From: Bacteroidia bacterium
Lineage (GTDB): Bacteria > Bacteroidota > Bacteroidia > Bacteroidales > Azobacteroidaceae
Direction: 5' to 3'
DNA: 42,733 nt
NCBI GenBank assembly: GCA_025996895.1
Contig: BNTW01000014.1
Location: 1-42,733, forward strand
In this document: in pieces, positions 1-42,733 of the stretch
Position numbering within the stretch: the stretch's first letter is position 1
How the letters are laid out: each line of letters opens with the position of its first letter
Notes under the pieces: generated by a model
The model's database searches: none
What the model was told of the DNA's origin: nothing
The model's input: only the letters and a program-made list of their open reading frames with translations
Program-made: the position numbers and the translations under genes

Positions 1-1
1 T

Positions 2-364
2 GGAGGAGGCAGCAATAGCAGTTGTCATTATGTTGTAAAAGAGCAATTTAAGAGGCTTGCTATGGAATTGCAAATGGAAATTGTGGTTGCGCATTATCCA
101 CCCTATTGTTCAAAATGGAATCCGATTGAGCACAAGGCTTTTAGCTATATCAGCAGAAAATGGAGTGGAGTTGTATTTAAAAATCACGAAATAGTCAAAG
201 AATTGGCAGAGGAAACAACCACTAAAACCGGTTTTTCCGTGAAAGCATATATTAACACAAAACAGTACGAAATTGGCAGAAAAGCTTCTGAAGAATTTAT
301 GCAAACAATGCCTGTTGATTTTAATGATTTTTTACCGAAATGGAACTATAAATTTACTGCTTAA
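2..364 (+). pseudogene. ISAzo13-family transposase, C-terminal part (cut by window edge)
   Basis: The reading frame is open from base 2 with no start codon in the window, so this is the last 120 codons of a longer gene. It contains the segment HYPPYCSKWNPIEH, typical of the DDE transposase of the ISAzo13 (Rhodopirellula-type) family, where the Glu of NPIEH is the third catalytic acid. It ends with LPKWNY near the C terminus, also typical of the family. An internal ATG at 62 gives an open 100-codon frame but is not the true start. The right end of the element should lie shortly after 364; I could not define a terminal inverted repeat because the left end is absent. Whether the full gene is intact cannot be judged. 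The family call rests on recalled motifs. Confidence 0.8.
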
Positions 365-488
365 AAATCAAAACTATTATAAGTTATTTATTTTTCGTTA
401 CTTAACTATGAATTTAGGTTGTACGGCCATTCAATATACTGGAGGAAAACGGTTAGACGCATTGAATGAAAACTTGTTGCTTCTATGA

Positions 489-650
489 ATTATCCTTTTA
501 TTTGGACAGCAAATATCTAATTTTCAAGTGAATGTGCTGGATTTGCCACCCCAAATAACTCTTTTAGTCGATGGTCTGATAGGAATGGATTTTCTGACCA
601 AATTTAAATCTCCGAAAATTGATTTTGAAACAAATACCATAGATATATAA
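489..650 (+). pseudogene. Retropepsin-like aspartic protease remnant (C-terminal end)
   Basis: A frame with no start codon runs from just after a stop at 486-488 to the TAA at 648-650. It reads as the C-terminal end of a retropepsin-like (clan AA) aspartic protease: a LPP...DGLIGMDFL segment followed by KIDFETNTIDI, matching the family pattern of a hydrophobic-Gly-Met-Asp-Phe-Leu strand and a final beta strand. The catalytic DTG part is missing upstream, where the transposase gene lies. The simplest reading is a host gene truncated or eroded beside the insertion sequence. Only about 50 residues remain, so the family call is tentative. Confidence 0.45.
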
Positions 651-651
651 A

Positions 652-1419
652 TTAAATCAGTGAGTACAGCCTTTTCACCGCCTCTTTCGGGCTGTCCGTT
701 TCCTTCAATAAACTGATAAATTTGCTGCCGATGATTGCTCCTGAGGCACCGGCAAATGCTGCCTGCAAAGTTTCTTTATTGGAAATGCCGAAACCGATCA
801 GGCGGGGATTGTGCAACCCTAATGCGTTGATACGTTGGAAATAAGCCTGTTTGCTCTCGTCGAAACTTTTTTGTGCGCCGGTGGTCGCCGCCGAAGAAAC
901 CATGTAAATAAATCCGTCCGTATGCTCGTCAATCAAGCGGATACGCTCTTCAGACGTTTCGGGCGTAATCAACATAATAATTCGCAAATCGTAGCGGTCG
1001 GCAACCGGCTTGTATTCCTTCACATAATCGTTGAACGGCAGGTCGGGAATAATCATGCCCGAAACGCCGGATGCCTGACAGGCTTGGCAAAAACGCTCAA
1101 AACCGTACTGCATAATCGGGTTTAAATAGCCCATCAGGATAAGCGGAATGCGAACTTCGGCGCGGATAGAAGCTAATTGCGAAAAAAGGAGCGACAACTT
1201 CATGCCGTTGCGCAACGCAATCGTACTGCTTTCCTGTATCACTACTCCGTCGGCCATCGGGTCGGAAAACGGAATGCCGACCTCGATCAGGTCAATGCCG
1301 TTAGCTTGCAACTCGTTGATAATCATTGCCGTATCGTTCAATTTCGGAAATCCGGCTGTGAAATAAACCGACAAAATATTTTGCTGCTTCTGTTGAAATA
1401 ATGCGTTAATCTTGTTCAT
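652..1419 (-). CDS. trpA: Tryptophan synthase alpha chain
   Basis: 255 aa, a normal length. TrpA cleaves indole-3-glycerol phosphate to indole and glyceraldehyde 3-phosphate and passes indole to TrpB through the alpha2-beta2 tunnel. The TIM-barrel motifs are clear: [13 protein letters not shown] near residues 46-58 carries the two catalytic acids (Glu46 and Asp57), and GFGIS near residue 209 belongs to the phosphate-binding side. It is the last gene of the trp operon; its start lies 10 nt after the trpF stop. No convincing terminator is visible between its stop and the protease remnant. Confidence 0.97.
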
Positions 1420-1429
1420 AATTGTTCCT

Positions 1430-2104
1430 TTAATTGTTTATTAATTCGATAAAGCGGGCGATTTTATTGATGTCTTTCTTTCCCGCTTTGATTTCAAATT
1501 TACTGTTTATATCAATCGCATATAAAGAATGGAGAGTTAATTGTTTAATTGTTTTTGCGTCTTCCAAATCAATGCCTCCACTCAGGAAAAACGGCGTTTG
1601 TCCGGCGTATTCGGACAACATTTTCCAGTCGAATTTTTTCCCTGACCCGCCGTGTTGAGGCGTTTTCGTGTCAAAAAGAAAATAATCGCAAACGCTTTCA
1701 TAATCAGCCGTTTGTCGTAAATCAGCGGCATTTTCAATTGGAAAGACTTTGATAATTGTGCATTTGTCATTGCGGCTGGTTTGTTTGTCATTGCGGCGAA
1801 GGCCGCAATCCCCTGATAAACTCTCTTTCAGTTTTCTGCAAAATTCCGGAGTTTCCGTTCCGTGCAATTGGACGGTCTGCAGTCTGTATTTTTGGATTTT
1901 TTCCAAAATATAATCGAGGTCTTTATCCACAAAAACACCGGTCAAACGAATAGAAGACGGAATATTCGGCAAATCCGTTGCTTCCAAACCGCCCGCATAG
2001 CGCGGCGATTTTTCATAGAAAATCAAGCCCATGTAATCAATCGCTAACCGGCTCAATTCCTGAATGTTATCGGGGTGTTTCAGCCCGCAAACTTTTATCT
2101 TCAT
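1430..2104 (-). CDS. trpF: Phosphoribosylanthranilate isomerase with in-frame repeat insertion
   Basis: 224 aa, somewhat longer than usual. TrpF converts N-(5-phosphoribosyl)anthranilate to CdRP. The KVCGLK motif at the N terminus carries the general base Cys6, and FDTKT carries the general acid Asp145. Residues of roughly 98-114 ([17 protein letters not shown]) do not look like TrpF and coincide with a copy of the dispersed gtcattgcggc...gccgcaatccc repeat at 1766-1815; removing them joins two segments that read as normal TrpF (LKESL and CTIIKVFPI). The catalytic residues are unaffected and the frame stays open, so the enzyme is probably active. About 59 nt separate it from trpC, and that gap holds another copy of the repeat. 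Confidence 0.94.
1766..1815. repeat. Palindromic repeat A inside trpF
   Basis: The segment starts with a half copy (gtcattgcggctgg) followed by a full copy, gtcattgcggc-gaa-ggccgcaatcccc. The arms ttgcggc and gccgcaa are complementary. It is translated within trpF as about 17 extra residues between otherwise normal TrpF segments. Confidence 0.8.
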
Positions 2105-2118
2105 TTTTCTCTCTTTTT

Positions 2119-2147
2119 TGTCATTGCGGGCTTGACCCGCAATCTCC
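2119..2147. repeat. Palindromic repeat A between trpC and trpF
   Basis: gtcattgcgggctt-gacccgcaatctcc, with arms ttgcgggc/gacccgcaa. It fills most of the trpC-trpF gap, the only sizeable gap downstream of trpE within the operon. On the transcript it could form a short hairpin but has no T-run. Confidence 0.8.
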
Positions 2148-2163
2148 TCATTATCGTTAATAA

Positions 2164-2976
2164 TTAATGTTTTTCTTGGGATTGCGGCTTTCGCCGCAAT
2201 GACAGTATGAACGCTCGTAATGTTTCCGCCGGATTGTCCGTTTTCATAAAATATTCTCCCATCAAAAAGCCTTTAAAACCCTCTTTCCGCAACCGAACAA
2301 CCGTTTCTGCACTCGAAATCCCGCTTTCGGAGATTTTGACAAATCCATCCGGTATTTTGTGTGCCAACTCGATGGTATGTTGAATTTGCGTATCAAACGT
2401 TTTCAAATCGCGATTGTTGATACCGACCACGTTGATGTCCGGCTGAATATAAGCTAATTCCGCTTCACTGTGAATTTCCAACAGGACTTCCATCTTCAAA
2501 TCGTGGGCAATTTGCGCGAAATGCCGGACTTCGTCTTTCGTTAAACACGCGGCTATTAACAAGATAACATCTGCTCCCAACACTTTCGACTGATAGATTT
2601 GATATTCATCAACGATAAAATCTTTACGCAAAAAGGGAAGATTATCGACCGCTTTCCGCGCTTTTTTGAAATCGAAAAAACGCCCGCCGAAAAATTCCAT
2701 ATCAGTCAAAATAGATACTGCCGTTGCGCCTGCTTCGGCATAACCTTTCACGACTTCTTTCGCCACTGCACCGGAATTTATCCAGCCTTTCGACGGCGAT
2801 TTGCGCTTGAACTCGGCGATAATTCCGCTGTCGGATTTTTGCAACGCTTCTTTGAAAGAAATCGGTTGATGTCCGGTCAAGTCCAAAAAATCGCTCAGGT
2901 AATCCATTGGCATTTCTTCTTTCTGCTTTGCCACTTCGAGGCGTTTATGGGCGCAAATTGTTTCTAAAATATTCAT
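2164..2976 (-). CDS. trpC: Indole-3-glycerol phosphate synthase
   Basis: 270 aa from the chosen start. TrpC closes the ring of CdRP to give indole-3-glycerol phosphate. Visible motifs are EFKRKSPSKGWI with the catalytic Lys, EFFGG, LRKDFIVDEYQI, GINNRDLKTF and SESGIS. A longer open frame reaches 3054, but the start at 2976 gives the family N terminus (MNILETICAHKR) and an ATGA overlap with the trpD stop, so I prefer it. The last residues (LSLRRKPQS and onward) are encoded by a copy of repeat A at 2178-2205, which has replaced the normal 3' end and supplied a new C-terminal tail. Confidence 0.96.
   Translation of the reverse strand: MNILETICAHKRLEVAKQKEEMPMDYLSDFLDLTGHQPISFKEALQKSDSGIIAEFKRKSPSKGWINSGAVAKEVVKGYAEAGATAVSILTDMEFFGGRFFDFKKARKAVDNLPFLRKDFIVDEYQIYQSKVLGADVILLIAACLTKDEVRHFAQIAHDLKMEVLLEIHSEAELAYIQPDINVVGINNRDLKTFDTQIQHTIELAHKIPDGFVKISESGISSAETVVRLRKEGFKGFLMGEYFMKTDNPAETLRAFILSLRRKPQSQEKH
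2178..2205. repeat. Palindromic repeat A forming the 3' end of trpC
   Basis: gggattgcggctttcgccgcaatgac, with arms attgcggc/gccgcaat. In the trpC frame it is read as LSLRRKPQS, so the C terminus of the enzyme derives from the repeat. Confidence 0.8.
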
Positions 2977-3971
2977 TTGTTTATTTTTAAAAACTTTTCC
3001 AATGCCCTTTTTGCTTTCCCCGCTTCCAACGATTCTTGCGCAATCGCTACACAATCAAGCAAATCGCGTTCCGGCTCAATCGTCTGAATAGCTACCGCTG
3101 CATTTATCAGCACTACATTTTTTTGCGACTCGGTAGCGGTATTGTTCAGCACGTTGTCGAAAATCAAGGCGGCTTCTTGCGGGGTGTTTCCGCCGAACAG
3201 TTCGTTCGGATTGGCGCGCCGGAAGCCCAGTTGTTCGGGCGTATAGATAGATTCTTCCTTTTTATTGATAATCTTGAATGTGTCGGTGAGTGAAACCTCG
3301 TCGTAGCCGTCCAGACTATGCACAATCGAAAAATCATTTCCGCTTTCCTGATAGATGTAATTGTACAGACGCGCCATTTTCAAATCATACACGCCCAGCA
3401 CTTGGCGTTTGGGTATTAACGGATTGACCAAGGGACCCAAAATATTAAAAAACGTTTTGACGGCCAATGCTTTGCGCACCGGTGCAACGGTTTTCAATGC
3501 CAAATTAAACAATGGCGCGTGCAAATAAGCGATGTTGGTTTCTTCCAGCGATTTTTTATGTAAATCGACTTCGCGCGAAAACTTGACACCGTGTTCTTCC
3601 ATTACGTTCGATGCTCCGCTGACCGAAGTCGCGCCGAAATTGCCGTGTTTCACGACTTTATAACCTGCGCCCGCTGTTACAAAACAGGCTGCGGTCGAGA
3701 TGTTGAACGTGTTTTTGCCGTCCCCGCCCGTTCCGACAATATCAATCGGATTGAATTCGCGCAACGCATCTACATTGACGCGCATTTCCAACAAGGCCTC
3801 ACGAAAGCCCAAAATTTCCTCCACACTGATGTTCCGCATAAAATATACGGTAATAAAGGCGGCAATCTGGCTGTCGTTGTACTCGCCCTGCGCCATATTC
3901 GTCAATATCCGTTTCGCTTCGTCGCGCGTGAGATATTGATGTTCAAACAAACGATTTAATATTGCTTTCAT
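2973..3971 (-). CDS. trpD: Anthranilate phosphoribosyltransferase
   Basis: 332 aa, a normal length. TrpD transfers phosphoribose from PRPP to anthranilate. The PRPP/metal-binding GTGGDGKNTFNIST and the KHGNFGATSVSGASNVMEEHG segment are clear, the latter a Bacteroidota-type version of the usual KHGNR...SGSAD motif. It overlaps the trpG stop and the trpC start by 4 nt each (ATGA), which implies tight translational coupling in the middle of the operon. Confidence 0.97.
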   Translation of the reverse strand: MKAILNRLFEHQYLTRDEAKRILTNMAQGEYNDSQIAAFITVYFMRNISVEEILGFREALLEMRVNVDALREFNPIDIVGTGGDGKNTFNISTAACFVTAGAGYKVVKHGNFGATSVSGASNVMEEHGVKFSREVDLHKKSLEETNIAYLHAPLFNLALKTVAPVRKALAVKTFFNILGPLVNPLIPKRQVLGVYDLKMARLYNYIYQESGNDFSIVHSLDGYDEVSLTDTFKIINKKEESIYTPEQLGFRRANPNELFGGNTPQEAALIFDNVLNNTATESQKNVVLINAAVAIQTIEPERDLLDCVAIAQESLEAGKAKRALEKFLKINK

Positions 3972-4558
3972 ATTTTTCTTTCACTTAAAAAAAATTCCAA
4001 AATATTTTTCCCTTCCGGTGTTAAAATCGATTCGGGGTGAAACTGAACGCCATGCACATCGAATAGCTTGTGTTTCAACGCCATAATTTGCCCTTCTTCG
4101 TCGATGGCTGTGATTTCCAATTCGGCCGGAAAATCTTCGTGCGAAACGATCCACGAATGATAACGTCCGACCGTCAGGGCTGTCATGGCGGGCTTGACCC
4201 GCCATCCCCTGAAAATAGAGTCTTTCGCAATGATTTCTACCGGCGTGGCAACGCCATGATAAACGTCCTGCAAGTTGATGAGTTTTCCGCCAAACGCTTC
4301 GGCAATGGCCTGATGTCCCAGACAAACGCCCAGAATGCTTTTGCTCGGTGCAAAGCGTTGAATTAAAGGCAGTAACAATCCCGCTTCGGACGGAATACCC
4401 GGTCCGGGCGATAGAATGATTTTATCAAACCGCTCGACTTCGTCTAACGAAATCTTATCGTTCCGATGCACTTCTACCTCATTGTAACCCAATTCCTTAA
4501 CCAAATGTAACAGGTTGTAAGTGAATGAGTCGTAATTATCGAATAGTAATATTTTCAT
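3968..4558 (-). CDS. trpG: Anthranilate synthase, glutamine amidotransferase subunit, with in-frame repeat insertion
   Basis: 196 aa from ATG 4558. TrpG hydrolyses glutamine and delivers ammonia to TrpE. The class-I triad is present: Cys79 in GVCLGHQ, and His174 and Glu176 in QFHPES. The frame is open to 4588, but the start at 4558 gives the standard MKILLFDNYDSFTYN N terminus and sits right after the trpE stop. Residues of about 118-127 (GWRVKPAMTA) lie where the family has a few residues between the F-x-G and VGRYHSW motifs; they are encoded by a copy of repeat A at 4182-4208. The insertion falls in a surface-like loop before the conserved RYHSW segment, so function is probably kept. Confidence 0.95.
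   Translation of the reverse strand: MKILLFDNYDSFTYNLLHLVKELGYNEVEVHRNDKISLDEVERFDKIILSPGPGIPSEAGLLLPLIQRFAPSKSILGVCLGHQAIAEAFGGKLINLQDVYHGVATPVEIIAKDSIFRGWRVKPAMTALTVGRYHSWIVSHEDFPAELEITAIDEEGQIMALKHKLFDVHGVQFHPESILTPEGKNILEFFLSERKI
4182..4208. repeat. Palindromic repeat A inside trpG
   Basis: gtcatggcgggctt-gacccgccatccc, with arms atggcggg/cccgccat. Both arms differ from the usual attgcggg at the matching position, so the pairing is kept by a compensatory change. It is translated in trpG as GWRVKPAMT. Confidence 0.8.
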
Positions 4559-4559
4559 A

Positions 4560-5972
4560 TCAATTAATAATTGTTTCTGCGGTGTCAATTGCTTTTTTCA
4601 ACGCACCCAATTTATTATTTACCTCTTGCAATTCGGATGTTTCCACCGAACGCGAAACGATGCCCGCGCCTGCCTGATAGTACAAAACATTGTTTTTGCT
4701 GATAAACGAGCGGATCGTAATTGCCTGATTGAGGTCGCCATTCAGCCCGATGTAACCGATACAACCGCCATACGCTCCGCGATTGTGTGGCTCAATTTCC
4801 CTAATCAATTCCATCGCGCGGATTTTCGGGGCACCCGACAGCGTTCCCGCCGGAAACGTATCGGCATAGATCTTAATGGTATTACTGCCTTTTTCCACCT
4901 CACCGACCACCCGCGAAACCAAGTGGATCACGTGCGAATAATACTGAATTTCCTTGTAAAAATCCAAATGAACGTGATGGGTGTTTTTGCTCAAATCGTT
5001 GCGTGCCAAATCGACCAACATCACGTGCTCGGCATTTTCTTTGGGGTCTTCCAGCAATTGTTGCGCCAACTTTTGGTCTTTTTCGTCGTCGCCGGTGCGC
5101 CGGAAAGTCCCCGCAATCGGGTCGATGTACGCTTGTCCTTTTGCAATCCGGCAGTGCGTTTCGGGGCTGGAACCAAAAATCCGGAACGCGCCGAAATCGA
5201 AATAGAACAAATACGGCGAAGGATTTATCGACCGGAGCGCGCGATATACCTTAAAATCGTCGCCCGAAAAAGCCTGCGAAAAACAGCGTGAAAGCACGAT
5301 TTGGAACACGTCGCCACGCTTGCAGTGCTGAACGCCCCGGCTTACCATTTTTTTGTAATCATCGTCGGTAATCGTCGAATGTTCTTCCCCTTTGGTCGTA
5401 AAATTATAAGACGCATAATTGCGATTGTTCAAAATTCCCAGCACTTCGTTCATTCGGCTCGTTTCGCCTTCTACGATATTTTCAATCAGTGTCATTTCGT
5501 TGCGAAAATGATTGACGACAATAATATAACGATAAAAAAGGTAAATGATTTCGGGAATGTCATTTGCGCCGGTATCTGCCTTTTTCGTCTGAATATCTTC
5601 AAAATACGTCACGGCATCATACGACGTATAACCGAAAAAACCATTATAACCGGTTGTATTTTGGTTGTCCCGGATTTCAAACGAATGGATAAATTCGTTA
5701 AGCAATTGCGCAATGGTTTCCGTTGGTGTGATCGTTTTTTCTTCTACCGTTTCGTCGGGGTATTTCAACCGTAAATGGTTTTCCTTCACTTCAAAGCACG
5801 CAATAGGATTTAGCCCGATAAAGGAAACGGAGTTTTCGTTGCCGTGAAAATCCGAAGATTCCAACAATACGCTTTCGGGATAAACATCGCGCACCTTCAA
5901 ATACATGCTGACCGGCGTTTGCAAATCCGCCAAAATCGTTTTACTTTTTGTATTGATAATCGTCTTTTTCAT
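4560..5972 (-). CDS. trpE: Anthranilate synthase component I
   Basis: 470 aa. TrpE converts chorismate plus ammonia (from TrpG) to anthranilate. The N terminus has LLESSDF, the family segment that forms the tryptophan feedback site. The catalytic half shows IDPIAGTFRRTGDDEKD, LVDLARNDL, GTLSGAPKIRAMELI and YGGCIGYIGLNGD. Feedback inhibition by Trp is therefore expected in addition to attenuation upstream. The start is separated from the trpB stop by 10 nt and is directly preceded by a block of heptanucleotide repeats. It abuts trpG with 1 nt between. Confidence 0.97.
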   Translation of the reverse strand: MKKTIINTKSKTILADLQTPVSMYLKVRDVYPESVLLESSDFHGNENSVSFIGLNPIACFEVKENHLRLKYPDETVEEKTITPTETIAQLLNEFIHSFEIRDNQNTTGYNGFFGYTSYDAVTYFEDIQTKKADTGANDIPEIIYLFYRYIIVVNHFRNEMTLIENIVEGETSRMNEVLGILNNRNYASYNFTTKGEEHSTITDDDYKKMVSRGVQHCKRGDVFQIVLSRCFSQAFSGDDFKVYRALRSINPSPYLFYFDFGAFRIFGSSPETHCRIAKGQAYIDPIAGTFRRTGDDEKDQKLAQQLLEDPKENAEHVMLVDLARNDLSKNTHHVHLDFYKEIQYYSHVIHLVSRVVGEVEKGSNTIKIYADTFPAGTLSGAPKIRAMELIREIEPHNRGAYGGCIGYIGLNGDLNQAITIRSFISKNNVLYYQAGAGIVSRSVETSELQEVNNKLGALKKAIDTAETIIN

Positions 5973-5976
5973 TTTT

Positions 5977-6018
5977 CGTAATTTATAAATTATAATTCGT
6001 AATTTGTAATTCGTAATT
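5977..6018. repeat. Heptanucleotide tandem repeat before trpE
   Basis: Six units of the plus-strand heptamer cgtaatt and variants (tataaat, tataatt, tgtaatt). On the coding strand these read AATTACG-type units ending 4 nt before the trpE ATG. The block also encodes about the last 12 residues and the stop of trpB ([10 protein letters not shown]), which do not look like a TrpB C terminus. Confidence 0.85.
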
Positions 6019-7188
6019 AATATAGGTTTCCATGTCTTTATCGCCTCGCCCCGAAAGGCAGAGCACGATTATATCTTCTTTTTTAAATTTCTTTTTCCCG
6101 AAAATCCCCAACGCATGGGCGGACTCCAGTGCGGGAATAATGCCTTCCAACCGGGTAAGTTCCATCGCGGCGGCCAATGCTTCGTTGTCGTCGATAGCCA
6201 GCACTTCCGAACGTCCCTGACGCACCATGTTGGCGTGCATCGGCCCGATTCCGGGATAATCCAAGCCGGCCGAAATCGAATACGGCTCTTGAATTTGTCC
6301 GTCCGCGTCCTGCATCAGAAGTGTTTTTGCCCCGTGAATAATGCCCGTCCTTCCTAATTGAATGGTCGCAGCCGATTCGCCCGAATCCACTCCTTTGCCT
6401 GCTGCTTCCGCCAGCACAATTTTCACGCGCGGGTCGTCTAAATATTCGTAGATGGTTCCGCCGGCATTGCTTCCACCTCCCACGCAAGCCACCAGATAGT
6501 CCGGATAATCGCGCCCTTCTTTTTCAATTATTTGCTTCTTAATTTCCTTACTGATAACCGATTGCAGACGAGCAACCAGGTCGGGGTAGGGATGAGGTCC
6601 GACGGTTGAGCCGATAATATAATGTGTATTTGCCGGATGACAGCACCAATCGCGGATGGCCTCGTTGGTCGCGTCTTTCAGCGTTTGATTTCCACTCGTA
6701 ACCGGAACGACCTTTGCGCCCAGCATTTCCATTTTCTGGACATTCAGGTGTTGGCGTTCCACATCGGTTTTGCCCATATACACCACGCACTCCATATTCA
6801 TGAGGGCACAAACGGTGGCGGTCGCGACGCCGTGCTGTCCCGCGCCCGTTTCGGCGATAATGCGGGTTTTACCCATGCGGCGCGCCAGCAAAATCTGTCC
6901 GATGGTATTGTTGATTTTATGCGCACCGGTATGATTTAAATCTTCCCGCTTCAGGTAGATTTTACAGTCGTATTTTTCCGACAAGCGGCGGGCAAAATAG
7001 AGCGGGGTAGGGCGTCCGACATAATCGCTCAGCAACTCGTTATATTCCTTCTGAAACGCGGGGGCTTGCAAAATCGTTTTGTAGGTTTTTCGCAATGTTT
7101 CCACATTCGCATACAGGATTTCAGGAACATACGCCCCGCCAAACTCCCCATAATAGCCCTCTTCATTCACATCAAATTTATTATCCAT
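5983..7188 (-). CDS. trpB: Tryptophan synthase beta chain
   Basis: 401 aa. TrpB is the PLP enzyme that condenses indole with serine. The cofactor lysine is Lys91 in [19 protein letters not shown], the phosphate-binding GGGSNAGG and CLSGRGDKD are also present. It is the first structural gene of the operon, as in other Bacteroidota. The final residues (about [10 protein letters not shown]) are encoded by the AATTACG heptamer block, so its C terminus would change length if the repeat changed copy number. A second heptamer block precedes its ATG, downstream of the attenuator terminator. Confidence 0.97.
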
Positions 7189-7201
7189 ACTAAATTATTT
7201 T

Positions 7202-7229
7202 CGTAATTTGTAATTCGTAATTCGTAATT
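7202..7229. repeat. Heptanucleotide tandem repeat before trpB
   Basis: Four plus-strand heptamers (cgtaatt, tgtaatt, cgtaatt, cgtaatt), read as AATTACG on the coding strand. They lie between the attenuator terminator and the trpB start codon (13 nt from the ATG), in the untranslated leader. Confidence 0.85.
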
Positions 7230-7265
7230 AAAAACAAAGCCCGTTGTGAGTTACAACAGGCCTTT
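7230..7265 (-). terminator. trp operon attenuator terminator
   Basis: On the minus strand AAAGGCCTGTTGT-aactc-ACAACGGGCTTT forms a 12-bp stem (two G-U pairs) with a 5-nt loop, followed by GTTTTT. It sits between the leader peptide and trpB. The loop segment AACTCAC (minus strand, 7252-7246) is exactly complementary to GTGAGTT (7307-7301) at the 3' end of the leader peptide, giving an alternative antiterminator pairing. Confidence 0.88.
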
Positions 7266-7298
7266 ATCTTTATTTTTTTTACTATTGGCACGAAAGTA

Positions 7299-7361
7299 TC
7301 AACTCACTCTTTGATTGAAGAATAAACACCACCACCAATATTTGCTACTTAATTGTATCAT
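7299..7361 (-). CDS. trpL: trp operon leader peptide (three consecutive Trp codons)
   Basis: A 20-codon frame starts at ATG 7361 and ends at TGA 7299-7301. It reads MIQLSSKY-WWW-CLFFNQRVS, with three adjacent TGG codons. It follows a strong promoter and precedes an intrinsic terminator and trpB. Its last codons contain GTGAGTT, which can pair with AACTCAC in the terminator loop. A ribosome stalled at the Trp codons would leave that segment free to form the antiterminator, while a ribosome reaching the stop codon would cover it and let the terminator form. This is the logic of the enterobacterial trpL attenuator; the peptide itself needs no other function. Three Trp in 20 residues placed exactly here is very unlikely by chance. 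Confidence 0.9.
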   Translation of the reverse strand: MIQLSSKYWWWCLFFNQRVS

Positions 7362-7390
7362 TTACTTTCTTTTTGTATCTGTACCGGCGA

Positions 7391-7421
7391 CAAAGATAGA
7401 CAAAAAAAATGAAAAAACAAA
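7391..7421 (-). promoter_or_regulatory. trp operon promoter (Bacteroidota type)
   Basis: On the minus strand TTTG (7421-7418), a 19-nt spacer, then TATCTTTG (7398-7391): an exact match to the primary Bacteroidota consensus TTTG-N19-TAnnTTTG. Transcription would start around 7385, giving a leader of about 200 nt that includes trpL and the attenuator. Confidence 0.85.
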
Positions 7422-7460
7422 TAAATTCGATTTTATTTTTGGCGTCCAAGGATGTTTTTT

Positions 7461-7476
7461 TGGCACGCTCTTTGCT
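7461..7476 (+). promoter_or_regulatory. Sigma-54 promoter of giant surface protein 1
   Basis: TGGCACG-ctct-TTGCT, a full match to the RpoN consensus TGGCACG-N4-TTGCW, with GG at 7462-7463 and GC 12 nt downstream. The same 16 bases recur before the second paralog. The predicted start is near 7487, about 420 nt upstream of the start codon. An activator of the NtrC type would be needed. Confidence 0.82.
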
Positions 7477-7630
7477 ATATCCTATCTTCGTAACAATTTG
7501 TGATGCGAATAATTCTTAAAAAAAAGCGTGATTTATGTTGTAAAACATATAAAGTTATTTTAAAAAATGAAAAATAATATGCTACACACACACATTACTC
7601 ACCTGGCGGTTTAACAAAAATTCACACGCT

Positions 7631-7655
7631 ACGCGGCCTGTAACGCGTCTTTTTT
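7631..7655 (+). terminator. Terminator-like hairpin in leader 1
   Basis: ACGCG-gcctgtaa-CGCGT followed by CTTTTTT. The stem is short (5 bp) and on its own would be a weak terminator. The equivalent place in leader 2 keeps a 5-bp stem with different bases and the same T-run, so a role in premature termination or leader folding is possible. Confidence 0.4.
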
Positions 7656-7710
7656 CTCATGCGCGTAATATACAAAAAATATTTTTAATACGCAATATTT
7701 CCGGCGTCCG

Positions 7711-7765
7711 TCATTGCGAAGGCGGACAACAATCTGTCATTGCGGGCTTGACCCGCAATCCCCTG
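7711..7765. repeat. Palindromic repeat A in leader 1
   Basis: A half copy (gtcattgcgaaggcgg) followed by a full copy, gtcattgcgggctt-gacccgcaatcccc. It accounts for most of the 58-nt length difference between leader 1 and leader 2, so it was inserted or lost after the two copies separated. Confidence 0.8.
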
Positions 7766-7768
7766 TTT

Positions 7769-7858
7769 CCCCCCAGCCCCCTAAAGGGGGAGAAAAAGCC
7801 CTTGCAAAATTGTGCGCTGCCACTCCCTCCCCTTCGGGGGAGGGATGGGGTGGGGTTT
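7769..7858. repeat. Bipartite C/G-rich repeat B in leader 1
   Basis: Two palindromes, CCCCCAGCCCCCTAAAGGGGG and a second C-rich/G-rich pair centred on ctccccttcgggggag, joined by about 35 nt (agcccttgcaaaattgtgcg...). It is nearly identical to 21519-21606 and has the same architecture as the element inside the second giant gene at 22049-22144. Confidence 0.8.
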
Positions 7859-7863
7859 TCTTC

Positions 7864-7898
7864 AACTCATAACTCATAACTTATAATTCATAACTCAT
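7864..7898. repeat. Heptanucleotide tandem repeat before giant gene 1
   Basis: Five units of AACTCAT (aactcat, aactcat, aacttat, aattcat, aactcat) followed by aaaagt and the ATG. No Shine-Dalgarno sequence is visible, as is usual in Bacteroidota, where A/T-rich upstream sequence aids initiation. Confidence 0.85.
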
Positions 7899-7904
7899 AA
7901 AAGT

Positions 7905-10900
7905 ATGCGAACAATTAAATTTTTGACATTATTTTTTCTGTTTCTTCCCATCAGCGCATTTGCTCAATGGGATGTAGAACAACGAATGCCCTTTGAGGCA
8001 AGCACAACGTGGGACAATGTAGAGACGCGGCATGCCACGTCTCTACAATCCGGCAACGATTTTCTCTGGCAAAGCGATTTTCTCTATCGCGACCTGCATG
8101 CCGATTTGGAAACTTCGCTGTTTAATCCTTCGGGCGATTTCCTGACCAATATCTGGTCGGATAGTTATCAACGGGCAGGCGGCGGTACTTCTGCCAATCC
8201 ACCGCAAGGTGGTGAACCCAATTCCGGCGTGCCGGTGGGTAATGGCCTGCTGGTTTTTCTTATTTGCTCAATATTTTATTTTCTAATCATCCTGAAAAAA
8301 ATGAAAACAAACAAAGTAAAAACAATTACACTCGTTCTATTATTATTTGCCTCTTTACAGGCTTATGCAGACGATACGCCGATAGCCTACAGTGGAAACT
8401 TGCCGGCCGGAACAACGCTGACGATTCGTTTAGAAGACATAGGTGCAATCCCAACCGAATGTAACGCAGCTACACCGATTATCACAACTTTAAATGATCC
8501 GGCCAAAGGAACATTAGCAGCCAGCAGAGGGAAAATCGTTTATGAAAGTACATTGATTGCAGATACCATGCAGACTGACCAGTTTGTATTTTATATTAAT
8601 TGCAACGGCGGAACTTATACGGTAACGACAAATCTGAATATTGTGCCGAAGCCGGACAATGTAATTGAATCGAATTGCTTCGATAGCATAAGGCCTTTTA
8701 ATTGGGAAATGCAAACAGCCTTTCAAAGTGCCGATGCAAACAATCATAATTATGCCATTCCATTAGTTGGTGATATAGATGGTGATGGAATATCGGAGAT
8801 TATAACCTTAACAGGTGACACAGACAACCCTTCTTCTTTTATGATATACCCGGGAAATAATAGAGCAAATCTTAAAACGATTACTGTAAATCACTCTATA
8901 TATCAGGAATGGGCTGCGGGCGGGTCTGTTTGCCCTTATGGAATGTGCAAAACCCAAATAGGAGGTGTAGATACATATATATTAGTAACGACTAGCAAGG
9001 ATGGATATCTATATGCTTATGATTTAAATGGAGCGACCAGTCAAAACGAGTTATGGTCGGCTTCTTTTGGACCGGGATATTCGCTATCTATCAGTTTTGC
9101 CGACTTTGATAATGACGGCCATCCTGAAATCTATGTAGGAAATAAGATATACGATGCAGCTACCGGAAATTTGTTAGTAAGTGGAAGTGGTAATACCGGT
9201 CTTGGATATTTTGCCGCTAATTTATTTTCTGTAATTGCTTCCATGGCAGCAGATATGAATGGTGACGGAAAATTGGAATTGGTCTGTGGTACGGAAGTGT
9301 ATGCGGTAGATATTCCCAATAAGACCGGAACATCCGGAAATAGCCTGACCTTGATTCAAAAATTAACCGGTCAAACGTTTAGCAATGGAACTGTTTTTAA
9401 CGATGCTTGCAGTACGATTGCCGATATTAACCAGGATGGAAAATTGGATATCATCAATTGGAGCAATAATAACGTCAGTAGTAAATTTATTGTATGGGAT
9501 TTTGAAGGCGATACCCTTCTCTGTTCTTTCGATGTTGATATAAACATGAATGGTTTTCCTATGATTGGCAATATAGACACTGATCCTGCATTGGAGATAG
9601 TTTTTATGGGAAATGGCGGGACTTTTCTCAATTCTTTGGCCGGTTACAAGCCTGATTTCACTACAAAGACCGCTACACAGACTTATAATATAGCAGTAAC
9701 TGATGTTTCTGGTATGACAGGTATGACCTTGTTTGACTTTAATCAGGACGGTATTAATGAAATTCTTTACCGTGATGAACAAAATATGCGTGTATTGAAT
9801 GCAAACGGCAATACTTTTATTGAAAGAATGAAAATGACCTGTGGCTCTACGACTTTTTTTGAATATCCTGTTATAGCGGACGTAGATGGAGATGGGGCTG
9901 CTGAAATTATAGTTGTCGGGAATACTTACGGTGCAAGCAACGGTTATTTATGGATCTTCAATAGTGCGCAGCCTTGGGCTCCTGCCCGCTCTGTTTGGAA
10001 TCAGTATGCTTATAATGCTGTGAATGTAAATGATGATTTGACTATTCCCAAATATCAATTAAATCCTGCTACTGTGTTTGCCGGAACTGACCAAACTTTC
10101 GGTACTACCGACGATGTCAGGCCGTATAATGCTTTTTTGCAACAGCAAACTACGATCAACCAGTACGGTGTTCCATTTGTTCCTGCACCCGACTTGTCTT
10201 TTGCAACAAACTCGTCGGGAAAAGAATATACGGTAGGATACAATGCAGCTCGGGACAGCATCCGGGTTAATTTCTGCGTAACCAATTCGGGAGAAGCCTC
10301 GATAACCGGGCCGATTTCTTTTGCCCTGTACAAAAACAGCGTTTCGCCGGCAAACAGCATAGACTCGGCAAGATATACGGGAAACATTAATGTGAATGAT
10401 ACGGTCTGCCTGACCATGCACTTCAAGGCAGCAGGAATGGACTTCAACAATGTCATTATCAGCCTGAATGACTACGGAAGCGGATTTATACTGCCGGAGT
10501 GCGACACCATCAACAACCGCACAATGGTTTCTTTCTATAACGACTATTACGGCATTGCCGCTTCCACTCCTTCAGCCTTATTCGATATTTTGAACAATGA
10601 CGCAGGTATGGCAGGAGTTTCTGAAATGCACATTGACGTTTCTCCGGTTTTAACAACTACGGCAGGCTCAACCTTGGGAATAAAGACAACTCCTTCGGGT
10701 ATAGACAGCCTGATTTATACGCCGAAGCCCGGTTTTGTGGGAATAGATACGCTGACCTATTCAGCCGGCGGACAGGTCAACACAGGAAATGTCTATGTCT
10801 ATGTGCTGGAAGACTCTATTTTCAGATGCATTCCCGAAACCGTCGGCCCGGACGAAGTAATAGAGATTGATTTTATTGACATGAAAAACGATGTGGAAGT

Positions 10901-12989
10901 TCATTTCTTCCAACCTGCTCCAGACAACAGCTCGGCCAATGAGCTGACGCTACCCAACTCGTGGAACGGAACAACGATTACCTTTCCCTTGCAGGCAACA
11001 GTAACATTCAATGCTTCCAAGAGCCTGTCCGTGACGGCCTTCAACAATAAATTTCCGGTAACCTACAAAATATCGTTAGTTCCCGAATTGATGTACTGGA
11101 ACTGGACGCCCGACAAGACTGCCAACAACAACTGGAACAATCCGGCCAACTGGCTCGACGAATACGGCAATCATGTCAATGCAGTACCCTTGGCCTGTAC
11201 AACCGTGCATATTCCGGGCAATGCAGCCTATTATCCGATTTTGGACTCACTGAATACAGTCAGAAATCACCGCTACGGCGAGCCGGAATGTGATAATATC
11301 ATTTTCCATTTTGGCGGTGAAGTAGCCCAATTAAACTACCTGACTTATACCAAGGCATTTGTGCAGTACAATGTCGGTTATTACGGAGATGATGAAGACT
11401 ATGATGCAAGCCCTGTCAACGGCGACAGCATCGACAACCGGAAAGACGGAACACTCGATGTTATTTCCGCCGAGCCCATGAACCGCAGCCAGTGGTACGG
11501 CTTGGCAATCCCATTGAAAAAAGTAGCTACCGGTGATTTCAGCTTCGGCGGCAAGCCCCACACGTGGCAAATGAGCTTTATCTGTCAGCCGCACGACGGC
11601 ATTCCCGGCACTTGGACAGGTGATTTCACCGTTCCGTTTAACACCAACGGTATTGAATTGAACAACGATTACGCTTATTCCTACGCTTTTTGGGCCAATA
11701 GACATCAGGCAGGAGAAATCGGTAGTGATGGAAATAATACCACTTATCAATATCAATCCGGCTTGCAGGGCGTAAAAGGAATTATTGAGCTTCCATTTTA
11801 CGAAAAACCGGCTATCAGCACTTTCCACCGCAATCATATCTTTACCCCGGACGGAAGTGGCAATCCAAGCAATGGCGCCAGTTCGTTCTGGTATTATCAA
11901 TGGTATCAGCCGAGCCAGCCGAGAGATTATAACGTAACACCCGGAACCATTCAGCGCGACCGTTCGGCCTACCGGTTCATTTTCGACGAAAAGATTGATA
12001 CGGTCAATATAGGTGGAACAGACAAAGCGGTTTTCACCATGCGTGTTCCCGCCGGCTCGGAAATCATGGTCGGTAATCCCTATCTATCGTCTTTGGATTT
12101 CACGGAGTTTTACAATGCCAACAGCACAAAAATAGAAAACCGCTACCGTTTGTTTGAAGATGAAACGTTTAATGTGTATTCATTGAGCGACAACGATACG
12201 ATCGCTGTTTTGCAGGGCTTTTTCATTAAGACTACCGGCACAGTCGGCGATTCGCTCGACCTTTACTTCCCGTTTGAAACGGTTTCGGTAACAAGAGCAA
12301 TCAGCTCACCGCACGATAATTACTTTAAAGCTTTTAAAGGCTTTAAAGGCCTTAATGAAGACGACCGGATAACCGTAACCGCCACAAGCAACGGAAAAAG
12401 CAATAAAGCAAGGTTAAACCTCAGCCAAGAGAACGGCAACAACATCTACAAATTGTTTTACGAAGAAGCACAAGTAACTCCTCAAATCTATTTCACTGAC
12501 GAACGCGGTCAAAAGAACGAAATCCAGTATGCAGCCAAGGAAAGTCAAACGACCGTTCCTCTGGGACTTCGCAGTAATCAGGGCAGACGAATCACGCTGA
12601 CGTTTGATACTGACGCCAATCTGGAAATGCTGACGTTGCTGGACAAGAAAACCGGTCAAAAGCAGGATTTGCTGCAAAACAATTCCTATACTTTCACGCA
12701 GAGCGACAATGCAGCTTATTCCGACCGCTTCGAGGTTAGTTTCAAATCACCGACAGCCATCGGTGAGATAAAGAACGAAAATAAAATCGCGATTTATCAA
12801 ACAAACAATCTATTGACGGTTTCGGCAACGGAAAATCTGCAATCGGTGGAATTACTGGATATTCAGGGTAGAAAAATCAAGAAAGCAGGGAACATCAACC
12901 ACCCGTTCTACCAAATGGAGTTGAATGTGCCGGCAGGGGTGTATTTGGTGAAGGCAGATGCAACGACGCACAAAATTATTGTGAAATAA
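7905..12989 (+). CDS. Giant FG-GAP/VCBS surface protein 1 with T9SS sorting domain
   Basis: 1694 aa. Signal peptide (residues 1-20, ending SAFA-Q), then a ~90-residue module shared with the second paralog (MPFEAST.WDN, FLWQSDFLYRD, SLFNPSGDFLTN), a hydrophobic segment near 112-131, and at Met133 (nt 8301) a second signal-peptide-like start (MKTNKVKTITLVLLLFASLQAYA). Seven FG-GAP/VCBS-type calcium-binding repeats follow at about residues 289-670 (e.g. GDIDGDGISEI, ADVDGDGAAEI), then WNQYAY near 698, cadherin/Big-like beta domains, and a T9SS type-A sorting domain in the last ~80 residues (ending AGVYLVKADATTHKIIVK). Likely an adhesin-like protein exported through SprA. A palindromic repeat at 8018-8047 is translated within the N-terminal module. 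Function beyond surface display is unknown. Confidence 0.85.
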   Translation: MRTIKFLTLFFLFLPISAFAQWDVEQRMPFEASTTWDNVETRHATSLQSGNDFLWQSDFLYRDLHADLETSLFNPSGDFLTNIWSDSYQRAGGGTSANPPQGGEPNSGVPVGNGLLVFLICSIFYFLIILKKMKTNKVKTITLVLLLFASLQAYADDTPIAYSGNLPAGTTLTIRLEDIGAIPTECNAATPIITTLNDPAKGTLAASRGKIVYESTLIADTMQTDQFVFYINCNGGTYTVTTNLNIVPKPDNVIESNCFDSIRPFNWEMQTAFQSADANNHNYAIPLVGDIDGDGISEIITLTGDTDNPSSFMIYPGNNRANLKTITVNHSIYQEWAAGGSVCPYGMCKTQIGGVDTYILVTTSKDGYLYAYDLNGATSQNELWSASFGPGYSLSISFADFDNDGHPEIYVGNKIYDAATGNLLVSGSGNTGLGYFAANLFSVIASMAADMNGDGKLELVCGTEVYAVDIPNKTGTSGNSLTLIQKLTGQTFSNGTVFNDACSTIADINQDGKLDIINWSNNNVSSKFIVWDFEGDTLLCSFDVDINMNGFPMIGNIDTDPALEIVFMGNGGTFLNSLAGYKPDFTTKTATQTYNIAVTDVSGMTGMTLFDFNQDGINEILYRDEQNMRVLNANGNTFIERMKMTCGSTTFFEYPVIADVDGDGAAEIIVVGNTYGASNGYLWIFNSAQPWAPARSVWNQYAYNAVNVNDDLTIPKYQLNPATVFAGTDQTFGTTDDVRPYNAFLQQQTTINQYGVPFVPAPDLSFATNSSGKEYTVGYNAARDSIRVNFCVTNSGEASITGPISFALYKNSVSPANSIDSARYTGNINVNDTVCLTMHFKAAGMDFNNVIISLNDYGSGFILPECDTINNRTMVSFYNDYYGIAASTPSALFDILNNDAGMAGVSEMHIDVSPVLTTTAGSTLGIKTTPSGIDSLIYTPKPGFVGIDTLTYSAGGQVNTGNVYVYVLEDSIFRCIPETVGPDEVIEIDFIDMKNDVEVHFFQPAPDNSSANELTLPNSWNGTTITFPLQATVTFNASKSLSVTAFNNKFPVTYKISLVPELMYWNWTPDKTANNNWNNPANWLDEYGNHVNAVPLACTTVHIPGNAAYYPILDSLNTVRNHRYGEPECDNIIFHFGGEVAQLNYLTYTKAFVQYNVGYYGDDEDYDASPVNGDSIDNRKDGTLDVISAEPMNRSQWYGLAIPLKKVATGDFSFGGKPHTWQMSFICQPHDGIPGTWTGDFTVPFNTNGIELNNDYAYSYAFWANRHQAGEIGSDGNNTTYQYQSGLQGVKGIIELPFYEKPAISTFHRNHIFTPDGSGNPSNGASSFWYYQWYQPSQPRDYNVTPGTIQRDRSAYRFIFDEKIDTVNIGGTDKAVFTMRVPAGSEIMVGNPYLSSLDFTEFYNANSTKIENRYRLFEDETFNVYSLSDNDTIAVLQGFFIKTTGTVGDSLDLYFPFETVSVTRAISSPHDNYFKAFKGFKGLNEDDRITVTATSNGKSNKARLNLSQENGNNIYKLFYEEAQVTPQIYFTDERGQKNEIQYAAKESQTTVPLGLRSNQGRRITLTFDTDANLEMLTLLDKKTGQKQDLLQNNSYTFTQSDNAAYSDRFEVSFKSPTAIGEIKNENKIAIYQTNNLLTVSATENLQSVELLDIQGRKIKKAGNINHPFYQMELNVPAGVYLVKADATTHKIIVK
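8018..8047. repeat. GTAGAGACG palindrome inside giant gene 1
   Basis: A 30-nt near-perfect palindrome, TGTAGAGACG at one end and CGTCTCTACA at the other, centred on GGCATGCC, with one mismatched pair. It is translated as NVETRHATSLQ; the second paralog has an unrelated sequence at this place. Confidence 0.8.
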
Positions 12990-13010
12990 AGGATTGGATA
13001 TTCATAGGTT

Positions 13011-13043
13011 ATGGAGACGTTGTACGCAGCGTCTCCATTTTTT
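13011..13043 (+). terminator. Intrinsic terminator after giant gene 1
   Basis: ATGGAGACG-ttgtacgcag-CGTCTCCAT, a 9-bp perfect stem followed by TTTTTTG, 22 nt after the stop codon. The stem arms resemble the GAGACG palindrome family, so a repeat may serve as terminator. A weaker inverted repeat CGTAT/ATACG with T-rich sequence follows at 13064-13078, before ruvA. Confidence 0.8.
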
Positions 13044-13132
13044 GTGTATTTGAAAAAAACAATCGTATCATTTATACGCTTTTTGCTTTTTCTCCGTTAT
13101 TATTTAGTATTAGCTAATTCAAAAACGAACGT

Positions 13133-13723
13133 ATGTTGGATTTTATCAAAGGCGAAATCGTCGAATTGACGCCCGCTTCGGTTGTCGTAGAAGCCGGACA
13201 ATTGGGCTATTTGGCACATATTTCACTAAATACTTATTCGGCACTGACCGGACAGAAAAATTGTAAATTGTATGTTTATGAGGTGATTAGGGAAGATGCT
13301 CACCTGCTTTTCGGATTTGTGGAAAAACGCGAACGCGATTTGTTCTTGTTGCTGATTTCCGTTTCGGGCGTGGGGGCGAATACGGCACGCATGGTACTTT
13401 CGTCGCTGGCGGTGTATGAGCTGGAAGGCATTATTGCGTCGGGCAATGCGTCGGCATTGAAAACGGTGAAAGGAATTGGTGCAAAAACGGCCGAACGGAT
13501 TATCCTCGACCTCAAAGATAAAGTGAAACCCGGACAAATGCCCGCAGGCACGGCTTCTGCACAGGCTTTCTCCGATTCTGAAACAGCCAAAGAAGCGGTG
13601 GCCGCTCTGGTGATGCTGGGCTTCAATCAGCCGGCTTCGCAAAAGACGGTCGGCAAAATCGTCAGCGGTAATCCTTCGCTGACGGTCGAACAAGTAATAA
13701 AAAACGCGCTTAAAATGCTTTGA
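13133..13723 (+). CDS. ruvA: Holliday junction branch migration protein RuvA
   Basis: 196 aa. RuvA binds four-way junctions as a tetramer and loads the RuvB motor. The N-terminal OB fold (MLDFIKGEIVELTPASVVVE), two helix-hairpin-helix motifs (VSGVGANTARMVLSSL and VKGIGAKTAERIILDLKDKV) and the C-terminal RuvB-binding domain (TAKEAVAALVMLGF...) are all present. Its TGA overlaps the ATG of sprA by one base (TGATG), so the two are almost certainly co-transcribed and coupled. No clear TAnnTTTG promoter was seen in the 140 nt upstream. Confidence 0.97.
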   Translation: MLDFIKGEIVELTPASVVVEAGQLGYLAHISLNTYSALTGQKNCKLYVYEVIREDAHLLFGFVEKRERDLFLLLISVSGVGANTARMVLSSLAVYELEGIIASGNASALKTVKGIGAKTAERIILDLKDKVKPGQMPAGTASAQAFSDSETAKEAVAALVMLGFNQPASQKTVGKIVSGNPSLTVEQVIKNALKML

Positions 13724-16700
13724 TGAAAAAACGTTGGACGAAATACATACTCTTTCTCGCTATCGCCGTTTTGGCGGGGCTTTGCTACGAATTGAATGCG
13801 GATTTGACTACCGTCAGTTCGCAACTTCCCGAAGTGAAAGAGGTGTCGGCCAACGATACGACCCCGCGTTTTCCGGTGGCACCGGTTGTCCCCGAAACGC
13901 AAAAAGATTTGGAAAAAACCTATCCGATCGACTTAACAACCCCTTTGAATTTAAACGATGAATTTGAATATAATCCGCTGACCAATCGCTACGAAATGCG
14001 TCCTCAAATTGGCGGCATGGATATTACTACGCCGATTTCGCTCACGCAAGAAGAGTATTTGAATTATACCCTGCAAAAAAGCATGAGTTCGTATTTCAAA
14101 TCGCGGAATGCGGAAGAAGACGGCGAAACGGCCGACGGAACGAAGAAAAAAGACGACGGCCTGTCGATGTTCGATTTTAATTTCGACTTGGGGCCGGCCG
14201 ACAAGATTTTCGGGCCGGGCGGTGTGCGCTTGCAGGCGCAGGGAAGCACGACCATCAAAGCCGGAATTATTCATACGTCGAGCGGAAATCCGACTTTGTC
14301 AGAACGCCAGCGCAATCACACGACTTTCGATTTCGACCCGCAAATTCAGACTGTCATCACCGCTTCGGTCGGTGATAAATTGAATTTTGATTTGAATTAC
14401 AATACGCAATCGACTTTCGATTTCGATTCTAAAAAACTAAAATTGGGCTATACCGGTAAAGAGGACGAGATTATTAAGGTGCTGGAAGCAGGAAATGTCA
14501 GCATGAACACGACTAACTCGCTTATTCGGGGCGGGGCAGCTTTGTTTGGGATTAAAACCGAATTACAGTTCGGCAAGTTGACGGTCGGTGCCATTTTCTC
14601 GCAACAGGAATCGCAATCGCGCTCCACTTCGTCGAAGGGAAGCATACAGACCACGCCGTTTGAAATCACGGTAGATAATTACGACGAGAATATGCACTTT
14701 TTCCTGACGCATTATTTTCACGACACGTACGACCGCTCGATGGAAACGCTGCCTTACATTCAGTCGGGTATCAGTATCGACCGGATTGAAGTTTGGATAA
14801 CGAACAAACGCTCGAACTACAATCAGGCGCGGAACATCGTTACTTTTGCCGATTTGGGCGAACAATTGCACCTCAGTAATCCGACGGTGGTGAAACCGAA
14901 TATTATACAGGAAACGCCCCCTTATCAACGGATTAATACGTTGTACGAAACATTGCTTGGTATTGACGCTCGTAACATCAGTTCGGTCAGTCAGGTTTTG
15001 GAAGGCATTGGGCTTCGAGGCGGAATAGATTACGAAAAAATTGAAAATGCCCGCAAATTGGAGCTATCGGAGTACAGTCTCAACGAGAAATTAGGCTACA
15101 TCAGTTTGCGGATGCCGTTGCAGCCGGACGAGGTGTTGGGTGTGGCGTTTTCTTATACTTATAGAGGCCAAGTGTATCAAGTGGGTGAATTTTCGACTGA
15201 TAATCCCGACCGTCCTTCGGAAAATTTGTATTTGAAAATGGTGAAGGGAACGACTCAGTCGCCTTCGTCGCCCGGTTGGCCGTTGATGATGAAAAACGTC
15301 TATACCATTACTCCGCGCAGTTTGCAACAGGAAAAATTTCGTTTGGATATTAAGTATTTGAACGATACGACCGGCGTTTATCTCAATTATTTGACCGAAG
15401 GCGCGATAGCCAACCAATTGTTGTTGCGCGTGGAAAATCTGGATAGATTAAACTCGCGTCAAGAACCTTATTCCGACGGATTTTTCGACTTTGTGGAAGG
15501 CTATACCGTTGTGTCGCAATACGGAAAGATTATTTTCCCGAGTGTTGAGCCGTTTGGAAAATACTTGCGGGATAAAATTGTGGGCAAAGATAGTGCGAAC
15601 ATAAAGATTGCCCAAAAATATGTGTTTCAGGAATTGTATGATTCTACTTTGACGATTGCCCGCCAGACGGCCGAAAAAAACAAATTTATCTTGACCGGCG
15701 AATACAAGGGATCAGGTGGAGCAAGTTTGGAATTAAACGGGTCGAACCTTGCGCGAGGCTCGGTAGTAGTTATGGCCAACGGCGTCCGCTTGGTGGAAAA
15801 CCGGGATTATACGGTTAATTATTCGACCGGCGACGTCAATATTATTAATCCGGTATATGAGAATGCCCAAATTCAAACCTCGTATGAAGATCAGTCGGGT
15901 TTTGCCATGCAGCGAAAAACCATGATGGGATTAAACCTGAATTACGCTTTTTCGCCGAAATTCAATTTCGGGGCAACGATTATGAATTTAAGCGAAATGC
16001 CTCTTACGCTGAAAACCGGGCCGGGTGAGGAATCCATTAATAATACCTTGTTTGGTTTCAACACCAATTATTCGACACAGTCGCAATGGCTGACCAACTT
16101 GGTCGATAAACTGCCGTTGGTCGAGCTGACCGCGCCTTCGCAAATTACGTTCAGTGCGGAATATGCGCAGCTTATTCCCGGACACTACAAGAGTGAGTGG
16201 GGCGGAGATTATTCTTACATCGACGATTTTGAGCGTGCGAAAATGTCCATTGATTTGCGTTCGACTTATTCGTGGAAATTGTCGGCCACGCCTTCCCTGT
16301 TTCCCGAATCGCGTAAATCGAACGACTTGGCTTATGGAAATAACCGCGCGTTGCTGGCGTGGTATAACATCGACCCGTTATTCACTCGCAAATCCTCTTT
16401 GACACCTTCGCATCTCAAAGACGACTACAAACAGCTGTCGAATCATTATGTACGGGAAATCAATGAAAACGAGTTGTTTCCGAATAAGGATGTGCGTTTC
16501 AACGAGGCTTCGACTATTCCGGTGTTGAATTTGGCGTTTTATCCGAAAGAACGCGGGCCGTATAATTTGGACGCACAGGGTACAAATCCCGATGGAACGC
16601 TGGCCAATCCTGAAGGACGCTGGGGGGGAATTTACCGCCGAATCGAAAGCGGACAGACCGATTTTGAAGCCAATAACATCGAGCACATCGAATTTTGGTT

Positions 16701-19700
16701 GATGGATCCGTTTATTTACGATAAAAATGCCAAAGGGGGCGATTTATATTTCAACTTGGGAGAAATTTCGGAAGATGTGTTGAAAGACGGAAAGAAATTT
16801 TTTGAAAATGGTCTGCCCATCGACGGCGATACGAGTAAGGTCGAAAAAAACGTATGGGGCTATGTTCCCAAGCAACAATCGCTGAATTATGCGTTTGATG
16901 ACACACAGTCTAATTCGCGCCGTATGCAAGACGTTGGCCTGAACGGATTGAGCACCGAGCAGGAATTGGCTTATCCGGCTTATATGAAATATTTGGAGGA
17001 TTTGCGGAGAAATCTTACGCCCGAAACCGTTGAGCGAATGGAAAAAGACCAATTCTCGCCTTTACGCGACCCTGGCGGCGATATTTACCACTATTTTCGA
17101 GGCTCGGATTACGACAGTGAAAAGCTATCTATTTTGGGACGCTATAAGCATTATAACGGAACGGAAGGTAATTCGCGCGCGTCCAGTGATTCGCCCGAAA
17201 GCTATAATACGGCCGCTTCAATCAATCCTGATGTGGAAGACATCAATCAAGATAACACGCTGAACGAGAATGAGAAATATTTTCAATATAAGGTTTCCCT
17301 TCGTCCGGAAGATTTGAAAGTGGGAGATAATTTTATTGTCGATAAGCGCGAAACTACGCCATTGCTGAAAGACGGCAGCCGTGAAACGATTACGTGGTAT
17401 CAATTTAAAATCCCCATTCGCGAATATGCGTCGCAAGTGGGTGGTATCAGCGATTTCCAGACCATTCGCTTTGTCCGTATGTTTATGACGAATTTTACGG
17501 ATTCGGCGGTGCTCCGTTTCGGGACGCTTGAATTGGTGCGGGGCGATTGGCGGATTTATACCAAAGACATACGCAATGGCAATATGCCGGCTTCGGGTAA
17601 TGCCGCCGTCAGTCTTTCGACCGTCAATATCGAGGAAAACGGCGACAAAGTGCCGGTGAATTACATTATGCCGCCGGGCGTCAATCGAATGACCGATCCG
17701 GGACAACCGCAGCTGATTATGCAAAACGAGCAGTCGTTGTCGATGAAGATTGCGGATTTGTCGGCGGGCGATGCGCGTGCCATTTATAAAAGTTCGGGCT
17801 TGGATACACGTCAATACCGGCGTCTGCAAATGTTTGTCCATGCCGAAAAACCGGAAGAAGATGTTAATGGATTGGTCGACAACGAATTGTCTGTTTTTCT
17901 GCGTCTTGGCTCGGATTATAAAAACAATTATTACGAATACGAAATTCCGTTGAAAATCACACCGCCTGCACCCCCTCAGGGTTATAGCGGAAACAGTAAC
18001 AGCGACCGCGAACTTGTGTGGCCGCAAAGCAACATGTTCGATTTTACGTTTAAGTTGCTCACTGATTTGAAGTTAAACCGCAACCGCGAAAAGCGCAAAG
18101 CCGGCTCGGACGTAACTTATTCTACGCCGTATTCCGAATTTGATCCCGAAAAACCGATGAACAAAATGACGGTAGTGGGAAATCCGACTCTTTCGGACGT
18201 GAAAGTGATTATGATCGGCGTCCGCAACAATTCACATCACGACAAGTCGGTGGAAGTCTGGACAGACGAATTGCGTTTGACTGAATTTAACGAAGATGGC
18301 GGCTGGGCAGGAAATGCCAACTTGTTCGTCGGCCTGTCGGATTTAGGCTCGCTCAATTTCTCCGGACACAAAGAGACAGCCGGCTTCGGCGGGTTGGATC
18401 AGGGCATTATGGATAGAAATCTGGACGACAAGCAGTCAGTTAATTTCTCCGCTCAAATCGACATGGGCAAATTTTTTCCGGAAAAAACCAAAGTGAGTTT
18501 ACCGGTTTATTATTCTTATCGCGAAGATTTGGTCAGCCCGAAATATAACCCGCTCGATCAGGATATTTTGTTGAAAGACGCTTTAAACGCAGTAGAAACG
18601 AAGGCTGAACGCGATTCTATCAAGGGTTTTGCGCAAGACAAAGTCATCAACCGCTCGTTCGACCTCAACAACGTGCGCGTGAATGTGGTGAGTAAAAAGC
18701 CCATGCCCTACGATCCGGCTAATTTATCATTAAGCTATTCATTTACAGAAAATAAAGTGCAGAACGCCACGACCGAATATGAACGGCAAACCGACCAACG
18801 TTTGCTGTTGGGCTACCTCTATTCGCCGATGTTTAAGATGTGGAAACCGTTTGCCAGAAGCAACAATAACAATAAAGGAACACAAAAAAAATCGACAAGT
18901 TCGTCCAACAAGTTTTCGGACGAAATACAAATCGGCTTTTTGCCCAAAAGCATTGCCTTCAACTCAGATATCAACCGGAATTATTTTGAATTAAAACTGC
19001 GCGATTTGGGCAGTTTGGGCAGTTTGGGTGAAAATACGATACCTGTTTCTGTCCGCGAAGAATTTTACTGGAACCGAACGTCGGCCATTCAGTGGGATTT
19101 GACGAAAAATTTGCAGTTGAATTTGAACACCGGCACGAATGCGCGTATCGAAGCTCCGCACGTGCAGGTAAATAAAAAGTTCAAGATGGATGACTACAAC
19201 TTGTGGAAGGACAGCGTAATGATGTCTATCCGTGATTTGGGTACGCCGGTGGATTACAATCAAAATTTCTCGGCGACGTATCAGTTGCCGTTCAAAGCCA
19301 TTCCGATTTTAAATTTTATCACCGGAGGTCTGTCATATCGGGCGCAATACAGCTGGGAACGCGGGGTGGTTATTACGCGCGAAGAGGAAATGATTGAAAC
19401 AGGCAACGTGATTACCAGCGAGCGGACCATGGGCATGGATAATATTTCCTTCAACCTGTTGACGTTGTATAACAAATCCAAGTTTTTGGAAAAAGTCAAT
19501 AAAAAATTCACGCTGGCTAAAACGAACACGAGTTTAAACCGTAACGCCCGGCAGACGCAAACGGCCACACAGCGGGCGCAGAAAGCAGCAGACGAAAAGA
19601 AAAACAAAAAATACGAAGGCAATGTCCGGCTCAATCCGGATTCCGCTACGGTTGTCCGGCACTCGTTAGATAACAAACGCCTGCGGGTCACAGCGCGCGG

Positions 19701-21255
19701 AGCGGACGGAAAATTGTATGAAATCAGCTATAAAGCGATAGACAACAACACGATACGGATTAAAAACAAAGACTCTGTCGAATTGAAATTAAACATTTCA
19801 CAATTACCGCCGTTAGACGATTTACCCTGGTATAAAGTGGCGCAAGTGGCTGCACGCGGTTTGATGATGGTGCGGAATGTTAGTTTTTCCTACAACCAGA
19901 CGCAGGGCTTGATGATACCGAACTTCCGGCCTGAAATCGGCGATTTCTTCGGGCAAGGCAACACGTCTTACGGTAAGTCGCCGGGTGTGGATTTTGCTTT
20001 CGGCTTGGCCGATGAAAGCTACCTCGACAAAGCCTACGCCAACGATTGGCTGATTAAGGACGAGGACAATGTCAATCCGGCCATGTTCAACAAAACCGAG
20101 ATGCTGAACATCACGGCCTTGCTTGAGCCGTTTGTGGGCTTGAAAATTAATCTGACGGCCAATCGAACGGCAACTAACCAAAGTCAGGTGTATTTTATGT
20201 ACGATGGTATGCCGAAACGTTTCACCGGTAATTTCAGCATGACGGCGATTTCGTTTTCGATTTTCGATAAAACAGGCGCAGACTATTATTCCGAAACGTT
20301 TAATAACTTTTTGAATAACAGGGAAGTCATTGCCGGTCGCTGGGCAAATGCTTACCGGCAGGTATCGACTTATCCGAATGCCGGATTTTTGCAACAAGAC
20401 GGCTATGCGGGCAAGCCTTATAATGTGGAAGAGAATAATATCAATCTCAATTCGGCCGATGTGCTTATTCCCTCGTTTATTTCCGCCTATATGGGCAAAA
20501 ATGTGCATACCGTCGGTTTGGATTTCTTCCCCTCGTTGCGCAGTCTGCTTCCGAATTGGCGGGCGACCTACGAAGGTTTTATCCAATTGCCGTTTATCAA
20601 AAAGCATTTCAAATCTTTCACACTCGAACACGAATACAAATGCCGTTACATGGTCGGTGCATATAATTCCTACCTCGATTGGGTAGAAGCCGGCGACGGT
20701 ATCGGTTTTATCCGCAACAACACAACCAACCGGCCGGTGGCTTCGTCGCCTTACGACATAACGGCGGTGAGTATTACAGAAGCCTTTGACCCGCTGTTGC
20801 GTATTAACTCTACGTTCCTCAATAACATGAGTCTGAAAATGGAATACAAGACGTCGCGTAATATCAATTTAAATATCTCGTCGTATCAGATTGTAGAAAT
20901 GACGATGACTGATTTCGGTGCCGGTTTGGGCTATCGCTTTGAAAACTTTAATAAAGTGCTGAAACTGAAGAAGACCGGTGGGGCGAATTTCAACAACGAA
21001 CTGAAAGTGTCGGCCGATGTGTCGTACCGGAAAAGCCAAAGTTTGATACGGAAAATTCAGGAAGAATATACGCAGCCCACGAGCGGGGATTCGCAAATCA
21101 TGCTGAAATGCACGGCCGACTACAATATGAGTAAAATGGTTACCTTACAAGCCTTTTTAGACAAGCAAATCAGCCGCCCGTTGGTGTCTTCCAGTGCATT
21201 TCCGTTTTCCAAAACAGCATTCGGCGTAAGCGTAAAAGTCAGCTTGGCGCGATAG
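13723..21255 (+). CDS. sprA: T9SS outer-membrane translocon SprA (Sov)
   Basis: 2510 aa from ATG 13723 (an in-frame TTG at 13720 lies inside the ruvA 3' end and is less likely). SprA is the very large outer-membrane beta barrel through which type IX cargo leaves the periplasm; it is required for secretion and, in gliding species, motility. Evidence is the length, the N-terminal hydrophobic export segment (about residues 8-24), family-like segments such as FNFDLGPADKIFGPGGVRLQ, NYSTGDVNIINPVYEN, YSYIDDFERAKMSIDLRS and EHIEFWLMDPF, and the beta-strand-rich C terminus ending in KVSLAR. It is intact, with no repeat insertion noticed. It lies between two genes for predicted T9SS cargo of one family. 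Confidence 0.96.
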   Translation: MKKRWTKYILFLAIAVLAGLCYELNADLTTVSSQLPEVKEVSANDTTPRFPVAPVVPETQKDLEKTYPIDLTTPLNLNDEFEYNPLTNRYEMRPQIGGMDITTPISLTQEEYLNYTLQKSMSSYFKSRNAEEDGETADGTKKKDDGLSMFDFNFDLGPADKIFGPGGVRLQAQGSTTIKAGIIHTSSGNPTLSERQRNHTTFDFDPQIQTVITASVGDKLNFDLNYNTQSTFDFDSKKLKLGYTGKEDEIIKVLEAGNVSMNTTNSLIRGGAALFGIKTELQFGKLTVGAIFSQQESQSRSTSSKGSIQTTPFEITVDNYDENMHFFLTHYFHDTYDRSMETLPYIQSGISIDRIEVWITNKRSNYNQARNIVTFADLGEQLHLSNPTVVKPNIIQETPPYQRINTLYETLLGIDARNISSVSQVLEGIGLRGGIDYEKIENARKLELSEYSLNEKLGYISLRMPLQPDEVLGVAFSYTYRGQVYQVGEFSTDNPDRPSENLYLKMVKGTTQSPSSPGWPLMMKNVYTITPRSLQQEKFRLDIKYLNDTTGVYLNYLTEGAIANQLLLRVENLDRLNSRQEPYSDGFFDFVEGYTVVSQYGKIIFPSVEPFGKYLRDKIVGKDSANIKIAQKYVFQELYDSTLTIARQTAEKNKFILTGEYKGSGGASLELNGSNLARGSVVVMANGVRLVENRDYTVNYSTGDVNIINPVYENAQIQTSYEDQSGFAMQRKTMMGLNLNYAFSPKFNFGATIMNLSEMPLTLKTGPGEESINNTLFGFNTNYSTQSQWLTNLVDKLPLVELTAPSQITFSAEYAQLIPGHYKSEWGGDYSYIDDFERAKMSIDLRSTYSWKLSATPSLFPESRKSNDLAYGNNRALLAWYNIDPLFTRKSSLTPSHLKDDYKQLSNHYVREINENELFPNKDVRFNEASTIPVLNLAFYPKERGPYNLDAQGTNPDGTLANPEGRWGGIYRRIESGQTDFEANNIEHIEFWLMDPFIYDKNAKGGDLYFNLGEISEDVLKDGKKFFENGLPIDGDTSKVEKNVWGYVPKQQSLNYAFDDTQSNSRRMQDVGLNGLSTEQELAYPAYMKYLEDLRRNLTPETVERMEKDQFSPLRDPGGDIYHYFRGSDYDSEKLSILGRYKHYNGTEGNSRASSDSPESYNTAASINPDVEDINQDNTLNENEKYFQYKVSLRPEDLKVGDNFIVDKRETTPLLKDGSRETITWYQFKIPIREYASQVGGISDFQTIRFVRMFMTNFTDSAVLRFGTLELVRGDWRIYTKDIRNGNMPASGNAAVSLSTVNIEENGDKVPVNYIMPPGVNRMTDPGQPQLIMQNEQSLSMKIADLSAGDARAIYKSSGLDTRQYRRLQMFVHAEKPEEDVNGLVDNELSVFLRLGSDYKNNYYEYEIPLKITPPAPPQGYSGNSNSDRELVWPQSNMFDFTFKLLTDLKLNRNREKRKAGSDVTYSTPYSEFDPEKPMNKMTVVGNPTLSDVKVIMIGVRNNSHHDKSVEVWTDELRLTEFNEDGGWAGNANLFVGLSDLGSLNFSGHKETAGFGGLDQGIMDRNLDDKQSVNFSAQIDMGKFFPEKTKVSLPVYYSYREDLVSPKYNPLDQDILLKDALNAVETKAERDSIKGFAQDKVINRSFDLNNVRVNVVSKKPMPYDPANLSLSYSFTENKVQNATTEYERQTDQRLLLGYLYSPMFKMWKPFARSNNNNKGTQKKSTSSSNKFSDEIQIGFLPKSIAFNSDINRNYFELKLRDLGSLGSLGENTIPVSVREEFYWNRTSAIQWDLTKNLQLNLNTGTNARIEAPHVQVNKKFKMDDYNLWKDSVMMSIRDLGTPVDYNQNFSATYQLPFKAIPILNFITGGLSYRAQYSWERGVVITREEEMIETGNVITSERTMGMDNISFNLLTLYNKSKFLEKVNKKFTLAKTNTSLNRNARQTQTATQRAQKAADEKKNKKYEGNVRLNPDSATVVRHSLDNKRLRVTARGADGKLYEISYKAIDNNTIRIKNKDSVELKLNISQLPPLDDLPWYKVAQVAARGLMMVRNVSFSYNQTQGLMIPNFRPEIGDFFGQGNTSYGKSPGVDFAFGLADESYLDKAYANDWLIKDEDNVNPAMFNKTEMLNITALLEPFVGLKINLTANRTATNQSQVYFMYDGMPKRFTGNFSMTAISFSIFDKTGADYYSETFNNFLNNREVIAGRWANAYRQVSTYPNAGFLQQDGYAGKPYNVEENNINLNSADVLIPSFISAYMGKNVHTVGLDFFPSLRSLLPNWRATYEGFIQLPFIKKHFKSFTLEHEYKCRYMVGAYNSYLDWVEAGDGIGFIRNNTTNRPVASSPYDITAVSITEAFDPLLRINSTFLNNMSLKMEYKTSRNINLNISSYQIVEMTMTDFGAGLGYRFENFNKVLKLKKTGGANFNNELKVSADVSYRKSQSLIRKIQEEYTQPTSGDSQIMLKCTADYNMSKMVTLQAFLDKQISRPLVSSSAFPFSKTAFGVSVKVSLAR

Positions 21256-21262
21256 AAATTTT

Positions 21263-21278
21263 TGGCACGCTCTTTGCT
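21263..21278 (+). promoter_or_regulatory. Sigma-54 promoter of giant surface protein 2
   Basis: TGGCACG-ctct-TTGCT, identical over 16 bases to the site at 7461-7476, with GG at 21264-21265 and GC at 21276-21277. It begins 8 nt after the sprA stop codon. Similarity to leader 1 starts at the T-run immediately before this site and does not extend upstream. Confidence 0.82.
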
Positions 21279-21426
21279 GTAATCTACTTCCGTAACAATT
21301 TAGTGATGCGAATAATTCTTAAAAAAAAGTGTGATTTATGTTGTATAACATATGAAATTATTTTAAAAAATGCAAAATAATATGCTACACACACACATTA
21401 CTCACCTGGCGGTTTAACATAAATTC

Positions 21427-21458
21427 ACACGCTACAAGCCCTGTAACGTGTCTTTTTT
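21427..21458 (+). terminator. Terminator-like hairpin in leader 2
   Basis: ACACG-(15 nt)-CGTGT followed by CTTTTTT. It occupies the same place as the ACGCG/CGCGT hairpin of leader 1; the 3' arm differs (CGTGT for CGCGT) and pairs with a different 5' partner. A weak terminator or leader structure. Confidence 0.35.
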
Positions 21459-21518
21459 CACTCGCGCGTAATATACAAAAATTATTTTTAATACGCAACA
21501 ATCCCGAAGGCGTTTTCA

Positions 21519-21606
21519 CCCCCCAGCCCCCTAAAGGGGGAGAAAAAGTCCTTGCAAAATTGTGCGCTGCCACTCCCTCCCCTTCAGGGGAGGGTTGGGG
21601 TGGGGT
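21519..21606. repeat. Bipartite C/G-rich repeat B in leader 2
   Basis: CCCCCAGCCCCCTAAAGGGGG, a ~35-nt linker and a second C-rich/G-rich pair centred on ctccccttcaggggag, then ttggggtgggg. Nearly identical to 7769-7858. Confidence 0.8.
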
Positions 21607-21612
21607 TTTCTC

Positions 21613-21640
21613 AACTCATAACTCATAATTCATAACTCAA
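21613..21640. repeat. Heptanucleotide tandem repeat before giant gene 2
   Basis: Four units: aactcat, aactcat, aattcat, aactcaa, then an A-run and gt before ATG 21649. One unit fewer than before giant gene 1, so the copy number differs between paralogs. Confidence 0.85.
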
Positions 21641-21648
21641 AAAAAAGT

Positions 21649-24600
21649 ATGCGAACATTTATTTATCTAATCTTGTTTTTGCTTCTTCCCTCTGGAGTTT
21701 TCGCCCAATGGGAAATGGAACAACGAATGCCCTTTGAGGCAAGCACATCGTGGGACAATGGTTTGGCATCCCAAGATGTTTTTTTGTGGCAGAGCGATTT
21801 TCTCTATCGCGACATGTATGCCGATTTCAGCAGCTCGCTGTTTAATCCTTCGGGCGATTTCCTGACCAATGTCTTCGGTAGTTCTTATCTGGGCACCGGT
21901 ATTTCCACCGACGACGGGCATCGCGACCACTTGGCCATCTCATCTATTCCGATAGGAAGCGGCGGTTTGTTTTTGCTGATAATTTCAGTATTGTATTTTT
22001 CTATTTTATTCACTAAAAAACATTTGCTCAAGATGAAAACAACAATACACCCCTCTAAATCTCCCCTGAAGGGGAGACTTTGGCTGACGCACAACGTTGA
22101 AAGTTCGCAGACTCTCAAATCCCCCTTCAGGGGGTTTGGGGGCAAATTATCTCTGCTTATTTTATTGTTCCTGACAATTTTCACCGGAAACATACGTGCT
22201 CAAGTGCATGCCGGAAATAACGATTTCTTTGTTCAACCGAACTCAACCGATAATTATCTGAACGTGTTTCGCTCGGACGAGTTAGGCGGTTGCGATGAAA
22301 CTACAATCAAGATAATAATCACGCAAAACCCTCACGGAACAGCGACAGCAGCGATTAATTCGGCTACAAACAGCAATTCGATAAAATATACACCACCCAT
22401 CACCGGTTTTATACAAGACACGTTAAAATACAAAATTGCTTGCGCTAATGACACATCCAATGTGGCTACAGTATATATTAATATAGCAGACAAGCCGGAA
22501 AATATTATGGAAGAAGTCTGCGAAATAACGCCACAACCTACTGTCTGGGCAATGAGAGAAGCAGACAATTTAGGAGAAGTTGATGCTTATCAAATATCTC
22601 TCATTGGAGATATGGACGGAGATGGAAACCCCGAAATTGTTACGGTTTATCAACATGGTACTCAACAAACTCCAATATCTGACATGCATGCTGGAAATTC
22701 GGCACAAAACCTGACAGTATTCAGAGGAGTAACTCATTCAAGAATTAATTTTCCGACTGTAGCTCCTTTCACTTGTGTTGCACCGGGAATAATCGGCATC
22801 GTCAAAACAAAGATTCAAAATAGTTCAGGTATTGAACAAGATTCGGCAATTATTGTGGTAGCTGAGGGTGATTTTTACTTAAGGGCTTATGACATGTACG
22901 GCAATCTGGTATGGACTGCTTCGGATAAGTGGACCAATCTTACTTATGCCAATGACAATTATCCGGGTATTTCCGTTAATTTTGCTGACTTCAACAATGA
23001 CGGATATGCAGAAGTATATGTGGGTAATAGAATATTCGACGCAGCGACAGGAACATTGCTTTGCCAAGGAACAGGAAATGACGGAAGTGCTTGGGTTCCT
23101 GGTTCTACGGAAAATCAATGGCATGCTAATCTAACTATTGCTGGAGATGTGTATGGCGATAGTCGTTTGGAATTAATTGCCGGTAACCAGATTTATCAGG
23201 TAGAATCTGATTTAACTTCCATGACAGTGGTGCAACAGCTAAATTCGAGCTTATTGACGTGTATTGAAGATGGCTCACAGATAATTACCGGAGACGGTTA
23301 TACACAACTAGCAGACATTGATGGTGATGGAAATTTAGATATTATTGTGGAAAATCTCACATCGACAAACCAAGTTTTTATTTATATTTGGAGTCCTGCC
23401 AAGAATACACTTTTAGCTCAGAAGTTGATTTCTACGTCTCCTACGAGCATAAGATTCGGAGTTCCTTTTATCGGTGACATTGATGGAGATAGTAAAGTTG
23501 AAATTTTGTTTATTGCAGGTAGAGTGTATTCCGTATCTACTACCTATTTTCTTTATGCTTATAAATATGTTGAAGGGAATAACTTATTACAACTCTTTTG
23601 GAAGTTAAGTCATGAAGACAATTCTCTGATGACTGGACTTACTTTATTTGATTTCAATCAAGATGGAGTAGCTGAAATTGTTTATAGAGACGAAAAAAAC
23701 TTACGAATTATCAATGGAAGCGGTACAGGAGTAAATTATTTAGACAATCCTGCTACAATAAATCCTACAACTAAACTATTAACCAATTATGAATTAGTCG
23801 CACCGCTTGTCTGTACTTCGGCAACAGGTTATGAATATCCGGTCATAGCCGATATTGATAATGATGGCGAAGCGGAAATAATTATTCCAGGAGGCACATC
23901 GGCAAACCCTTTAAATGCACCCTTGCGTATCTTTAAATCCAATGGTAGTTCATGGGCCCCTGCCCGCCCTGTATGGAATCAATATGCTTACAATCCTGTT
24001 TATATCAACGACGATTTGACTGTTCCTGCCCATCCGCTCAATCCCGCTACCGGCTTTGTCGGCAAAAGCGAAACTACCGGTAACGATACTATCCGGTATC
24101 CGTTCAACAACTTTCTCCAGCAGGCAACCCTGTTGAACGAGCACGGCCGGATGTTCCGCGCAGTAGCCGACTTGGCTTTCGACAAGACACAGGGAACAAA
24201 CAGCAAGGGGATTACTTTTGTGAAAAACGGCAATGATTATAATGTAACGGTGTATGTAACCAATGTAGGCGACTTCGACTTTCCCCGAAACAGCAGTTCC
24301 GCCAACCTGCAAATCACGGCCAATATCAAAAACAGTCTGGGAAATATAGAAAGGGTATATACCGGCGTTTTCACGCAAGGCGTTGCCAAAGGCGGATTTC
24401 AAACCTATACCTTCACCATAACAGGCATTGCTGCGACGGTTACCGACCCCGACGACAATATCCAAATCGTGTTGAATGATTTGGACGGCGACATCTATCA
24501 CGGCGACGAAGAATGCAAGAAGTGGAACAATTACAGCCTGTCGTTAGCCGGTATTCAAAATGTACTGCTGTGCGAAGGCCCCGGTCAAATTCAGTTTGGT

Positions 24601-26706
24601 GATGGAGATCCGAATTATACCTACCAATGGTACAGAGTAATGAGCGAAGGCAGTCCGTTTGCTACCGGTGCAACGATTACTTATACCAAAAATGCGACGG
24701 ATACGCTGGAAACGGTCTATGTGGATATCTATAATTCTTCCAACGTATTGGTCAATACAGCCGGACGCAATATAGTGAATATTTATCTTGCCCCCGACAG
24801 CCTGATTTGGACAGGCGCAGGCAACAACAATGATTGGAATGATTATAACAACTGGCTTGACCCGAACGATTTAAGTCCGAAATATCCCCTGTCGAAAGTG
24901 CCGCGCGAATGTACGCATGTGCTTATTCCCGACGGATTAACCTATTATCCGAATTTGGACGATATAAACACCAACCGGGCAAACATTCCCGATGCTTCGT
25001 GCAACCATATTCATTTTGAGTTTGGCGGCGAAGTAGCGCGGACAGACTTGTTGAATTATACCAAAGCATGGATACAATATAATTTCGGGTATTTCAATAC
25101 AACCGGAAATCCGGTAGAATATCCCGGACAGGCAACCAACTCACCGTCCTACATGGAACGCGACCAATGGTATGCCCTTTCCGCACCATTAAATAAGATT
25201 GTAACCGGCGACTTCTCGCTCGGCGGCAAACCACACACTTGGCAGAAACGCTTTGTCCGTTCCGATGCACAAACCGGTACATTTACCGGTGCTTTCGACT
25301 GGCCGGATGATACTGTCTTGCCCAACAACGAAGCCGAATTGAACGAAGACCTCGGTTTTGCCATCGCCTTGCTGGTTGCCGACCACAATCCGGGATACAA
25401 CGGTGAAGACTGGTCAAAAGGCTATCAGGCCGGATTAGACACTTTGACAGGGATTATCACATTGCCTTATTTTGAAGGCCCGTATGACGAAAGCGATTTC
25501 GACAACAGTTCAAGTCATATTCACCCTCACCGCGTGCATAAATACGATACAGGAAGCAAAACAAGCTATTTCAAAGAATACTGGTATTATGTACCGGATG
25601 TTCCATTGACCACTCATCCGCAGGGAAGCATCCAACGGGAAAACGAAGCCTACCGCTTTATCTTCGACGGCAAGATTGAGCAAATGGCAGGCAAAAACGC
25701 TTTCAAGGTCACTGTCCCGACAGGCAAGGAAATCATGCTGGGAAATCCGTTTATGTCCTCGCTGAAGTTCGATAATTTCTATCAGGCAAACAGTGCGGCC
25801 ATAAACGATTACTATCGACTGTATAATGGTGCTTTCAACACGTATGGATACCAGACGGGTGCAGCAAACTTGACGGATACTATCGCCGTTTTGCAAGCGT
25901 TCTTTATCACAACAACCGGAACGCCGGGCAGTACTGTCGATTTGTATTTCCCGTTTGAAACAACATCAATCACGCGCGAAACAGCAAAAGCCCATCAGGA
26001 TTATTTCAAATCGCCCAAAGCAAACAACGATGTGATTTATGTTACGGCGACAAGCCATGAGAACAAGAAAAAAGCAACATCGGCAACGCTTGCCCTCAAT
26101 CAAGACGGCCAAAATGTGTATCAACTGTTTTATGAAGCGTCAAACAATATTCCGCAAGTGTATTTTACTGACGAAAATGGTCAGAAAAATGCCGTGCAAT
26201 ATTCCACTGAAAACGAAAATCAAGCAACAACGACTATTCCGTTAGGTCTTCGCAGTGGTTTCGGCAACCGCGTTACGCTGACATTCGATATCAATGCAGA
26301 GGTGGAAGCACTGACATTGTTAGACAAAAAGACCGGTCAAACACAGGATTTGTTGCAAAACCATTCTTACACTTTCATGCAAAGCGACAACACAACACCT
26401 TATATTGACCGCTTTGCGTTGAGTTTCAAATCGCCGACGGCCATCAGTGAGATAAAAAACGAAAGCAAAATCGCGATTTATCAAGACAATGAAACAGTAA
26501 CCGTTTCTTCATTGGAAAAGATTAATTCGGTGGAATTATTCGATATGCAAGGAAGAAGAATCAAACAAGCGGATCAGATTGAGAATAATGTATATCAGAT
26601 GAATTTGCGTAGGGGCGTTGCGCGCAACGCCCCTACCGGGGTTTACATCGTGAAGGCGGTATTAGGCAACGGGGAGGCGCAGACACGAAGAATTATTGTG
26701 AAATAG
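21649..26706 (+). CDS. Giant FG-GAP/VCBS surface protein 2 with T9SS sorting domain
   Basis: 1685 aa, paralog of the gene at 7905. Same order: signal peptide (ending GVFA-Q), the shared module (EQRMPFEASTSWDN, FLWQSDFLYRDMYAD, SLFNPSGDFLTN), a hydrophobic segment near 104-124, and Met129 (nt 22033) opening a second export-signal-like region that ends NIRAQ. That region is interrupted by about 31 residues (IHPSKSPLKG...FRGFGGK) encoded by repeat B. Seven FG-GAP-like repeats follow at about residues 321-745, WNQYAY near 770, Ig-like beta domains, a segment around WDRYGTW-like motifs shared with paralog 1 (MERDQWYALSAPL, GGKPHTWQ), and a T9SS type-A sorting domain with an in-frame GTAGGGGCG palindrome (LRRGVARNAPTGVY). 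Probably exported by SprA; ligand unknown. Confidence 0.85.
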   Translation: MRTFIYLILFLLLPSGVFAQWEMEQRMPFEASTSWDNGLASQDVFLWQSDFLYRDMYADFSSSLFNPSGDFLTNVFGSSYLGTGISTDDGHRDHLAISSIPIGSGGLFLLIISVLYFSILFTKKHLLKMKTTIHPSKSPLKGRLWLTHNVESSQTLKSPFRGFGGKLSLLILLFLTIFTGNIRAQVHAGNNDFFVQPNSTDNYLNVFRSDELGGCDETTIKIIITQNPHGTATAAINSATNSNSIKYTPPITGFIQDTLKYKIACANDTSNVATVYINIADKPENIMEEVCEITPQPTVWAMREADNLGEVDAYQISLIGDMDGDGNPEIVTVYQHGTQQTPISDMHAGNSAQNLTVFRGVTHSRINFPTVAPFTCVAPGIIGIVKTKIQNSSGIEQDSAIIVVAEGDFYLRAYDMYGNLVWTASDKWTNLTYANDNYPGISVNFADFNNDGYAEVYVGNRIFDAATGTLLCQGTGNDGSAWVPGSTENQWHANLTIAGDVYGDSRLELIAGNQIYQVESDLTSMTVVQQLNSSLLTCIEDGSQIITGDGYTQLADIDGDGNLDIIVENLTSTNQVFIYIWSPAKNTLLAQKLISTSPTSIRFGVPFIGDIDGDSKVEILFIAGRVYSVSTTYFLYAYKYVEGNNLLQLFWKLSHEDNSLMTGLTLFDFNQDGVAEIVYRDEKNLRIINGSGTGVNYLDNPATINPTTKLLTNYELVAPLVCTSATGYEYPVIADIDNDGEAEIIIPGGTSANPLNAPLRIFKSNGSSWAPARPVWNQYAYNPVYINDDLTVPAHPLNPATGFVGKSETTGNDTIRYPFNNFLQQATLLNEHGRMFRAVADLAFDKTQGTNSKGITFVKNGNDYNVTVYVTNVGDFDFPRNSSSANLQITANIKNSLGNIERVYTGVFTQGVAKGGFQTYTFTITGIAATVTDPDDNIQIVLNDLDGDIYHGDEECKKWNNYSLSLAGIQNVLLCEGPGQIQFGDGDPNYTYQWYRVMSEGSPFATGATITYTKNATDTLETVYVDIYNSSNVLVNTAGRNIVNIYLAPDSLIWTGAGNNNDWNDYNNWLDPNDLSPKYPLSKVPRECTHVLIPDGLTYYPNLDDINTNRANIPDASCNHIHFEFGGEVARTDLLNYTKAWIQYNFGYFNTTGNPVEYPGQATNSPSYMERDQWYALSAPLNKIVTGDFSLGGKPHTWQKRFVRSDAQTGTFTGAFDWPDDTVLPNNEAELNEDLGFAIALLVADHNPGYNGEDWSKGYQAGLDTLTGIITLPYFEGPYDESDFDNSSSHIHPHRVHKYDTGSKTSYFKEYWYYVPDVPLTTHPQGSIQRENEAYRFIFDGKIEQMAGKNAFKVTVPTGKEIMLGNPFMSSLKFDNFYQANSAAINDYYRLYNGAFNTYGYQTGAANLTDTIAVLQAFFITTTGTPGSTVDLYFPFETTSITRETAKAHQDYFKSPKANNDVIYVTATSHENKKKATSATLALNQDGQNVYQLFYEASNNIPQVYFTDENGQKNAVQYSTENENQATTTIPLGLRSGFGNRVTLTFDINAEVEALTLLDKKTGQTQDLLQNHSYTFMQSDNTTPYIDRFALSFKSPTAISEIKNESKIAIYQDNETVTVSSLEKINSVELFDMQGRRIKQADQIENNVYQMNLRRGVARNAPTGVYIVKAVLGNGEAQTRRIIVK
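22049..22144. repeat. Bipartite repeat B inside giant gene 2
   Basis: Reverse orientation relative to the leader copies: ctcccctgaaggggag near one end, cccccttcaggggg with tttggggg at the other, about 40 nt of different linker. It is translated in frame between MKTT and KLSLLILLFL, i.e. between the start and the hydrophobic core of the second export-signal-like region. The first paralog lacks it. Confidence 0.75.
26609..26636. repeat. GTAGGGGCG palindrome inside giant gene 2 sorting domain
   Basis: A perfect 28-nt palindrome, GTAGGGGCGTTGCG and its exact complement. It is read as RRGVARNAPT just before the GVYIVK strand of the T9SS sorting domain. Paralog 1 has only NVPA at this place; the third copy at 42542-42569 has it with one mismatch. 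Confidence 0.85.
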
Positions 26707-26708
26707 TT

Positions 26709-26735
26709 GTCATTGCGGCGAAGGCCGCAATCCCC
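26709..26735. repeat. Palindromic repeat A after giant gene 2
   Basis: gtcattgcggc-gaa-ggccgcaatccccc, starting 2 nt after the stop codon. It forms a hairpin pair with the reversed copy at 26768-26798. Confidence 0.8.
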
Positions 26736-26767
26736 CGCCCATCGTTAAACACCCATTAACGGACATT

Positions 26768-26798
26768 GGGGGATTGCGGGTCAAGCCCGCAATGACAG
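26768..26798. repeat. Palindromic repeat A, reversed copy
   Basis: gggggattgcgggtcaagcccgcaatgacag, in the opposite orientation to 26709-26735. The same context (cccgcaatgacaggac) recurs downstream of the third family member at the right end of the window. Confidence 0.8.
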
Positions 26799-26810
26799 GA
26801 CAAAACCAAT

Positions 26811-26840
26811 CGGGAACGTTCGCATAACATCCAATTCCCG
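26811..26840 (+). repeat. Conserved 3' hairpin after giant gene 2
   Basis: CGGGAA-(18 nt including cgttcgcataacat)-TTCCCG, followed by gtgtaggggcg. A matching element lies downstream of the third family member at 42368-42397. There is no immediate T-run, so it is not a clear terminator. Confidence 0.5.
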
Positions 26841-26892
26841 GTGTAGGGGCGAAATTTTTTTCGTCCTTACTTTTTTGTTCTTCCTTTTTTAT

Positions 26893-26900
26893 TACTTTTG
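26893..26900 (+). promoter_or_regulatory. Possible -7 box for the MscS channel gene
   Basis: TACTTTTG matches TAnnTTTG and lies 17 nt before the start codon. The nearest upstream TTG gives a spacer of only 15 nt, so the match to the full promoter consensus is incomplete. Confidence 0.4.
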
Positions 26901-26917
26901 CATTCAAAACAAACAAT

Positions 26918-27772
26918 ATGCTTATGCTGACATCACTTAAAGACTTTCATTTCAATGCCTCTTCTTGGCCACAACTTCTTGACACGCTGCTGGTTGAAGT
27001 TTTCCGTTTCGGTTTGAAAATGGTGATTTGTATCGCCATCTACATGATAGGCCGTAAAATTATCAAGTACCTGCATAAGGCTATGGGTAAAATGATGGTC
27101 CGCAGGGAATTTGACCCGTCCATTGCTTCCTTTATCCGCAGTTTGGTCGATATTACCCTTACTGCCATGCTGTTGCTGGCGATTGTCAATATTTTAGGTA
27201 TCAACACGACGTCTTTTGTTGCTCTGTTTGCCTCTATCGGTGTTGCATTGGGTATGGCCTTGAGCGGGACGCTTCAAAATTTTGCCGGTGGCGTCATGAT
27301 TTTGCTCTTCCGGCCGTATAGAATAGGTGATTATATTCAGGCACAGAATCAGGAAGGTACGGTGAAGGAAATCCAAATTTTCAATACGATTATTGTTACG
27401 GCCGACAATCGCACCATTTATATTCCCAACGGCGGACTGAGCACCAACACAATTATCAATTTCAACAATCAGAAAAACCGGCGGATTGAATGGACGATCA
27501 GCACCGATTACGGAAGCGATTACGATAAGACCAAAAAAGTGATTGGAGAGATTATTACGGCCGATAACCGTATTCTTTCTGACCCGGCACCGTTTATCGC
27601 TCTTAAAACGCTGAATGAGAGTTCGGTAGATATTGTTATTCGCGCATGGACGTTGAAAGAAGATTATTGGGACGTTTATTTCACTATCAATGAACAGATT
27701 TACAAGAGTTTTTCGGCTCACAACATCGATATTCCGTTCCCGCAACTGACGGTACATTTGGCAAACAAGTGA
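26918..27772 (+). CDS. Small-conductance mechanosensitive channel (MscS family)
   Basis: 284 aa, the size of the basic MscS type. It opens under membrane tension to release solutes on osmotic downshock. Three membrane segments lie at about residues 22-42, 68-90 and 91-118; the pore-lining third helix shows the Gly/Ala pattern [21 protein letters not shown], followed by the beta domain signature [10 protein letters not shown] and [11 protein letters not shown]. The 3' end overlaps the 3' end of the convergent truA by 55 nt. ATG 26924 is an alternative start two codons in. Confidence 0.92.
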
Positions 27773-28509
27773 GCCGGATATTCAATTTCGGTGAGGAACA
27801 AGGCGTTTCCGGGTGCCGAACTGCCGGCATTGGCACGATCTTGGCTCTTGATAATCGCCCGAAACCGCTCTAACGACATTTTTCCTTTACCGACTTCCAG
27901 CAACGTGCCGACAATTGCCCGCACCATGTTCCGCAAAAACCGGTTAGCTTGAATGGTAAATACCCATTCGTCGCCCTGTGGCTGCCATTCGGCACGCATA
28001 ATCCGGCAGTTGTTGGTTTTGGTTTCGGTGTGCAATTTGCTGAAACTGGTAAAATCTTCGTATTCTAACAGGATAGTAGCGGCTTCATTCATTAAATCGT
28101 AAGACATTGAGCGGGTGACACGATGAACAAGTTCGCGCCGAAACGGCTCTTTTTTGTTGGTTACAAAATATTGATACGTCCGCGACAAAGCAGAGAAACG
28201 CGCATGCGCCGAAGGTATCACCGGTACAATTTTATAAATGGAAATATCCGGCGGAAGTATCCGGTTTAATTTTTCGGCTAACAGATACGTGTTCAACTCT
28301 TCTCCAAACCAGTCGAAATGGGCAACCATGAGGCGCGCATGAACACCGGAATCGGTGCGCCCTGCCCCAATAACCGTTATCAGCGTTTGCAATAAGGTAC
28401 TCATGCCTTTTTCAAGCTGTTCCTGTACGGTGTCGCCGTTGGGCTGGATTTGCCAACCGCAATAATTTTTACCGTTGTAAGCTAAATAGATAAAATAACG
28501 TTGCATCAT
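27718..28509 (-). CDS. truA: tRNA pseudouridine synthase A
   Basis: 263 aa. TruA makes pseudouridine at tRNA positions 38-40. The catalytic Asp53 is in [38 protein letters not shown] and FLTEIEYP are family motifs. The last 18 or so codons run into the mscS gene on the other strand. A TACTTTTG box at 28511-28518 ends one base before the annotated ATG, so transcription may begin almost at the start codon or at the second Met (28506). Confidence 0.95.
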
Positions 28510-28510
28510 G

Positions 28511-28518
28511 CAAAAGTA
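28511..28518 (-). promoter_or_regulatory. Possible -7 box for truA
   Basis: TACTTTTG on the minus strand, with CTG instead of TTG 19 nt upstream. It lies so near the ATG that the mRNA would have almost no leader. The 77 nt between truA and the protease gene carry divergent promoters. Confidence 0.35.
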
Positions 28519-28528
28519 TCTTTTTTTG

Positions 28529-28560
28529 TTTGAATATCAGCGGATTTTTTTATATTTTTG
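28529..28560 (+). promoter_or_regulatory. Promoter of the M6 protease gene (Bacteroidota type)
   Basis: TTTG (28529-28532), 20-nt spacer, TATTTTTG (28553-28560). The predicted start near 28566 lies downstream of the alternative ATG at 28530, which supports translation from ATG 28587. Confidence 0.65.
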
Positions 28561-28586
28561 TCCAATCTTTGGTCAATGAAGGAATT

Positions 28587-30668
28587 ATGAATAAAAAAAT
28601 CATTTTTTTCTTGTTTTTTGCAGGGTGGGCAATGCAATTAAAAGCCGTTCCGGCAAATCCCAATCCGGTGGAAATCACCCAGCCGGACAGCTCAAAAATT
28701 ACCTATTTTGTGCGGGGTGACGAACATATCAGTTGGATAGAATCGCCGGACGGCTATACCTTGTTATATAATCAGGACAAATTTTTGGTTTATGCCGAAC
28801 AGGACAAGAAAGGGAATTTGATACCTTCAAAATATATTTATCACAATGTTCCTGTCCGCTCGGCCGATTTCAACCGCTTTTTATCCGAAACGCCTAAAGA
28901 ATTGAAATACAGTAAGGAACAAATTCAACTGTTGGATAAAATTCAATCGTTGGAAGTAAAAACAGCACGTACTACTCCGGTACTTGGGGATAAAAAAGCC
29001 CTTTGCGTGTTAATGAATTTTACGGATAAAAAAATTTCCCATACCAATGAAGAGTTTGAAGCCTTGATGAATCAAGCCGGTTATTACCAAGGCACAGCCA
29101 GAGGAAGCGTGAAAGATTTTTATCGTGAAAATTCGTATGGAAAAATGGATTTGACCGTTACCATCGTTGGTCCTTATCAAGCGGATAGTACTTGTGCCTA
29201 TTTCGCTTCGGAAACGAATTACCAAAAATTTGCTTTACAGGCAATCCAGGCGGCTGATGCGGACATTGATTTGACGGAATTTGCCAACGAAGACGGCGAA
29301 TTGGAAATCTTTCATGTCCTTTTTGCCGGCTATGGCGATGAGTCCGTAAAAAACGGTGCGCAAATCTGGTCGCACAAATGGGAATTGCGGTCGCCGGTAT
29401 ATTTAGACGGCGTGCGGGTGTATCACTATTCCTGCTCTTCGGAGTTGAGAGGGAGTAATGGTAACCGCATTACATCTATCGGCCCGATATGCCACGAGTT
29501 ATGTCATGTTTTCGGCGCGGACGATTATTACGATACCGACGGAAACAGTTCGGGCGGAAATTTTTCCGGGACAGGCAATTGGGATCTGATGGCCAACGGT
29601 AATTGGAACAACGACGGCGACCGGCCGGCGCATATCAACCTGTTTCAGAAAATATTGTTCGGTTGGGTAGAGCCGGTCGAATTGACGACCGGAACGACGA
29701 TTACCGGCATGCCCAATTCGGCCGAAAATCCGGTAGCTTACATCATTAAGCCTTCTACGAACAACGAGATGTATGTATTGGAAAACCGCCAGCGCGTAGG
29801 TTTCGACAGCAATGTTCCCGGCAACGGCTTGCTGATTTATCATATTCACAATTCTGCTTCGCAGGGTCGTATCAACAACACCGGACACCCACAGCAAGCG
29901 TATGTGGTTTCGGCGGCAACCACTTCGGAGGCTTATGCCATTCCAAACGCAAACAAAAATTCCTACGGATCAGTCAATTCCAGCCGGACGCCATTTTCCA
30001 ATGCTTCCGGAAGGGATGCCTTTACAAGCACTTCCATTCCGCGCATGTTTCGCTGGGTCGGCACTTCGGGCGAAGAGGTAACAGACAAGCCAATTACCGA
30101 AATCACGCAGGCCGGCGGATTGGTTTCGTTTAAATTTATGGGCGGCGAAATAATTAAAGATACCGTGATTACGAATTTGACGGTAGCTGAAACCAACGGA
30201 AAAATCCTGTTGGAATGGGAAATCAGGGAAGACAGCGACACCACATATATCTACACTCTTTACCGGAACGGCGAATTAATTCAGGACAGTATTGCCGAAG
30301 CTTTTTATACTGATTCTGTCAGTCAATCAGGCGTTTATGAATATTGTGTGAAAGCGTCGGAAAACGAAGATCCGGTGTGTGCTTCGGTTACGGTAGAACT
30401 CAATTCGATTTCAAAAATAAATGCTACAGACGCTGTTGTTCGTTTGTCGCCTAATCCGGTATCAAACCGCTTATTCGTTGAAAGTCAATCGCTTATCTTG
30501 CAAATTCAGGTAACGGATTTGAAGGGTCGTGTCGTTTATGTGCAACCGGCTAATGCTTTTTCCGCTGTTATTTCTACCTCTTCGTGGGATAAAGGTGTTT
30601 ATCTGGTGAAAATCGTCGGGCAAGACAACCTTTCCGTTCATAAAGTCATCAAAGCGTATGGGCAGTAA
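28587..30668 (+). CDS. Secreted M6-family metalloprotease with T9SS sorting domain
   Basis: 693 aa from ATG 28587; an upstream in-frame ATG at 28530 would put 19 residues before the signal peptide and lies upstream of the likely transcription start. A signal peptide (MNKKIIFFLFFAGWAMQLKA) is followed by an N-terminal domain and the M6 (immune inhibitor A-like) catalytic domain. The zinc motif is HELCHVFGADDYYD near residue 303, matching HExxHxxGxxDYY, with WDLMANGNWN downstream as the Met-turn region. The last ~75 residues form a T9SS type-A sorting domain (LSPNPVSNRLFVES, KGVYLVKIVG, HKVIKAYG). It is thus probable SprA cargo. The 3' end overlaps the next gene by 11 nt. Confidence 0.92.
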   Translation: MNKKIIFFLFFAGWAMQLKAVPANPNPVEITQPDSSKITYFVRGDEHISWIESPDGYTLLYNQDKFLVYAEQDKKGNLIPSKYIYHNVPVRSADFNRFLSETPKELKYSKEQIQLLDKIQSLEVKTARTTPVLGDKKALCVLMNFTDKKISHTNEEFEALMNQAGYYQGTARGSVKDFYRENSYGKMDLTVTIVGPYQADSTCAYFASETNYQKFALQAIQAADADIDLTEFANEDGELEIFHVLFAGYGDESVKNGAQIWSHKWELRSPVYLDGVRVYHYSCSSELRGSNGNRITSIGPICHELCHVFGADDYYDTDGNSSGGNFSGTGNWDLMANGNWNNDGDRPAHINLFQKILFGWVEPVELTTGTTITGMPNSAENPVAYIIKPSTNNEMYVLENRQRVGFDSNVPGNGLLIYHIHNSASQGRINNTGHPQQAYVVSAATTSEAYAIPNANKNSYGSVNSSRTPFSNASGRDAFTSTSIPRMFRWVGTSGEEVTDKPITEITQAGGLVSFKFMGGEIIKDTVITNLTVAETNGKILLEWEIREDSDTTYIYTLYRNGELIQDSIAEAFYTDSVSQSGVYEYCVKASENEDPVCASVTVELNSISKINATDAVVRLSPNPVSNRLFVESQSLILQIQVTDLKGRVVYVQPANAFSAVISTSSWDKGVYLVKIVGQDNLSVHKVIKAYGQ

Positions 30669-32349
30669 GAAAAAGAAACTTACAAGAGTGGGATTAGTGG
30701 TGATTATTGTTGCCGCTGCGGTCGCTCTTACCGGTTTTTTCCTGGCGAGGAATGCGGAAAATATTCTGAAAGAGCGCATTACCCAAAATGTATCCCAAAT
30801 GACGGATGGATTATATCACCTGACATTCCGAAAATTGGATTTGAATATTCTCACCGGCTTCCTGAATATAGACGACATCAATTTGCAACTGAACGAGGAA
30901 CGGTTGAACGAATTGTCTCAAAAAGACAGCATTCCGCGTTTGTATGGAACGGTTAAAATCAAAAATGTGCATTTTGAAGGTGTCGATTTTGTTTATAAAC
31001 GGAAGCGAAAAAAACGCGAATTGAATTTTCACCGGTTAGAGATTATCCGGCCGCAAATCGCGTTAATCCATCCGGTTTCTGTCCGAAAAGATACGGTCAA
31101 ACAGCTGCCGAACAATACATTTTATGAAATGATTGAGCCTTATTTAGACGTGTTTTCCATTTCCGAAATTAGGCTGGAAAATGGAGAATTAAATTTTTCT
31201 TCGGAAAATGAAACGGATACTACAACGTTGCAAATTCAAAATATAAATTTTCGGGCGGATAAATTTCGGATAGATTCGTTGGCGGATAAAAAATCGCCTT
31301 GTTTTTTGTATAGCGAGGATTACCGGCTGACGGTTGATTCTTCCAAGGTTCATTTCCCCAATCATTTATACACTATTCGGACGGGAAAAATCGAGTGGCA
31401 GCTAAAAGATTCGTTGTTTCGTGCGAAAAATATCGCTTATCAAACACTTGTTCCGAAGGCGCAATTTATCCGAAACCATGCCGATTGGTTTGATGTCGAA
31501 GTCGGTGCGGTGGAGTTGAAAAATCTGCATATTCAAAAAATAGAAACGGAAAAAAGCGTGCAAATCGACAGTATCTTTGTTTCGGACGTCTATTTTAACA
31601 ATTATAAAAACGGGAAAATTCCGGTGGTTCATCGGATTGTCCCCATGATTTACGAGCCTTTTCAGAAATTCCCCATTCCCTACGCTATCGATTATCTGAA
31701 AGCGTCGAATGTGAATGTTGCTTATGAAGAGTTGGCGAAAGACCGGACGCAGGCGGGATTTATTAATTTCACGCAGATGGAAGGCATCTTTGACAAAGGA
31801 TTGACGAACATTGTCCGGGAACACACCCAGACCAACCGCTTGTTGGCGAAGGCCAAGTTGATGAATGCGGGTCTAATTCGTGCCGAGTTGTATTTTCCGG
31901 TGGATAGCACCTACGATTATGCGGTAGTAAAAGGCTCATTGGGTACAATGAATATGCTGTCGCTCAACAAGATAATTACGCCGATGACTTCGGCAAGTAT
32001 TAACAGCGGGTTTATCCAGCGTATGGATTTTGACATTCGGGGTGGGAAAAAAAGTGCGAAAATCAATATGTGTTTGCGTTACAACGACTTAACGGTCGAT
32101 ATTGGCAGTTGGTCGCTATTTGCCAACGGATTGATCCGAAACAATAATCCCAAAAATCCGAACGATCCGCTGCAATGCGTGGAAGTTACACACATTCGCG
32201 ACCCCTATCATTCTTCATTCAATTATTTATGGAAAATCTGCTTCGACGGCTTGTCCGAAACGCTGGGCTACACGCAGGTGCGGAAGAAACGAGTGGAATG
32301 GATACAGAAAGAAATCAAAGAAATCAAGAAGTTGAAAAAGAAATTGTAA
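30658..32349 (+). CDS. AsmA-like single-pass membrane protein
   Basis: 563 aa. A lysine-rich N terminus and one membrane segment (about residues 11-30, VGLVVIIVAAAVALTGFFLA) are followed by a long periplasmic beta-rich region with repeated strand patterns (LDLNILTGFLNIDDINLQL, LEIIRPQIALIHPV, ISEIRLENGELNFSS, IQNINFRADKFRID). This resembles Bacteroidota AsmA/TamB-type proteins, thought to act in lipid or outer-membrane traffic, but I see no diagnostic motif. It overlaps the protease gene by 11 nt and so is probably co-transcribed with it. The C terminus is basic (EIKEIKKLKKKL). Confidence 0.65.
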   Translation: MGSKKKKLTRVGLVVIIVAAAVALTGFFLARNAENILKERITQNVSQMTDGLYHLTFRKLDLNILTGFLNIDDINLQLNEERLNELSQKDSIPRLYGTVKIKNVHFEGVDFVYKRKRKKRELNFHRLEIIRPQIALIHPVSVRKDTVKQLPNNTFYEMIEPYLDVFSISEIRLENGELNFSSENETDTTTLQIQNINFRADKFRIDSLADKKSPCFLYSEDYRLTVDSSKVHFPNHLYTIRTGKIEWQLKDSLFRAKNIAYQTLVPKAQFIRNHADWFDVEVGAVELKNLHIQKIETEKSVQIDSIFVSDVYFNNYKNGKIPVVHRIVPMIYEPFQKFPIPYAIDYLKASNVNVAYEELAKDRTQAGFINFTQMEGIFDKGLTNIVREHTQTNRLLAKAKLMNAGLIRAELYFPVDSTYDYAVVKGSLGTMNMLSLNKIITPMTSASINSGFIQRMDFDIRGGKKSAKINMCLRYNDLTVDIGSWSLFANGLIRNNNPKNPNDPLQCVEVTHIRDPYHSSFNYLWKICFDGLSETLGYTQVRKKRVEWIQKEIKEIKKLKKKL

Positions 32350-32398
32350 AATAATTCCGAAAATAATTGTAAATTTGTAGTTTGTAACGAATTTAAAT

Positions 32399-32854
32399 AT
32401 GGTAATAGCAGTTGATTTTGACGGAACAATCGTTGAACACGAATATCCCAAAATAGGGAGACCGCTTCCGTTTGCTTTTGAGGTGTTGCGGAAATTGCAA
32501 CAGGAAGAAAACCACACGTTGATTTTATGGACAATGCGCGAAGGCAAATTGTTGCAGGAAGCAATCGATTATTGTGAGAAAAACGGTGTGCGGTTTTTTG
32601 CACACAATAAAAATTATCCCGAAGAAAAATTGCAGGAAGGCGACCCGCGCAAATTGTCGGTCGATTTATTTATCGACGATCGCAACATTGGCGGATTGCC
32701 CGATTGGGGAATTATATATCAACTTATCAAATACAGACGCAGTTCTCCGCGCAATCTGGACATGATGGACAGCGACAAAGGCCGCGAAAAACGCAAGAAT
32801 TTATTTATCCGGCTGGGCGAAGCGTGGGAGAAAGCCAGAGGATACCGATATTAA
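32399..32854 (+). CDS. Small HAD-superfamily hydrolase
   Basis: 151 aa. The N-terminal motif VDFDGTI provides the nucleophile Asp6 and the acid Asp8 of HAD phosphatases; LWTMREG is motif II-like and LFIDDRNIGG the acidic motif IV. There is no cap domain of any size, so it is a minimal HAD fold of the kind seen in Bacteroides. Substrate unknown. It lies 12 nt before the aminotransferase gene and is probably in its operon. No exact promoter was found in the 49 nt upstream; TAAATTTG (32370-32377) is a possible -7 box without a spaced TTG. Confidence 0.8.
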   Translation: MVIAVDFDGTIVEHEYPKIGRPLPFAFEVLRKLQQEENHTLILWTMREGKLLQEAIDYCEKNGVRFFAHNKNYPEEKLQEGDPRKLSVDLFIDDRNIGGLPDWGIIYQLIKYRRSSPRNLDMMDSDKGREKRKNLFIRLGEAWEKARGYRY

Positions 32855-32866
32855 CAGCCTAAGAGA

Positions 32867-34183
32867 ATGCAAATACCTATTGATAATAAAATTATAGAAA
32901 AAGCCGCCGAGGAGTTGCATATCCGTGATTTTTCGCAGGCAACCATTCGCGAAGTGGTGGCGATTGCCGGAAAAATCGAGAAACAAACCGGTTTGGAATT
33001 TATCCACATGGAAATGGGCGTTCCCGGACTTCCGCCGGCCAAAATAGGCGTACAGGCGGAAATCGAAGCGTTGCAAAACGGTGTAGCCTCTATCTATCCG
33101 GTCATCGACGGTCTGCCTGAATTGAAGAAAGAGGCATCGCGATTTATTAAGGCATTTGTAGATTTGGACGTTTCGCCCGAAGGCTGTGTACCGGTGGTCG
33201 GATCGATGCAGGGAACTTTTACGTCGTTTTTGGTTGCCGGACAATGCGATGCCAAGCGCGACACGATTTTATTTATCGACCCCGGATTTCCGGTACAGAA
33301 ACAGCAAGCGGTGGTATTGGGATATAAATACGAATCGTTTGATGTGTATGATTTTCGAGGCGACAAACTAAAAGACAAATTAGAGTCTTATCTGTCGAAG
33401 GGAAATATCGCTTGTGTTATTTATTCCAATCCGAATAATCCGGCATGGTTTTGCTTGAAAGATAAGGAGCTACGAATTATCGGAGAATTGGCTACTAAAT
33501 ACGATGCTATCGTTTTGGAAGATTTGGCGTATTTTGCGATGGATTTCCGCCAGGATTTAGGTACGCCGTTTCAATCGCCTTTTCAGCCCAGCGTAGGAAA
33601 ATATACCGACAATTATCTCTTGTTGATTTCCGGCTCGAAAGCGTTCAGCTATGCGGGACAACGGATTGGCGTGGTTGCAATTTCCGATTCGCTTTATCAC
33701 CGCGTCTACGAAGGTTTGACACAACACTATGGCGGCGGGACGTTCGGAAGCGTGTTTATCCACCGCGCCCTATATGCAATTTCTTCAGGGACAAGCCATT
33801 CGGCGCAATATGCTTTGGCAGCGATGTTTAAGGCTGCATCAGACGGATGTTTCCCGTTTTTGGAAGACGTGAAAGAATACGGCCGGCGTGCCCGGAAGTT
33901 AAAAGAAATTTTTCTGAAATATGGATTTAAAATCGTCTATGACAACGATTTGGGCGAAACGCTTGCCGATGGTTTTTATTTCACCATCGGCTACCCCGGT
34001 ATGACGGGTGCGGAACTCATGTCGGCACTCATTCCCTACGGCATTTCAGCCATTGCGCTAAACACAACCGGAAGCAAACAAGAAGGATTGAGAGCCTGCA
34101 CATCGTTTATCAAAGACCACCAATACGAATTATTGGACAAAAGGCTGGCGGAATTCACGAGAAATCTTTATTTATTTCGTTAA
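32867..34183 (+). CDS. PLP-dependent aminotransferase, class I/II
   Basis: 438 aa, fold type I. The cofactor lysine is Lys258 in SGSKAFSYAGQRIG; YSNPNNPAW, VLEDLAYFAMDF and GLRACTSFI (with the substrate-carboxylate Arg) complete the aspartate-aminotransferase-like pattern. Substrate cannot be told from the sequence; it is not close to the well-known AspC or HisC signatures. The 3' end overlaps by 12 nt the 3' end of the convergent Arc-like gene. Confidence 0.88.
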   Translation: MQIPIDNKIIEKAAEELHIRDFSQATIREVVAIAGKIEKQTGLEFIHMEMGVPGLPPAKIGVQAEIEALQNGVASIYPVIDGLPELKKEASRFIKAFVDLDVSPEGCVPVVGSMQGTFTSFLVAGQCDAKRDTILFIDPGFPVQKQQAVVLGYKYESFDVYDFRGDKLKDKLESYLSKGNIACVIYSNPNNPAWFCLKDKELRIIGELATKYDAIVLEDLAYFAMDFRQDLGTPFQSPFQPSVGKYTDNYLLLISGSKAFSYAGQRIGVVAISDSLYHRVYEGLTQHYGGGTFGSVFIHRALYAISSGTSHSAQYALAAMFKAASDGCFPFLEDVKEYGRRARKLKEIFLKYGFKIVYDNDLGETLADGFYFTIGYPGMTGAELMSALIPYGISAIALNTTGSKQEGLRACTSFIKDHQYELLDKRLAEFTRNLYLFR

Positions 34184-34333
34184 ACGGCCGCTTTTTTTCA
34201 ACGCCTGATCCAACAGATACAGTATCTGTCCGTTGACGCTGCGAAATTCGTCGGCTGCCCACTTCTCAATCGCTTCCATCGTTGCAGTGTCGATACGGAG
34301 AACAAAACTCTTGTTTTTGCTTTCTTTGGCCAT
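34172..34333 (-). CDS. Arc-like ribbon-helix-helix DNA-binding protein
   Basis: 53 aa from ATG 34333; an extension to 34384 would overlap the preceding gene and adds nothing family-like. The sequence KSFVLRIDTATMEAIEKWAADEFRSVNGQILYLLDQALKK has the beta strand, helix and helix of Arc/MetJ-type repressors. It begins 10 nt after the SPFH gene stop and must share its transcript. It may regulate this unit, but no operator was identified. Confidence 0.85.
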   Translation of the reverse strand: MAKESKNKSFVLRIDTATMEAIEKWAADEFRSVNGQILYLLDQALKKSGRLTK

Positions 34334-34343
34334 GCACGTCCGG

Positions 34344-35288
34344 TTAATTATACAGCGTTCCCGTATTGAGTATCGGCTGTGCATTCTCTTCGCCGCACAG
34401 AACGACCAACAGATTGGAAACCATAGCCGCTTTTTTGTCGTCGTCCAACTCGATGATTTTCTCGTCCGAAAGTTTTTTCAAAGCGTGTTTCACCATACCG
34501 ACTGCGCCTTCTACAATTTTTTCGCGGGCGGAAATAATCGCGTCGGCTTGTTGGCGGCGCAACATAACAGCAGCAATTTCGGGCGCGTAAGCCAGATAAT
34601 TGACCCGCGCTTCCATTACTTCGATGCCGGCAATCGACAAGCGTTCGTTCAACTGATTTTCTAAAATCGTATTGATTTCTTCGCCGCCCGAACGCAACGT
34701 CAGTTCTTTGCCGTTGTCTGCATCGTCATAAGCATACATCCCTGCTACCAGGCGCAATGCGGCATCGCTTTGCACTTTGACGAAATTGGAAAAAATCTGC
34801 ATCTTGGCATTGACACTGTCGGTTTGTGCGCCGCTTTGCCCATTGTCAATTTCAAACGAGGCTTTGTAGGTATCTATCACCCGCCAAACCAATACTTGAC
34901 CGATCATAATCGGATTTCCCTGTTTGTCATTCACCTTGATCGGTTCGGCATCCAGGTTACGGGCACGCAACGTCAATTTTTGTTTTTCGTAAAACGGATT
35001 TGCCCAGAAATAACCGTTTTCTTTGATCGTACCGCTGTATTTACCGAAAAAGACCATCACCCGTGCTTCATTCGGGTCGATTTTCATAAATCCTGCCCAA
35101 AAAATAAGGTTGAGAATGAACAAAAAGACGCCCACTATCAAAAGCAATATCTTTAATGTTTCCAAAAAATCGGATCTACCGGCCCAAATAAACAGGCAGA
35201 TAACGGCTATAAGAAACAGTAGGTTGAACAGCAACATCGGAATACCCGGCAATTTCATTCCACTAAAATTTTCTTCTTTTGTTTTCAT
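34344..35288 (-). CDS. SPFH/Band 7 membrane protein
   Basis: 314 aa. Two hydrophobic segments (about residues 16-36 and 44-66) precede a SPFH (stomatin/prohibitin/flotillin) domain: IDPNEARVMVFFGKYSGTIKENGYFWANPF, VWRVIDTYKASFEI, SDAALRLVAGMYAYDD, LNERLSIAGIEVMEARVNYLAYAPEIAAVMLRRQQADAIISAREKIVEGAV. Such proteins form membrane-bound oligomeric cages or microdomains. It is the first gene of a two-gene unit with the Arc-like regulator, under an exact promoter match at 35338-35367. Confidence 0.92.
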   Translation of the reverse strand: MKTKEENFSGMKLPGIPMLLFNLLFLIAVICLFIWAGRSDFLETLKILLLIVGVFLFILNLIFWAGFMKIDPNEARVMVFFGKYSGTIKENGYFWANPFYEKQKLTLRARNLDAEPIKVNDKQGNPIMIGQVLVWRVIDTYKASFEIDNGQSGAQTDSVNAKMQIFSNFVKVQSDAALRLVAGMYAYDDADNGKELTLRSGGEEINTILENQLNERLSIAGIEVMEARVNYLAYAPEIAAVMLRRQQADAIISAREKIVEGAVGMVKHALKKLSDEKIIELDDDKKAAMVSNLLVVLCGEENAQPILNTGTLYN

Positions 35289-35337
35289 AAATTCAATCGT
35301 ATTAATTTAATTATAAAATGATATTATTTTAATATCA

Positions 35338-35367
35338 CAAAAGTACAAACAAATTTTTAAATAGCAA
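35338..35367 (-). promoter_or_regulatory. Promoter of the SPFH-Arc unit (Bacteroidota type)
   Basis: On the minus strand TTG (35367-35365), a 19-nt spacer, TACTTTTG (35345-35338), an exact match. The leader would be about 45 nt. Confidence 0.8.
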
Positions 35368-35382
35368 GAAAAAAATCAAAAA

Positions 35383-36084
35383 TTAGTGACAAGCTCTCAT
35401 AAAAAATTGATAGAGCGGGTATAGATAGTCAAATTCCTGACGCAGATAAGTAACCAAATCTTCCGAAATAATGATATGGCTGATGGCTAAATGTTTCGTC
35501 AGGTAAATATTTTCGTGCTGCAGCCAGGGCAAAAGGGATTCGTCAATTTTCTCTTCCGTTGGCACCGGATACTTGAGCGGTTTTCCGTTCAATTCAAATC
35601 CGCGCACATTCACCAATCCTTTCAGGATGCGTTTGAAATCATCCTGTTCGTTTATAATTTCCTGACGGATAAGCTCTTGCGTCTTTTGGCGTACCGTGTG
35701 AAGTCCCAAGCCGTAGTCCGCACCGTCTTTGTTGATGTGGATAAAAAATTCGGGATAAGACGACCAATCACGGGCATCACCGGAAACTGCTCGCCGGAAA
35801 TTCAATGATTGGCAAGTTTTATACGGCGGCTGCGTGGGGTTGCTGCGAGTGTCGCGCGTAATGCGAGAGATAATCCGCCGCAACAACATATTCATTTCAG
35901 GATCTTTGAAACGGAAATAATCCCGCATAGCCACCGCAAACTCCCGCGTAGGTTGCAACACCACCGTTTCATAAACGGCTTTATGCGCTTCAAACCACAT
36001 GCGGTTGTTGTTCGCTTCCAATTCTTCAAAAAATCGGAAAGTTGCCAACCGAAAACCCTCAAACGGATCAAGCGGTCCGTCCAT
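35383..36084 (-). CDS. DUF2461 family protein
   Basis: 233 aa. The N-terminal pattern TFRFFEELEANNNRMWFEAHKAVYE matches the DUF2461 (TIGR02453) start, and the central RDTRSNPTQPPYKT and YPEFFIHINKDG.DYGLGLH also fit. No catalytic motif is known to me for this family. Its ATG lies 1 nt after the stop of the phosphohexomutase gene, so it is translationally coupled. No terminator is visible after it. Confidence 0.85.
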   Translation of the reverse strand: MDGPLDPFEGFRLATFRFFEELEANNNRMWFEAHKAVYETVVLQPTREFAVAMRDYFRFKDPEMNMLLRRIISRITRDTRSNPTQPPYKTCQSLNFRRAVSGDARDWSSYPEFFIHINKDGADYGLGLHTVRQKTQELIRQEIINEQDDFKRILKGLVNVRGFELNGKPLKYPVPTEEKIDESLLPWLQHENIYLTKHLAISHIIISEDLVTYLRQEFDYLYPLYQFFMRACH

Positions 36085-36085
36085 C

Positions 36086-37834
36086 TCAAATTCCTAACGA
36101 CCGGCGGACAGCTTCGATTTTAGCTTCGGCAGAGGCGTCGGCTTCCGTCAGTTCTTCCCGAGAGCTGACTTTACTGTGGATTTCGACGTAAAACTTGATT
36201 TTCGGCTCTGTTCCCGAAGGACGAATAGACACTTTTGTACCGTCTTCCGCAAAATATTGCAGCACATTCGACGTAGTCGGCATATCCAGCGTAACCCGTT
36301 CATTTTCAACAATATCTGTGCCCGTCAATTTGGCAAAATCCTTAATGAAAAAGATTTTAGAGCCGGCGAGTTCCGTCATCGGGTGTTCGCGGTAGTTTTT
36401 CATCATCGCTTCGATTTCTTCCGCACCCGATTTGCCCTGTTTCACAACCGAAATTCCTTTTTCTTTTGAAAATCCATATTCCACATAAATGTCTTGAAGC
36501 AGTTCATAAACGGTTTTGCCCTGTTCTTTTGCCCATGCGGCAATCTCAGCCAACAACATACACGCGGAAACGGCATCTTTGTCGCGTACAAAATCTTCAG
36601 CCAAGAATCCGTAGCTTTCTTCGCCGCCGCCGATATAAGTCCGTTTATTTTCGTTCTGGCGAATGACGTCGGCAATCCACTTGAAACCGGTATAACAGTC
36701 ATACATTTTCACGCCATTCTTTTTGGCGATATTTTTCACCAATTCAGTTGATACAATGGTTTTTACGATGTATTCGTTGCCTTTCAACCGGTCTAATTCT
36801 TTCCAGCGGGTAATCAGATAATACAGGAAAATCAGCAGTGTTTGGTTTCCGTTCAGCAACACAAATTCACCGTTTTTGTTGCGGACGGCAGCCCCTACGC
36901 GGTCGGCATCGGGGTCGGAAGCCATGACCAAGTCTGCGCCGGTTTCGATGGCTTTTTCCACCGCCATTTTCAATGCGGCCGCTTCTTCGGGATTGGGCGA
37001 ATGTACGGTCGGAAAATCGCCGCTGATGACGTCCTGTTCCGGAACATGAATGATATTTTCAAAACCCAACGCTTTCAACGCTTTGGGAATCAAGGTGATA
37101 CCTGTTCCATGAATGGGTGTATAGACAATTTTGATGTCCTTGTGCTTCCGGATAGCTTCTTTGGAAAGCGAAATCGTCAATAAATCGTTAATATAATCGT
37201 CGTCGATTTGGTGGTCTAACAGCGTGATCAATGGTGGATTTCCTTTGAAATGAATGTCTTTGACCGAAGTTACCTGATTGACTTCCGCAATGATATTTTT
37301 ATCGTGCGGGGCAATCACCTGCGCTCCATCGTCCCAATAGGCTTTATAGCCGTTGTATTCTTTTGGATTGTGCGAAGCCGTGATACAAATTCCGCTTTGG
37401 CAACCCAATTTTCGAATCGCATAACTGATTTCGGGTGTCGGACGCAAATCGGGAAATAAATAAACCTTAATGCCGTTGGCGGAAAATATTTCGGCCGATT
37501 TTTCGGCAAACAAGCGGCTGTTGTTCCGGCAGTCGTGGCCGATCACTACACTGATTTGGGGCAATTTGGCAAATTCTTTTTTCAGATAATTCGCCAAACC
37601 TTGCGTCGCCGCGCCTACGGTATAAATATTCATGCGGTTAGATCCTGCGCCCATGATACCGCGCAATCCGCCTGTTCCAAATTCCAAATCTTTATAAAAG
37701 GCCTCAATCAAATCGGTTGGATCTTCCTTATTCAGCAAATTCTGTACGTCTTTGCGCGTTTCCACGTCGTAATCTTCGTTCAACCAAGCAGTTGCTTTCG
37801 TCTTTACCTGTTTTAATAAAATTTCGTCAATCAT
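36086..37834 (-). CDS. Phospho-sugar mutase (phosphoglucomutase/phosphomannomutase)
   Basis: 582 aa, alpha-D-phosphohexomutase family of the long PGM2-like type. The phosphoserine is Ser154 in TASHNPKEYNGYK; the metal loop is SDPDADRVG, the sugar loop GGGEESYGF, and the phosphate-binding loop RPSGTEPKIKFY. It interconverts hexose 1- and 6-phosphates; with manC in the same gene cluster, mannose 1-phosphate supply is plausible, but the sugar specificity cannot be read from sequence. It is 21 nt downstream of the Uma2 gene. Confidence 0.92.
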   Translation of the reverse strand: MIDEILLKQVKTKATAWLNEDYDVETRKDVQNLLNKEDPTDLIEAFYKDLEFGTGGLRGIMGAGSNRMNIYTVGAATQGLANYLKKEFAKLPQISVVIGHDCRNNSRLFAEKSAEIFSANGIKVYLFPDLRPTPEISYAIRKLGCQSGICITASHNPKEYNGYKAYWDDGAQVIAPHDKNIIAEVNQVTSVKDIHFKGNPPLITLLDHQIDDDYINDLLTISLSKEAIRKHKDIKIVYTPIHGTGITLIPKALKALGFENIIHVPEQDVISGDFPTVHSPNPEEAAALKMAVEKAIETGADLVMASDPDADRVGAAVRNKNGEFVLLNGNQTLLIFLYYLITRWKELDRLKGNEYIVKTIVSTELVKNIAKKNGVKMYDCYTGFKWIADVIRQNENKRTYIGGGEESYGFLAEDFVRDKDAVSACMLLAEIAAWAKEQGKTVYELLQDIYVEYGFSKEKGISVVKQGKSGAEEIEAMMKNYREHPMTELAGSKIFFIKDFAKLTGTDIVENERVTLDMPTTSNVLQYFAEDGTKVSIRPSGTEPKIKFYVEIHSKVSSREELTEADASAEAKIEAVRRSLGI

Positions 37835-37855
37835 AAGATATGTATTTTATGTTTT

Positions 37856-38485
37856 TTATTCTTGAAACAATTCTTCAAGGTCGATTTCCAATCCTTTGAA
37901 AATCGAAACCGGAACTTTTCCTTCAAATTCGTAAGCTATACCGTTGTCAAATTTCCCGTTTTCCTGCAATTTGAATACGGTAACCCCCTTTTGTCGAGGG
38001 AAAACCACCCAATATTCGCGAACGCCGGCCTCTTCATACAAAAAGAATTTTTCGTTCAGGTCGCGTTTGGCTGTTGAAGGCGATTGCACTTCCACGATCA
38101 AATCGGGCGCACCGAGACAACCGGCTTCGTCTAATTTCTTCGGATCACAAATCACACAGATGTCGGGTTGTACAACTGTATAAATCTGATTATCAGCCGT
38201 TTCGTCGTTTTTTGGAAAACGTACATCAAAAGGCGCGTGATAAACCTTACATTTTCCTTTTCGTCTTTTTACAAAAGACCATATATTGGCAAATATCTCA
38301 CCCGATAATCCCGAATGAAAGCGTGTCGGCGCACTCAACACATAAACGATACCGTTAATTATTTCTCTGCGGACATCGTCTGTCCAGGTCAGATAATCGG
38401 CATAAGTATAAAGTTGAGCATTTGTTATATAAACCCCCGCCGGTTCTTCCGCTTTTTGTTCTAAATGTTCATTATCAGGTTCCAT
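37856..38485 (-). CDS. Uma2 (DUF820) family putative nuclease
   Basis: 209 aa. The Uma2 core is APDLIVEVQSPSTAKRDLNEKFFLYEEAGVREYWVV near residues 125-160, a restriction-endonuclease-like PD-(D/E)xK fold in which PDL and the EV pair carry the metal ligands and K of NEK follows. These proteins often occur in mobile or multi-copy settings; here it sits inside a metabolic gene cluster. Biological role unknown. Gap to the upstream dipeptidase gene is 6 nt. Confidence 0.88.
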   Translation of the reverse strand: MEPDNEHLEQKAEEPAGVYITNAQLYTYADYLTWTDDVRREIINGIVYVLSAPTRFHSGLSGEIFANIWSFVKRRKGKCKVYHAPFDVRFPKNDETADNQIYTVVQPDICVICDPKKLDEAGCLGAPDLIVEVQSPSTAKRDLNEKFFLYEEAGVREYWVVFPRQKGVTVFKLQENGKFDNGIAYEFEGKVPVSIFKGLEIDLEELFQE

Positions 38486-38491
38486 AAATTT

Positions 38492-40123
38492 TTATTTTAT
38501 TTCTTTTTCCTTCAAAAAATCGCCGGTTTGTTTCACAATCTCGCGCAAATAATTTTCGTCCCATTTCGGACGGTTGGGATATTGCGAACTACCATATTGA
38601 TTAGTAATTAACTTTCCGTCAGCCTCTTTCTTCACACAGCCGTCCATGTATTTGACGATTAAATATTCGCCCAGCGATTTCCATTCGGCTAATGCTTTTT
38701 GCGCCGTTTCTACACTATAATGAGTAAGAAAAGCCACAGCCGCTTTTTTATTGGAAAGCCGTATGGCTTTGTCTTCCACTTGCGGTTGAATTTCGATGTA
38801 GGCATTTTCCAATCCGTCCTGCAAAGGTTTCGTGTCTAAAATCATTTGGTCGTAACGGTTGTACGCCATATTGGCCACCCAATTATGCACCCAAAACGCA
38901 GAAGTCCAGGAAAAATGCGTGAAATCGCCGTTGCCCACGCGGTAACATTCCGGTGTTTCGGTCATACAGGCATACATCGGCGTATAAACCGTAAAACGTG
39001 CATCATCGACACCAAACCAGAACACACCGCCGACTTCGTCCGGCAAGAAACAGCGCATTTGTCCCACAAAAGTGAAACCGGTTTGCTGCGTGGAAACCGG
39101 CCGTTCGAAACCGTATTTTACGCTATCGACTGTAAAAGCCAACGGGTGGAAACGGTAGGGCGAATGAAACGGCCCCGCACCCAAGTCTTTCGTCGGGTCG
39201 AAAATCGTCCCTTCGTAATGGTCACGCATCATATCCATTAAATCCTTTACATTCAACAACTTATTCGGTTTTACATATAATGGCATTGGCGTCGGGTCTT
39301 CCCCTAAAATATAAGGTAACCATTGCTGTGCCTGGTCGGTATAATGATTGTAAAAACTCCACACGCGGGCTTCGCAGAAACGCAAACCGCCCCAATCCAA
39401 CGGATTATAGGCTTTGGAAAAGCTGAAATCTGCGTCATTTCCCGAAAAATAACCTTTTTGTCGGGCAAATGTGATGACATCTTCCGAATACAGGCAATTT
39501 TCTTTATCATTCAGCGGAAATTGATGGATACGCGCCTGATTGGCATGCGCCGAAATGCAGTCGTCGGGAATACGCACAGCCACCCAGACTGCACCTTTGT
39601 TGCCGGTGCCCTTTCCAATCATTTCCATAATCCACACTTCATTTTTATCGACAATCGAAAAGGATTCGCCTTCGCTGTAATAGCCGTATTTCGCTACCAA
39701 ACCGGTCATGACTTTAATTGCTTCGCGTGCGGTTTTTGCGCGTTGCAATGCAAGGTAAATTAAACTGCCGTAATCGATAATCGCTGTTGTATCCACCAAT
39801 TCCTCGCGTCCTCCCCAAGTGGTTTCGCCGATACAAAGCTGATGTTCGTTCATATTTCCAACTACATTGTAGGTTTCGGCAACCTGCGGAATTTTCCCCA
39901 GATATTTGTGCGTATCCCATTCATAAACGTCCAACAGTGTGCCGGGCGCGTGTTTTCCCGCCGGCCAGTGATATAATTCGCCATACAGGGCGTAACTGTC
40001 GGCCGAATAAGTGACAAACGTAGAGCCGTCGGTCGAGGCATTTTTTCCCACTAACAAATTGGTGCAAGCCCAACTATTTACCGTAAAAAAGCCAAGCAGG
40101 CCAATTAACATCGTTTTTTTCAT
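38492..40123 (-). CDS. Secreted C69-family dipeptidase
   Basis: 543 aa. The signal peptide ends at ...VNSWA, exposing Cys20 of CTNLLVGKNAS as the N-terminal nucleophile of an Ntn hydrolase; C69 (dipeptidase A-like) enzymes share this CTN/CT start. Further family features are DGSTFVTYSADSY, IGETTWGGRE, WIMEMIG and ISAHANQARIHQF. It should cleave dipeptides in the periplasm or outside the cell. It follows manC by 9 nt and precedes the Uma2 gene by 6 nt. Confidence 0.92.
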   Translation of the reverse strand: MKKTMLIGLLGFFTVNSWACTNLLVGKNASTDGSTFVTYSADSYALYGELYHWPAGKHAPGTLLDVYEWDTHKYLGKIPQVAETYNVVGNMNEHQLCIGETTWGGREELVDTTAIIDYGSLIYLALQRAKTAREAIKVMTGLVAKYGYYSEGESFSIVDKNEVWIMEMIGKGTGNKGAVWVAVRIPDDCISAHANQARIHQFPLNDKENCLYSEDVITFARQKGYFSGNDADFSFSKAYNPLDWGGLRFCEARVWSFYNHYTDQAQQWLPYILGEDPTPMPLYVKPNKLLNVKDLMDMMRDHYEGTIFDPTKDLGAGPFHSPYRFHPLAFTVDSVKYGFERPVSTQQTGFTFVGQMRCFLPDEVGGVFWFGVDDARFTVYTPMYACMTETPECYRVGNGDFTHFSWTSAFWVHNWVANMAYNRYDQMILDTKPLQDGLENAYIEIQPQVEDKAIRLSNKKAAVAFLTHYSVETAQKALAEWKSLGEYLIVKYMDGCVKKEADGKLITNQYGSSQYPNRPKWDENYLREIVKQTGDFLKEKEIK

Positions 40124-40132
40124 ATATGCTTA

Positions 40133-41209
40133 TTATAAATATTCTGTTCCGTATTTCATATTCACGTCGGTCACAAACTGCTTGATACGCTGTTCTTCCG
40201 ATTTTTGGCAAACCAGCAACACATTGTCCGATTCGACAATGATGTAATCTTCCAACCCTTGCACCACGCCCAATTTGCCGTCGGCCAAAATCACTAAATT
40301 ATCCTTACTTTCGATAAACAGCGACCGGCACTTCAATGCGGTGTTTTGTTTCGTATCTTTTTCGGCCAAGTCATATAGCGATCCCCACGTTCCCAAATCC
40401 GACCAGCCGAAATCGGCCATCAACATGTATACGTTGTCGGCTTTTTCCATAATCCCGTAATCGATGGAAATATTTTGACACATCGGATATTCTTCTTCAA
40501 TAAAAGCCTGTTCCCCAGTCGTATTATATTTGCCTGCGCCTCGATTGAAACGGGTGCTGATGTCCGGCAGATGTTTGGCAAAGGCATCCAGAATGGTTTT
40601 TACGTTCCAAATAAAAATTCCCGAATTCCAAAAGAAATCGCCGCTTTCGTAAAAAACTTTAGCCAGTTCCAGATTAGGTTTTTCGGTGAAAGCCTTCACT
40701 TTTTGGATATTATCTTCCCCGCCTTCCGCCGTTTGAATATAACCGTAACCGGTTTCGGGACGGCTCGGCTTCACTCCCAATGTCAGCAACGTCGGAAATT
40801 TCTGCACAAAATTCAATCCGGTCTGGATATTCCGCAAAAAATGTTGTTCCTGCAAAATCAGGTGGTCGGCCGGAGTAATCACCAAATTTGCATTCGGATT
40901 AATCGCATAAATATGATAGGCGGCGTAGGCAATGCACGGTGCGGTATTCCGGCGCGTAGGCTCTAATAAAATCTGGTTGTCCTTCAATTCGGGAAGTTGT
41001 TCCTTCACCAAATCCGCATACAGGCGGTTGGTTGCAATGTAGATATTTTCCGCAGGAATCAATTGATTGAAACGATCGAACGTTTGTTGCAAAAGCGAAC
41101 GGCCGATGCCAAAAAAATCGAGAAATTGTTTCGGTTTGTTTTCGCGGCTAAACGGCCAGAACCGGCTCCCAATTCCTCCACTCATGATAACGCAATAATT
41201 GTCCTTCAT
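40133..41209 (-). CDS. manC: Mannose-1-phosphate guanylyltransferase
   Basis: 358 aa, the single-domain form without the isomerase half. It makes GDP-mannose from mannose 1-phosphate and GTP. The nucleotide motif is MSGGIGSRFWPFSRENKPKQFL at the N terminus; FTEKPNLE, NSGIFIWN and MEKADNVYMLMADFGWSDLGTWGS are family motifs. It leads a five-gene minus-strand cluster with gaps of 1-21 nt, driven by the promoter at 41239-41269. The symbol is by function; annotations also use rfbM. Confidence 0.93.
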   Translation of the reverse strand: MKDNYCVIMSGGIGSRFWPFSRENKPKQFLDFFGIGRSLLQQTFDRFNQLIPAENIYIATNRLYADLVKEQLPELKDNQILLEPTRRNTAPCIAYAAYHIYAINPNANLVITPADHLILQEQHFLRNIQTGLNFVQKFPTLLTLGVKPSRPETGYGYIQTAEGGEDNIQKVKAFTEKPNLELAKVFYESGDFFWNSGIFIWNVKTILDAFAKHLPDISTRFNRGAGKYNTTGEQAFIEEEYPMCQNISIDYGIMEKADNVYMLMADFGWSDLGTWGSLYDLAEKDTKQNTALKCRSLFIESKDNLVILADGKLGVVQGLEDYIIVESDNVLLVCQKSEEQRIKQFVTDVNMKYGTEYL

Positions 41210-41238
41210 TGTATAACTGATTTAAGAATTATGAAAGA

Positions 41239-41269
41239 CAAAAGTACAAATTATTTGGGAATTTGCCAA
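41239..41269 (-). promoter_or_regulatory. Promoter of the manC cluster (Bacteroidota type)
   Basis: On the minus strand TTG (41269-41267), a 20-nt spacer, TACTTTTG (41246-41239), 29 nt before the manC ATG. The upstream half lies within the end of rlmN. Confidence 0.7.
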
Positions 41270-42282
41270 TTCTTACGTTTGTTTGACGAAAGCATGCCGC
41301 AAGCAGCCAAAATATCTTCGCCCCGCGACGCCCGAATGGTGGCCGTAATGCCTTGTGCGTTCAAAATATCGCGAAAAACAATCAGGATGTCCGGATTAGA
41401 CGGCGGCAAGTTGATTTCGGGAATTGGATGGTACCGGATTAAATTGACGCGGCAGGGAATATCTTTGAGTAATTGTGCCAGCGCGAGTGCGTGCTTCCGG
41501 TCGTCGTTCAATCCGCCAAATAAAATGTATTCAAACGAAACCCGCCGTTGATGAGCAAAATCCGCCGAACGGATAATATTTAAAACTTCCGTCAAAGGAT
41601 AGACTTTTTCAACAGGCATCAGCGATAGCCTTTCAGCAGAGTAGGGGGAATGCAGGCTGATGGCCAAATGGGCTTTGCTCTCGTTCAGGAAACGTTTCAA
41701 TCCGGGAATCAGGCCGATAGTCGAAACCGTAATCCGCTTCGGACTCCACGCAAAACCGTAATCGGCCGTCAAAATTTCCAATGCTTTCAGGACTTCATCC
41801 ATATTATCCATCGGCTCGCCCATGCCCATAAAAACAACATTTGTCAGCGCGTCGCTTTCGGGAACGGATAGCAGTTGATTGAGTATATCGCCGGCGGTCA
41901 GTTGTTCCGAAAATCCCTGTTTGCCGGTCATGCAAAACAGGCAATTCATCTTGCAACCTACTTGCGACGAAACGCAAAGCGTCGCGCGGTCTTTGTCGGG
42001 AATATACACCGTTTCGATAAAATGACCGGTCGAGGCCGGGAACAGATACTTAACGGTTCCGTCTGTCGAGGTCTGTTTTTCCGTGTATTCGTTTCGTCCG
42101 ACGATGTACTTCTCTTTCAATAAGTTACGGTGATTTAACGAAAGATTGGTCATTTCGTCTATCGAAAACACTTTTTTCCGGTATAACCAATCGACTATCT
42201 GTCCAGCTGCAAAAGCCGGTAGGGCCAAGTCTTTGACCATCGTTTTTAATTCTTCTAATGTCTTGCCCAACAAGATTTCCAT
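41251..42282 (-). CDS. rlmN: Dual-specificity 23S rRNA/tRNA adenine-C2 methyltransferase RlmN
   Basis: 343 aa. RlmN is a radical-SAM enzyme that methylates A2503 of 23S rRNA and A37 of some tRNAs. The [4Fe-4S] cysteines are Cys110, Cys114 and Cys117 in GCKMNCLFCMTG; the C-terminal Cys328 in DILAACGML is the second mechanistic cysteine. VFMGMGEPMDN is the SAM-binding GEP motif. Single gene with its own probable -7 box. It is separated from the third giant-gene copy by a terminator that belongs to that gene. Confidence 0.96.
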   Translation of the reverse strand: MEILLGKTLEELKTMVKDLALPAFAAGQIVDWLYRKKVFSIDEMTNLSLNHRNLLKEKYIVGRNEYTEKQTSTDGTVKYLFPASTGHFIETVYIPDKDRATLCVSSQVGCKMNCLFCMTGKQGFSEQLTAGDILNQLLSVPESDALTNVVFMGMGEPMDNMDEVLKALEILTADYGFAWSPKRITVSTIGLIPGLKRFLNESKAHLAISLHSPYSAERLSLMPVEKVYPLTEVLNIIRSADFAHQRRVSFEYILFGGLNDDRKHALALAQLLKDIPCRVNLIRYHPIPEINLPPSNPDILIVFRDILNAQGITATIRASRGEDILAACGMLSSNKRKNWQIPK

Positions 42283-42307
42283 TCGCTTGCAAATGTATAA
42301 TTTCGCT

Positions 42308-42315
42308 CAAAGATA
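42308..42315 (-). promoter_or_regulatory. Possible -7 box for rlmN
   Basis: TATCTTTG on the minus strand, 25 nt before the ATG; no TTG at the right distance. A second TACATTTG (42298-42291) is probably too close to the start codon. Confidence 0.45.
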
Positions 42316-42333
42316 AGGTATTTTTGTTGAAAT

Positions 42334-42362
42334 AAAAAAGGGGCGACCGCAAAGGCCGCCCC
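42334..42362 (-). terminator. Intrinsic terminator after giant gene 3
   Basis: On the minus strand GGGGCGGCC-tttgc-GGTCGCCCC, a 9-bp stem (one G-U pair), then TTTTTT. It belongs to the gtaggggcg palindrome family, so a repeat again serves as terminator. Located about 110 nt after the stop of the third giant gene. Confidence 0.8.
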
Positions 42363-42367
42363 TACCT

Positions 42368-42397
42368 CGGGAATTTGAATGTTATGCGAACTTCCCG
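42368..42397 (-). repeat. Conserved 3' hairpin after giant gene 3
   Basis: CGGGAA-(18 nt including gttcgcataacatt)-TTCCCG on the minus strand, matching 26811-26840 downstream of giant gene 2. The two 3' flanks are therefore homologous as well as the genes. Confidence 0.5.
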
Positions 42398-42414
42398 ATA
42401 TGTCGTTCTGTCCT

Positions 42415-42463
42415 GTCATTGCGTTTTCCCTGTCATTGCGCGCTTGACGCGCAATCCCCTGCC
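42415..42463. repeat. Palindromic repeat A after giant gene 3
   Basis: A half copy (gtcattgcgttttcc) then a full copy gtcattgcgcgctt-gacgcgcaatcccc. Both arms carry cgcgc in place of cgggc, keeping the pairing by paired changes. Confidence 0.8.
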
Positions 42464-42471
42464 CATCGTTA

Positions 42472-42733
42472 TTATTTCACAATAATTTTGTGCGTCTGCG
42501 TCTCCCCGTTGCCTAATACCGCCTTCACGATGTAAATCCCGGTAAGGGCGTTGCGCGCAACGCCCCTACGCAAATTCATCTGATATACATTATTCTCAAT
42601 CTTATTCGCTTGTTTTACTTTCCGTCCTTGCATATCGAATAATTCCACCGAATTGATCTTTTCCGGTGAAGAAACGGTTACTGTTTCATTGTCTTGATAA
42701 ATCGCGATTTTGTTTTCATTCTTTATCTCACTG
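42472..42733 (-). CDS. Third giant surface protein, T9SS sorting domain only (cut by window edge)
   Basis: The last 86 complete codons of a gene entering from the right end. It reads SEIKNENKIAIYQDNETVTVSS, KINSVELFDMQGRKVKQANKIENNVYQMNL, RRGVARNALTGIYIVKAVLGNGETQTHKIIVK, nearly identical to the end of giant protein 2, including the in-frame GTAGGGGCG palindrome (42542-42569). It is a T9SS type-A sorting domain. It runs opposite to the other two copies. The rest of the gene is outside the window. Confidence 0.9.
   Translation of the reverse strand, partial: SEIKNENKIAIYQDNETVTVSSPEKINSVELFDMQGRKVKQANKIENNVYQMNLRRGVARNALTGIYIVKAVLGNGETQTHKIIVK
42542..42569. repeat. GTAGGGGCG palindrome inside giant gene 3
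   Basis: 28 nt, same as 26609-26636 apart from one base that breaks one pair (gtaagggcg). Translated as RRGVARNALT in the sorting domain. Confidence 0.85.

Follow-up and report, generated by a model that had tools for sequence, protein, structure and literature searches.

We report a family of promoter-leader units in the draft genome of an uncultured bacterium, probably of the termite gut, two copies of which stand before giant surface protein genes in a single stretch of 42,733 nucleotides, hereafter the window. The explanation that we favour, at a probability of about 0.78, is that these are true RpoN (sigma-54) promoters, and that they belong to a set which is specific to this species and numbers at least 44; the leader which each of them opens most likely adds a second step of control. 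What is shared is the promoter together with its leader, not the promoter alone.

An earlier note on this DNA had described two identical, full-consensus sigma-54 sites, and both points hold: the box TGGCACGCTCTTTGCT lies at 7461..7476 and at 21263..21278, on the forward strand in each case and with the fixed GG/GC spacing TGGCAC-N5-TTGC, and motif scans find no other exact match in the window. Transcription is predicted to start near 7487 and 21289 of the same strand. When up to two mismatches are allowed the window contains 12 matches; shuffled sequences average 6.5, and one of 100 reaches 12. Genome-wide, the draft sequence has 29 exact matches to the motif and 69 with at most one mismatch, compared with 17 for the reversed control pattern, while the pattern TTGGCACGNNNNTTGCW gives 29 matches and its control none. 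The remaining recognisable promoters of the window had been assigned to the housekeeping type, a point that was only lightly checked and with which the five occurrences of TTTG-N16-20-TAnnTTTG are consistent (200 base-shuffled controls average 0.79 and never exceed 4).

All but one of the 29 exact boxes open a common leader of about 240 bp, and 44 boxes head this leader all told, in a set picked by the box (with at most three mismatches) together with an inverted repeat. A figure independent of the box comes from BLAST with box-free leader DNA, which finds the box at 39 of 40 distinct leader places; at the fortieth, C65, the spacer is one base too long and a transporter-like gene lies downstream. 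These copy counts are lower bounds, 40 of 75 candidates having been scored with BLAST and 20 of 42 in the search of congeners described below. In the 44 copies conservation sets in two bases upstream of the box, at whose edge the information jumps from 0.26 to 1.84-2 bits, and GG and TTG are each present in 44/44 and the following C in 42/44; since these copies are paralogues chosen partly by their box, such conservation is partly a matter of recent copying and selection. The two window boxes are likewise identical partly because both head duplicated leaders, whose alignment begins at the box.

Copying of this kind raises the alternative that the promoter-leader unit is a repeat, either selfish or copied passively, which rides with surface genes, their control being uncoordinated. 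The upstream flanks of the copies are indeed unrelated, three leader copies are truncated, exchanges have occurred between leader subtypes and protein groups, and 17 of the 44 copies, none with a readable gene behind it, are no more than 585 nt from a contig end, as is typical of repeats. We nevertheless consider this reading very improbable, because conservation is focused on the positions contacted by sigma-54 while the adjacent bases vary, because the 27 readable intact copies precede genes for exported proteins only and because the misplaced copy has the wrong spacer. Beggiatoaceae reportedly carry many short intergenic copies of TAACTGA direct repeats, for which a regulatory role has been proposed (PMC4679880); the likeness lies in the many copies and in that proposed role, and these repeats differ from the present leader in sequence, lineage and layout.

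Motif matches concentrate before genes whose products look exported: this holds for all 27 copies that combine an intact box and the leader with a readable gene. All 27 products begin with MR followed by a signal-peptide-like stretch, and they fall into four protein groups, to which the leader subtype is linked, with the exchanges already mentioned (Fisher p = 0.0006; 27 genes, hand-filled table). Only frames starting with MR, MK or MA were taken in this readout, and an unfiltered choice of the longest frame gave the same genes. Of nine closed downstream frames, three stop early and are apparently interrupted. In the window, promoter 1 precedes giant surface protein 1 (7905..12989, forward strand; 1694 aa) and promoter 2 precedes giant surface protein 2 (21649..26706, forward strand; 1685 aa), both with FG-GAP repeats. 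Against the cut-off of 23 bits for TIGR04183, the type A C-terminal sorting domain of the type IX secretion system (T9SS), the second giant protein scores 29.3 bits and the first 22.0, its T9SS-like C-terminus thus falling just under the curated threshold; two further products, L061 and L073, score 25.1 and 24.6 bits, and L064, an early-ending frame, has no match. A gene for the T9SS and gliding translocon, sprA, is also present in the window (13723..21255, forward strand; PF14349, 715.8 bits). Among the 25 loci listed of 80, several of them short-flanked, no giant gene was found beside ruvA-sprA in relatives at E 1e-8, which is not equivalent to a mapped empty site. The earlier proposal that one activator may switch on a family of surface proteins together is supported and needs correction in its extent, since far more than two genes and four protein groups are concerned and the leader is included. 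Co-regulation of the set is supported by these sequence comparisons and, with a common promoter and leader ahead of exported-looking genes, a single switch may govern much of the outer coat of the cell.

The machinery that such a switch would use is encoded. There is one match to PF04552 (172.7 bits), in a 505-codon frame, which identifies rpoN, and six genes pass the PF00158 cut-off for activators, three of them convincingly (E < 1e-60); by eye, the GAFTGA-type loops of these three read GSFTGA, GAFTDA and GSFTGA, and one activator is missing a DNA-binding domain. Transcription from a sigma-54 promoter requires an activator, so that the symbiont could withhold a large part of its surface and then release it in one step.

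A conserved upstream enhancer is usual for sigma-54 promoters but not essential, and the 40 copies studied, of 44, share nothing upstream beyond A/T words. In 12 of these 40, an open frame on the same strand, 90 codons long or longer, stops between -12 and +18 of the box and, at promoter 2, the sprA stop codon ends 7 nt upstream, leaving no intergenic space for such an element. These features would suit a leader that acts as a DNA site, the activator binding ATGTT-N4-AACAT downstream of the start as a downstream enhancer and the leader being conserved mostly for initiation. This inverted repeat, TATGTTGTAAAACATAT at 7534..7550 in copy 1 and TATGTTGTATAACATAT at 21337..21353 in copy 2 (both forward), lies about 71-75 nt past the box start in most copies, and by our count 36 of its 42 exact matches in the genome are within leaders; with one mismatch there are 99 matches against 18 for the control, the palindrome being counted on both strands. 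We judge this account unlikely all the same, since spacings of 35, 42-44, 79 and 83 are also seen, since an activator without a DNA-binding domain could act site-free, and since the tract, the core and the CGCG part of the leader are conserved too, the part after the tract even being common to congeners that use a housekeeping promoter. Six places at which the repeat occurs outside leaders were inspected as a clue to the activator and gave no clear link.

Leader alignments place the conserved element at 7461..7697 in copy 1 and at 21263..21500 in copy 2, on the forward strand, as are its parts. These include an (AC)5A tract at 7584..7594, the counterpart of a (GA)n tract in congeners, the near-invariant core CACATTACTCACCTGGCGGTTTAA at 7591..7614 and 21394..21417, and, at 7631..7658, a weakly terminator-like CGCG hairpin followed by CTTTTTTCTC. 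The core has no match in named genomes, a set from which this genome may itself be absent, and Rfam gave nothing above the gathering score in five loci of this genome and seven of congeners. A mini-ORF within the leader (MRTIL...HTHITHLAV) was rejected as its main function, being open in one subtype and broken by stops or frameshifts in other copies, with a start codon retained in some congeners only.

Leaders akin to this one, with a (GA)n tract and in most cases a terminator after it, are found in 13 of 37 congeners (in two of these, G051 and G044, the match rests mainly on the tract itself) and precede surface, capsule, SusC-like, NusG-paralog and other genes. The new observation is that they resemble the present leader but carry an ordinary promoter. 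In a set of 41 such leaders, from which G018 was omitted for its differing flank, no sigma-54 box lies within 260 nt, and 34 leaders have the housekeeping -7 box, TAnnTTTG, at the usual place. Its distance was counted in 35 leaders, one of which also has no TAnnTTTG there, as do the six left out (L274, L277, L278, L287, L303 and L308); 27 boxes lie at 102-117 nt, about as far off as the sigma-54 -12 box of the present genome, and seven, all from one genome, at 135-138 nt. The median distance from TTTG to the tract is 112 in the present leaders (n = 31) and 114.5 in those of congeners (n = 34). A profile built from congener leaders, with no sequence from this genome, matches 25 of 25 of its leaders in a non-redundant set, and its only other match is one more leader copy of this genome; the reversed set gave one match, at E 0.18. 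In one species, an old leader seems to have come under a different class of promoter. Relaxed sigma-54-like sites exceed the control in some congeners, by up to 15 to 3, an excess expected from ordinary sigma-54 promoters.

The tract might also be a slippage switch, changes in the copy number of (GA)n or (CA)n toggling single genes: it varies from 6 to 40 repeats across the 41 congener leaders and from 3 to 8 across 31 copies in this genome, and the genes behind leaders that bear it include surface, capsule and SusC-like ones as well as some others. Five repeats are nonetheless found in 25 of the 31 copies listed, and the mini-ORF through the tract is out of frame in some copies of this genome and has its start codon in some congeners only, so that we regard such a switch as decidedly unlikely.

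Returning to sigma-54 control with a second step in the leader, terminator-like hairpins occur in 27 of the 35 congener leaders with enough sequence, against 3-7 in five shuffles, and in 17 of 31 leaders of this genome, where they are weak, against 0-3. Three folded copies from this genome were no better than shuffles, arguing against a stable RNA fold, and no compensatory change is seen at any of the 29 predicted RNA pairs. In 15 congener leaders chosen for stem type, a stem before the GA tract has 92% of cells paired and a covariation score reached by none of 500 shuffles, although only one pair changes on both sides; forced on all 41 rows (40 GA-tract leaders and L156) it fails (60.5% paired; 104 of 500 shuffles), because some genomes have a different stem. 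UpxY-like NusG-paralog genes stand behind some congener leaders, while tblastn with three such paralogs found none in the fetched loci of this genome. As congener leaders usually end in a terminator and some precede NusG-paralog genes, conditional termination or antitermination of long transcripts is what the leader would most likely add; taken on its own, we put this step at somewhat under even odds.

Several known systems share parts of this arrangement. In Flavobacterium psychrophilum, also of the Bacteroidota, sigma-54 is already known to control a type IX adhesin, a -24/-12 motif contributing by promoter mutagenesis to transcription of remFG-sprCDBF; this operon has a second alternative promoter, chaperone genes belong to the sigma-54 regulon, three PF00158 proteins are predicted and, in the parts of the report available to us, no shared leader is described (PMC9723704), whereas here 44 near-identical promoter-leader units precede genes for exported proteins. 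Sigma-54 has been linked to surface-related functions as a controller of the bacterial exterior, a general likeness; 'bacteroid' is absent from the main text and no leader family is described in what we saw of that article (PMC3162934). In P. aeruginosa, RpoN with Sfa2 controls H2-T6SS and vgrG islands, so that one sigma-54 activator coordinates dispersed secretion-related genes; phylum and cargo differ, and the portion consulted describes no common leader (PMC8855297). The capsule operons of Bacteroides fragilis, as far as these sources were accessible, have a 5' leader with premature termination relieved through UpxY/NusG-paralog antitermination (PMC7819879, PMC7593976). The likeness lies in that leader and in the (GA)n leaders before UpxY-like NusG genes of some congeners; the factor dependence belongs to B. 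fragilis, and such a gene is absent from the loci fetched here.

We propose that RNA polymerase with RpoN, triggered by one of the encoded activators, would start about 97 nt upstream of the short CA tract, and that the transcript would run through the shared leader of about 210 nt and the remaining 5' UTR into the gene for an exported surface protein of T9SS type, in many cases a giant one. The leader belongs to an older, genus-level family; in this species the place of the housekeeping -7 box would have become that of the sigma-54 -12 box, whereby one signal could control dozens of dispersed surface genes. A wider and more tentative version, to which we give about one chance in three, is that gut bacteria of the Azobacteroides/Symbiothrix type use antitermination to control long transcripts of surface-protein and capsule genes through an undescribed leader-RNA family, with a stem, a dinucleotide tract, a CG-rich segment and a terminator as its components, and that one species then moved the whole family in place from the housekeeping sigma factor to sigma-54, by which the control of more than 40 surface genes would have changed in a single step.

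If our reading is true, dozens of large surface proteins would stand behind one promoter type in an uncultured symbiont, and the replacement, in this species only, of a housekeeping promoter by a sigma-54 one at a conserved position would clearly exemplify how a regulon is rewired inside one genus. The leader family offers a concrete, testable element through which these bacteria may control their surface and capsule genes.

The earlier note had described two identical sigma-54 promoter boxes in the window, at 7461-7476 and 21263-21278 on the forward strand, and both are present in the sequence as described. In the source genome, a draft of 3.12 Mb in 258 contigs (97.68% complete) in which the window is contig C14, the exact motif has 29 matches, 28 of which are the opening bases of one common leader, a conserved element of about 240 bp whose window copies lie at 7461-7697 and 21263-21500. 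The exception, C25:32940 (box at 3941 of locus L239), starts 278 nt from a contig end. With up to one mismatch, 69 matches are found against 17 for the reversed pattern; the TTGGCACGNNNNTTGCW pattern has 29 against none in the control, and a looser sigma-54 pattern 47 against three. In the 37 congener genomes scanned, TTGGCACGNNNNTTGCW has one to three matches in 13 and none in the remainder, while the looser pattern has 0 to 15, some of these counts exceeding the congener's own control. The sprA gene of the window (13723..21255, forward) has its closest named relatives in MAGs that bear the labels Candidatus Symbiothrix, Candidatus Azobacteroides and Dysgonamonadaceae, which are termite-gut lineages.

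A BLAST search with box-free leader DNA found 40 distinct places in the genome (41 rows, two belonging to one copy), and 39 of these carry the box. Five further boxes head leaders that are truncated (C36, C53, C66) or that run into a contig end (C75:142, C83:121), making 44 in total. The fortieth place, on C65, has one surplus T in the sigma-54 spacer and is followed by a transporter-like gene (named by eye); this one case points the way expected. Upstream of the box (-20 to -3) each base carries 0.05-0.53 bit of information; the value is 1.84-2 bits in both the TTTGGCAC and the TTTG part of the box, and lower in the spacer than in these flanking halves. Downstream of the box the leader contains an inverted repeat, then a short CA tract, a core that is nearly invariant, and a CGCG segment accompanied by a T run. 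The stretch from the leader to the start codon (window 7780-7905 and 21520-21648) contains the GC-rich repeats CCCCCAGCCCCCTAAAGGGGG and CTCCCTCCCCTTCAGGGGAGGG and CTCATAA arrays, the latter directly 5' of the start codon in nearly all rows compared. Three copies (L013, L019, L319) break off part-way into unrelated DNA, through recombination or assembly joins, and L245 has, near position 2700, a Cas9-like gene (MAKYLGLDLGTNSIGWAI.., identified by eye) close to a stray inverted-repeat copy.

The suggestion that such sites might concentrate upstream of a surface protein family is supported: all 27 readable genes behind leader copies with an intact box look exported, each beginning with MR and continuing into a hydrophobic stretch, with signal peptides assessed by eye. 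Grouped on their N-termini, 14 are of FG-GAP type, seven of YW/HW type, four carry a GTDFW-like motif and two are of THDPTVV type. Pfam places FG-GAP in both giant proteins of the window (giant 1, 7905..12989; giant 2, 21649..26706; both forward), and the FG-GAP portion of giant 1, used as a query, matched 10 of the 14 loci of that group. Among eight other downstream proteins scanned, two contain IgGFc_binding (PF17517), one has sub-cut-off matches only and five have no domain match. Six of nine closed downstream frames reach GVY..K-type tails and three stop early; TIGR04183 scores above cut-off in giant 2, L061 and L073 and slightly below it in giant 1. Both giants start (7905-8370, 21649-22210) with a module of about 130 residues, comprising a signal-peptide-like start and a PVGNG/PIGSG hydrophobic stretch, after which an apparent second signal peptide follows in frame; on C3 (L240, about 6104-6583) a separate ORF encodes a protein that starts similarly. 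Also in L240, a sigma-54-like site TTGGTACGCTCTTTGCA (box at 2630) stands ahead of a gene for a BetR-domain protein, with a THDPTVV-like surface gene after it.

The machinery on which such promoters depend was found: the genome has one rpoN, a family present in 36 of the 38 genus genomes, its own counted, and six PF00158 matches, three of them convincing as activators. These are an AAA+ protein with a Fis-type HTH adjoining an lptE-like gene, a receiver-AAA+-HTH protein adjoining a sensor kinase, and a receiver-AAA+ protein without HTH adjoining a hybrid kinase (neighbours by eye). An upstream enhancer is unlikely, because in 12 of 40 copies an open frame of 90 codons or more on the same strand, sprA being one such frame, has its end between -12 and +18 of the box, and because no common motif beyond A/T words was found 5' of the box over the 40 copies. 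The candidate activator site would then lie inside the leader, or the activator would act without a site.

Control of this kind is known from F. psychrophilum, where sigma-54 contributes to a T9SS adhesin operon, as tested by promoter mutagenesis (PMC9723704). A 2025 survey of sigma-54 mentions Bacteroidota; the terms 'type IX' and 'surface protein' are both absent from its main text by word search (PMC12316311). We found no description of the leader family: the open-licence papers covered held nothing fitting on Bacteroidota leaders with dinucleotide repeats or on phase variation in termite Bacteroidales, and none on Azobacteroides and surface proteins.

Only short matches to the leader DNA of the source genome turned up, in 22 congeners and in 16 genomes from other families, and no exact match to the core was found in the named genomes. 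Homologues of the giant 1 FG-GAP part number 11 in the congener G049 and one each in four others. Several of the G049 genes have a common leader of their own, in which a housekeeping promoter is combined with a (GA)n tract, a segment rich in CG and a strong terminator. Starting from it, 41 leaders were found in 13 congeners, including G051 and G044, whose match is chiefly the tract. Across these leaders (L269-L318) n ranges from 6 to 40; at a contig end in L156, from a Dysgonamonadaceae-labelled MAG, a similar stem stands before (CA)17, which may link the GA and CA leader types. Behind the 41 leaders lie giant surface proteins, UpxY-like NusG proteins (PF02357 in all three tested, one scarcely above cut-off), an HU-HIG protein and, by eye, SusC-like and other proteins.

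Of 35 congener leaders, 27 have a terminator-like hairpin with a T run on the 3' side of the tract, against three to seven in five shuffles, and 22 hairpins reach -15 kcal/mol or better, against none in the shuffles; 17 of 31 leaders of the source genome have one (0-3 in shuffles), these being weak hairpins in copies that are not independent. The leader might instead serve as a downstream activator site, or its tract as a slippage switch. We prefer conditional termination as its putative role, given these hairpins, the length of the downstream genes and the NusG paralogs encoded nearby in some congeners. For leaders of this type, UpxY proteins have been reported to keep transcription from ending prematurely (PMC7819879).

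No sigma-54 box, with one mismatch allowed, lies in the 260 nt upstream in any of the 41 congener leaders. TAnnTTTG precedes the tract in 34 of them, at 102-117 nt in 27 and at 135-138 nt in seven (all from G014), and its median distance to the tract is 114.5, compared with 112 for the TTTG of the -12 box in 31 copies from the source genome. A profile built from congener post-tract sequence matched 25 of 25 leaders of the source genome on the correct strand, its sole additional match being another copy of that leader (C91:9653), while the reversed control gave one match at E 0.18; the opposite comparison, of this leader with the congener loci, gave weak and mixed matches. We conclude that the leader of this genome descends from the (GA)n leader family of its congeners, and that its promoter class was probably changed in place.
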